Program-made: the position numbers and the translations under genes | Shown here: piece after piece, positions 1-64,000 of the stretch | Layout: every line of letters begins with the position of its first letter | Position numbering within the stretch: the first letter of the stretch is position 1 | Notes under the pieces: model-generated | What the model saw: the letters and a program-made list of their open reading frames with translations, nothing else | What the model was told of the DNA's origin: nothing | Database searches by the model: none | NCBI GenBank assembly: GCA_038049695.1 | Contig: CP142451.1 | Span: 128,856,001-128,920,000, forward strand | Length of the DNA stretch: 64,000 nucleotides | Direction of reading: 5' to 3' | From: Cinnamomum chago | Lineage: Eukaryota > Streptophyta > Magnoliopsida > Laurales > Lauraceae

Positions 1-396
1 GTATTCTTCTGTATCACATCATGTTAAGCCTTCCGCACAGAATAAGCATTCCATACAGATGGAATCCATGTTTTAAAGACACCATAATCAACTGTGTGAA
101 CCTGCATTTAGGAAATTGAACAAAACCATCCTTGTTGACGATTCCAGTCATACTATGATTAACTTCTAGTGGTTGGTTTAAATCAATCATCCACCTGCAA
201 GCCAGTTATTGGACCAACTAGGATTTATACTCTGAGAATTTTTGCAATTTGTTCTTTTGGCTGTTACTAACCGGACCATCAGCAATGATCACTACAAGAT
301 AAACCCAATATGTTTAGAGTGCTTCCTTGAATAACTATTGATTGTCTTATGGTGCATGTTGTGTATTTTCCCTATTAAATGCCATGTCTACTGCAG
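1..396 (+). other. Intron sequence of the NPF8 gene
   Basis: No coding signal is seen. The stretch ends in a branch-like and pyrimidine context followed by the ctgcag acceptor at 391-396, so it is read as the 3' part of the intron before the terminal exon of the transporter gene. Confidence 0.6.
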
Positions 397-1219
397 GTGT
401 CTTGATAAAGCTGCCACAGTGACTGATCTGGATGTCAAGACGGGTGATTTTTCTAATCCATGGAGGCTGTGCACCATCACACAGGTGGAAGAACTGAAGA
501 TACTGGTCCGCATGTTCCCCATCTGGGCCACAGTAATAGTGTTCTCTGCTGTGTATGCACAGATGTCTACCATGTTTGTAGAGCAAGGGGAGGTTTTAGA
601 CACTTCTCTTGGCTCGTTCACTATTCCACCTGCTTCTTTGTCAACCTTTGATGTGGTGAGCGTTATTGTATGGGTTCCAATGTACGACGCAATTCTCATC
701 CCAATAGCAAGGAAATTCACTGGGAAGCCTAGAGGCTTCACGGAGCTGCAGAGAATGGGTATTGGGCTGTTCGTATCAATTCTATCCATGGTAGCAGCTG
801 CAGTGGTAGAGATCAGACGATTGGACATTGCAAAAGAGCTGGATCTAACCCACACAAAGGCTGCAGTCCCGCTGAGCATTTTGTGGCAGATACCACAGTA
901 TTTTCTAGTGGGTGCTGCTGAAGTTTTCACCTTCATCGGGCAGCTTGAGTTTTTCTATGACCAGTCCCCTGATGCCATGCGAAGCCTGTGCAGCGCTTTG
1001 GCTCTCCTTACAACTGCACTTGGGAATTACTTGAGTTCGTTCATTCTAACAGTAGTGACTTACGTGACAACCAGGGGAGGGAAGACTGGATGGATACCCG
1101 ATAATTTAAATGAGGGGCATCTCGATTACTTCTTTTGGCTATTGGCCGGTCTCAGCTTAGTAAACCTGCTGGTATATGTTTACTGTGCTTCAAGGTACAA
1201 GTGCAAGAAGGCTTCCTGA
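397..1219 (+). CDS. NPF8: NPF8-type (PTR2-like) proton-coupled peptide/nitrate transporter, C-terminal exon only
   Basis: This is the last exon of a transporter of the NRT1/PTR (NPF) family, which moves di- and tripeptides or nitrate with protons across membranes. The exon starts after an acceptor (ctgcag, 391-396) and its first base completes an Arg codon. The conserved LDKAA segment follows at once, and the reading frame runs to TGA at 1219, about 274 residues. Six hydrophobic segments match membrane helices 7-12. The family motif [16 protein letters not shown] lies between helices 10 and 11, and the protein ends in a basic tail (YKCKKAS) like that of NPF8 peptide transporters. The N-terminal half, including the ExxER motif, lies left of the window. 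The NPF8 subgroup is inferred from the overall match; the exact member is not certain. Confidence 0.9.
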
Positions 1220-2011
1220 GCATTTTTTTAAAAAATCTGGTTTGATGGTTTGGTGTACAGATGCTTGCAGTCCCTCGTGTTGCCAAAATTTCTGTAAGTA
1301 CTTCTCAAAGTTGTAATATTTAAGACTGATACATGTCCTCCATGACGCATAAAATTGTATCAAGTGCAATTTTATGGACTACGGTTGCTTGTAATTTGTA
1401 ATAATTTATTCCTTTTATATACTTGGCATAATTTCCATGTCCGACTTCTTGGATAGATTCTAACCATCCTCTCTTTCGGAAACGCTTACATTGTTGCGAC
1501 CATTTTGAGACAGACTGAACTTGTCAAGTGGTGTGATTTTGCAGAAGTATTCCTTTGGCGTTTAGGAATGTTTTCTTCTTCTTTTTTTAGTCTTTTGGAG
1601 AATATCAGAATTCAAAGCAGTTCTGGTCCATGCCCAGGTCTAACATTTCTGTGCCTTAAAATATTATTTAATGAGTAAATGGAGAAATTTAGCTGGGTAT
1701 GCCCCATCAATGTTTTTCAATCTTGGACATGCTGGTTACTTTTCAACAAGGGTTTAGTAGAGTGGATGTAAGGTGAAAAGATCAGTTGTAGATAAATTTG
1801 GTATATTTCACTTTCATTGTTGGAGGCCGGAGTCTATTTCTGGCAGAAAATCGACTATCACAACAGCTTTTTATACTCACCATTAACATCTGAGGCCTAC
1901 CCCTCCTGGTTTAATGAAAATTTGATCGCAGTGTATAAGTCTGCAGATTAGTACCAGTGACAAAGGTGTAGATTGCAGCTGCAGTGCCTCATTTTTAGAA
2001 TTGCAAGGGGC

Positions 2012-2032
2012 CTCTCTCTCTCTCTCTCTCTC
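2012..2032. repeat. (TC)n microsatellite
   Basis: An uninterrupted run of CT dinucleotides about 21 bp long lies downstream of the NPF8 gene. Confidence 0.9.
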
Positions 2033-2335
2033 ATTTGTGATTATATTATTAGTTTAAGCTTACACTAACCTGATAGGGATCTGTTTGGGAAAGGATGAAG
2101 TTTGCCCAATCCCTGACTGTTTAATCCCCGGGTACAATTGTGGGACAAGGCTGGGCCTTCAAGCATGAAAAGGCCTATTTATGGTGTGCCCAACTGTTGG
2201 TGCAAAATATAAGCTTAGGTCCAGTTCACGGCCTGAAAATGGGGGTCTGGGCTCGGTTCTAGAACACGGCTCTCATCATCTGTGCACTCCTGCCATTTGC
2301 ACCTTCAGTCTATTCTTTACTGCTTGACAAAACAC

Positions 2336-2489
2336 TGGGAGTCTGGATCCCCTGTTGCAGCTATTATACGAAACCGGGTGGAATTCATCTTAAACCATTC
2401 CGATTATATCTATGTGGGCCATGGTAGAGATTCCTATATGTGTTAAATAATTTGGATATAAAAGCTGCGGTAGGGGATCCAGACCCCAA
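2336..2489. mobile_element. Candidate MITE (154 bp, imperfect terminal inverted repeats)
   Basis: The left end (2336-2353, tgggagtctggatcccct) is nearly the reverse complement of the right end (2472-2489, aggggatccagaccccaa). The match continues inward with mismatches (ttgcagctattata against the complement of tataaaagctgcgg). There is no coding capacity. I could not find a clean target-site duplication, so the superfamily is not assigned. Confidence 0.45.
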
Positions 2490-3985
2490 AATACTAGTAT
2501 AGGGAAATGGGCTAGACCAAACCATTTCTTTTAGAAATCACATCCCCATATTTGATTGATTCCTCAATTGGTGGGCTATAAATAAACAGACCTTCTTTTA
2601 CCCATTCAATCGCCCATAGAAAATCCTTTGCCATTTGCCAGCCCACATGAGTGAACCCACCAATAATTGGGGACCGTATCAATTGATCCCACTTGCCGAC
2701 ATCCAAGATTACAAATATCTAGTATCCTCAGAAATCCTGTCAGGCTCTGTACCACCACTGCATCCATTTAGAGGTCCGCTGCCTTTTACTTTTACTTTTT
2801 ACAGACCAAAAGCCAAACGCCAGCAAGATACGAGGTCCACATACCGCATTTACAAAATCACTGACAGTTGTTGCCGCAGAAGCAGCTTATGGCGAACGCA
2901 AACATCACATCACATCACATCACCTAACTTTCTCGGCATCTTCCAGCAAGTCAATTCATATAATCCCCCCTTTCCTTGGCCCTCTGCATTTCTTAGCAAA
3001 GAAGTGTCGGGTGATTGTAACATCCATCTAGCGTACGGTTTTCGAAATTTTATTGGCCTCATTGAGATGAGATGAGAAGTAACAACAGTTATGTGTTTGG
3101 GAATTAACTAGCTAACCTAAAGTATAGTGTATACAGAGAAAAAATTGCCAGTGGGTCATATCATAAATATATAATTTTAAATTTTTTTAAAAAATAAAAA
3201 ATAAAATTTTTATTTTTCTATTAAAAGATAAAATAAAAACTCTACCTTTTTGTATAAAAGGTCAAAAAGATTTCACACCACACAACTAAAAATAAAATAC
3301 CATCATAACACCTTATATTTTATTCTCTCTTGATTTTCCAACATACTTCAATTCACAGGCCTAATAATTTTTATTAAGCTTAAATTGGGTTTTAAGAATT
3401 ATAAAGTAACTTTAGTTAGTGAAATTTTATTGAACTTAAATTGGGTTTGAGGAATTATATTGGTCTCATTGAAACTAACTTCACTTACTGAAGTTTTTAT
3501 TGAGCTTAAATAAAGGTATTTCCATCATTTTTTTATCTATGTAAACAAAACTCCCTTAGGTTTTTTTTTTTTTTTTTTTTTTCACTGTTGGGCCAAAGCA
3601 TGAGTAAAAATAAGAGGGTTGCGTTATATAAATTGACAGTCCGAGTAAAATCTTTATCACAATCCAAAATTAAATAATTAATCCACTATTTGGTTCAAGA
3701 TAGATTGAAATGAAAAAAAAAAAAATCATATAAATGTTTCCGACGTAATTGAGACAGGCTTTGATAATGATGATAAATTATTCATGTAAACTAATAATCA
3801 TTCGCTCACCACCGGATATTAGAGGTCTTTATATTAAAATAGAAAACATGTGTTTTTTTCTAGATTGTTTGAAAATATTGGGGGCGTTTTGTAAATCATT
3901 TAGCAAAGATTCAAATCTAACGGTTAGGACTTTATTAGGATCCTCCCATCCCTATATTAAAGTAACCGATCAAAAGTAAGTTCCC

Positions 3986-3992
3986 TATTTAA
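3986..3992 (+). promoter_or_regulatory. TATA-like box of GAD-A (TATTTAA)
   Basis: TATTTAA lies 176 bp before the GAD-A ATG. The same position is TATTTAA in GAD-C and TATTTAC in GAD-B. A conserved leader motif (taatctccacgt) begins about 10 bp further down in all three, where a transcription start is expected. This is inferred from conservation and spacing. Confidence 0.5.
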
Positions 3993-4066
3993 GCCTTGTC
4001 TAATCTCCACGTCTCACCCACCTATCATTTCATCAAAATCTTGAAGCTTCTCTCTCAGGGGTAGCC

Positions 4067-4113
4067 GGAAGAGGAAGAGGAAGAAGAGGAAGAGGAAGAG
4101 GAAGAGGAAGAGG
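4067..4113 (+). repeat. Purine microsatellite (GAGGAA)n in the GAD-A 5' leader
   Basis: Repeated gaggaa/aagagg units lie between the TATA-like box and the ATG of GAD-A. GAD-B and GAD-C carry GAA-rich tracts at the same place, so a purine-rich leader is a shared but length-variable trait of these paralogs. Confidence 0.85.
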
Positions 4114-4161
4114 ACTTAAAAGGAAGCAGCAGAGTCTCAAGATCTTACTTTGCCGGAGAAG

Positions 4162-7100
4162 ATGGTGGTCACGACGACTTTGTCAGAACCCGACCAATTC
4201 GTCCACTCCACTTTCGCATCCAGATACGTCCGTACTCCTCTGCCCAGGTTGGTAATAGCTTGATTTCTGTGTCTTTTTTTTTTGCATTGCATGCACCTTT
4301 CTCAGATCTAGACCGTCTGATGATTAGATGGTTATAGCTCAAAACGTTTATAGACGCTTCACGTCTGCTATGATCTGGACGGATGGTCTGCTTGATGAGA
4401 AATGGGTGGGCCATGGCCGAAAGAGTTGAAGGTTTGGGCTATCATAGCCATCCGATGAGTGGGTCCAAATGGAAATTCGATGCATCTGGACCATGCAATT
4501 TTTTGACCTTGTCTTGTTGCATATCAGTCATTGAAACCAAACCCACCCCCCACTCTCTTTTCTCTATGGAAAAATCTTGAGCGCAGCGTCGTATCTAGCC
4601 CATTGTTTTGGGGTCTCATGAAACATTTGGGTTGGATTAAATGAATGATGGAATGGATTGCCCAAGATTCAACTGCTACATACGGAAAGCTCTTCCCTTT
4701 ACAATTCCCGCCGGCCCTGGTTTACCTCTGGCAGCTCCGTCCACATTAAACTTGAACACACCAGGAGAGAGAGGAGACCAAAGAACAGCTCTCCTCACCT
4801 TACTTGGTCTGTATCACATGCAAGCTTCCCAAATCCCAATTAAGAAGGATATCATTGAGACTAAAATTTGAGCACTCTTTTCTAATTAAGGCCCACTTAC
4901 TAGCAATCCTCACAGATATTCTATCAATCAACACCGGAAGGAAAGAAGATTCACCCCGTAAAATCCCATCGTTCCTTTTTCTCGGAATCATAAAATAGCA
5001 AAAGGAATCATCCTCCAAAGAGTACACCCACTACCAAGAAAATGCCCTCCCATCCAAGACTCTTCAGCCGCTGCATTAATCTTCTCCGGTCAGCACCAAG
5101 CAACACCGCACCTGCCAATGAAATGATCCCAAACACCAACGGCCACCTCACAATGGAAAAAAAAGGTGGTTAACTGATTCCTCCTTTTTATGACACATAA
5201 CATAAGTGTATGAGATACTAGACGTGGTCAGCCTTCTTCTTCTTAAGTTGTCCGCTCTAGAGATCTTTCCTAAAATTGCTAACCAACAAAAAGCTTCCAC
5301 CCGTGGAGAAACCAGCCCTAACCAAAGAAGGGAAGGGTACTAGAGTGTAGGTTCCCCTCCAATGCCTTGTAAAAAGCCTTCGCTGAGAATTCTTAGGATA
5401 TGGAAGGCTTCCAAATCTGAGAATCCTTAAGAGTCCTTGCATAAAAAAACGTTAAAAAGAAGACTCAACAACTCCCCATACTGCACTCCTTCAAATACGC
5501 AAAGATTTCTTCTAAAAGACACTCCCCACAAAGTACAACCCTCCATCACCACATAACAATCACTTACAACTGCCTCCTTATTAGAAACCACTCTAAAGAC
5601 CCTAGGAAATAACTCACTCAAAAGACCCACCCGCACCCAATGATCCAATCAAAATCTAACAGTCCTCCCCTCCCCCACAACAAAACCCACCTCTTTGGAC
5701 AAAACTTCCCCCCTAGCAAAAGATGAAATTCCAACCGAAGCAATAGCACCTCACAAGCCACCACCCCCATTGGTCCTCGCCATACTTTTCAGCAATGACT
5801 CTCCTCCAAAGAGCCTCCCTCTCATCCCCACATCTCCACCACCACTTAGCCAATAAATCCCTGTTCTTGTTTTCCAAACTGCCGAGACCCAAACTCCTAG
5901 TACATTTTGGCTTAATCACGTGACTCCATTTAACTAAATGTAATCTCTTTTTATCACCCTGACCCCCTCATAAAAATTTCCTCTGAATGCGGTCCAACTT
6001 ATTCACCACGTCCTTTGGCATTTTGAACAGCGACATAAAATGGATGGGTACGTTAGACAAGCATGCTTTTATCAACATGATCCTACCTCCGAGAGATGGG
6101 TAAAAAAAAATGAAAATAAAGGAGGGTTGAATTGTCCAATCATTGGGGATTTTGGTCCATGGCTCATCCATGGTATATGGATGGATCCCCATGTACAAGT
6201 GTTGAAGTCCTTCGCTCAGGCATTTCAGATGATTTCTTAATTTCTTTGTCTTTCCTTTGTGTTTGCAGATTCAAGATCCCAGATAGATCTATTCCAAAGG
6301 AGGCAGCATATCAGATTATCAATGATGAGCTCATGTTAGATGGGAACCCAAGGCTGAACTTGGCATCTTTTGTCACCACATGGATGGAACCCGAATGCGA
6401 TAAGCTCATCATGTCTTCCATTAACAAGAACTATGTTGACATGGATGAATACCCCGTCACCACAGAGCTCCAGGCATCTCATTCTCATCTCTCTCTTATG
6501 AACTTACATTTAAATGAATATGATAGATTTGAATTACACAGAGTATAAATATGCAGTTTGTAGTTTGTAGACAAATGAACTGTGATTCAGTCTAATAACT
6601 AGATGGATGGTCCTAACTCTACATAGATAAAGAATCAGCTATCCATTAGATTACTTTTATTCCACTGGACATGGGTGGTTGCTATTATTCTTTCTTAACC
6701 ACTTATTCTAGGCTGCCAGTCATATCCGCTCTTGTTGTTACATTTCTTTGTTGCCCAACATTGAGCTTCACGCAGCATGCTATATCTGACTACTGTACGT
6801 GAAAAAGCTCCTCTGATTAAGGTGGCATTCAAATTCAACACTTCATCGGCTTCTCTCAACTTCACCCACCATCTACTATTCCATTTGTGCTCTCTATTTT
6901 CTTTTGTTGCCGCCAGATAAAGTTAACCATTACTAAAGCACTGAGTTTCTCCAGATTCACTTTCTGTGTCTTCAGAAAAAATTGACCCTCAAATTTTGTT
7001 TATTAATATTGCTTGGTGTAAAAAGTGTGCTCCGCTTCTGAACTCTCTTTTTTAAATAAAGGGAGGACATTGATATTGCATGATGATAAAGTGGCAAGTT

Positions 7101-10100
7101 TTTCCCAGTGACATTTGACCGTTTATTTTTATTTTTTTAGAACAGACAAAAGGAAAGCGGGTACAAACAGAAGGGATAGCCTTTATATTGGATATATGGC
7201 TCCAACTTGGTGCGACCATTTATAGAAAGAACAAGCACAACAAAAAAAAAAATTGTTTTCTTTTGATCGGTAACAAAAAAATCCATTAAAAAGAAGAAAT
7301 TACAAAGGAAAATCAAGATACTGAACTTTTTTTTATTCTCTTTTCATGAAGTTGGAGTGTAGTTTAACTGATCTTCATGTAAAGAAATAATTGTTAATTT
7401 GTCCAGTTACAACAAATTATCGTTCTTAAATTTATTGATGAGAATATCAACACTTGAACTTCTACTACCTTATATTGGAAAAACAACTAATTCTGTTTGT
7501 ACTAGTGTACTAAATCTCCTGTAGAACTTACAACATGCCAGGTGTGGCAAAAGTAACCATTTCTTAAGGTACTACTTATCTCCCCATTCCAACTAGGACT
7601 TAAAATTAGCTGCCCTGCTCTCCTTGGACTTGGAGGACCTTACTGTCCCTAACCAGCTGAGGTACCAGCTGGGGAGACAGAGACAACTATTTCAGTGAAC
7701 AAATGCTCTTTCCCTCCATCAGATGAACCAATTGATCATATGTGCTACTCAAGGTTCAGCTAAAAACTTTAAATACAACTTCTCAGAATTTCCTTATTCC
7801 GTTTGTCTGTTGGGGATGCCTTGATCAATGTTCTTTCTGTTATGCATGTAGTTTTTCCACTTCCAAACGACAAAATTTTAATTTTTCTATTTTTTTGTTT
7901 GTCATGTACACCAGAATCGCTGTGTGAATATGATAGCCAAGCTCTTTAATGCCCCTGTTGGTGAGGAAGAGACAGCAGTTGGCGTTGGAACAGTGGGGTC
8001 CTCTGAGGCAATTATGTTGGCAGGATTGGCATTCAAGAGGAAATGGCAGAACAAGCGGAAATCTGAGGGGAAACCATATGACAAGCCAAACATAGTCACT
8101 GGTGCCAATGTCCAGGTATTATGCATTTGATTTGCCCTTGCATGTTCTTCTTGATAATGAAGATATCATGCTCTTATTTTGGATGATTTTGGTGTAGGTC
8201 TGCTGGGAGAAATTTGCAAGATATTTTGAAGTGGAATTGAAGGAAGTCAAGTTGAGAGAGGGATTTTATGTAATGGATCCAGTGAAAGCAGTTGAAATGG
8301 TGGATGAGAACACCATCTGTGTTGCTGCCATCTTGGGTTCGACGCTGACTGGGGAGTTTGAAGATGTTAAGCTACTTAACCAACTTCTCATGAAAAAGAA
8401 CAAGGAAACGGGGTTGGACTCTCAATGAAAATAATATTATTGTCAATACATGGACTCGTATAAGTAATCCATCCATTCCCATTGGTAGAAGTGATGGGAC
8501 CTACACATTTTCAGTTTAGGATCCATGCAATATACATCATGGATCCCATCACACAAGCAATATGGAAGTTGGTAGAGTGCTTTTGGTTGCCTGCACATCA
8601 TTAAAGAGGATGTCCTCTGTAGGCAAATTGACTGGTGTGGGAACCCAGCCTAGGTTAGAGTGGTAACCCAAACTGAAATTGGTAGGTCCCATCACTTTGG
8701 TTAGTCAGAAGCTACCAATATCTAGTAGTGTGCAGGTTACTAAAGTAGTTGATAGTCTTTATGTCTGAACTCTGAAGCCCTTACTGAAATTTTATAGTTC
8801 ACATCTTTATTGTTGCCATTGCTCTAGCTGCTGAAACTGCTTTTGCCCTGGTCACTTTGGTCAATCCATACAATGCCACATGAGGTTTGTGTACACATTA
8901 TTATTATCCAGAGTGTCAAGGCCTATCTGTGAATCTGTGATTCTCTCCTGTGAATATGCAAATGGATGAAGTCATTAATCATTATTGATCACATTTAGCT
9001 ATAAAAATCTGTGGACAATGTTTGACCAACAGAAAATAAATTTATGGAGAGCACATTATTAACATAACCATTATGTACCCATCTCAATGTGGTATGCATA
9101 CTTAATCTAACCATAGTGATTGGAGGAGACTACTGATGGTTGAAATGATCGCGGGATCATCCAATTTTTGCAGGAATTTCAACTAAAACAGGGTGTCTCC
9201 AACAACTTTTAGGTAATGATATTTTCACGATTGACTTAAAAAATATATGGCATTTGGCAGGTGGGATACACCAATTCATGTAGATGCAGCAAGTGGTGGG
9301 TTTATTGCACCTTTCCTTTACCCGAGTCTGGAATGGGATTTCCGATTACCATTGGTGAAGAGCATCAATGTTAGCGGACACAAGTATGGCCTTGTTTATG
9401 CAGGAGTAGGTTGGGTCGTATGGAGGAATAAAGAGGATTTGCCAGATGAGCTCATCTTCCATATCAACTATCTAGGGGCTGATCAGCCCACCTTCACTCT
9501 CAATTTCTCTAAAGGTAAATGCATTAGCAATGGTATATCATGAGACATAGGATCCAGATTTCTGTACCCTTGTACTATAACATCTGGCATCCTCTTTCAA
9601 CAGACCAGCTTTATTATTGTTAGCTCCTAAGATACATGTCAGATGGAGATTATGACTAAAAAAATTTGGGTTTGCAGGCTCCAGTCAAATAATCGCGCAA
9701 TACTATCAGTTTATACGTTTAGGCTTTGAGGTAAGATGTTAATTTGATCATTCTTACAGTGAAAATGTATAGCAGTGTTGTGTGTAAACAAAACCCCTCT
9801 TCCATCCAATTGGGATACCTCTTGGGTGGCCATAACATGCAGCTTAAGTAGTGTTCATGACTCTACCATTGGATCTTTTTTTTTTTTGTTTCTCTACAAC
9901 CTTTCTGACAGTCCAAAATGCCAATGGCCTAAAAAATCTAGAGCATATTGTGTTTGTCAACTGCCCGTCACTTATGAGCATGCATGACCACCGATGCTGC
10001 TGCTGGTTTTTGGCGTATGGTTCCATATCATTGTTCTAAGAATTGAAATTAGGACTCAGCTAGAAATCCTGTAGTGTGGAGTTGACTCGGGCAATTTGGA

Positions 10101-10791
10101 GTCTGACCCTGGTTGATTTTTAAAACAGTTGTTTTTGCACAAGGCTGTTTCTGCCAGCTTACTAGGCACATTTCTGATAGTTTTCTGCATTACCATAATA
10201 ACCACCTGTATCTTTGTGGAAACTGGTGGACCAATCTTTGCATCCATCTGGTTTCTTTAAGGCAGCTAAATGGGATTTGTATGACAACTTCTGAAGGGAT
10301 ACAAGAACATCATGGAGAATTGCTGGGAGACCACAAAGGTGCTGAGAGAAGGCATCGAGAAGACAGGTCAATTTGATATCGTTTCTAAGGATGTGGGAGT
10401 GCCCCTGGTAGCATTCTCTCTCAAAGACACCAGCCAGCACAGTGTGTTTGAGATATCAGAGTCTCTGAGGCGGTTTGGATGGATTGTCCCAGCATACACT
10501 ATGCCTGCTGATGCTGAACACATTACCGTTCTTCGTGTGGTGATCCGAGAGGATTTCAGCAGGACCCTGGCGGAGCGTCTTATTTCAGACATTGTGAAGG
10601 TCTTGAAAGATATGGATGCACTACCACCTCGGGCGACAAAGGTCGCCCGTGTCACAGCTGAGATGGCTGGCAAGGAGGCTGTTGATGGAGATGGAGTGGT
10701 GATTAAGAAGAAGAGTGAGAGAGAGACCCAGCTGGAGGTCACTACTCGGTGGAGGAGGCTTGTTGAACACAGGAAGACAGGGGTGTGCTAG
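4162..10791 (+). CDS. GAD: Glutamate decarboxylase GAD-A, complete, seven exons
   Basis: This PLP enzyme converts glutamate to GABA and CO2 in the cytosol (GABA shunt). The exons are 4162-4247, 6269-6473, 7915-8115, 8198-8412, 9261-9514, 9678-9730 and 10297-10791. They join in frame to 502 codons plus TAG, the normal plant GAD length. The N-terminus is MVVTTTLSE, then the conserved STFASRYVR. The PLP lysine is K277 in SGHKYG, and the active-site region HVDAASGG is at 242-249. The C-terminus has a tryptophan (W490) followed by basic residues and ends TGVC, the calmodulin-binding autoinhibitory tail of plant GADs. Intron 2 begins with GC instead of GT. Intron 1 holds an antisense LINE fragment. 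All family-conserved residues I checked are intact, unlike GAD-B and GAD-C, so this is probably the working copy. Confidence 0.95.
4640..6110 (-). mobile_element. LINE (non-LTR retrotransposon) 3' fragment in GAD-A intron 1, antisense
   Basis: On the minus strand, broken reading frames give the C-terminal end of a plant L1-type reverse transcriptase. [17 protein letters not shown] with [10 protein letters not shown] is near 6000-6110. The zinc-knuckle (zf-RVT) region with [12 protein letters not shown] is at about 5713-5919. [19 protein letters not shown], the start of the RNase H domain, is near 4690-4760. Stops and frameshifts interrupt it. The 5' part, with the endonuclease and RT catalytic core, is missing. 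The corresponding introns of GAD-B and GAD-C lack it, so it inserted in the A lineage after the A/B split or was lost from B. Confidence 0.75.
6474..6475 (+). promoter_or_regulatory. Non-canonical GC splice donor, GAD-A intron 2
   Basis: Exon 2 must end at CTC CAG (6473) because exon 3 starts with the codons for NRCVNM. The intron therefore starts gcatct rather than gt. GAD-B (24139) and GAD-C (46632) have the same gcatct. Confidence 0.75.
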
Positions 10792-11635
10792 TGTGTCCAT
10801 CTCTTTTCTTCTGAATTGGAGCGTTGCGGTTGTGCCTTCAGGTGGGCTAAATGTTATGGTGATCAAAGATGCAAACAAAATTATAAAGTGGCCCATCATG
10901 TCAGTGGTCTGGATAGCTGACTCAATTCCCGCAGTGGTGTATCCTGTGGTTGACATAATGTTTTCCTAGGTTGGAACAATAATACTATTATTCGTCTTTG
11001 ATATGCTATATTTTTGGATTGAATGATATTATATGGATATGGATGTATGCATTTTACTTTTGCTTAGGAACTTGTCATATTTGAATATGCTTGGCATTTT
11101 GAAATAATCCCTCTGATCTTTCCCTAGTTATGATCTTATTATATGAGGAAGATAATGAAAATGATGCGGTTTGTAAGTTGCCAAAATGCCAGTTTGAAGT
11201 GTGTTTGTAGTTACGCTGTGTATGGGATTTCTGGAGTACATGTTTCCAAAGTGACTGACCTGATGATTCACCTAAATGGTGCAATCGCTGACAGATATTG
11301 AGGCCCCACTCGATGTATGGTCCAGATACATTTATGTTTCTCAGAAGTTTGAAAGAGGGAATTCATCAATAGATTTTCTTGGAACCTATTTAAAGCAACC
11401 ATTTCAAGAATATAGTTTGTGTACTATTTTCATTTTTATATGCATTGTGTCCTTCATTAATTTAAGATGTGCTGATTCCTTGATGATGCTAGGAAGAGTA
11501 TGAGACATTAAAATCTGCGGAGAAATTACAGGGCATCTCACAAATCAAAACAGATGTATGTGATTACTGCAATTGTCCCAGAGAATTCATCTGGTTGATG
11601 TTTCATTAATATAACTACAATGAGAGGCTGCTTTT
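10792..11635. other. Region between GAD-A and the DCD-A remnant
   Basis: This is GAD-A 3' untranslated and downstream sequence. It is nearly identical to 43127-43908 (unit D) and diverged from 28990-30568 (unit B). No gene is seen; the 75-codon frame at 11276-11503 recurs only because the segment is duplicated. Confidence 0.6.
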
Positions 11636-12622
11636 CTGAAACATTTTTCCTGTGTACCATCCTTTCGTGGGACAGATTCATCATTTGCGGCTAGACAGCT
11701 GCCCGCAATTGTAGCCATCTGATCTGTTTTGTCAAAAAGCCTGAGAGGGCCTCCTGTGTGTATGAACTTGAAGAGAACTTTTCTTCCGTCCCATTTATTA
11801 ATTTTGGATTTTCAGCCATGTCCTTCAGCAGGCCAAAGGCAGCCTTTACACTGCAAGAATGCACAAGATGCAAGTGGTTATGGTATTAAAAGAATGCTTG
11901 GAATGGTGCTGACTGGACAAACCGGGCTAAATAGGTATGATATATCCATGCTAGGAGGTTTAAACAGGTCTAACCATGTTGATACTGAGGCACATCTTGA
12001 TATGAGAGATAGCCCTCTTGACCTACAAGGACCAAGACACTGATATAAAAAAAAAGAAGGATAAGGAGCAAGACACAGGGTCAAGAACACCACCTATTGC
12101 TGTGCCTGTTTCTTTCACAAATTTAAGTCCCTCAATGGCGTTCATGGCATAGCCTAATAAGCCCTTAGCCTGAATAACAAAGAACAGCTGGTTAGCGTGT
12201 GCCCTTAGCCTGATAATAGGGCCTGTTTGTTTTGTCCATATTGGATCCCTGGAAAATGGAAATTATAAATAATACCTTTCTATCAAAGGGGCTAAAATTG
12301 CACATAAACATGAAGATCCACAAATGACCAAGAACTAGTCTCTCCTTTGAGATGAAATGATTACCTAGTCATACCCTACTAAATCAAATCCCTTTTAAAA
12401 AAGTAGGGTCCCAGCTACATCTTCCATCTTATGTCATTCACTCCTCGCCTCCTAAACGTATTTTACCATGAACTCCTAGAAATTCAATATTGAGCAAAAC
12501 AAATAGGCCCTTAGTTCTTATGTGGCAGTTTTACGCACCATAAATGACAAGACTATCATTTTAGAAATAGTCAAGCTATCACAAAAGGTGCATCCTACAA
12601 CTTGTCCTCAAGAGGATAAGAT
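11636..12622 (-). pseudogene. DCD-A: two-exon 3' remnant of a D-cysteine desulfhydrase gene
   Basis: On the minus strand this matches the last two exons of the complete DCD-B. The last exon (11636-11850) begins [16 protein letters not shown] and then loses frame. The penultimate exon (about 12070-12169) reads AKGLLGYAMNAIEGLKFVK with an extra Leu, and its donor is destroyed. Intron 8 sequence continues to about 12622, where homology stops and the GAD-B upstream region begins. All eight upstream exons are missing. It is a truncated copy left by the first A/B tandem duplication. Confidence 0.85.
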
Positions 12623-12904
12623 ATCTAACCCCAAGGGCAGCTCAGTTGGCTTAGGACTATCATACTGGGGCTACTTGGGAGTTTACCTGACTTTCCTATG
12701 GGCCCTCCTAAATGACACATACTTCCACCTTTTAACTTACTTAACCATAGTTCCACTTTCCTTGTCAGCCTTTGTTCTTTCTTGGCAAGATGAGTATAGT
12801 GATTGTAACATCCATTTAGCACAAGGTTTGAGGAGTTTATGAGTGATACATTCACAATCCTAATGGTTAGGATCCTCCCATCCCCATATCAGCAAGACAG
12901 CAAC
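12623..12904. other. Distal GAD-B upstream region
   Basis: The segment between the truncated DCD-A intron and the solo LTR matches 44896-45170 upstream of GAD-C, and partly matches 2980-3060 and 3925-3965 upstream of GAD-A. No gene is seen. It ends with ggatcctcccatccccatat, the conserved GAD promoter block. Confidence 0.55.
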
Positions 12905-15091
12905 TGTCACGACCCGGACCCGAGATTAGAGTCATTAGGGTTAACCCCCGGGTCGCGATGTAATCATACTTACTCCCGTAAACTCCGAATTAACCGAAGT
13001 CAAAACGAAGTCCACAAGGGATCTTGCATACGTACCTGTCAATGTACAATTGTACGGAATATACAAGAATATACATTGACAATTATTTAAACAAAATGAA
13101 TCAAACTCTTTACTTTGAAATGTAAAGTTTACTTTACATCGTTTCAGTTTTCCTATTATCAACCACTGCATATTCAAAATACAATGCAGGGGACATCATT
13201 TCTAATACTTACAATACCAAAATGAATATACAAATACTTTCTAAAACATTTCCAAAATATTCAATGTTTTTCACTCTCAGATCACGTCCATTCGGTTAGA
13301 CCTCTTGGAGGTATCGAATGGGCCTCCTCTGCTGGCGGGACGGTCTCGGAGGGACCGGCACGGACAACTGAGCCTTTAATATCATCAGTAATACCATGAA
13401 CACGACGGTTCAACAAGATATATACATATGATGATAACATGTTTAACAATTCCTAACAATTCATTGGTTTAACAGTTCTAAACAATTCCAATATACAATC
13501 CTTGTATAATTATAAACACAAGTAATAATGACAATAACATTGACAACTACACTAGTATTGGTTCCAACTCCATTCAGTTCTTCCCAAAATGAAGCATTTC
13601 ATATTCACTCATTCATTATGTTCAATATTTATTAATGGCTTTTCAATGTATGACTTTTCAGTCAATGACCTTTCGGTCCAATGAGGTGGGATCTCCCAGT
13701 GTCTTGATCAGAGATCACTGGTGTCACCACGGGCTCCGGAACACCCCAATCTCATCTACTGCAGTAGGAATAGTCATTTCATTGTTACTTTTCGTAATTC
13801 TGTTTAATTCAATAATGAGTTGAGGAAACCACTATGTAGTGCCAGACCCTTTAACAATTCATTTTAATCTCATTCTCATTCTAAAGTAACCCTCTAACCA
13901 ACCCTTAAGTGAAACGGTAGTTATTAATGTATGTATTACTGTTGATGACATTACTTTGTTAAATTTATGCATTACAATAACCCTCGTAGCACTTAGGAAG
14001 GTTTAAACATGCTTAGCATTAGTCTCTAAGCCTAGACTCTTAACTCCGGAAATTTGGACTTAATCTACACTTTCCAAACATTTTCCAATGGGCTAGGTCG
14101 ACCTGTAGTTGTAAACGAAAATTGGAGGAACAGTACTTTGGTCAGGCCCCTGCGAGCCTGACCCAGTGTGCCCGGTCGACCGGGCCCGACCGGCCACACT
14201 GCAGAAACAGAACACCCAGTGAAGGGCTTTCAGCCCTTTTCTTTCTGGTACTTGATGAACCTAATTGACAATGATTTTATAAAATTAACAAAAGCAATTC
14301 AAAGTTAATAATTCACTAATTAAACCATACCTATCTTAATCCATTACACTAAATACACAACTTAATTAGGGTTTCAAACCCTTAAACTATCTTAACATCT
14401 GATTACCCATCACTTCTTTCCATCAAAATCACTGAAAATATCTTAACAAGCAAAAACACATGTATAGCTTGCCTTATTTGAAGCTTGGTCTTTGTCTAGC
14501 TTAGCTTGAGAATGGAATTCCTCCACTTGAACCTTAGCTTTCAAGAAAACTCTAAGCAATTGATGAGGAAGATGAAGTGAATAGACTTCTCTTCAATTCA
14601 CACTTGAAACGGAAGAAAGAAGAAGAAAAATGGTGAAACGGCTGTTGCCTAGGGTTTCATTCAAGATGAATCAACTCATTTGCTTATATAAGCTTTCAAA
14701 TTGCATTTAAGCCCATTAATCTCTTTTAATTACAATTCAAGTCAAATGGAGTTCCATTTGATCCAATACCCGTCGAACAACTTCAAGCCTTTTATGAAAT
14801 TCGTCGTACTCGTCAAGATACACATGCTGGTATCAAGAGTTTCCGAATTCGACGAAATACGGAACAATTCGTATTCCCGAAAAAGTCCTTGGTTTGCTCA
14901 CTTGAGCTTCAATTCCATTCAATTCACTTCCTAATCTCATTTACTATTTCATTAAGCCTAAGTTACTCATGTTTAGGCTAATTCAATCTCATTTGGTGCT
15001 AAACCACCATTAGCTCATTTAAACAGGCTTAATTAGCCTTAATCTCAATTAATTAGAGTTAATCGTGATTAACTCGGGACGGAGCCTAACA
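12905..15091 (+). mobile_element. Solo LTR (2187 bp) in the GAD-B promoter, family LTR-X
   Basis: The element starts TGTCACGACCC, ends GAGCCTAACA, and is flanked by a 5-bp duplication GCAAC (12900-12904 and 15092-15096). The GAD-C promoter has the unfilled site (gacagtaaccaacc at about 45168). There is no internal domain, primer-binding site or gag-pol frame, so this is read as a solo LTR left by LTR-LTR recombination. A related element lies at 39939-42239 in opposite orientation. A GC-rich palindromic block (ccggtcgaccgggcccgacc) lies near 14167. Confidence 0.85.
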
Positions 15092-15113
15092 GCAACCAAC
15101 CATCTATGTTCCT

Positions 15114-15120
15114 TATTTAC
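15114..15120 (+). promoter_or_regulatory. TATA-like position of GAD-B (TATTTAC)
   Basis: This aligns with TATTTAA in GAD-A and GAD-C but ends in C. It lies 23 bp after the end of the solo LTR and 238 bp before the ATG. Core promoter function is inferred from alignment only. Confidence 0.45.
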
Positions 15121-15351
15121 ATCGACACGCGGGTGTTGTCTAATCTCCACGTTTCACTCACATCATATCATCATCACAATCTTGAAGCTTCCTTCTGCTA
15201 AATATACCCTCCTGGTCCCCTTTCTTTTCACTTTCACATCTCCCCTCTCCAAAGGTTACAAAGACTACAAGAAGAAGAAGAAGAAAGAAAGAAAGAACGA
15301 AGAATAGAAGAAGAAGAAGAGGACTGAAAGGAAGCAGCAGAGAGTCTAAAG

Positions 15352-18300
15352 ATGGTGGTGACGACGACGTTGTCAGATGCTGACCACTTAGTCCACTACA
15401 CTTTTGCCTCCAGATACGTCCGTACTCCTCTCCCCAGGTTGGTACGTAATATGTAGTTTCATTGCATGCATCTTTTCAGATATAGACTGTGTCGGATGAT
15501 CAGATGATCATAGCTTAAACGTTTATATGACCTCTTCACCTATATATGTTATTATGATTTGGATGGTTGGTTAGATTGATGAGATGTGGGCGGGCCCTGG
15601 CCTAAGGAGTGTTGATCATACTTGGGTTTGGATTTGGAGTTGAAATTGTTGTCAATATAGTATGGCAATTTTAATGGGTCAGCCCAACAACCCACTTGCA
15701 GCCCACTTGTGCAAAGGCCCAAAATTGTTGAGTATGCATTTATTATAGAAACTAGATCCAACTTTTTAGGGTCTTAGGTGTAAGATAAGAAGGTTGTGAC
15801 AGCTGTGAAGATTGAAAAAATTATTCTATTCAATAGAGAAGAAAAGTACGATTGAAAAAGGGGCTTGTTTATTGATAACAGAGAAGAAACAAAAACAAAG
15901 TTTTTTTTTCATCATTGATGTGGCTGTACTGTTTCAAGCTCTTGCATGCTTTGATTGGGAGAAGGAGGAAGTTTTGTTTCTTTATCATTGAAGTGGCTGT
16001 ACGGTTTCAAGCTTGCATTCTTTGATTGGGAGAAGGAGGAAGAGGCGATTGAAGTGTTACAGTATCTTGAATTTCCACGACGGTCTTCAGTTTTTTTATC
16101 TTGTGATTTCCGTCTCCAGTGTTGTTGCTGACATGATCTGAAGGCTGAAAAACCCAAAGCCCCGGTGCAAGCAACAGAGCTGCAACGTCTGAGATTCACC
16201 CTTGAGATCGTGCGTGCCTATCACCATCTCTCACTCAGAGTTATGATTAAGATATTCTTCAGTATATGATGATCTGTTCTTCATCTGTGGTATGGTCATC
16301 CTGCTCTCTATTTCATGTGGATTTATGCTCCTACTTGTAGTTTTTCTCAGATTATATTTGTGTGGGCAAAAAGGTGTGATTAGAAATTAGTGTTTGTGGT
16401 TTACAAGAGTTGCAGGGCAAATTTAATTGAGAACTAATTTCTGTGAGATCATCTACGTGATTGATATTTTCTTGACACCTGTGTGTGTTGCTGGAATTTT
16501 ATTGTAAGGCACCTGCGTGTGTCATAAATTCTATTTATCCTTGTAATCGCTCAAGTGGGTGCTTGAGTGTAGGGGTTGGTGCTCCTGTCCGTTGGTGCGG
16601 GCAAAGTTGTAAGGGGTTGGTGCTCCTAGCAGTTGGTGTTGCTAAAAATAGTGGAAGTGCATTCTTTGTGCACCGTGGATGTAGCCTGAGGGTGAACCAC
16701 GTAAAAACTTTTGTGTTGTGGTTGTGTGGTTGTGTGGTTGCATTTAAATTTTTAGATACACTGATTCACCCCCCCCTCTCAGTGTCCGTGTGGGGTCAAC
16801 AATTGGTATCAGAGCAAGGTTCCATTTACAAGCATAATCTGCTTTGGGTGATCTTGCAACAACCCACATGGCTTCAGGAGAAGGGTTCTCTTCTAATAAG
16901 GCACCACTATTTGATGGGACAAATTATTCTTTTTGGAAACTCAGGATGCAGACTTATCTTTCAGCATTGGGGTATGACATATGGGACTGTGTAAGAAAAG
17001 GTTACAAAGGAAAAGAAGATCCTATTGATGTGGCTGAGAAGAAATTATTTGAGAATGATTCAAAGGCGAGGAATGCTCTGTTGTGTGGCTTGTCAAACAG
17101 TGAACTTGTCAAAGTCATGAACTGTAAAACTGCGAAAGAAATATGGGATAAACTGAAAAGTGTACATGAAGGAGATGAGAAGATCAAGGAGGCTAAGCTT
17201 CAGACTCACCGATCACAGTTTGAAATGCTCAAGATGAGTGAGGATGAGAACATTGATGCTTACATGCTTAGAGTTAATGAAGTTGTTAATGCTATCAGAG
17301 GGCTTGGTGAGGAGATTAAGGAACCAGCACTTGTGAAGAAAATTTTGAGGTCTCTTCCTCCCAGATTTGACTCAAAAGTATCAGCTATTGAGGAGGCCAA
17401 AGACTTAAATGTCTTTAATATGGATGAACTGCATGGATCTCTTACAGCATATGAGATGAGAATAGGCAAGACCAAACCCACTGAAAAGGAAGCAGCATTC
17501 AAAGCCCACAAAAAGAACAAACAGGTAGCACAGTCTGATGAAGAGGACTCAGATGATGAATTGACAGCTAATTTTGTGCGGAAGCTAAGGAAGGGAAAGG
17601 GAAAGTTCAAAGGAAAGCTTCCATTCAAATGCTTCAATTGTGGAGGTATTGGTCATTTTGCAGCAAAGTGCCCTCTTGCTAACACAGATGAAGATGACAG
17701 TGACTCTCACAAATCAAAGAAGGATTATTCTCGCAAGTCATATGTCAAGAAAGGAAAGTCAAAGAGTTATATTTCAAAAAGGACAGAAAGTTCTTCAGAA
17801 GATGGTTCAAATGAGAATTCTGAAGAATCAAATGAGGTTCTGTTTATGGCAGCCCTAGAGGATGAAAAGGAAGAGGAAAAATCTAATAATGAGGAGATTG
17901 AGACTGAGATTAATTTGGAAGAGGAGCTTATAGCAGCTTTGGAGCAGTTGAGTACAGAAAGAAAGAAAAACAAAAAGATTTCTAAGAAGATGACAGAAAC
18001 TGAAGAAATAGTTGAGACACTAAAGGTTGAAATAGAAGAAGGGAGGAAAATTAAAGAAAAGCTTGAGTCACAAGTTATCATAAAGACTAAGGAGTGCAGC
18101 ATAATGGAAGAGGAAATTACAGGTTTGAAAGCTCAAGTTGACAAGATTAATCAGAAACTAAAAGCATATGAAGGATCAATCAAGTTGAATGAAATTCTAA
18201 ACAATCAGCGACCTTCACATATAAAGTTTGGTCTGGGTTTTGAGAAGGGTGAGTCTTCAACCAAACAAGATAGGTCACATGTTGAGAAGATTCAGAAAGT

Positions 18301-21300
18301 AATTGCTCAGCTTACTCAATCTAAACCTGTGCAACAACCAAAGAAACATGTAGCATCTATGGCGCAGCAATCTCAGCAAAGATCAATGGCACCTTTACAA
18401 TGGCAACCATCATTTTACAGGTCTACTCCTTACTTTAATGGTCATTGTTTCAAGTGTAATACTTTTGGCCACAAAATAGCTACCTGTAAATTTAATGGAA
18501 GGCCTAGAAATTATGTTAGTAGAAACCCATTTGAAGCCCTGATTATGAACCCCTTAGAATGCTACAATTGCCACAACTTTGGGCATATAGCCAGGGAATG
18601 TATGTATGCATACCAATATCCTACTAACAACTTTCAGGATTATTATTATCATGCTAATGCTTTGAAACAAAAGCAAAATATTCACATGGCGCAACAGGTG
18701 CATTGTGAAGAAGAACAACAAAAGGGAAAGTATAAGAAAGTGTGGAAAAGGAAGGAGAGTCAGAAAAACAAAGCCGAATCCTTGATTGTTCAGACAGCTC
18801 TTAAAGCACAGAATGGGCCAACACCTTGGATTCTTGACAGTGGCTGCTCAAATCATATGTCAGGAGACAAGGATAGGTTCATGAATCTAGAACAATATGA
18901 TGGAGGCTCTGTAAAATTTGGAAATAATGATGGTGCCAAGATAGTTGGAAAAGGAGCAGTTCAACTGAATCATGGGAAGATAACTTCCAAAGAAGTTTTA
19001 TTTGTGAATGGGTTGAAGCACAGTCTTCTAAGTGTGAGTCAGATATGTGATCAAGGACATGAGGTGGTGTTCAAGAAGCTGGGATTTGAGATAAGGAAGT
19101 CTAACAATGGCAAAGTTGTAGCAGTTGGCTCAAGGACATCCAGAAATCTCTACACACTATCTGAAACTGTCAAGGAAACATGTGCTATTGGACAAGTAGA
19201 TGAGAGTAGATTATGGCATAGAAGACTTGGACATATAAGCTTTGATAACCTATCAAAGATCCATTCCAAGAAGGCAGTAAGGGATATTCCTCATATAAGA
19301 AAGTCTTCAACTGTTGTTTGTGATGCATGTCAAAAAGGGAAACTTACTAGAACTTCTTTCAAGTCAAAAGAACATCACACCAGCAAGCCATTGGAGTTAA
19401 TACATACTGATCTGTGTGGTCCTATGAGGACTCAAAGCATCAATGGTCATAAATACTTCATGTTATGCATTGATGACTTTTCAAGAATGACATGGATAAT
19501 GTTTCTGAAACATAAAAATGAAGCTCTTGACATGTTCAAAATTTTCAGAAAACAGGTTGAGAACCACATTGGAAGAAGGATCAAATGTTTAAGATCAGAC
19601 AAAGGTGGTGAATTCACTTCTGAAGAATTTGAAGAGTATTGCCAGAAGCATGGCATCAGAAGACAGTACTCAGCAGCTCGAACACCTCAGCAAAATGGTG
19701 TGGTAGAAAGAAAGAATAGAACTGTTCAGGAGATGGGAAGAACCATGTTAGTTGAAAGCAAGCTCTCTGATAGGCATTGGAAAGAAGCAGTTCAAACTGC
19801 TGTATACATTCAGAACAGGTGCATGCTCAGGCCTCATGAAGAGAAAACTCCGTATGAACTATGGTTTGGAAGGAAGGCAACTGTCAAACATTTCAAAGTC
19901 TTTGGAAGTAAATGCTATATCAAGAGAATTGAACAGAACATGGGAAAGTTTGATGAAAAGGCAGATGAAGGCATCTTTTTGGGTTACTCAACTAGAAGCA
20001 AGGCCTACAGATGTTATAACAAAAGACTAAACAAAATAGTTGAGAGTATTGATGTCAAGATTGATGAACAGCCAGAAATCAGTAAACAGGAACTTCCAGT
20101 ATATGAGGATGACAATGATGACAGTGAACTTGGAGCACAGTCTGATGATAGAAAGGAAGGAGAATCCGAGGATCATTCAGATAAGAAGAGCGAAAACAGC
20201 AGATGGCATGAATATCATGGAATCAAGGAAACCAACATTCTTGGTGATGCAAAGGCAGGAATTCAAACAAGAAGGATGACGACAAGTATGTACTCTCTCT
20301 TATCCAGCATTGAACCCAGGAATATCAATGAAGCAAGCAAAGATGAAAGCTGGGTGCAGGCTATGAATGAAGAGTTAGATCAAATTGAGAAGAACCAGAC
20401 ATGGGAACTTGTACCAAGACCTGCAAACAAGAACATAATTGGTACCAAGTGGGTCTTTCGGAACAAGTTAAATGAAGAAGGAAAGGTGGTGAGAAACAAA
20501 GCAAGGTTGGTTTGCAAGGGTTATGCACAAATTGAAGGGATCGACTTTGAAGAGACTTTTGCACCAGTGGCTAGACTTGAAGCCATCCGTATGTTACTTG
20601 CTTTGGCAGTATACAAAGACTTCAAAATATATCAAATGGATGTCAAGTCTGCATTTTTGAATGGCAATCTTGAAGAGGAGGTGTACATTGAGCAATCGGA
20701 TGGATTTCAAATTGGTACTGATTTGAACATGGTGTGTAAGTTGAAAAAGGCTCTCTATGGCTTAAAACAGGCACCTAGGGCATGGTACTCTCGGTTGGAC
20801 TCTTACCTACAGCGGCTTGGATACAAGAAAGGGGTAGTGGACAGCAACCTATATGTGAAGACAACAGAAGGAAATCAAGTAGTTGTAGTGGTATATGTGG
20901 ATGATATCATCTTTGCTGGCAACCGAGATGAACAGTGCAAAGACTTCGCAGAGAGGATGAGAACTGAGTTTGAGATGTCTATGATAGGAGAGTTATCATT
21001 CTTTCTCGGACTACAAGTGAAACAGATGAAGGAAGGACTTTTCATGTCTCAGATCAAGTATGTAAAAGAGATGTTGAAAAAGTTCAACATGGAGGACAGT
21101 AAGCCTGTTAGCACTCCCATGACAACTGGATGTAAACTTAGCAAAGATGACAATTCCGACTCAGTTGATCATACTCTCTATCGCTCAATGATCGGGAGTC
21201 TACTTTACTTGACAGCTACTCGTCCAGACATTCTTCAGGCAGTTTGCATGGTTGCAAGGTTTCAAGCTGATCCCAGACAAACACATGTAACAGCAGTGAA

Positions 21301-24300
21301 GAGAATTTTTCGATATCTTAGAGGCACATTGGAATATGGACTGTGGTATCCTAAAGGAAAGGACTTCACTTTGATTGCATATTCCGATGCTGATTGGGCT
21401 GGCTGCATTGATGACAGGAAAAGCACAAGTGGAGGAGCATTTTACTTAGGAGACAAACTTGTAGCGTGGCACAGTAAAAAGCAGGAATCGGTATCTCTGT
21501 CTACTGCTGAAGCAGAATATATTGCTGCATCTACTAGTTGTACTCAGGTGTTGTGGATGCGACAGATGCTGAAAGATTTGGGAATCCAGATCATAGAGCC
21601 TATTTCTATCATGTGTGACAACACAAGTGCTATCAACATTTCCAAAAATCCAGTGCAACATGCAAGGACAAAGCACATAGCCATTCGATACCATTTTCTA
21701 AAAGACAAAGTGACAGATGGTGAAGTCAAACTAGAGTATATCCCTACCTCAGAACAGGTTGCAGATATCTTTACAAAGCCTCTACCAAAAGAAGTTTTTG
21801 AATATCTTCGGAAGAAATTAGGAGTTATTGCGGCTCCAAAGAAATAGGAGATCTTGTTCATAGGGGGAGCATGAATTTTTTTTCCTATGTATCTTGCTCT
21901 CTATGGGTGCCCTTTGTTCTTGTTGTCAAAGGGGGAGAATGGTTGGTATCTAAAGGCTTTAAAGCTACAGTAGAGAGGTGTTTGGTGTCAGGGGGAGTTC
22001 ACTTGTTTAGAAGAGAGGTGTTTGGTGTCAGGGGGAGTTCACTTGTTTAGAAGAAAATTTTCCTTGGTTGACAACAATTCCAAAGGGGGAGATTGTTGAT
22101 CATACTTGGGTTTGGATTTGGAGTTGAAATTGTTGTCAATATAGTATGGCAATTTTAATGGGTCAGCCCAACAACCCACTTGCAGCCCACTTGTGCAAAG
22201 GCCCAAAATTGTTGAGTATGCATTTATTATAGAAACTAGATCCAACTTTTTAGGGTCTTAGGTGTAAGATAAGAAGGTTGTGACAGCTGTGAAGATTGAA
22301 AAAATTATTCTATTCAATAGAGAAGAAAAGTACGATTGAAAAAGGGGCTTGTTTATTGATAACAGAGAAGAAACAAAAACAAAGTTTTTTTTTCATCATT
22401 GATGTGGCTGTACTGTTTCAAGCTCTTGCATGCTTTGATTGGGAGAAGGAGGAAGTTTTGTTTCTTTATCATTGAAGTGGCTGTACGGTTTCAAGCTTGC
22501 ATTCTTTGATTGGGAGAAGGAGGAAGAGGCGATTGAAGTGTTACAGTATCTTGAATTTCCACGACGGTCTTCAGTTTTTTTATCTTGTGATTTCCGTCTC
22601 CAGTGTTGTTGCTGACATGATCTGAAGGCTGAAAAACCCAAAGCCCCGGTGCAAGCAACAGAGCTGCAACGTCTGAGATTCACCCTTGAGATCGTGCGTG
22701 CCTATCACCATCTCTCACTCAGAGTTATGATTAAGATATTCTTCAGTATATGATGATCTGTTCTTCATCTGTGGTATGGTCATCCTGCTCTCTATTTCAT
22801 GTGGATTTATGCTCCTACTTGTAGTTTTTCTCAGATTATATTTGTGTGGGCAAAAAGGTGTGATTAGAAATTAGTGTTTGTGGTTTACAAGAGTTGCAGG
22901 GCAAATTTAATTGAGAACTAATTTCTGTGAGATCATCTACGTGATTGATATTTTCTTGACACCTGTGTGTGTTGCTGGAATTTTATTGTAAGGCACCTGC
23001 GTGTGTCATAAATTCTATTTATCCTTGTAATCGCTCAAGTGGGTGCTTGAGTGTAGGGGTTGGTGCTCCTGTCCGTTGGTGCGGGCAAAGTTGTAAGGGG
23101 TTGGTGCTCCTAGCAGTTGGTGTTGCTAAAAATAGTGGAAGTGCATTCTTTGTGCACCGTGGATGTAGCCTGAGGGTGAACCACGTAAAAACTTTTGTGT
23201 TGTGGTTGTGTGGTTGTGTGGTTGCATTTAAATTTTTAGATACACTGATTCACCCCCCCCTCTCAGTGTCCGTGTGGGGTCAACAAGGAGTTGAAGGCTT
23301 GGGCTACTATAGCCATCAGATGAGTGGATGCAAGTGGAAATTCGTTCCATCTAGACCATGCATTTGCTTTCTTTAAGATCTTGTTTTATTGCAACATAGT
23401 CATTGAACTTCTATTTTTGTAATAAAGTTCTTAGCCGTCGCTTCTAGTCGATTGCACTTGTTAAGTGGTATCAATAAGATATCAAACTCTATTAAAATTC
23501 AAATGTTTACATATAAATCACCTGAAAACAATTAGAATGCAGATTGAGTTTTGTTTTCTTTTACTTTAACCATTCCAAAAAAATGTTATTTTAATCTTTT
23601 GAACTTTCCATGGACCAATATGCCAATGCTTAAAGGTTTCTGCTTGGCTGACACTGTGACACAGATCCTGAAACTGTGTTTTATAATCAGTTTTGACGAG
23701 AGAACATGGATAGTGTGACAAGTGAACCAATGTTTCCTTGGTTGTTCATTATTTTCCAGGGGAAAAAAGTGGGGTTTGAACTGTCTTATCATTGTGGATT
23801 TGGTCCATGGCTCATCCATGGTATTTTGATGGGTACACATGTACAAGTGTGGAAAGCAGCCACTCAGACATTCCAGATAATTTTCGCATTTTGGTGCCTT
23901 GATTTCTATGGTTTCCGCTTGTGTTTTTTGCAGATTCAAGATCCCTGATAAATCGATTCCAAAGGAGGCAGCATATCAGATTATCAACGATGAGCTCATG
24001 CTGGATGGAAACTCAAGGCTGAACTTGGCATCTTTTGTCACCACATGGATGGAACCCGAATGCGATAAGCTCATCATGTCTTCTATTAACAAGAACTATG
24101 TTGACATGGATGAATACCCTGTGACCACAGAGCTCCAGGCATCTATTCTATCTCTTATGGACTTACATTTAAATGAATATGGTAGATTTTAATTACATAA
24201 GAGTATAAATATGAAGTCTGTAGTTTGTAGACAATTGAACAGTGATTCAGTCAATAAGAAGATGGATGGACCCAGCTCTAGGTAGACAAAGATCCTAGCC

Positions 24301-27300
24301 ATCCAGTATGACTTTAATTCCATTTGACATGGGTGGTTGCTATTGTTCTTTCTTAACCACTTGTTATCGGCTGCCAGTCATAGCCAATCTTCTTGTTACA
24401 TTTCTTTGTTGCCCAACATTCAGCTCCACACAGCATGCTATTCTGACTATTGTACCATGAAAATGCCCCTCTAATTAAGGTGGCAATCAACACTTCATTG
24501 GCTTCTCTCGACTTCATCAGTTCATCACCATCTACTATTCCATTTGTGATCTCTGTTTTCTTTAGTTGCCCCCAGATTAATGTGATCTATCCCCACCGCA
24601 CTAAGTTTCTTCAGATTCACCTTCTATTTCTTCAGACAAAATTGACCCAACAGCACAGAGATAAATTACTTCTGTCCATATTGGTATCATGACAGAAACA
24701 ATTCACACAGCATATAATTCAAAAGACTAGTTGTAGATGTCTATAAAAATTCAAATTCATTTCTTTCTGTTCTCTTACAGACCCCTACATAGGGGTAATT
24801 ACAAGTTCAAGGTTAGATGGTGAAGAAATAGTCCTGCCTTAAATGATATTCATTCCCTTCTGGTATGGTCTCTAGCTTTGGCCTCCAGCTCTCCGTGCAA
24901 GACACGCCATCCACTGCTTCTATTCGAACGCTAGCGAGCACATCCTCCATCGACATCTTCTTCGACGACAGCTCTTCAAGCTGTTGCTTTATGATAATCA
25001 CCTTAATCCTTTTAGCTCCCATCTGCAGAACCTGCTCTGTTCTTTGGAGAACTCTCTTCAGCAGAAGAAACAGAAACATCAACTGGAAGTAGATAATAAA
25101 CATGGCCAACCCTCAGCTCGTAATTTGGTGGGAGATGCTGCATCGCTCTCTGTGATACACCAACACCATAACCATCAAAATTCAGTAGAAGATCCTGTAC
25201 GAAGATTGAAACCCGGTATTCTAGTATCTTTCCATCACTCTTCGCAACTCTTAGGACGTTCCTGTTACTTGAGAGAGAGAAAAAAACTCTTGACGAAGGG
25301 AAAGAGGCTAGAATTGCAAAGAGGAGGTTATGGGTTTAATAAAGGAAAGTGAGGAAGGAGAGGGAGAACTGTTTGTTGTTGGCAAATGAAGCGTTTATTG
25401 GAGAAGAAAAATGTAGAGAGGGGTTTGAAGGAAGCTGAGGATATTTAAAGTCATATAAGGTTTAACAGATGAACTGTTGAACTGTTGTACTGAATCTCGT
25501 ATAGAACTTTAGAGTTGCAGGATGCGGCAACAGTAACCATTTCCTTTTTTATTCTTTGGCAATTCTATTCTACCCTTATATGTTACCCTCTCTAACCCAT
25601 TTTCTTAAGATTCTGCTGCATATCTTCCTCTTCTAACCAGGGCTTAAATCTAGCTACCGAGCTCTCCTTAGAGGACTTTAATGTACCTTACCGGCTAAGC
25701 TAGCAGCTGGAGATGCAAAAGTAAATATTTCAGCGATCAAAATGTTCTTATCCCTCATCATATGAACCAATTGATTGTATCTGTTACCCAAGGTTCAGCT
25801 AACCAATTTAAATCGAACATCTCAAACTATATTCATTCTGTTTTCTGTTGGGAATGCCTTCATCAATGTAGTTTCCGTCACGTACCCAATTTTTTCTCCA
25901 AACGACGAAATGTTTTATTTATTTTTATGTTTTTTTTTATTTACACCAGAATTGCTGTGTGAATATGATAGCCAAGCTGTTCAATGCTCCTATTGGTGAA
26001 GGTGAAACTGCAGTTGGCGTTGGAACAGTGGGGTCCTCTGAGGCAATTATGTTGGCAGGATTGGCATTCAAGAGAAAATGGCAGAACAAGCGGAAGGCTG
26101 AGGGGAAACCATATGACAAACCAAACATAGTCACTGGTGCCAATGTCCAGGCATCATGCATTTACCCTTACGCATTCTTTTTTTTTTTATCAGTCTTACA
26201 CATTCTTCTGGATAAAGATATCATGCTTTTACTTTTCTCACTCATGATAATGGATGATTTTGGTGTAGGTCTGTTGGGAGAAGTTTGCAAGATATTCTGA
26301 AGTGGAGTTGAAGGAAGTAAAGTTGAGAGAGGGCTTTTATGTAATGGATCCTGTGAAAGCAGTGGAAATGGTTGATGAGAACACCATTTGCATTGCTGCC
26401 ATCTTGGTTTCAACGCTGACCGGAGAGTTCAAAGACGTTAAGCTTCTTAATCAACTTCTCATGGAAAAGAACAAGGAAAAAGGGTTGGACTCTCATTGAA
26501 AATAATGTTATTGTTAATACATGGACTGATATAAGTGATCCATCTACTCCCATTGGTGGAAGTGATGGGGGACATATATTCTCCGTTTGGGACCCATGCA
26601 GTAGCAGCAGTACATCATGGATCTCATGACACAAGCAAAATGAAAGTTGGAAGAGTGCTTTTGGTTGCCTGAATTTCGTTTTTCTGTAAGCAAATTGATT
26701 GGTGTGGGGACCCACCCTAGCTTGGTCTGGTAACCCAAACGGAAATTGGTAGGTCTCATCACTTTGGTTAGTGAGAGGCTACCCATGCCAGTAGTAAGAA
26801 GTCCTTAGATTCTGAAGCCCTTATTGAAATTTGATAGTTCACTAATTTATTGTTGCCAATTGTCATTCCATTATCTACTGAAACTTTATTTACCCCATCA
26901 CTCTGGTCGATCCATCTGCTGCCAGATGAGATTAGTCCACAGATTACCATCATCAGAGTGTCAAGACCCTACGAAAATGTGATACTCTCCTATGAAACTG
27001 AAAATGGATGAAGTCGTTATCCATCACATTTAGCTATAGGAATCTGTGGACTATGTTTGACCAACAGTACATGAGTTTATTGAAAGCACATTATTAACAT
27101 GACTATGTATCCATCTCATGGTGTTATACATACTCAATTCAACCATAGTGATGGGAGGAGTGGGGTCATGATGGGTAGAGACTATGAATTAATGGTTGAA
27201 ATGAAGCATGATCATTCACTTTTTGGATGGATTTCAACGAAACAGGGTGTCGTCAAAAATTGTAGCTAATGATACTTTTACAGTTGACTCAAAACATATG

Positions 27301-28989
27301 GTTTTTGGCAGGTGGGATACACCAATTCATGTAGATGCAGCAAGCGGCGGGTTTATTGCCCCTTTCCTTTACCCGAGGCTGGAATGGGATTTCCGGTTGC
27401 CATTGGTGAAGAGCATCAATGTCAGCGGACACAAGTACGGCCTTGTTTATGCAGGAGTGGGTTGGGTTGTATGGAGGAGTAAAGAGGATTTGCCGGAGGA
27501 GCTCATCTTCCATATCAACTATCTAGGGGCTGATCAGCCCACCTTCACTCTCAATTTCTCTAAAGGTAATTGCACTAGCAATGGTATAGCATGAGACCCA
27601 GGATTCAGATTTCTGCACCCTTATACTATTACATGGCATCCTATTTCAACAGACCTGCTTTATTATTGTTAGCTCCTAAGATACATGTCAGAGGGAGATG
27701 ATGACTTAAGTTTTGGGTCTGCAGGCTCCAGTAATATAATCACACAATACTATCAGTTCATACGTTTAGGCTTTGAGGTAAGATGATGATTTGATCATTC
27801 TAACAGTGATAATGTACAGGATTGATTGTGTATAAACCAAAAACCTCTACCATCCAATTGGTATACCTCTGAGGTGGCCACAACATGCAGCTTAAGTGTT
27901 CATGAATCATGACTCTTACCACTGGATCTTTTCTCTACAACCGTGCCAGTCCAAAATGTCAGTGACCTAAAAAATCTAGACAAATGTGGAGCATATTGTG
28001 TTTGTCAGCTGCCACTCACGTATGAGTGTGCAGGACCACCGATGCTGCTGCTGATTTTTGGTGTATAGTTCCATATCATTGTTTTAAGAATTGAAACTTG
28101 GATTCAACTCAAAATCCTGTAGAGTGGAGTTGACTCGGGCAAGTTGGTGTCTGACGCTGGTTGATTTTTAAAACAGTTGTTTTTGCACAAGACTGGTTCC
28201 GCTAGCTTACTAGACACTTTCTGATAGTTTTCTGTATTACCATAGCCACCTGCATCTTTATGGAAGCTGCACCATTTTATTTTATTTTATTTTTTTCTCT
28301 TACTGGACAGAAGTTGTACTTTCAACCTGAAGGCCCAGGGATCATATGTGATACTTTGGTGTCAACACCACTCAACCATGAGAGTGTTGGCTGTGGAAGC
28401 TTTACTTTGGTACCATTTGTTGTGTACTTGTAGCTGGTCCACACCCATCTTTGCATCTACTTGCTGTCTTTAAGGCAACTAAATGGGATTTGTATTACAA
28501 CTTCTGAAGGGATACAAGGACATCATGGAGAACACAAGGGTGCTGAGAGAAGGAATAGAGAAGACAGGTCAATTCGATATCGTTTCTAAGGATGTGGGAG
28601 TGCCCCTGGTAGCATTCTCTCTCAAAGACAGCAGCCAGCACAGTGTCTTTGAGATCTCAGAGTCTTTGAGGTGGTTCGGATGGATTGTCCCAGCTTACAC
28701 AATGCCTGCTGATGCTGAACACATTGCCGTTCTTCGTGTTGTGATCCGAGAGGACTTCAGCAGGAGCCTGGCGGAGCGTCTTGTTTCAGACATGGTGAAG
28801 GTCTTGAAAGACATGGATGCACTGCCACCTCAGGCGACAAAGGTAGCTAATTTCACAGCTGAGGTGGTCCGCAAAGAGCGTGTTGAGGGAGATGGAGTGG
28901 TGATTAAGAAGAGCGTGATAGAGACCCAGGAGGAGATCACATCTTACTGGAAGAGGCATGTTGAACGCAAGAAGACGGGCGTCTGCTAG
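15352..28989 (+). CDS. GAD: Glutamate decarboxylase GAD-B, open frame but probably impaired
   Basis: The exons are 15352-15437, 23934-24138, 25950-26150, 26269-26483, 27312-27565, 27725-27777 and 28510-28989, giving 497 codons plus TAG. The PLP lysine (SGHKYG) and a full calmodulin-binding tail (W485, then [12 protein letters not shown]) are kept. Several changes at conserved positions stand out against GAD-A: P56S, R99C, F174S, G211V and E219K. Exon 7 lacks 12 bp (four residues) between two ATGGAGAAC repeats still present in GAD-C. The donor of intron 3 is gc where GAD-A and GAD-C have gt. Intron 1 contains the complete Copia element, intron 2 an antisense PADRE pseudogene, and intron 6 a candidate SINE. 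The promoter carries a solo LTR. It may be weakly expressed or decaying. Confidence 0.85.
15610..16801 (+). repeat. 5' LTR of the Copia element
   Basis: It starts TGTTGATCAT and ends GGGGTCAACA, 1192 bp, the same length as the 3' LTR. It contains an internal near-tandem repeat (gtggctgtac...gattgggagaaggagg at about 15918-15968 and 15991-16042). Confidence 0.96.
16804..16815 (+). promoter_or_regulatory. Primer-binding site of the Copia element
   Basis: TGGTATCAGAGC starts two bases after the 5' LTR. It is the usual plant retrotransposon match to the 3' end of initiator methionine tRNA, where minus-strand DNA synthesis begins. Confidence 0.9.
16844..21847 (+). CDS. Copia gag-pol polyprotein, 1667 residues, uninterrupted
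   Basis: A single frame carries all Copia domains in order. First comes a gag of the UBN2 type (about 20-230) with a CCHC zinc knuckle at 263-276. An acidic, Lys/Glu-rich coiled-coil region follows (about 330-460), then two further CCHC knuckles at 535-548 and 573-586. The aspartic protease has DSG at D665. The integrase has a zinc-binding start (H792 in LWHRRLGH) and catalytic D856, D919 and E955 (spacing 62 and 35). The reverse transcriptase has YVDD at 1351-1354. The RNase H has YSDADWAG around D1515 and STAEAEY after it. Integrase before RT defines Copia (Ty1). A second possible start (MASGEGF) lies eight codons in. Three zinc knuckles are more than the usual one. No stop or frameshift is present. 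Confidence 0.96.
21973..22052 (+). repeat. Tandem 40-bp repeat before the Copia 3' LTR
   Basis: Two copies with a period of 40 bp (21973-22012 and 22013-22052) each contain tcagggggagttc. They lie between the gag-pol stop and the polypurine tract. Further GGGGGAG cores occur near 21863, 21928 and 22085. Confidence 0.85.
22082..22091 (+). promoter_or_regulatory. Polypurine tract of the Copia element
   Basis: AAAGGGGGAG lies just before the 3' LTR start (22094) and is the expected primer for plus-strand DNA synthesis. Confidence 0.85.
22094..23285 (+). repeat. 3' LTR of the Copia element
   Basis: It is 1192 bp, offset 6484 from the 5' LTR, with no difference seen by eye. It is followed directly by the AGGAG target duplication. 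Confidence 0.96.
24139..24140 (+). promoter_or_regulatory. GC splice donor, GAD-B intron 2
   Basis: Exon 2 ends CTCCAG and the intron starts gcatct, as in GAD-A and GAD-C. Confidence 0.7.
24813..25260 (-). pseudogene. Antisense PADRE/DUF4228-family gene nested in GAD-B intron 2, frameshifted
   Basis: The minus strand reads [16 protein letters not shown] and later [18 protein letters not shown] from 25260 downward. This is the N-terminal part of plant PADRE (DUF4228) proteins, which are small stress- and pathogen-responsive proteins. In another frame it continues [24 protein letters not shown] and [10 protein letters not shown] to a stop at 24813, the family's C-terminal part. The two halves are out of frame near 25010, and no ATG is found where the usual MGN start should be (the sequence there reads AACAGGAAC). 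A TATA-like TTTAAATA lies about 190 bp upstream on the minus strand (near 25445). GAD-A intron 2 lacks the gene. Family assignment rests on remembered motif patterns. Confidence 0.65.
26151..26152 (+). promoter_or_regulatory. Altered splice donor (GC) of GAD-B intron 3
   Basis: GAD-A and GAD-C read CCAG then gtat. GAD-B reads CCAG then gcat. A single T-to-C change turns a GT donor into GC. Confidence 0.8.
28270..28431 (-). mobile_element. Candidate SINE in GAD-B intron 6
   Basis: This 162-bp insertion is absent from GAD-A and flanked by AGCTG (28265-28269 and 28432-28436). On the minus strand it ends in an A-rich tail (complement of the ttttatttta run). It contains ggttgagtgg and aggttgaaag, which resemble weak A and B boxes of a polymerase III promoter. 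The same insertion is in GAD-C (54733-54893). Confidence 0.45.
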
Positions 28990-30568
28990 TGTTCATCTGT
29001 TTTCTTCTGAATTGGAGCAGGTCAGTTGCACCTACAGGTGGTGGGCTACATGTTATGGTGATCAAAGATGGACCAATATTAAAAGGTAGGCCCATCATGT
29101 CAGTGGTCTGGACAGCTGCCTCAATTCCCGCAGTAGTGTATTCTTCAGTTGGCATAGCAGCTGTTTTGCCTATCAAGGAAATTATTATTCCTCTTTGGTG
29201 TGCTATATCTTGGATTGAATAAGATTATATGCATATAGATGTATGTATACTATGTTTGCCTAGGAACTCAATATATTTGAACATGCTTGGCATTTTGAAA
29301 TAATCTTTCTGATCTTTAGAAATTTAAATAATAAGGAATCGATGAAATGACAAAGTTTGTAAGTTGCCAAAATGCTAGTTTAAATTGGGTGAGAATTTTT
29401 GCCGTGTATGGGACTTTTTGGAGTATGTTTTAGAAGTGACTGACCTGATGATTCACTAAATGGTGCGATTGCTTGCTTTGTAGCAGATAGATCCTGATGC
29501 CCACTTGATGTGTTACAGATACATTTATGCATCTCAAAAGTGCTTGTGAGAGGAATTCATCAATGTTTGCTTGGAACCTATAAAAGCATCCATTTCAAGT
29601 CATAAGTGTACTATTATCAGTTTTACATGCCTTTTTTTTTTTTATTATTATCAATTTAGATGCTGTGATTCCTTGGAGAATTCGAATCCTCTCAAGGCTT
29701 TTGACCCACAGTGACCATGAGTGGATTAATCATGATGTGAGGTTGCCTGCCTTGGATGGGGACCCACGGTGACCATGAGTGGATTAATCACGATGTGGGG
29801 TTGCCTGCCTTAGATGGGGCGGGCACTACACACGTGAATGGCATGCATCCCACGGTGACAATTCTCACTTCTCAAGAGGATCTGGACTCTGCTTAGGAGA
29901 TCTGCTCTGAACTTACGAGGGCAAATCAGACCTTAAACAGATGATAACTGCATTTGTCCCAGAGAAGTCTGAAACGACACCAGTGTACAAATACTTAAAA
30001 GAGGAATAAGACAGAAAGCTGAAAGCTTTCTGGACCTGGTAAGTACCCAACTGGGAGGAAAACAGTAACATTGGAAACACTCAAGAAAGTGAAAGAATCG
30101 TAAGAGGTCGAGAGCCTCATCAAATTTGCACCGGAAATGTGTCCGGATGGGATCCAATGTTCGCAAAGGTCTCTTGGGTGTTTCCATCAGTTAATGGTGG
30201 GTGGGATTAGATTCATCTGGGTAGTAATTTTGATTTTTCTGGGCCACACTATGCTGGTGGGGTAAAACTAATCCCTATCTTTTATCAAAAGTGAAGCTTG
30301 TTATGTGATGCTCCTAGTAAGGTTGGTTTCTTTCCACAGAGGCCCATAGTGGTGGAAGTTTGTGACTAAGGGATTTATTGTCCTTTTGCATGCCAGTTTG
30401 CATGAAGTGGTAGACTTTCCCTCCACAAAGTATTAAACCTCCCAGCCTTAAGATGGTAGTTAGATATGCACAGTTCCAGCAAAGCAAGAAAACGTCCCCT
30501 CTTATTGGAAACAGGTTACATAAAAATATTCTGGTTGAAGTTTCAACACTACAATGAGAGGCTGCTTT
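28990..30568. other. Convergent intergenic region GAD-B / DCD-B
   Basis: The 3' ends of GAD-B and DCD-B face each other across about 1.6 kb. No gene is seen. A 58-bp tandem duplication lies at 29703-29818. The equivalent region of unit C (55464-56730) is shorter because of a 249-bp deletion and the lack of this duplication. Confidence 0.6.
29703..29818 (+). repeat. Two tandem copies of a 58-bp sequence
   Basis: gacccacagtgaccatgagt begins at 29703 and recurs as gacccacggtgaccatgagt at 29761. Unit C has a single copy (about 55923), so the duplication happened in unit B after the B/C split. Confidence 0.85.
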
Positions 30569-33500
30569 TCAGAACATTTTTCCAGTACCATCCTTTCGTG
30601 GGACAGATTCATCAAGGTCCATTCGCCGCCAGCTGCCCGCAATTGTAGCCATCTGATCTGTTTTGTCAAAAAGCCCGAGAAAGCCTCCTGTGTGCATGAA
30701 AAGAACTTTTCTCCCTTCCCATTTTTTTGGATTTTCTGCCATGTCCTTCAGCAGGCCAATGGCAGCCCTTCCACTGCAAGAATCCACAAGATGCAAGTGG
30801 TATATGGTATTAAAAGAAAGGAAATGAAAGAACTGAAAGTCAATGTCTGAATTATTCAGAAATATGTGAAAAAAGAACAAATTCAGAAGACATTGCAATT
30901 CTAATGATTTCGTCTGAACAATTTACAATGAAAGTTGTGTCAACTTCTGCCATATTAAATCAGTACCCAATCAGAGGGTTCCAGAACTTAGAATGGTCCT
31001 GACTCAACAAACCGTGTCTAAATAGTGGGATATCGGTGCTAGGCAGGTTTAAATAGGTCTAAACATGCCAATACTGGGGCACAGCTTGATATAAGCAATA
31101 GCCCTCTTGACCTGCAGAGTGCAGTATACTAGCCAATCCTTGCAACCTCTAGAGATAAGAAGCAAGACTTTGAATGTTAAAATAAGATTATTACACACCT
31201 GTACACCGGGTCAAGAATGACACCTGTTGCCGTGGCTATTTCTTTCACAAATTTAAGCTCCTCAATGGCGTTCATGGCATAGCCTAAGCCCTTAGCCTGT
31301 GAAACAAAGAACATCTGGTTAGTATTGAGAGAGAGAGAGAGAGAGTTTCTATAGCTTAGATTGCTGGGCACCCTCTTTTAAGCACATGAATCTTGTTGCT
31401 CCTGTTAAGATTTGTGCATTTAACTTCCAAAAACATACTGTCAAATATATCAACGTTTAGTGGCTTTATAAAAGGAAACTTTCAAGTAGCATTCAATTGT
31501 TGCTTGCTCATTAAAGGAATATTCAGCATGGTAATCACAAAAAAGAATAATAGTGCCCATTAATCAATATTGAATCCCCATAAATTCTAAACAATGCCTT
31601 CCTATTAAAGGGAAGAAAATTGAACATAAACATGAAAATCCACAAACGACCATCAAATAGCCTCCCTTCGAAATGAAATGATTACCTAGTCATACCCCAA
31701 TAAATCAAATTCTAGGAAAGTAGGGTCCCATCTACATCTCCACCTTATATCCTTTATTCCTTGCCTCCTACATGTTTCTTCGTTATAACCTACTTTAGCA
31801 TGAACTCCCAGGAATTCAATATTGAGCAGATAACTAGGCCCTTAGTTTCTATGTGCCAGTTTTACGCACCATAAATGACAAGACTATCATTTCAGAAAAA
31901 GTCAAGCTATCACAAAAGGTACATCCCAAGACCTATACAACTTGTCCTCAAGAGGATAAGATATCTTATTGTAATAACTAATAAGCAGAAGCAAGGAAGA
32001 ACAATAACAGCATATGTAAAAGAGTTCAGTAAAGTTTGACTTGTCAAATTAATAAACTGCTCACATCTTGGATGTTGACTATATTATGTGACTTTAGACC
32101 CGATTGAAGTCCATCTATTAGGCCTTGAACGTAATCATAGAAATAATCCGGATCATCACAAACAGGGAACGCATGAACCTGTAATATCAAGAGCTCATTA
32201 GGGAGTCAAAAGTCTAATAAATTTTCGCAGGAAACGACAATATCAAAATAAATGACATACTTTTGCCTTTAAGTTACTTAACCATGATCCCAGTGCCAGA
32301 CCCGCAATAGTCCCACCACTAGAAAATGCAAAAAAGAAAATAGTCTATGCTAAGGTAAGAGAATAGAGATCTACATATTTCTATATAGCAGCTACATAGA
32401 ACCAAACAGTATATCATAAGGAAATATGTAAAGATGAAATAAACATGTTGCCTGGATAAAATTTGCAAAAAAGAAAATAGTTTAGGCAATCACTACAGAC
32501 TAGAGATCAACAGAATTCTATATACTAGCTACACAGAACCAAACACTGTTGCGGGGAAATATGTAGAGATGAAATTAACAAGTTATTTGGGTATAAATAT
32601 AAACAGAAAATGCATAAAAGCAGGTTCACAGAAGTTCTCCAGAGATGCACCTGGATGTGAATGCGTGCGCATATAGAAAAATTTCTCCTACAGGAACATC
32701 CGCAAGCCAACAGATGGGGTACTGTGAAAAATCAGGGGGTCTCAGTTTTGGATGGCTGCCCACCTCTTTAACATCCGGATTGAGACATCCGCATGTGGAC
32801 ATTCCTGTAGGAGAATACTTCATGTGTGCATGCATGCTTCTAAATGAGTGAAGAATTGCGACTGGATTAATAGAGTGCATTTGTAAGATGCGTGGGTGCA
32901 TGCGTAAAGAACAGTAACTGGATCATTTGTAAGTTGCGCAATGCATGTAAAACACACACGCACATGATCCCGTTGCTATTCTTTACACGGGCACGCAGCT
33001 TACAAATGAACTATACTGATCCAGTCGCTATTTTTCACACACATGCACATGTGTCTATATGTGTAAAGAACAGTAACTGGATCATTAGAGTGCATTTTTG
33101 TAAGAGTTCCAGGGTGGAGACTGATATAAGCATGCATCCCAAAAGGAGGTTAAATCTCATATTGCCACAGGAGAACCTTGTTAGGATATACTAGAAACCT
33201 AACTAGAAATGAAGACATGCAGATTAAGAAAGTCTCATCACTTTCTGTTTTCCATTCTTTTTATATACCAATAAAATCATGTTACCTGTTCCTATTCAAA
33301 ACAACCTAGTTTTAAGAAAGACATACATAATGTCTAATACCTTCTCTTTACTTGTAGAAGTATTACTCAAAAGCATCATCCTATAGTGAGGATTGTTAGG
33401 CACATATGAACTAACCCAAGTTTCTCCATGACTGTTGTGGCTCATAGCAGGTATTAGCCCAAATCTAACAAGCAGTGAATACAGTGAAGATTGATAGCAC

Positions 33501-36500
33501 ATACTGGAAACAACTAAAGTCATGCAGGAAAGACAGATGTTCCATGGGTCGACCAGCCCTTTGGGCCCAGCCCACAAGTAGGGTCCATAGATTTTAGTCA
33601 AGTGTTTTAATCTTGACCAATAAAGTGTTTCTATGGTTGAGATTAGTTCTAGGGGGTCATATTTTGCCTACATAAAGTCATGTAATGCATCTTTGAGAAA
33701 AAAAGAATGATCAATGACAAAGAATTATGGCTTTTGGCTTTCTCTCGTGTGAATAAAACTGGTGTGATGCCACTAGGTGTGAAGCCTAGCAACATTGGGT
33801 GTGGTGCCTAGCGACTCTTCCCCTTCTCACTCCGCATTAACTAAATTATTGATGAGCAAGGACTATATATTATTTCAAAGGGTCTGAGATTGCGTTGGCT
33901 ATATTGCAAAATGATACAAGTTTTTTCCCCTACTTCTCCTCAAATTTTCCTAGTGTTCCTCCTGGGAACCCAAGATTCCCTCAATAAACTCATAAAGTAA
34001 ATCACAGTAATCCTTGCAGGCATGTCTGTTTTTGTGGACAATGGAAGATAGCCGACATAGATTGGATTTCTGTGATAAAGCGATTTGGTTACATTCTCTT
34101 GAGTGTCCTTCCAATATTGGAAGTCTAGAATGATACATATATTCTTGGTATTCCTTAGAGATCTAAAGGTCACAACTCACAAGAAAAGATACACATGGGA
34201 GCATCCAAAAGTGTTCTAGCCATTCTAAGACAGTATATGTATCCAACTGCCAGCATAACATTTTAGGTCCAATTTGTGCAGCATATATGTAACGGTGAGA
34301 CAAGGCCCAAGGAAGCACTATGATATTTAACAAGACTGTATGAGTTTGGAAGACTTAGGTTTGGTTAAGAGTGTAGAGCGTCACCTGCCACATGCTACAA
34401 CAATGTCATCAAATTGGCTTTCCCCAAATCCACCCGGAACTTGATGCTCAATCTCCCTAATTGCTTCAATGTAGCCCCTGGAAAAGGAAAAATAAAGATC
34501 TTTAGGAAAAGGAAGGGAAAAAAAAAGGATGCACTGTAAATTGGCATTAAGGAATGGAAAATATCCTTTGTAAATTCCATGTTGCAGTTAGGGACACAAA
34601 TATTATAGGTGACACTCCGTGGTAAGTATAAACACAGTCAGCGTCATCAAAACTTCTCTGTGGAACCTTGATTCCATTAAGGACTATTACACAACTAAAT
34701 TAAATCAATTACCTAATGAACGAGAAGGATTGAATGCTTGAAAATAAATGTTTTGGAGTAATTTAACATAAGACAATCTCTTAGAGATCAAATCTTATGG
34801 AGATAGGTGCCACATGTTAAATCTTTAGAATTTTGAAAGAGATAACAGGTAGATGGTCATTGATTGTAATTATTTTTGGAACAGATTAAACAGTGGCTCA
34901 TGGGCCATGGGATGAAAGCCTCAATGGGTGTATCTGTAGGTAATCTCCAATGAGAGTGGTTTTGTGGGAAAATGGTATCCACCACCGAACGGATTTGTAA
35001 AATTGAAAGTTAATTATAAGCTTCCTCTCTTCTTAATATAATAAATGGTTACCGTTCAAAAAGAAAAAAAAAATTGAAAATTGATGGTTTCCTCGTTAGG
35101 GAACTCTGGTCTTCTTGGCATTTCCAGAATTAAAGATGGTAAAGGATCCTTTCTTCATGTTTTTTTTAGTGCGGTGGGAAGGTAAGATTCAAATACGGAA
35201 GAGATCTCGGTGATAAAAGAGTCTAAGGTGTCAGGAATGTTTCTAGATGGAGTCTGTCTATGGCCCTTTCATTGTGGAATAGAAACTCCAATAACGCTAT
35301 TTAATGGACCAAAAATATCTCAAAAGCTCCATGGAGATTTGTTTTTTAATTTTACACAAGGTTATTGAAATGGAACGATCTATGGAAGTCATTTTCCTTC
35401 GTATCTTTAGAAACAAAAACTCAGAAGCAGACGAGTTGACAAGAGCAGAGGCATTTAGAGACCATTCACATTGGATCTTCTCTACTTAAGTAACCTCATG
35501 GAACTCCTTGATGGGCCTTGCTTCTTATTCTCAGTTTCTTTACCAGTAGACTCATTGATTTATAACAGCAAGTTCACCACATTAATAACAGGCTAACAGC
35601 AACAGAGAAAACAAGCAGTATTAGTTGGAAGAGTAACAGTAGTAGTATGAGCAATAACAGCAGTAGTAGAAGTATCTCTGGTAGAAATTAGAGCAGCAGC
35701 AGCAGTGAACACAGCAGTAGTATTAGTAATAGTAGGAGCGGCAGCTGCAGCAGTTGTACCAGTAGTAGTAGCAGTGACACACACTTGCACATCATAAGTC
35801 ATAGCAGCAGCAATCTTGCACATACCAGCAACTGTAATAGTAGTAGTAATAGGACTAGTAGAAGCAGCAACACAGCAGCAGTACTACTATTACAAGCCGC
35901 AGCCACAAGCTTATTCCATTGAGAAATACAGAACATAACGAACTGAGCTACAACAATTGCTTAACCTTTAAAGAAAATGCAACTATGAAAATTTTCTGAA
36001 CATCAACAGGAAATATATCTAGGGTGATCAGTTCGAGCACAGCATCATGTATTAGTCAACATTCCAAAAGTAAGGACATCAAACAAGCTTAACTATGGCA
36101 TTATATCAAAACTAGCCTGCCCATACGCAAACTTCTATCGCAATAACCAAGTTAAAATAGCTTACAACGTTTAAGCTTAAGAGCAAAAGGCACTGAAAAA
36201 GCATTTAAGAATCACTAATCCCAATCTCACCAGGTTCCAAGTGAGTTCGATCCACCAACAGGAATAACATATGGTCTTCTTCCTTCTTTCAGTAGCCTCT
36301 CTTTCAGCAAGTTGCCTAGAGCCTAATCACATCAAATGAGGTGCAACTACTCAACATCAGGATGGGAATTGCATACATTCCATAAGACTTATATGATTGC
36401 CAACCTGTAAAAATGCATTAGTACCCTTTGGCCTGCAGTATTTACAAGTGGGGCATATTTCAGGGGTCCAGATAGTTCATCTGGTGGGACTCATGGTAGA

Positions 36501-38597
36501 TAAGTAAGCCTCAGAATCTCCTCAATGAGAAAACCCTAACCTTTCAAGTGATGGCCTCCATGTCTATGTCAAGAGAAAAGAACATTTTGCATAATCCAAC
36601 AAGGGATAACAATGGATGGTCTACAGTCCAGGTTGTTCAGGGTCATGGTCTGTCTACTGTGGAACCCAAGAAATTAATGTTCAGATTGGCAAGCTACAGG
36701 ACCCATATGTAAATGCTTCAAGTTGAAGGCTCAAGTTATGAATTATAGAGCCGCTAATAGGTGGTTATGAAAATCAGATCAAGCTAATATTGAAGCCAGA
36801 CTAAGAGCTTATTAAACATCCATGAGAGGGTTTTTGTGACTCATAGTGAACATATGAACCCTATAATAGTTGGGGCATTGGCCTTTCAAGGAAACAGACT
36901 ATCCAAATATTAATTTTGCATGACTATATATATATATTAATGGGGAAAATTTGCATGTCCTTAACTGAATTGCACCTAAGGAAACAGGCGTACCCAACTA
37001 ACTCTGAATGCTTTAGCTCTAATTTTGGCAATTATGGACTTTCCCTGTCATCTAATTGCATCACTTATTTGCATCATGAGCATTCACCCACAATGCCATC
37101 TAGAACATAACTGAATGAATGACAAAATGCCTTGGCAAGATTTGAACATATTATTTTGATTGAAATATTTGAAAGAATAGGTCTCAAAAGAACATGGCCA
37201 AGTGTATGCAAGTAATTACAAACAAACACAACTTTTAAGTTACTTCTGAGAAGATTCACATATTTGAGAAAATAGAACAGCAATCTATATCGAAAAGTTG
37301 AAAGTACAAACCACACTCCCAATTTTGGCATATTCTTCTTTCGAGACAAGATCAACGTGGGCACCAACTAAGCGCTCAACAAGGAGATTGCCTGTCAACC
37401 CAGGGTCTTTGTCTACTAGCACCTGCATCATATTATTCATAAGCAAAGAAAACTTGGTCAGGCTCGTGCTCATGTTGAGCTATAAAACGCAAAATTACTA
37501 GTAATCTGGATTCTGGATCCCTAGCCTAACTACCAACACTTGCATCTTTCATTTCTTCATTCTACACCAAACCTGGAACTGATAAAGGCAATTTGACCTT
37601 GGATGTGCGCAGTATCAGATAACAGTCCAGATTCAAATACTTAGCAGCCACAGCAGTCGCGCGACAATGGTTGCTCTGAATACCTCCTATTGTTATGATG
37701 CAGTCTGCATCCTGTGCTATGGCATCTGCCATCAAGAATTCCAGTTTCCTAGCTTTATTGCCACTCAATTGCATTCCTGAAAGATCATCACGCTATACAA
37801 TTCCAGAAATCTCTTGTCAGTATATGGATATAGGATGGTGAAATTGATGATGACTGTGTCAGATTCTAAGGTAAATAAAGTTTAGAGTTTGTAGCTGATT
37901 GATTACTTTTATAAACACTTGAGTGTCTTTTGGCAACCCAGGAAGATTCCACTTGTGAATTGGAGTAGGAAGCTGAAACAATAAATGACTTTACTCAATC
38001 ACAGAAAGATGTTTGAACTTGGAATGCAAAGCCAAAGTATACTACAAACTAGGAATAAAAATGAGAACATGCAAAATTAAAAAGCATGACAAACATAAAA
38101 GTTAAACGCTATCTGCTTTGCATCAAAGATCACAAACAAACATCAAGTCAAAATCAGATTTGATTTCAGAAAGTTGATTTGGAACAAACACGCAAGTAGA
38201 AATCCTAATTGAAAAACAGGACTGTAGACTCGAGTAGTGATTTCACTATATTGCAACTTATTTTTTTCTTGACTTATTACATCAGGATCTAATAAGTTGG
38301 TTTTAGATTCAAATGGGTCTTTAACAGAATAGAAATTGAATTGAATTGAATTGAGAGAAAGAGGACATGTCCGAGGGAGATGGTGTGAGAAGGGATGGGA
38401 TGGAGATGAGAGGCCCATGAAGGAGGATCGTAGGATCTCCTGGTGAGGAATCCGACGGCGGAGATTGATCGATCGCCTGTATCCATGAGTTTTGGAGAGG
38501 AAATGGAGGCGAGTGCCGGGTGAAGAGGAGGAGAAGACGACGACATTTGATTTTGAAGGAGGAGGAGCTTCGTAGCGTTACTTGCGTACGCCCTCAT
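30569..38597 (-). CDS. DCD: D-cysteine desulfhydrase (ACC deaminase-like) DCD-B, complete, ten exons
   Basis: This PLP enzyme of the tryptophan synthase beta fold converts D-cysteine to pyruvate, ammonia and H2S; plant members are reported in mitochondria. The exons on the minus strand, in order, are 38597-38367, 37972-37907, 37792-37598, 37422-37312, 36322-36231, 34477-34385, 32318-32261, 32178-32065, 31296-31199 and 30773-30569. All junctions keep frame and give 420 codons plus TGA, close to the usual 400. Family motifs are [32 protein letters not shown] with PLP lysine K112, [30 protein letters not shown] and the end [10 protein letters not shown] second Met at codon 18 could be used instead; the first gives a longer N-terminal extension that could serve in targeting. 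Exon 1 has a weak donor (CAT/GTCCTC). It points at GAD-B tail to tail. Confidence 0.92.
31326..31345. repeat. (GA)n microsatellite in DCD-B intron 8
   Basis: A GA run lies just after exon 9 (in transcript terms, before it). It is longer in unit C (57478-57501). Confidence 0.85.
32683..32815. mobile_element. MITE-like element with 19-bp inverted ends, DCD-B intron 6
   Basis: TTCTCCTACAGGAACATCC (32683-32701) matches the reverse complement of ggacattcctgtaggagaa (32797-32815) with one or two differences, over 133 bp. It has no coding capacity. It is also in unit C (58822-58954). Confidence 0.55.
32847..33104. repeat. Cluster of five direct and inverted copies of a ~30-bp motif, DCD-B intron 6
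   Basis: The core aaagaacagtaactggatca or close variants occur on + at about 32847, 32903 and 33061, and inverted at about 32965 and 32999. Each copy is next to tttgtaag or its complement. The set can fold into nested hairpins. It sits directly after the 133-bp inverted-repeat element and is kept in unit C (58986-59244). Confidence 0.6.
33585..33850 (+). mobile_element. Possible decayed LTR fragment in DCD-B intron 6
   Basis: The style (ggcccagccca, ttgcctacataaagtcatg, then a region rich in ggtgtgatgcc/aggtgtgaagcc direct repeats) resembles a plant LTR with its promoter and R-U5 part. Unit C has about 60 extra bases at the same place (after 59713). Clean ends and a target duplication are not seen. 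Confidence 0.3.
35060..35489 (+). mobile_element. RNase H-domain fragment of a retroelement in DCD-B intron 5
   Basis: Broken frames on the + strand give [27 protein letters not shown] and finally [16 protein letters not shown]. This order fits the plant reverse-transcriptase-associated RNase H domain (RVT_3). Stops and frameshifts interrupt it. Unit C has it at 61270-61695. Confidence 0.45.
35592..35905. repeat. Cryptic trinucleotide (AGC/AGT) region, DCD-B intron 5
   Basis: About 310 bp consist mainly of cag, agt and agc triplets without a strict unit. Unit C (61796-62095) differs by several triplet gains and losses. Open frames here encode only Ala/Thr-rich low-complexity sequence and are not genes. 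Confidence 0.75.
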
Positions 38598-39641
38598 CCC
38601 GTTCTAGACGCCGACGGCCAACGAGGATTGTCAAAGTATGGTGGTTCGCGGGAGTAGTTGAATTTTATCAGTCTCAGAGCTCACTTCAAATGTACGGGCA
38701 CGTTTGTGTACGTGTAATTTTCGTGGAAATTGAAAATTGTCATATCAGTAAAATCTATGGGTTTCAAATTTTTTGGAAAATTTTTTCCGCCAAAAGTCAA
38801 AATTTTATGTTTTGTGCAAGAAGGTTTTTCTGGATGAATTAGTACTAATGTTGTTTGGTGAAGCTATGAATTTCTTTAGTGAAAACCACTTTTTAGTGAA
38901 AACTATTGGGTGGGTGGGTTGGTATGTGTGTGGGGTGGGTGAGGTTGGGAGGGGAAGAGGAAGAAAGAGGGTGGTTGGGTGGAATGAGGGTGAGAGAGAT
39001 TAAATTGGAGGGTCAGTTTTCCGTGGAAATGGACTTCTCATACCTCCCATAGGAAGTCTATTTCTATGTATAGAAAGGAAAAGGCTAACGTGGCGAAAAA
39101 ACATTTCCGCGAAAAACTGCCGCACCAAACACATGAAAAAGAAGTTTTTTGTAGAAAACTACAACATTTTCCACAGAAATAGGCTCCACAAACATGCCCT
39201 ACAGTGATATTGATGACCCAGCCCCAGATCAGCGACCTGAGTGAGGATGTCAAATGGGCCAAGGACTGTGGCACAGTCGGCGTTTCAGCACGGCACGAGA
39301 TGGGCCGACCTATCCACAACAGTTGACCCACCAGGCACAGCCCGTCTGGCCTGCCCAAGAGCTAGTTTTATTTTGAGTTTTACCCATTTCATTTGAATTT
39401 TTTTACTTTTCCTTTGTTGTAATTTGTAAATATACAAGTTTTTTATTCCTTTATATTTTTATTCTCTAAAAAGATTGTAAAGTTTTAAAGATAATCTTAT
39501 TTACAAACTTTCAAGAAGTTAAGATTCAAAATTCCAAATGGTTCTCTTTTCACTGGAGTAGGTCGAGTTTGACCGAATCACTTAAACATCTTTGTCATTC
39601 TCTGTATTTCTTATAATATTATAATGATACTACTGAGTGTT
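38598..39641. other. DCD-B upstream region and right end of duplication unit 1
   Basis: The DCD-B promoter should lie in the first few hundred bases. From about 38845 to 39205 there is a hairpin-prone block whose ends (atgttgtttggtgaagct and the complement of ggctccacaaacatgccct) resemble each other. It could be a degenerate hAT-type MITE, with weak support. After that the sequence is AT-rich with nothing recognisable. Confidence 0.45.
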
Positions 39642-39859
39642 GAGTTGACTCGGGCAATTTGGAGTCTGACCCTGGTTGATTTTTAAAACAGTTGTTTTTG
39701 CACAAGGCTGTTTCTGCTAGCTTACTAGGCACATTTCTGATGGTTTTCTGCATTACCATAATAACCACCTGTATCTTTGTGGAAACTGGTGGACCAATCT
39801 TTGCATCCATTTGGTTTCTTTAAGGCAGCTAAATGGGATTTGTATGACAACTTCTGAAG

Positions 39860-42646
39860 GGATACAAGAACATCATGGAGAATTGCTTGGAGACCACAAA
39901 GGTGCTGAGAGAAGGCATCGAGAAGACAGGTCAATTTGTGTTAGGCACCGTCCCGAGTTAATCCCGATTAACTCTAATTAATTGAGCTTACGACTAATTA
40001 AGCCGGTTTAATGATTAAATGAAGTTGAATTAGCCTAACTATGAGTTATTTAGGCTTAATGAAATAGTAACTATGGTTGTGAAATGAATTGAAAAGAATT
40101 AAATGGAAAATGAAGCTCAAATGAGCATATTGAGGACTTGTGTGTAAATACGGAATTATACGTATTTTATCGAATGCGGAAACTCTTGATACCAACATGT
40201 GTATCTCGACGAGTACGATAACTTTCATAAAAGGCTTGAATTGATTTGACGAATATTGGATCAAATGGGCCTTGAATTGACTCGAAATGTAAATGAGCAA
40301 GTGAATGGGGGGCTTAATGTAAAAAGTGCCCTTATATAAGAGAAATGAGCTCATTGAGTTCATCCACGTACAGTAACCCTAGGCAACTTTTCTTATTTTC
40401 ATTTCTTCCTTCGTTTCTCTTCTTTCGTGATTTCTTCTTCATCAAGAGTGAAGGTGAGTGGATGCAAGTGAAAGAGATTCATCTCCTTCCTCTTCTTGGC
40501 CGTCTTCTTGGGAGATCTTCTTGAGTTCTAAGCTTCAAAGAGTGGCTTTCATCTCAATCCAAGCTAAAAGAGGGGATTTGCTCTATCAAAGCTTCATTTG
40601 AGGCAAGTATATACATTTCTATGGTTTTAAGCTTTCATAGAGTTTGTATGAACTCATGGAGTTCAAAAGTGTGGATTTGGTTCAGGATTTCTGAAGCTCG
40701 AAAATGCGTTTCTGGGCGCATTTCGGCTAGCCGCGAGGCTAACCGCGAGCTAACCGCCAGAAAATCCGAATTTGGTGAGCTTCTGGAAAGCTAACCGCCA
40801 AAATTCGGTTAGCCGAAATTGGAATTTCGGCTAGCCGCGGGGTGACCGCCGAGCTGACCGAAATTGGTCAGAAATTCCTGTCAGAAAATCAGTTTCTGGA
40901 AAGCTAACTGCGTGCTGACCGAACCTAATTCGGCTAGCCGCCGGTGCATTTCGGCTAGCCGCCTGCACAGTCGCGGCTAACCGCCAGGTAGCCGCCGAGG
41001 TAGCCGAAAGTGACCAGTTTATTCGTAGTGAGGGAAATTTTGGCCAATCGCGAGGACCGTTAGGTCCGAGCGATTGGGGGACTCGATTCGAGTCCAGTGA
41101 GTTTTGGATTTTACGAGAATTGATATCGCTGATGAGTCAATTATGACTAATAGTAGTGTCTAACCTCCATATGTGTTAACTAGGGTTATTCTAATGCATA
41201 ATCATATAAGTAATATCATCAATCGTAATACTTGCATTAATAACCAACGTTACACTCCATGGTTGGTTCAAGGTTGGATTGAAAACTAGACTGAAATGAA
41301 TAGGAACTGTTATCAGATTTGGCATGGCACTACCTAGTGGTTTCCGAACTCAGTATGAAATTGAATTGAATGAAATGAGAAATGAATGAATTGATTATTC
41401 CTGCTGCAGCAGATGAGAATGGGGTGTTCCGGAGCCCGTGGTGACACCAGTGATCTCTGATCAAGACACTGGGAGATCCCACCTTTTTTGGACCGAAAGG
41501 TCATTGACTGCAAAGTCATTCATGGAAAAGCCATTAATAAAGGTTGAATCTAATGAATGAATGAATATGAATTGCTTCCTTTGGAAGATTAATGAATTGA
41601 ATTGGAGTTGGAACCATTGCTAGTGTAGTTGCCATCTTATGTTCATTGTTAATTATGTTTATTATGAATTGTCTAGAACTATTGTACAATGAATTGCTAG
41701 AAATTGTAAAGCTGTCATAGATATGTGTATACCTGTTGAACCGTCGTGTTCATGGTATTACTGATGATATTGCAGGCTCGTCTACCCGTGCCGGTCCCTC
41801 AGAGACCATACCGGCAGCGGAGGAGGCCCGTGCGCTACCTCCAGGAGGTCTAGCGGAGTGGACGTGATTTGAGAGAAGAAAACATGGAATCTTTTGGAAA
41901 CTTTGTGGAAATTATTTTGTAGAATCATTTTGGTATTGTAAGTAATGCAGATGTTATACCCTGCATTGTATTGTAAATATGCAGTGGTTGATATTAGGTG
42001 TATGAAACAATATCGATGAACTTTACAGTTCAAAAGTATGTATATGATTCATTTTGTTTAAATCATTGTCAATGTATATTCTTGTATATTCCGCACTGTA
42101 CATTGACAGGTTCGTATGTAAGATCCCTTGTAGGCTTCGTTGTAACTTCGGTTAAACGGGGTTTACGGGAGTAAGTATGTATTATCGCGACCCGGGGATT
42201 AACCCCTAATGACTCTGATCTCGGGGCCGGGTCGTGACAATTTGATATCGTTTCTAAGGATGTGGGAGTGCCCCTGGTAGCATTCTCTCTCAAAGACACC
42301 AGCCATCACAGTGTCTTTGAGATATCAGAGTCTCTGAGGCGGTTTGGATGGATTGTCCCAGCATACACTATGCCTGCTGATGCTGAACACATTGCCGTTC
42401 TTCGTGTGGTGATCCGAGAGGACTTCAGCAGGACCCTGGCGGAGCGTCTTATTTCAGACATTGTGAAGGTCTTGAAAGAGATGGATGCACTACCACCTCG
42501 GGCGACCCACAGCTGAGATGGCTGGCAAGGAGGCTGTTGATGGAGATGGAGTGGTGATTAAGAAGAAGAGTGAGAGAGAGACCCAGCTGGAGGTCACTAC
42601 TCGGTGGAGGAGGTTTGTTGAACACAGGAAGACAAGGGTGTGCTAG
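39860..42646 (+). pseudogene. GAD-D: last exon only, split by a solo LTR and frameshifted
   Basis: The copy begins in intron 6 at the duplication junction (39642) and has exon 7 from 39860. A 2.3-kb solo LTR interrupts it after the codons for EKTGQF (39939-42239), and the rest resumes at 42240-42646. Against GAD-A, a net loss of 13 bp near 42507 (gggcgacccacagctgag) shifts the frame, which then stops at 42516. Exons 1-6 are absent. It is most similar to GAD-A, as expected from the duplication. Confidence 0.92.
39939..42239 (-). mobile_element. Solo LTR (2301 bp) inside GAD-D exon 7, family LTR-X, reverse orientation
   Basis: It begins TGTTAGGC and ends GGGTCGTGACA, the reverse complement of the ends of the element at 12905-15091. 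The duplication ATTTG flanks it (39934-39938 and 42240-42244), and GAD-A has the uninterrupted exon. Its GC-rich core (40720-41010) is filled with ggctagccgc and gctaaccgcc repeats, unlike the ggtcgacc-type core of the other copy. Confidence 0.87.
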
Positions 42647-43126
42647 TTGTTGGAATATAGGTGGGCCTTCCAGACAGGTTTAAAAAACTTTTGACCCACT
42701 TGATGCAGGGATCAATTGTCTAGAATGCAACAAACTCAATCCAGGATGCAATTCCTCAAAACTCATAGTCATGTACAGCAACATATACTATCTAAAAGAT
42801 AGAAATAAGAACATAAACATGCAAGTATGAAATCTACAGCATACAAGGATGTAGATATACCTTTGGAGCTTTGTTGTGCTCTTATGGAGGATTTGAGTTC
42901 TTTACTTTGATGATGAACAACTTCACAATCCAATTTAGAATCTTCAACTCCTTTTGATCTTCCACGCTATGTCCCGTATTAGATCTCTTTTATCAAGAAG
43001 ATGGTGGAATCCTCAAGAGAAAATCCTACTAATAACTCTAAGGAACTAAAGGTGAAAGAGAAGGAAACTTTTAGAAGAAGAAGACTTAGACAACTCTTGC
43101 ACAAGGGGGCTGAAAGTGCTCTATTT
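42647..43126. other. 480-bp unrelated segment replacing ~60 bp of GAD 3' region in unit D
   Basis: GAD-A reads from its stop codon through about 60 bp to ttatggtgatcaaag. In unit D those bases are replaced by a segment starting ttgttggaatataggtgggc. The start looks like a Copia-type LTR end (TGTTGGAATATAG), but there is no matching CA end or target duplication. It could be a truncated LTR or filler DNA at a break. Confidence 0.5.
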
Positions 43127-43908
43127 GTTATGGTGATCAAAGATGCAACCAAAATTATAAAGTGGCCCATCATGTCAGTGGTCTGGATAGCTGACTCAAT
43201 TCCCGCAGTGGTGTATCCTGTGGTTGACATAATGTTTTCCTAGGTTGGAACAATAATACTATTATTCGTCTTTGGTATGCTATATTTTTGGATTGAATGA
43301 TATTATATGGATATGGATGTATGCATTTTACATTTGCTTAGGAACTCGTTATATTTGAACATGCTTGGCACTTTGAAATAATCCCTCTGATCTTTCCCTA
43401 GTTATGATCTTATTATATAAAGAAGATATGAAAATGATGCGGTTTGTAAGTTGCCAAAATGCCAGTTTGAAGTGTGTTTGTAGTTACGCTGTGTATGGGA
43501 TTTCTGGAGTACATGTTTCCAAAGTGACTGACCTGATGATTCACCTAAATGGTGCAATCGCTGACAGATATTGAGGCCCCACTCGATGTATGGTCCAGAT
43601 ACATTTATGTTTCTCAGAAGTTTGAAAGAGGGAATTCATCAATAGATTTTCTTGGAACCTATTTAAAGCAACCATTTCAAGAATATAGTTTGTGTACTAT
43701 TTTCATTTTTATATGCATTGTTTCCTTCATTAATTTAAGATGTGCTGATTCCTTGATGATGCTAGGAAGAGTATGAGACGTTAAAATCTGCGGAGAAATT
43801 ACAGGGCATCTCACAAATCAAAACAGATGTATGTGATTACTGCAATTGTCCCAGAGAATTCATCTGGTTGATGTTTCATTAATATAACTACAATGAGAGG
43901 CTGCTTTT
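43127..43908. other. Region between GAD-D and the DCD-D remnant
   Basis: It is nearly identical to 10855-11635 of unit A. No gene is seen. Confidence 0.55.
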
Positions 43909-44895
43909 CTGAAACATTTTTCCTGTGTACCATCCTTTCGTGGGACAGATTCATCATTTGCGGCCAGACAGCTGCCCGCAATTGTAGCCATCTGATCTGT
44001 TTTGTCAAAAAGCCTGAGAGGGCCTCCTGTGTGTATGAACTTGAAGAGAACTTTTCTTCCGTCCCATTTATTAATTTTGGATTTTCAGCCATGTCCTTCA
44101 GCAGGCCAAAGGCAGCCTTTACACTGCAAGAATGCACAAGATGCAAGTGGTTATGGTATTAAAAGAATGCTTGGAATGGTGCTGACTGGACAAACCGGGC
44201 TAAATAGGTATGATATATCCATGCTAGGAGGTTTAAACAGGTCTAACCATGTTGATACTGAGGCACATCTTGATATGAGAGATAGCCCTCTTGACCTCCA
44301 AGGACCAGGACACTGATAAAAAAAAAAAAAAAGGATAAGGAGCAAGACACGGGGTCAAGAACACCACCTATTGCTGTGCCTATTTCTTTCACAAATTTAA
44401 GTCCCTCAATGGCGTTCATGGCATAGCCTAAGAAGCCCTTCGCCTGCATTACAAAGAACAGCTGGTTAGCGTGTGCCCTTAGCCTGATAATAGGGCCTGT
44501 TTGTTTAGTCCATATTGGATCCCTGGAAAAAGGAAATTATAAATAATACCTTTCTATCAAAGGGGCTAAAATTGCACATAAACATGAAGATCCACAAATG
44601 ACCAAGAACTAGTCTCTCCTTTGAGATGAAATGATTACCTAGTCATACCCTACTAAATCAAATCCCTTTTAAAAAAGTAGGGTCCTAGCTACATCTTCCA
44701 TCTTATATCATTCACTCCTCGCCTCCTAAACGTATTTTACCTTGAACTCCTAGAAATTCAATATTGAGCAAAACAAATTGGCCCTTAGTTTTTATGTGGC
44801 AGTTTTACGCACCATAAATAGCCTATCATTTTAGAAATAGTCAAGCTATCACAAAAGGTGCATCCTACAACTTGTCCTCAAGAGGATAAGATATC
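43909..44895 (-). pseudogene. DCD-D: two-exon 3' remnant, sister of DCD-A
   Basis: This has the same structure as the DCD-A remnant: a frameshifted last exon (43909-44123, [16 protein letters not shown] then out of frame) and a penultimate exon (about 44345-44443, AKGFLGYAMNAIEGLKFVK). It is followed by intron 8 sequence that stops at about 44895. It was copied as a pseudogene by the second duplication. It has a longer A-run (44318-44332) than DCD-A. Confidence 0.85.
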
Positions 44896-45192
44896 TAACC
44901 CCAAGGGGTAGCTTAGTTGACTTAAAACTATCATACTGGGGCTACTGGGGTGTTTACCCGACTTCCCTATGGGCCCTCCTAAATGACACATACTTCCACC
45001 TTTTAACTTACTTAACCATAGTTCCACTTTCCTTGTCAGCCTTTGTTCTTTCTTGGCAAGATGAGTATAGTGATTGTAACATCCATTTAGCACAAGGTTT
45101 GAGGAGTTTATGAGTGATACAATCACAATCCTAACGGTTAGGATCCTCCCATCCCCATATCAGCAAGACAGTAACCAACCATCTATGTTCCT
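44896..45192. promoter_or_regulatory. GAD-C upstream region (unfilled by the solo LTR)
   Basis: It matches the GAD-B upstream region but lacks the 2.2-kb LTR: gacagtaaccaaccatc is continuous at about 45168. The ggatcctcccatcccc block is conserved in all three GAD promoters. Confidence 0.55.
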
Positions 45193-45199
45193 TATTTAA
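45193..45199 (+). promoter_or_regulatory. TATA-like box of GAD-C (TATTTAA)
   Basis: It aligns with TATTTAA of GAD-A. It lies 334 bp before the ATG because of a longer leader. Confidence 0.5.
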
Positions 45200-45283
45200 A
45201 CCGACACGCGGGTGTTGTCTAATCTCCACGTTTCACTCACATCATATCATCATCACAATCTTGAAGCTTCCTTCTGCTAAATA

Positions 45284-45406
45284 TACCCTCCTGGTCCCCT
45301 TTCTTTTTCACTTTCACATCTCCCCTCTCCAAAGGTTACAAGGACTACCCTCCTGGTCCCCTTTCTTTTCACTTTCACATCTCCCCTCTCCAAAGGTTAC
45401 AAAGAC
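45284..45406 (+). repeat. 62-bp tandem duplication in the GAD-C leader
   Basis: taccctcctggtcccctttc starts at 45284 and again at 45346. GAD-B has one copy. The segment is pyrimidine-rich and is followed by an expanded GAA tract (45410-45475). Confidence 0.9.
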
Positions 45407-45526
45407 TACAAGAAGAAGAAGAAGAAGAAGAAGAAGAAGAAGAAAGAAAGAAAGAAAGAAGGAAGAAAGACAGAACGAAGAATAGAAGAAGAAGAGGACT
45501 GAAAGGAAGCAGCAGAGAGTCTAAAG

Positions 45527-48500
45527 ATGGTGGTGACGACGACGTTGCCAGATGCTGACCACTTAGTCCACTACACTTTTGCCTCCAGATACGTCCGTAC
45601 TCCTCTCCCCAGGTTGGTACGTAATATGTAGTTTCATTGCATGCATCTTTTCAGATATAGACTGTGTCGGATGATCAGATGATCATAACTAAAACGTTTA
45701 TATGATCTCTTCACCTATATATGTTATTATGATTTGGATGGTTGGTTTGATTGATGAGATGTGGGTGGGCCATGGCCGAAGGAGTTGAAGGCTTGGGCTA
45801 CTATAGCCATCAGATGAGTGGATGCAAGTGGAAATTCGTTCCATCTAGACCATGCATTTGCTTTCTTTCAGATCTTGTTTTATTGCAACATGGTCATTGA
45901 ACTTCTATTTTTGTAATAAAGTTCTTAACCATCGCTTCTAGTCGATTGCACTTGTTAAGTGGTATCAATCAGATATCAAACTCTATTAAATTTCAAAATG
46001 TTTACATATAAATCACCTGAAAACAATGAGAATGAAGATTGAGTTTTGTTTTCTTTTACTTTAACCATTCCAAAAAATGTTATTTTAATCTTTTGAACTT
46101 TCCATGGACCAATATGCCAATGCTTAAAGGTTTCTGCTTGGCTGACACTGTGACACAGATCCTGAAACTGTGTTTTATAATCAGTTTTGACGAGAGAACA
46201 TGGATAGTGTGACAAGTGAACCAATGTTCCCTTGGTTGTTCATTATTTTCCAGGGGAGAAAAGTGGGGTTTGAACTGTCTATCATTGTGGATTTGGTCCA
46301 TGGCTCATCCATGGTATTTTGATGGGTGCACATGTACAAGTGTGGAAAGCAGCCACTCAGACATTCCAGATAATTTTCGCATTTTGGTGCCTTGATTTCT
46401 ATGGTTTCCACTTGTGTTTTTTGCAGATTCAAGATCCCTGATAAATCGATTCCAAAGGAGGCAGCATATCAGATTATCAACGATGAGCTCATGCTGGATG
46501 GAAACCCAAGGCTGAACTTGGCATCTTTTGTCACCACATGGATGGAACCCGAATGCGATAAGCTCATCATGTCTTCTATTAACAAGAACTATGTTGACAT
46601 GGATGAATACCCTGTGACCACAGAGCTCCAGGCATCTATTCTATCTCTTATGGACTTACATTTAAATGAATATGGTAGATTTTAATTACATAAGAGTATA
46701 AATATGAAGTCTGTAGTTTGTAGACAATTGAACAGTGATTCAGTCAATAAGAAGATGGATGGACCCAGCTCTAGATAGACAAAGATCCTAGCCATCCAGT
46801 ATGACTTTAATTCCATTTGACATGGGTGGTTGCTATTGTTCTTTCTTAACCACTTGTTATCGGCTGCCAGTCATAGCCAATCTTCTTGTTACATTTCTTT
46901 GTTGCCCAACATTCAGCTCCACACAGCATGCTATTCTGACTATTGTACCATGAAAATGCCCCTCTAATTAAGGTGGCAATCAACACTTCATTGGCTTCTC
47001 TCGACTTCATCAGTTCATCACCATCTACTATTCCATTTGTGATCTCTGTTTTCTTTAGTTGCCCCCAGATTAATGTAATCTATCCCCGCCGCACTAAGTT
47101 TCTTCAGACAAAATTGACCCAACAGCACAGAGATAAATTACTTCTGTCCATATTGGTATCATGACACAAACAATTCACACAGCATATAATTCAAAAGACT
47201 AGTTGTAGATGTCTATATAAATTCAAATTCATTTCTTTCTGTTCTCTTACAGACCCCTACATAGGGGTAATTACAAGTTCAAGGTTAGATGGTGAAGAAA
47301 TAGTCCTGCCTTAAATGATATTCATTCCCTTCTGGTATGGTCTCTAGCTTTGGCCTCCAGCTCTCCGTGCAAGACACACCATCCACTGCTTCTATTCGAA
47401 CGCTTGCGAGCACATCCTCCATCGACATCTTCTTCGACGACAGCTCTTCAAGCTGTTGCTTTATGATAATCACCTTAATCCTTTTAGCTCCCATCTGCAG
47501 AACCTGCTCTGTTCTTTGGAGAACTCTCTTCAGCAGAAGAAACGGAAACATCAACTGGAAGTAGATAATAAACATGGCCAACCCTCAGCTCGTAATTTGG
47601 TGGGAGATGCTGCATCGCTCTCTGTGATACACCAACACCATAACCATCAAAATTCAGTAGAAGATCCTTTACGAAGATTGAAACCCGGTATTCTAGTATC
47701 TTTCCATCACTCTTCGCAACTCTTAGGACGTTTGTAACGCCCCAATTCCGGATACCGATATACTCGTTCGAATACCCGAAATTGGCGCGCTACTTCCCGG
47801 AAAATCCGAGAACTTCCAAGATCGTAGGCCGCAGTGAGGTCCAATTTAAAACTTTTTGAACCAAATAACATTCAATGGTTAAAACTTGCGGAAGCGTAAC
47901 ATTTAAATAGAGCGGAAGCAATAGGTATCATGTATATTAAAGGAAAGCAGAACCGTGGTCTAATTAAAATGATTCAATGTAAATTTAAAGTTATACATCT
48001 TTCATTCTACCCTTCTCACTACAAATGTCACTCAAAACCCAAAATAGCATAAACTCTCAAAACCCTGGAATGTACTCCTCGCCCTCCGGCTCGACATCCG
48101 CGTCGGCCGGGCCCCATGCGTACTCTCCGGCTACAGGTGCCTCCACGAGGGCTAATGCGTCGTCGGGAATCTCTGGGTCAAGGCCTAAGCACCATAGAAT
48201 GGGTCAGATCTAAACGATCTGGCAAGATGTAGCATACTACTAACATAGCATATATATATCAAAGGAATTAAAGACAGGTACATAATTTAAATGAATAACA
48301 AGGAAAGAGAACTAGGCAATCGTGCATTTAAATCATAAGGAACCAGTATAAAAGAAATCAACTAAACTACTACACAAGGTGGCACATTCACACGAGCTGG
48401 AATACCGCGGGATATTATGCCGCGGCCCTCCCATACTGAACACAGTCGCGGTGGGGAATCTAACCAGGGAATAACTAATCCCGAATATCACTCATCAACT

Positions 48501-51500
48501 CATCATCTCATCACTCCAGATCGGCACGGCATGACACCTTGCCGTCTTAACCACACAGCTCATCATGATAGCTTCACCATACTCAACTAGCTCCTACCGG
48601 GGATGATCAGTCCACCGGCTGAGCTTAAATCAACCGAGTGAATGTTCATGCCGACTCGAGAATAACTCTAAGGTCTGTGTCTGTCTAGGCTTTGCCTTGC
48701 GTGAACAAGGTCCTAACAATACCTCTATAAGGTCCACACATCTCAATTCAGTCCCTGGATCTCATTCAAGATCCAGGCCCACTCGTTGGATCCATACCAA
48801 GGCCCATCAGTACATGGCCTGGTCTAAAACCGTCCAAACGAGGCAACTAATCCATCTACTACTGACAAACAGTTCCATTATAATCCATACAACTTAACAG
48901 TCCCATAGAAACTATCTCTTCAAGCTAAAGGGTTCACATCACCACACTTAGGCCCAATAAGGGCCCGCCTAGACACAGACACGGGTCAATGATCTCCGGA
49001 TTACACAATCGGGTCACCTCTAGAAACCCTAGGTTCAGGTCTTCCAATTATAATTAATTAACAGTAAACAGCTAATCTAAAGATCTAAGAATGACAGAGT
49101 AATAATAATGAAGTATAAACTTCAATCAGAGAATCAACGGGAAAAGCAACGGTCCAATCCTAGGTAAATGGGCCACTTTAGGTCCGGGTCTATCTCCGGT
49201 AATTCGATCTCTAAACGATGTCATTAATGCCGTAAAATATTGTATTTGGTGCTTAGTTAGTTAATGGCATCTATGACAACTCTTGGAGGTCGAATCATCT
49301 TAGATTATCAACCAAAACTCTAAACAGTGGTCCCCGCGAGTCAAGGTTGAGCCACACCGTTGACTCGGGCTTATGACACTGGTAAATGCTCATTTGGATG
49401 GTCAATGGGCCCCCACAACTGATCATATCTCCTAAGTGTTGAAAACTGGAACAATCAGGGTTTTCCAGGTGAACCTGACGGGTTGTGAGCTCGGTTGATT
49501 TCCTGGCCTGGAAGATCAACCGAGTGCACTGGCTAATCTAAATCAGGCTTCCTGGACAACTCAATTCACTTCTATAGGCTTACAGCGTGTCCGGTCAAAC
49601 AACCTGGCCGGGATGATTGACCGCATACTCTGGAAACCTTAGAAAGATTGATGATCCAGCTTTAAACACTTTCGAAATATTAATTCTAAGTTTCAGGTTG
49701 ATTTGGGCGCAAACAGTCTGAGTTTCGGTGAAAACCAACTTTCAGTCATTTCTAGTGAAAACCATGTAAACGGGTCAACCTGGGCTAAGCCGGGTCAACC
49801 AAACTGATTAAAATGGGTTTTCCACAAGAATATGGCTGATGGCCAATTTTCCATCAAAACCTAGTTGTCTCGATCGACTAGGATGGGTCCCAGTCGACCC
49901 AGACAACAGGAACTCAGACTGCAGAACACAGCTAACTGGGAGCTCTGTTTTTCCATTTTTCAGTGTTCTCGGTCGACTGAGAGGGGTCTCGGTCGACCTA
50001 GAACACTGTCGGGCGAGTCCTCGGGCGTGTCAGGGAAATTCTGCAGAAAATAACTGAGGCTTGATTTTTTGGAAACTGCAGTGTTCTCGGTCGACCTAGA
50101 GGGGGGTCTCGGTCGACCTAGAACACTGAAAACACTATTCCTGCAGATTTCTGCAACTTTTCCGTTTCAGCTCCGTTTTCGCCCAAATCACTTCCAATCA
50201 CTTCCAAACTTCCCCAAACCACTTCTAATCAATAAATAACTTCATAAACCATCCATTAAACACCTTTTGGCCCACTGATCTTCCAAATGGGGGGTGAAAA
50301 CCCCCATCCATCAGTGACCTTTCCATCCAAACATACACAAACAAGCTCAGGTAGAAACTAAACCATAACAGAACATCAAATGAAATGGAAAACTACTGAA
50401 TCATGAACTAAAATACACATCCTAAGTTATGAGTATGATGCACTTGCCTCTTTAGTGTTTGAGAAGGTTGTAGAGAAGAAATAGAGCTAGAAATGTAAAT
50501 CCAGAACCCAATCCAGCTGAACAGAGGAGAGGAGAAGAAGAAGAAGATGATACCCCAGCTGCTGTAGTAGCAGCTCCCAGGTGATAGTAACAGCAGCAGC
50601 AGTAGTCCTTGGAGAGTTTTCAGCAGAGTAACAGTGGTCCAGAGAGAATTGAGAGAAGGAAGAAGGGGATATGAAGAGAGATGGCAGCTGCAGCCCCTTT
50701 ATGAAGAATTCCAGCACAACAATAACTCTCAGAGAAATTCCAGCAAAGTACAGATGAGAGAAATGAAGAGAAAGAAGAAGAAGATGATGTCACAGCAGCT
50801 CCAATTGGAAATTCCAGCAGAGTGGAACTAGCCCAGCAGAAATAATGAAGAAGAAGATGAGATGCAGCAGAGCTTCAAGAAGAAATTCCAGCAAAGTGAG
50901 GTGGTTCCAGCAGCTCCAAGATGATGTTTCCAGCAGAACAGAAATGAAGGAGAAGTAATAGAAGAAGGCAGCAACAGCCCAGGGGAAATTTCAGCAGAGT
51001 AACAGGGCTGGATGAGGGGGAATGAGAGAAATGTAAGAGAATGAAATGGTGGCTGCAGCAGTTGTTCTTCAAGATGGGTTTCCAGCAGAGGTTGATGAAG
51101 AAGAAGGAGGATTACAGCAGCTTCAAGATGAAGTTCCCAGCAACAGTGACAGTTGCAACCCTCAGCTCAAACGTAGGTGAAGGAGTTGCAAATGGAAGGA
51201 GGGGAAAACAGTTAATGGTGGTTTCCTTGGGATGGGAGCTGGAAGGTTTCTTGGGATGGGGGCTGCTTAGGGATTAGGGTTTATTGTAAATGTTAAGAGA
51301 GGTTTTATATAGGATTAGTGGAGTGATTAAAGACCATAGTACCCTTAGGGTTTAGTGGAATTAGGGCTAGGGTTTGAGGGTAGGCTAGTAATTAAGGAAG
51401 AAGCTTCTAGAGAGCACCTTTAGCTTACACTAACCCTCTTAATCAACTTAATTAAACTCTATTAGTAACTACTCTAGCTCTAAAAGCCTAAGATTAACAC

Positions 51501-54500
51501 AACACCCAATCAATTAAAAACACTAACCACTAAGCTAATCTAACTAACTTCTCTATCAAATCCTAATTAGCACAAATAAAGAGTAATTAACCAAGATTAA
51601 CAAAGGTTAGCAATAATTAGTAGTAATTAGCAAGGATTAGCGAAGATTAGCGAAGATTAGCGAAGATTAACATAATTAAACAATAATTAACATAAGTTAG
51701 AGTTAATTAGTTTATAAAATAGCCCTTAGAGGGCCCACCAAGGGTGGGACCTCACATCGTTCCTGTTACTTGAGAGAGAGAAAAAGACTCTTGACAAAGG
51801 GAAAGAGGCTAGAATTGCAAAGAGGAGGTTATGGGTTTAATAAAGGAAAGTGAGGAAGGAGAGGGAGAACCGTTTGTTGTTGGCAAATGAAGCATTTATT
51901 GGAGAAGAAAAATGTAGAGAGGGGTTTGAAGGAAGCTGAGGATATTTAAAGTCATATAAGGTTTAACAGATGAACTGTTGAACTGTTGTACTGAATCTCG
52001 TATAGAACTTTAGAGTTGCAGGATGCGGCAACAGTAACCATTTCCTTTTTTATTCATTGGCAATTCTATACTACCCTTATATGTTACCCTCTCTAACCCA
52101 TTTTCTTAAGATTCTGCTGCATACCTTCCTCTTCTAACCAGGGCTTAAATCTAGCTACCGAGCTCTCCTTAGAGGACTTTAATGTACCTTACCGGCTAAG
52201 CTAGCAGCTGGAGATGCAAAAGTAACTATTTCAGTGATCAAAATGTTCTTATCCCTCATTATATGAACCAACTGATTGTATCTGTTACCCAAGGTTCAGC
52301 TAACCAATTTAAATCGAACATCTCAAACTATATTCATTCTGTTTTCTGTTGGGAATGCCTTCATCAATGTAGTTTCCGTCACATACCCAATTTTTTCTCC
52401 AAACGACGAAATGTTTTATTTATTTTTATGTTTTTGTTTATGTACACCAGAATCGCTGTGTGAATATGATAGCCAAGCTCTTCAATGCTCCTATTGGTGA
52501 AGGTGAAACTGCAGTTGGCGTTGGAACAGTGGGGTCCTCTGAGGCAATTATGTTGGCAGGATTGGCATTCAAGAGAAAATGGCAGAACAAGCGGAAGGCT
52601 GAGGGGAAACCATATGACAAGCCAAACATAGTCACTGGTGCCAATGTCCAGGTATCATGCATTTAACCTCACACATTCTTCTTTTTTTTTATCAGTCTTA
52701 CACATTCTTCTGGATAAAGATATCATGCTTTTACTTTTCTCACTCATGATAATGGATGATTTTGGTGTAGGTCTGTTGGGAGAAGTTTGCAAGATATTTT
52801 GAAGTGGAGTTGAAGGAAGTAAAGTTGAGAGAGGGCTTTTATGTAATGGATCCTGTGAAAGCAGTGGAAATGGTTGATGAGAACACCATTTGCATTGCTG
52901 CCATCTTGGGTTCAAGGCTGACCGGAGAGTTCGAAGACGTTAAGCTTCTTAATCAACTTCTCATTGAAAAGAACAAGGAAAAAGGGTTGGACTCTCATTG
53001 AAAATAATGTTATTGTTAATACATGGACTAATATAAGTGATCCATCTACTCCCATTGGTGGAAGTGATGGGGGACATATATTCTCCGTTTGGGACCCATG
53101 CAGTAGCAGCAGTACATCATGGATCTCATGACACAAGCAAAATGGAAGTTGGAAGAGTGCTTTTGGTTGCCTGACTTTCGTTTTTCTGTAAGCAAATTGA
53201 TTGGTGTGGGGACCCAGCCTAGCTTGGTCTGCTAACCCAAATGGAAATTGGTAGGTCCCATCACTTTGGTTAGTCAGAGGCTACCCATGCTAGTAGTAAG
53301 AAGTCCTTAGATTCTGAAGCCCTTATTGAAATTTGATAGTTCACTTATTTATTGTTGCCAATTGTCATTCCATTACCTACTGAAACTTTATTTACCCCAT
53401 CACTCTGGTCGATCCATCTGCTGCCAGATGAGATTAGTCCACAGATTACCATCATCAGAGTGTCAAGACCCTACGAAAATGTGATACTCTCCTATGAAAC
53501 TGAAAATGGATGAAGTCGTTATCCATCACATTTAGCTATAGGAATCTGTGGACTATGTTTGACCAACAGTACATGAGTTTATTGAAAGCACATTATTAAC
53601 ATGACTGTATGTATCCATCTCATGGTGTTATACATACTCAATTCAACCATAGTGATGGGAGGAGTGGGGTCATGATGGGTAGAGACTATGAATTAATGGT
53701 TGAAATGAAGCATGATCATCCACTTTTTGGATGGATTTCAACGAAACAGGGTGTCTTAAAAAATTGTAGCTAATGATACTTTTACAGTTGACTCAAAACA
53801 TATGGTTTTTGGCAGGTGGGATACACCAATTCATGTAGATGCAGCAAGCAGCGGGTTTATTGCCCCTTTCCTTTACCCGAGGCTGGAATGGGATTTCCGG
53901 TTGCCATTGGTGAAGAGCATCAATGTCAGCGGACACAAGTACGGCCTTGTTTATGCAGGAGTGGGTTGGGTTGTATGGAGGAGTAAAGAGGATTTGCCGG
54001 AGGAGCTCATCTTCCATATCAACTATCTAGGGGCTGGTCAGCCCACCTTCACTCTCAATTTCTCTAAAGGTAAATGCACTAGCAATGGTATAGCATGAGA
54101 CCCAGGATTCAGATTTCTGCACCCTTATACTATTACATCCGGCATCCTATTTCAACAGACCTGCTTTATTATTGTTAGCTCCTAAGATACATGTCAGAGG
54201 GAGATGATGACTTAAGTTTTGGGTCTGCAGGCTCCAGTAATATAATCGCACAATACTATCTGTTCATACGTTTAGGCTTTGAGGTAAGATGATGATTTGA
54301 TCATTCTAACAGTGATAATGTACAGGATTGATTGTGTATAAACCAAAAACCTCTACCATCCAATTGGTATACCTCTGAGGTGGCCATAACATGCAGCTTA
54401 AGTGTTCATGAATCATGACTCTTACCACTGGATCTTTTCTCTACAACCGTGCCAGTCCAAAATGTCAGTGACCTAAAAAATCTAGACAAATGTCGAGCAT

Positions 54501-55463
54501 ATTGTGTTTGTCAGCTGCCACCCACGTATGAGTGTGCAGGACCACCGATGCTGCTGCTGATTTTTGGTGTATAGTTCCATGTCATTGTTTTAAGAATTGA
54601 AACTTGGATTCAACTCAAAATCCTGTAGAGTGGAGTTGACTCAGGCAAGTTGGTGTCTGACCCTGGTTGATTTTTAAAACAGTTGTTTTTGCACAAGACT
54701 GGTTCCGCTAGCTTACTAGACACTTTCAGCTGCACCATTTTATTTTATTTTATTTTTTGTCTTACTGGACAGAAGTTGTACTTTCAACCTGAAGGCCCAG
54801 GGATCATATGTGATACTTTGGTGTCAACACCACTCAACCATGAGAGTGTTGGCTGTGGAAGCTTTACTTTGGTACCATTTGTTGTGTACTTCTAGCTGGT
54901 CCACACCCATCTTTGCATCTACTTGCTGTCTTTAAGACAACTAAATGGGATTTGTATTACAACTTCTGAAGGGATACAAGGACATCATGGAGAACTGCAT
55001 GGAGAACACAAGGGTGCTGAGAGAAGGAATAGAGAAGACAGGTCAATTCGATATCGTTTCTAAGGATGTGGGAGTGCCCCTGGTAGTATTCTCTCTCAAA
55101 GACAGCAGCCAGCACAGTGTCTTTGAGATCTCACAGTCTTTGAGGTGGTTCGGATGGATTGTCCCAGCTTACACAATGCCTGCTGATGCTGAACACATTG
55201 CCGTTCTTCGTGTTGTGATCCGAGAGGACTTCAGCAGGAGCCTGGCGGAGCGTCTTGTTTCAGACATGGTGAAGGTCTTGAAAGACATGGATACACTGCC
55301 ACCTCAGGCGACAAAGGTAGCTAATTTCACAGCTGAGGTGGTCCGCAAAGAGCATGTTGAGGGAGATGGAGTGGTGATTAAGAAGAGCGTGATAGAGACC
55401 CAGGAGGAGATCACATCTTACTGGAAGAGGCATGTTGGATTGAATAAGATTATATGCATATAG
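45527..55463 (+). CDS. GAD: Glutamate decarboxylase GAD-C with truncated calmodulin-binding tail
   Basis: The exons are 45527-45612, 46427-46631, 52451-52651, 52771-52985, 53816-54069, 54231-54283 and 54972-55463, giving 501 codons plus TAG. Catalytic K277 (SGHKYG) is present. After the tryptophan W489 and KRHV, the normal ERKKTGVC end is replaced by GLNKIICI. A 249-bp deletion joins the tail to former downstream DNA and removes the native stop and 3' untranslated start. Conserved-site changes are T213R, G248S and D310G. GAD tails normally inhibit the enzyme until Ca2+-calmodulin binds, so the protein could be deregulated or inactive. Intron 2 holds an antisense PADRE pseudogene and a 4-kb LTR-like insertion. 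Confidence 0.85.
46632..46633 (+). promoter_or_regulatory. GC splice donor, GAD-C intron 2
   Basis: CTCCAG is followed by gcatct, as in the other copies. The intron is 5.8 kb here because of the LTR insertion. Confidence 0.7.
47285..47732 (-). pseudogene. Antisense PADRE/DUF4228-family pseudogene in GAD-C intron 2
   Basis: This is the sister of 24813-25260 with the same frame break and the same lack of an ATG. Its 5' end is separated from its upstream sequence by the 4-kb insertion starting at 47733. The C-terminal half differs from the unit B copy by very few residues. Confidence 0.65.
47733..51756. mobile_element. 4.0-kb LTR-like insertion (probable solo LTR) in GAD-C intron 2
   Basis: It starts TGTAACGCCCC and ends GGGACCTCACA (TG...CA). 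The flanks are ACGTT (47728-47732) and TCGTT (51757-51761), a 5-bp duplication with one mismatch. Unit B has the unfilled site (aggacgttcctg). No gag-pol frame, primer-binding site or second terminal copy is seen. It contains ggtcgacc-type palindromes at 49865-50130 and a region (50560-51140) rich in ttccagcagag variants. It may instead be a non-autonomous element. Confidence 0.7.
54733..54893 (-). mobile_element. Candidate SINE in GAD-C intron 6
   Basis: This is the same insertion as 28270-28431, flanked by AGCTG (54728-54732 and 54894-54898). About 45 bp just left of it are deleted relative to GAD-B. Confidence 0.45.
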
Positions 55464-56730
55464 ATGTATGTATACTATGTTTGCCTAGGAACTCAATATA
55501 TTTGAACATGCTTGGCATTTTGAAATAATCTTTCTGATCTTTAGAAATTTAAATAATAAGGAATCGATGAAATAACAAAGTTTGTAAGTTGCCAAAATGC
55601 TAGTTTAAATTGGGTGAGAATTTTTGCCGTGTATGGGACTTTTTGGAGTATGTTTTAGAAGTGACTGACCTGATGATTCACTAAATGGTGCGATTGCTTG
55701 CTTTGTAGCAGATAGATCCTGATGCCCACTTGATGTGTTACAGATACATTTATGCATCTCAAAAGTGCTTGTGAGAGGAATTCATCAATGTTTGCTTGGA
55801 ACCTATAAAAGCATCCATTTCAAGTCATAAGTGTACTATTATCAGTTTTACATGTCTTTTTTTTTTATTATCAATTTAGATGCTGTGATTCCTTGGAGAA
55901 TCGGAATCCTCTCAATGCTTTTGACCCACGGTGACCATGAGTGGATTAATCACGATGTGGGGTTGCCTGCCTTGGATGGGGCAGGCACTACACACGTGAA
56001 TGGCAGGCATCCCACGGTGACAATTCTCACTTCTCAAGAGGATCCGGACTCTGCTTTGGAGAGCTGCTCTGAAATTACAAGGGCAAATCAGAGCTTAAAC
56101 AGATGATAACTGCAATTCTCCCAGAGAAGTCTGAAACGACACCAGTGTACAAATACTTAAAAGAGGAATAAGACAGAAAGCTGAAAGCTTTCTGGACCTG
56201 GTAAGTACCCAACTGGGAGGAAAACAGTAACATTGGAAACACCCAAGAAAGTGTAAGAATCGTAAGAGGTCGAGAGCCTCATCAAATTTGCACCGGAAAT
56301 GTGTCTGGATGGGATCCAATGTTTGCAAAGGTCTCTTGGGTGTTTCCATCAGTTAATGGTGGGTGGGATTAGATTCATCTGGGTAGTAATTTTGATTTTT
56401 CTGGGCCACACTATGCTGGTGGGGTAAAACTAATCCCTATCTTTTATCAAAGGTGAAGCTTGTCATGTGATGCTCCCAGTAAGGTTGGTTTCTTTCCGCA
56501 GAGGCCCATAGTGGTGGAAGTTAGTGACTAAGGGATTTATTGTCCTTTTTCGTGTCAGTCTGCATTAAGTGGTAGACTTTCCCTCCACAAAGTATTAAAA
56601 CTCCCAGCCTTGAGATGGTAGTTAGATATGCACAGTTCCAGCAAAGCAAGAAAACGTCCCCTCTTATTGGAAACAGGTTACATAAAAATATTCTGGTTGA
56701 AGTTTCAACACTACAATGAGAGGCTGCTTT
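55464..56730. other. Convergent intergenic region GAD-C / DCD-C
   Basis: It is homologous to 29238-30568 and carries one copy of the 58-bp repeat found twice in unit B. No gene is seen. Confidence 0.55.
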
Positions 56731-59700
56731 TTAGAACATTTTTCCAGTACCATCCTTTCGTGGGACAGATTCATCAAGGTCCATTCGCCGCCAGCTGCCC
56801 GCAATTGTAGCCATCTGATCTGTTTTGTCAAAAAGCCCGAGAAGGCCTCCTGTGTGTATGAAAAGAACTTTTCTCCCTTCCCATTTTTTTGGATTTTCTG
56901 CCATGTCCTTCAGCAGGCCAATGGCAGCCTTTCCACTGCAAGAATCCACAAGATGCAAGTGGTATATGGTATTAAAAGAAAGGAAATGAAAGAACTGAAA
57001 GTCAATGTCTGAATTATTCAGAAATATGTGAAAAAAGAACAACAAATTCAGAAGACATTGCAATTCTAATGATTTTTTACAATGAAAGTTGTGTCAACTT
57101 CTGCCATATTAAATCAGTACCCAATCAGAGGGTTCCAGAACTTAGAATGGTGCTGACTCAACAAACCGTGTCTAAATAGTGGGATATCGGTGCTAGGCAG
57201 GTTTAAATAGGTCTAAACATGCCAATACTGGGGCACAGCTTGATATAAGCAATAGCCCTCTTGACCAGCAAAGTGCAGTATAGCCAATCCTTGCAACCTC
57301 TAGATATAAGAAGCAAGACTTTGAATGGCAAAATAAGATTATTACACACCTGTACACCGGGTCAAGAATGACACCTGTTGCGGTGGCTATTTCTTTCACG
57401 AATTTAAGCTCCTCAATGGTGTTCATGGCATAGCCTAAGCCCTTAGCCTGTGAAACAAAGAACATCTGGTTAGTATTGAGAGAGAGAGAGAGAGAGAGAG
57501 GTGCTATAGCTTAGATTGCTGGGACCCCTCTTTTAAGCACAGGAATCTAGTTGCTCCTGTAAAGATTTGTGCATTTAACTTCCAAAAACATACTGTCATA
57601 TTCATCAAAGTTTAATGGCTTTATAAAAGGAAACTTTCAAGTAGCATCTAATTGTTGCTTGCTCATTAAAGGAATATTCAGCATGGTAATCACAAAAAAG
57701 AATAATAGTGCCCGTTAGTCAATACTGAATCCCTAGAAATTCTAAGCAATGCCTTCCTATCAAAGGGAAGAAAATTGAACATAAACATGAAGATCCACAA
57801 ACGACCATCAAATAGCCTCCCCTTTGAAATGAAATGATTACCTAGTCATACCCCAATAAATCAAATTCTAGGAAAGTAGGGTCCCATCTACATCTCCACC
57901 TTATATCCTTCACTCCTCACCTCCTACATATTTCTTCGTTATAACCTACTTTAGCATGAACTCCCAGGAATTCAATATTGAGCGGACAAATAGGCCCTTC
58001 GTTTCTATGTGCCAGTTTTACGCACCATAAATGACAAGACTATCATTTTAGAAAAAGTCAAGGTATCACAAAAGGTACATCCAAAGGCCTATACAACTTG
58101 TCCTCAAGAGGATAAGATATCTTATTGTAATAACTAATAAGCAGAAGCAAGGAAGAACAATATTTCAGTAATGTTTGACTTGTGAAATTAATAAACTGCT
58201 CACATCTTGGATGTTGACTATATTATGTGACTTTAGACCCGATTGAAGTCCATCTATTAGGCCTTGAACGTAATCATAGAAATAATCCGGATCGTCACAA
58301 ACAGAGAACGCATGAACCTGTAATATCAAGAGCTCATTAGGGAGTAAAAAATCTAATCAATATTCACAGGAAACGACAACATCAAAATAAATGACATACT
58401 TTTGCCTTTAACTTACTTAACCATGATCCCAGTGCCAGACCCGCAATAGTCCCACCACTAGAAAATGCAAAAAAGAAAATAGTCCATGCTAACGTAAGAG
58501 AATAGAGATCTACATATTTCTATATAGCAGCTACATAGAACTAAACAGTATATCATAAGGAAATATGTAAAGATGAAATAAACATGTTGCCTGGATAAAA
58601 ATTGCAAAAAAGAAAATAGTTTAGGCTATCACTACAGACTAGAGATCAACAGAATTCTAAATACTAGCTACACAGAACCAAACACTGTTGCGAGGAAATA
58701 TGTAGAGATGAAATTAACAAGTTATTTGGGTATAAATATAAACAGAAAATGCATAAAAGCAGGTTCACAGACGTTCTCCAGAGATGCACCTGGATGTGAA
58801 TGTGTGCACATATAGATAATTTTCTCCTACAGGAACGTCCGCGTGCCAACAGATGGGGTACTGTGAAAAATCAGGGGGTCTTAGTTTTGGATGGCTGCCC
58901 GCCTCTTTAACATCCGGATTGGGACGTCCGCATGTGGACATTCCTGTAGGAGAATACTTCATGTGTGCATGCATGCTTCTAAATGAGTGAAGAATAGCGA
59001 CTGGATTAATAGAGTGCATTTGTAAGATGTGTAGGCGCATGTGTAAAGAACAGTAACGGGATCATTTGTAAGTTGCGCAGTGCATGTAAAAACACACACA
59101 CACATGATTCCATTGCTATTCTTTACACGGGCATGCATCTTACAAATGCAATATACTGATCCAGTCGCTATTTTTCACACACATGCACATGTGTCTATAT
59201 GTGTAAAGAACAGTAACTGGATCATTAGAGTGCATTTTTGTAAGAGTTCCAGAGTGGAGACTGATATAAGCATGCATCCCAAAAAGAGGTTAAATCTCAT
59301 ATTGCCACTAGAGAACCTTGTTAGGATATACTAGAAACCTAACTAGAAATGAAGACATGCGGATTAAGAAAGTCTCATCACTTTCTGTTTTCCATTCTTT
59401 TTATATACCAATAAAATCATGTTGCCTGTTCTTATTCAAAACAACCTAGTTTTAAGCAAGACATACATAATGTCTAATACCTGCTCTTTACTTGTAGAAG
59501 CATTACTCAAAAGCATCATCCTATAGTGAGGATTGTTAGGCACATATGAACTAACCCAAGTTTCTGCATGACTGTTGTGGCTCATAGCAGGCATTAGCCC
59601 AAATCTAACAAGCAGTGAATACAGTGAAGATTGATAGCACATACTGGAAACAACTAAAGTGATGCAGGAAAGACCGATGATCCATGGGACGACCAGCCCT

Positions 59701-62700
59701 TTGGGCCCAGCCCATTCATGCTGTGTTTCATTTTTTATTATTATTTAGAGTTTATATTGAGTTATGCAAGTAGGGTCCATAGATTTTAGTCGTAGATTTT
59801 AGTCAAGTGTTTTAATCTTGACCAATAAAGTGTTTCTATGGTTGAGATTAGTTCTAGGAGGTCATATTTTGCCTACATAAAGTCATGTAATGCATCTTTG
59901 AGAAAAAAATAATGATCAATGACAAAGAATTATGGCTTTTGGCTTTCTCTCGTGTGAATGAAACTGGTGTGATGCCACTAGGTGTGAAGCCTAGCAACAT
60001 TGGGTGTGGTGCCTAGCAACTCTTCCCCTTCCCACTCCGCATTAACTAAATTATTGATGAGCAAGTACTATATATTATTTCAAAGGGTCTGATATTGCGT
60101 TGGCTATATTGCAAAATGATACAAGTTTTTTCCCCTACTTCTCCTCAAATTTTCCTAGTGTTCCTCCTGGGAACCCAAGTTTCCCTCGATATACTCATAA
60201 AGTAAATCACAGTAATCCTTGCAGGCATGTCTGTTTTTGTTGACAATGGAAGATAGCCGACATAGATTGGATTTCTGTGATGAAGCGATTTGGTTACATT
60301 CTCTTGAGTTTCCTTCCAATATTGGAAGTCTAGAATGATACATATATTCTTGGTATTCCTTAGAGACCTATAGGTCACAACTCACAAGTAAAGATACACA
60401 TGGGAGCATCCAAAAGTGTTCTAGCCATTCTAAGACAGTATATGTATCCAACTGCCAGCATAACATTTTAGGTCCAATTTGTGCAGCATAGATGTAATGG
60501 TAAGACGAGGCCCAGGGAAGCACTATGATATTTAACAAGACTGTATGAGTTAGGATGACTTAGGTTTGGTTAATAGTGTAGAGCGTCACCTGCCACATGC
60601 TACAACAATGTCATCAAATTGGCTTTCCCCAAATCCACCCTGAACTTGATGCTCAATCTCCCTAATTGCTTCAATGTAGCCCCTGGAAAAGGAAAAATAA
60701 AGATCTTTAGGAAAAGGAAGGGGAAAAAAAGGATGCACTGTCAATCAGCATTAAGGAATGGAATCTATCCTTTGTAAATTCCATATTGAAGTTAGGGACA
60801 CAAATATTATAGGTGACACTCAGAGGTAAGTATAAACACAATCAGCATCATCAAAACTTCTCTGTGGAACCTTGATTCCATTAAGGACTATTACACAACT
60901 AAATTAAATCAATTACCTAATGAATGAGAAGGATTGAATGCATGAAAATAAATGTTTTGGAGTAATTTAACTTAAGACAATCTCTTAGAGGTCAAATCTT
61001 ATGGAGATAGGTGCCACATGTTAAATCTTTAGAATTTGGGAAGAGAATAACAGGTAGATGGTCATTGATTGTAATTATTTTTGGAACAGATTAAACAGTG
61101 GCTCATGGGCCATGGGATGAAAGCCTCAATGGGTGTATCTGTAGGTAATCTCCAATGGAAGTGGTTTTGTGGGAAAATGGTATCCGCCACCGAACAGATT
61201 TGTAAAATTGAAAGTTGATTATAAGCTTCCTCTCTTCTTAATATAATATATGGTTACCGTTCAAAAAGAAAAAAAAAAATTTGAAAATTGATGGTTTCCT
61301 CGTTAGGGAACTCTGGTCTTTCTGGCATTTCCAGAATTAAAGATGGTAAAGGATCCTTTCTTCATGTCTTTTTTAGTGCGGTAGGAAGGTAAGATTCAAA
61401 TACGGAAGAGATCTTGGTGATAAAAGAGTCGAAGGTATCAGGAATGTTTCTAGATGGAGTCTGTCTATGGCCCTTTCATTGTGGAAAGAAACTCCAATAA
61501 TGCTATTTAATGGACCAAAAATATCTCAAAAGCTCCATGGAGATTTTTTTTTTAATTTTACACAAGGTCATTGAGATGGAACGATCTATCGAAGTCATTT
61601 TCCTTCGTATCTCTAGGAACAAAAACTCAGAAGCAGACGAGTTGACAAGAGCAGAGGCATTTAGAGACCATTCACATTGGATCTTCTCTACTTAAGTAAC
61701 CTCATGGAACTCCTTGATGGGCCCTGCTTCTTATTCTCAGTTTCTTTACCAGTATACTCATTGATTTAGAACAGCAAGTTCACAACATTAGTAACAGTCT
61801 AACAGCAACAGAGAAAACAAGCAGTATTAGTTGGAAGAGTAACAGTAGTAGTATGAGCAATAACAGCAGTAGAAGTATCACTGGTAGAAATTAGAGCAGC
61901 AGCAGCAGTGAATGCAGTAGTAGTATTAGTAATAGTAGGAGCAGCAGCTGCAGCAGTTGTACCAGTAGTAGTAGCAGTTACACACACTTGCACATCATAA
62001 GTCATAGCGGCAGCAATCTTGCACATACCAGTAACTGTAATAGTAGTAGTAATAGAACTAGTAGAAGCAGCAGTACTACTATTACAAGCCGCAGCCAAAA
62101 GCTTATTCGATTGAGAAATACAGAACATAACGAACTGAGCTACAACAATTGCTTAACCTTTAAAGAAAATGCAACTATGAAAATTTTCTGAACATCAACA
62201 GGAAATATATCTAGGGTGATCAGTTAGAGCACAGCATCACGTATTAGTCAACATTCCAAAAGTAAGGACATCAAACAAGCTTAATTATGGCATTATATCA
62301 AAACTAGCCTGCCCATACGCAAACTTCTATCGCAATAACCAAGTTAAAATAGCTTACAACGTTAAAGCTTAGGAGCAAAAGGCACTGAAAAAGCATTTAA
62401 GAATCACTAATCCCAATCTCACCAGGTTCCAAGTGAGTTTGATCCACCAACAGGAATAACATATGGTCTTCTTCCTTCTTTCAGTAGCCTCTCTTTCAGC
62501 AAGTTGCCTAGAGCCTAATCACATCAAATGAGGTGCAACTACTCAACATCAGGATGGGAATTGCATACATTCCATAAGACTTATATGATTGCCAACCTGT
62601 AAAAATGCATTAGTACCCTCTGGCCTGCAGTATTTACAAGTGGGGCATATTTCAGGGGTCCAGATAGTTCATCTGGTGGGACTCATGGTAGATAAGTAAG

Positions 62701-63981
62701 CCTCAGAATCTCCTCAATGAGAAAACCCTAACCTTTCAAATGATGGCCTCCATGTCTATGTCAAGAGAAAAGTACATTTTGCATAATCCAACAAGGCATA
62801 ACAATGAATGGTCTACAGTCCAGGTTGTTCAGGGTCATGGTCTGTCTACTGTGGAACCCAAGAAATTAATGTTCAGATCGGCAAGCTACATGACCCATAT
62901 GTAAATACTTCAAGTTGAAGGCTCAAGTTATGAATTATAGAGCCGCTAATAGATGGTTATGAAAATCAGATCAAGCTAATATTGAAGCCAGACTAAGAGC
63001 TTATTAAACATCCATGAGAGGGTTTTTGTGACTCATAGTGAACATATGAACTCTATAATAGTTGGGGCATTGGCCTTTCAAGGAAACAGACTATCCAAAT
63101 ATTAATTTTGCAAAACTATATATATATATTAATGGGGACAATTGCATGTTCTTAACTGAATTGCACCTAAGGAAACAGGCGTACCCAACTGACTCTGAAT
63201 GCTTTAGCTCTAATTTTGGCAATTATGGACTTTCCCTGTCATCTAATTGCATCACTTATTTGCATCATGAGCATTCACCCACAATGCCATCTAGAACATA
63301 ACTGAATGAATGACAATGCATTGGCAAGATTTGAACATATTATTTTGATTGAAATATTTGAAAGAATAGGTCTCAAAAGAACATGGCCAAGTGTATGCAA
63401 GTAATTACAAACAAACACAACTTTTAAGTTACTTCTGAGAAGATTCACATATTGGAGAAAATAGAGCAGCAATCTATATCGAAAAGTTGAAAGTACAAAC
63501 CACACTCCCAATTTTGGCATATTCTTCTTTCGAGACAAGATCAACGTGGGCACCAACTAAGCGCTCAACAAGGAGATTGCCTGTCAACCCAGGGTCTTTG
63601 TCTACTAGCACCTGCATCATATTATTCATAAGCAAAGAAAACTTGGTCAGGCTCATGCTCATGTTGAGCAGTAAAACTCAAAATTACTAGTATTCTGGAT
63701 TATGGATGCCTAGCCTAACTACCAACACTAGCATCTTTCATTTCTTCATTCTACACCAAACTTGGAACTGATAAAGGCAATTTGACCTTGGATGTGCGCA
63801 GTATCAGATAACAGTCCAGATTCAAATACTTAGCAGCCACAGCAGTCGCGCGACAATGGTTGCTCTGAATACCTCCTATTGTTATGATGCAGTCTGCATC
63901 CTGTGCTATGGCATCTGCCATCAAGAATTCCAGTTTCCTAACTTTATTGCCACTCAATTGCATTCCTGAAAGATCATCACG
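56731..63981 (-). CDS. DCD: D-cysteine desulfhydrase DCD-C, exons 3-10 (5' end beyond the window)
   Basis: This is the paralog of DCD-B. The exons on the minus strand are 63981-63787, 63611-63501, 62514-62423, 60682-60590, 58457-58400, 58317-58204, 57447-57350 and 56935-56731, each the same length as in DCD-B, and the stop is TAA. No frameshift is seen. The PLP motif reads [10 protein letters not shown] (DCD-B has A in place of V, so DCD-C keeps the more usual residue). DCD-B reads GHQVPGGFG where DCD-C has Q for P. Exons 1 and 2 should lie about 0.2-0.8 kb to the right. Two near-identical DCD genes are thus likely expressed. Confidence 0.9.
57478..57501. repeat. (GA)n microsatellite in DCD-C intron 8
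   Basis: It is the counterpart of 31326-31345, expanded by a few units. Confidence 0.85.
58822..58954. mobile_element. MITE-like element, DCD-C intron 6
   Basis: It has the same 133-bp inverted-end structure as 32683-32815. Confidence 0.55.
58986..59244. repeat. Direct/inverted motif cluster, DCD-C intron 6
   Basis: It is the counterpart of 32847-33104, with the same five-copy arrangement and a few substitutions. Confidence 0.55.
61270..61695 (+). mobile_element. RNase H-domain fragment in DCD-C intron 5
   Basis: It is the counterpart of 35060-35489 and ends with [16 protein letters not shown]. Confidence 0.45.
61796..62095. repeat. Cryptic AGC/AGT trinucleotide region, DCD-C intron 5
   Basis: It is the counterpart of 35592-35905 with triplet-length differences. 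Confidence 0.75.
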
Positions 63982-64000
63982 CTATACAATTCCAGAAATC

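Follow-up and report, generated by a model that had tools for sequence, protein, structure and literature searches.

A 249-bp deletion at the 3′ end of a tandem glutamate decarboxylase copy that is probably catalytically dead

Altered or absent calmodulin (CaM)-binding tails are already known in plant glutamate decarboxylases, or GADs (PMC9513066; also PMC3849887 and PMC4810369, in their available portions), and tandem duplication is given as the main route by which GADs have expanded in eudicots (PMC12750563, available portion). The 64-kb window analysed here (C1:128856001-128920000, the home genome being 1.06 Gb in 14 contigs) holds three GAD genes in tandem, one of which, GAD-C, ends differently from the other two. 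An earlier note on this DNA proposed that GAD-C had lost the end of its tail through a 249-bp deletion, and that it could be a natural deregulated allele, unless other substitutions kill the enzyme. The locus thus raises the question of whether such a tail would free a GAD from CaM control, and of whether GAD-C is still an enzyme that could be freed.

Tandem GAD copies in the window

The seven exons of GAD-A, GAD-B and GAD-C were found with the exon peptides of the C11 GAD (tblastn), after which splice sites and spliced translations were checked. All three genes lie on the plus strand and their spliced translations have open frames: GAD-A at 4162..10791, GAD-B at 15352..28989, with all seven exons located, and GAD-C at 45527..55463, whose seven exons have codons from about 45527, 46425, 52451, 52771, 53817, 54230 and 54972. 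The splice sites of GAD-C are those of GAD-A, and no premature stop or non-canonical splice site unique to C was found across its seven exons and spliced translation. With seven open exons and GAD-A-like splice sites, a full-length GAD-C protein is possible.

A fourth copy, A', which the earlier note did not include, occupies 39636..45175 on the plus strand. It is an A-like fragment beginning within intron 6, with blocks matching A at 94.8–98.4% identity, and its exon 7 is frameshifted and interrupted by a 2.3-kb insert (39939-42237) with CAATTTG on its flanks. Self-comparison of 104 kb containing no N showed that the stretch 10073-39617, running from inside GAD-A to past GAD-B, recurs at 39636-65281. 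This repeat accounts for the origin of A' and C or, less likely, reflects two haplotypes joined by the assembler.

The exon-7 query gave nine matches in the genome. Outside the window there are GADs on C1 and C11 (hereafter c1 and c11), whose tails are complete, and on C5 (c5). The c1 gene, encoded on the minus strand, lies ∼43 kb upstream of the window (C1:128808000-128816000); its exons 3, 4 and 5 form a single open frame, introns 3 and 4 being absent. The c5 gene (C5:66157500-66167400) has a diverged C-terminus and a tail without the conserved Trp, and is therefore probably CaM-independent; its first exon was not found in the exon search of the genome. By frame, splice sites and scored residues, GAD-A, c1 and c11 look intact.

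Several further features of the locus were noted. Intron 2 starts with GC rather than GT in A (6474), B (24139) and C (46632), and also in c1 and c5, while in c11 it starts with GT. Intron 1 of GAD-B contains a ∼7.7-kb long-terminal-repeat element (15607-23286), with 1196-bp terminal repeats that are 99.92% identical and an open stretch of 1669 codons; the equivalent site in GAD-C is empty, so the element looks very young. A ∼2.2-kb insert (12905-15088), flanked by the 8-bp repeat ACAGCAAC, lies ∼260 bp before the start codon of GAD-B, with none upstream of GAD-C, and the insert splitting exon 7 of A' is related to it, in opposite orientation. Intron 2 of GAD-C holds a ∼4.0-kb insert (47733-51757) that is not in B, flanked by the 4-bp repeat CGTT and without a long open frame. 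A search of the 64-kb window for structured RNA gave no Rfam match above the gathering score.

The deletion and the remaining tail

Nucleotide alignment of the B and C units stops at B 28963/C 55437 and restarts at B 29207/C 55432. GAD-B carries two TTG trinucleotides (28961-28963 and 29210-29212) spaced 249 bp apart, and the segment that includes both (28961..29212, plus strand) holds the ERKKTGVC codons, the stop codon (TAG, 28987-28989) and 3′ untranslated DNA. In GAD-C the two sides are joined at one TTG (55435..55437, plus strand), where 249 bp are missing. From the last base of the GGA codon, the frame then runs through former downstream DNA (55438..55463, plus strand), reading GLNKIICI up to a new stop (TAG, 55461-55463); the effect of the deletion is that the final eight residues of C are swapped for eight chance codons. 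The tails and TTG coordinates of the earlier note are exact.

Unit A, an outgroup at ∼80% identity (82 mismatches in 357 aligned columns), carries the segment and a matching tail. The difference is therefore a deletion in C, as the earlier note had it, and a gain of the segment by B is ruled out. When the genome was searched with B 28880-29400, six matches in four copies were obtained: B is complete, A almost so, A' is split in two, and C is matched by its two deletion flanks only. Restoration of the tail by splicing to a downstream copy was considered and rejected: the segment was not refound beside C, and the exon-7 tblastn search detects no tails in the window besides those of A, A' and B. 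As for how the deletion arose, a TTG direct repeat stood at both ends and one copy is left, a configuration that fits microhomology end joining without proving it. Microhomology of at least 3 bp was present in 7.8% of 200,000 random 249-bp deletions simulated in the same DNA, and the 3-bp TTG is weak evidence of mechanism.

The tail was placed in AtGAD1 numbering through alignment with 3hbx (AtGAD1) and 1nwd (the petunia GAD tail). GAD-C retains K474-K475, Glu at Trp-9 and Trp-5, W488, K489 and an Arg at 490 (WKR); R495 and K497 are gone, with a chance Lys at the 496 register. By the Trp number of petunia GAD, the Glu at Trp-9 and Trp-5 would be the pseudosubstrate pair. As many residues follow the Trp in C as in B, only the last eight being changed, so that the Lys pair and the central Trp are present and the terminal Lys/Arg cluster is reduced to one Lys. 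That cluster has a single Lys in GAD-A and c1 too (RKT), and two Lys are thus not universal in this genome. In a PDB search at E 10 the C tail found no chain, while the B tail gave matches to 3hbx (E 0.22) and 1nwd (E 0.85).

The two tail Glu are described as pseudosubstrates (PMC7076103, available portion), and removal of K496 or K497 in AtGAD1 abolishes CaM binding, as cited by the accessible text of the tea paper (PMC4810369). C has likely, though not certainly, lost CaM binding: according to the available part of PMC3849887, apple MdGAD2 is CaM-regulated although Lys497 is not conserved, and with a Lys at the 496 register, binding by C may persist. The autoinhibitory domain of ∼30–50 residues that is missing from deregulated GADs (as defined in the available part of PMC5539196) was not removed in C. 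The tail anatomy points to an enzyme that, were its core sound, would be released more weakly by CaM with autoinhibition kept, and would be locked rather than freed.

The catalytic core and the pattern of divergence

GAD-C matches the glutamate decarboxylase family TIGR01788 at 670.9 bits, against a cut-off of 380.4. To place its substitutions, I scored sites in the best 80 of at least 542 confirmed bacterial and archaeal loci. The PLP-binding Lys (SGHK) and the catalytic Asp (HVDAA) are kept in C, and K, H and D stand at those sites in 80/80 of these best 80 relatives. Two other core sites have changed. At site 213, where Thr is found in 80/80 of the best 80, GAD-C has Arg (codon AGG, 52915..52917, plus strand); at site 248, which is Gly in 79/80 of them and in A, B, c1 and c11, it has Ser (codon AGC, 53850..53852, plus strand). 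Thr at 213 and Gly at 248 are both present in five of the six GAD models of this genome, the exception being C.

Site 213 is the position of the catalytic Thr of Lactobacillus brevis GAD, in which Thr215 and Asp246 are named as active-site residues promoting decarboxylation (PMC7761890 and PMC7037312, reviews of lactic acid bacteria, in their available portions). The register agrees, since the spacing 215-246-279 in L. brevis matches 213-244-277 here (31 residues to the Asp, 64 to the PLP Lys), and alignment to E. coli GadB places E. coli Thr212 at site 213; the available part of PMC12961736 contains no mention of Thr212 or Asp243. With Arg in place of this Thr, GAD-C has probably lost all or nearly all glutamate decarboxylation, and the proviso of the earlier note, that other substitutions might kill the enzyme, is probably borne out. 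The remaining replacement sites of C include two that are more variable among the best 80 (310, Asp in 56/80; 377, Ala in 60/80) and one, 331, that is Asn in 80/80 and Gln in the other plant copies; sites 8, 229, 393, 446 and 466 of C were left out of the scoring.

GAD-B, the copy against which C was first compared, is itself damaged, a point beyond the earlier note. Codon comparison on the plus strand identified Arg99Cys (25953-25955), Phe174Ser (26296-26298) and Gly211Val (26407-26409). Among the same best 80 relatives, site 99 is Arg in 80/80 and site 211 is Gly in 79/80, and the predicted severity of Arg99Cys and Gly211Val equals that of the core changes of C. Other B sites vary in these 80: at 174, 54 have Trp and 26 have Phe; at 219, 58 have Glu and 21 have Asp; at 327, 40 have Ala; and at the site of Pro56Ser, Ser is found in 20/80. 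In addition, the exon 3 donor of GAD-B is GC (CAG|GCATCA, 26151-26152), in contrast to the GT of A, C and c11, and this likely harms B splicing, while exon 7 of B has a 12-bp in-frame deletion (four residues, within 28510-28570) that is not in A, C, c1 or c11. GAD-C is less damaged than B in two points, having the GT donor of exon 3 and the four residues lost from B, which counts against decay of C.

Before the tail, 22 codons differ between B and C. Four of these fall inside the 12-bp deletion of B, and the remaining 18 comprise 16 replacements and 2 silent changes. With A as outgroup, eight replacements and no silent change are clear by codon on the C lineage; Gly248Ser can be assigned to C from the residue (Gly in A, B, c1 and c11), and codon 466 is not polarisable. 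Five clear replacements and one probable fall on the B lineage, as do both silent changes. The dN/dS ratio is 0.17–0.19 from A to B or C, and 2.2 from B to C (dS against c1 and c11 was saturated and was not used). The 16:2 ratio has P = 0.22 under neutrality and P = 2e-5 under the omega of 0.18 seen from A to B or C, and by lineage this omega is rejected for C (8:0, P = 0.0006) and for B (6:2 with the probable replacement counted, P = 0.046). Positive selection on C was considered and set aside: a dN/dS of 2.2 with two silent changes is indistinguishable from neutral.

Coding sequence differs between B and C at 18/1467 positions, against 68/4704 (1.4%) for introns plus ∼0.5 kb of 3′ DNA (Fisher P = 0.61), the noncoding set consisting of eight colinear pieces from which the first part of intron 1 (6/165) was left out. 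The downstream flank (29761-38695 against 55923-64888, of which the last 0.9 kb is beyond the window) differs at 275/8881 positions, or 3.1%, twice the intron value. Flank divergence thus exceeds that of coding sequence (P = 1.8e-5) and of introns (P = 1.6e-9), and coding sequence matches the introns, not the flank. As the flank is more diverged than the gene bodies, gene conversion may have evened the latter, or mutation may be faster in the flank. The replacement-to-silent ratio is independent of this result. From small counts, then, purifying selection is not seen on the coding sequence of C, which has the 16:2 ratio and is as diverged as the introns, both less so than the flank.

Explanations for GAD-C and their bearing on known GADs

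Very likely, GAD-C arose recently by tandem duplication of the GAD-B unit, has been under little or no purifying selection, and is probably catalytically dead. The stretch from inside GAD-A to beyond GAD-B is present twice, yielding A' and C; C, and not B, is missing 249 bp at its 3′ end, with replacement of its last eight residues, and it also carries Thr213Arg and Gly248Ser, two changes at positions that barely vary among archaea, bacteria and plants. If Thr213Arg indeed kills or nearly kills activity, the tail change would be of little consequence. Had the core been sound, the partial tail would be expected to weaken CaM binding while the autoinhibitory half stays, so that the enzyme would be poorly activated, not constitutive. 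Decaying tandem gene duplicates typically show replacement-rich drift, changed invariant sites and damaged neighbour copies. GAD-C, a tandem copy, has the drift and the invariant-site changes, and its neighbours have insertions and a frameshift; it differs from such duplicates in nothing of kind, its frame still being open by chance. The pattern of the cluster is best explained if B and A' are decaying too. Base errors in the assembly may lie behind some of the changes in C.

A naturally deregulated GAD-C, in which tail loss lifts CaM control and gives constitutive GABA, has only the slimmest chance of being correct. The tail is truly changed, with the R495 and K497 positions gone, frame and splice sites are intact, and constitutive forms are described in the available parts of the sources for tomato GADs without 29–48 C-terminal residues (PMC5539196), rice OsGAD3 without the CaM-binding domain (PMC7076103) and a tea GAD without its C-terminal region (PMC4810369). 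However, only the last eight residues of C differ, the Lys pair, both pseudosubstrate Glu and the Trp remain, the core bears Thr213Arg and Gly248Ser, and there is no sign of purifying selection, so the description as natural and deregulated does not hold up. In tomato, complete removal of the tail raised GABA but defective near-full-size tails (Type 2b) lowered it, which its authors ascribe to an active site that is kept covered (PMC5539196, available portion). An active GAD that has lost CaM activation and is still autoinhibited, like rice OsGAD2 or tea CsGAD2, is improbable, if less so: the tail anatomy of C, the effect of K496 or K497 loss in AtGAD1 and the Type 2b lines (both from partial texts) would agree with it, but not the core lesions, and the case of MdGAD2 (partial text), together with the Lys at the 496 register, suggests that binding may persist.

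Nor do the remaining readings fare much better against decay of a duplicate. It is very improbable that B and C represent a single locus whose two haplotypes the assembler placed end to end, the deletion then marking an allele of GAD-B. The repeat does begin inside GAD-A intron 6 and span 39636 to 65281, and introns differing by only 1.4% could reflect heterozygosity, but A' and C lie in one gap-free sequence with no N in the surrounding 104 kb, the flank is 3.1% diverged, and there are insertions private to each copy. GAD-C is thus a tandem paralog of B in the assembly, and the word allele goes further than the data. There is a very slight chance that C is a selected pseudoenzyme or a changed enzyme, acting as part of mixed hexamers or with a different substrate; its open frame and the 16:2 replacement-to-silent ratio would suit this, but the ratio is not above neutral (P = 0.22) and B decays similarly. 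I regard as similarly slight the chance that GAD-C is an expressed pseudoenzyme which, with a dead site and a changed tail, would enter hexamers with GAD-A or other intact GADs and alter their CaM response as a regulatory subunit.

Set beside characterized GADs, GAD-C resembles AtGAD1 (3hbx) and petunia GAD (1nwd) in its full decarboxylase domain and in a C-terminal extension that bears the Lys pair, both Glu and the Trp, and differs from them in the replaced final eight residues, the missing R495 and K497, and the changes of the catalytic Thr to Arg and of a conserved Gly to Ser. It shares with the edited high-GABA tomato SlGAD2 and SlGAD3, and with rice OsGAD3, a 3′-end lesion that changes the tail, but those deregulated forms are without 29–48 residues or the CaM-binding domain. 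C stands closer to the Type 2b class of tomato (near-full-size defective tail, less GABA), a likeness drawn from the partial published description and not from Type 2b sequences. According to the accessible texts, the CaM-independent GADs of rice (OsGAD2), apple (MdGAD3) and tea (CsGAD2 and CsGAD3) are, like C, natural GADs with changed tail clusters; OsGAD2 and MdGAD3 have no Trp, whereas C retains it, and MdGAD3 and CsGAD2 are active, as is CsGAD3 once truncated, while C carries a core lesion. Among the literature matches listed, I found no GAD pseudogene or tail loss of this kind; the search was made without the species name, so the locus may already be described.

As a decaying duplicate, GAD-C is ordinary. 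It illustrates that a damaged CaM-binding tail in a genome does not suffice to make a high-GABA allele, and that the core needs checking; a tail damaged only in part is expected to lock a GAD, not to free it. An active GAD-C protein, if there were one, would offer a natural experiment on the tail residues that a plant GAD requires, and this would bear on GABA breeding.
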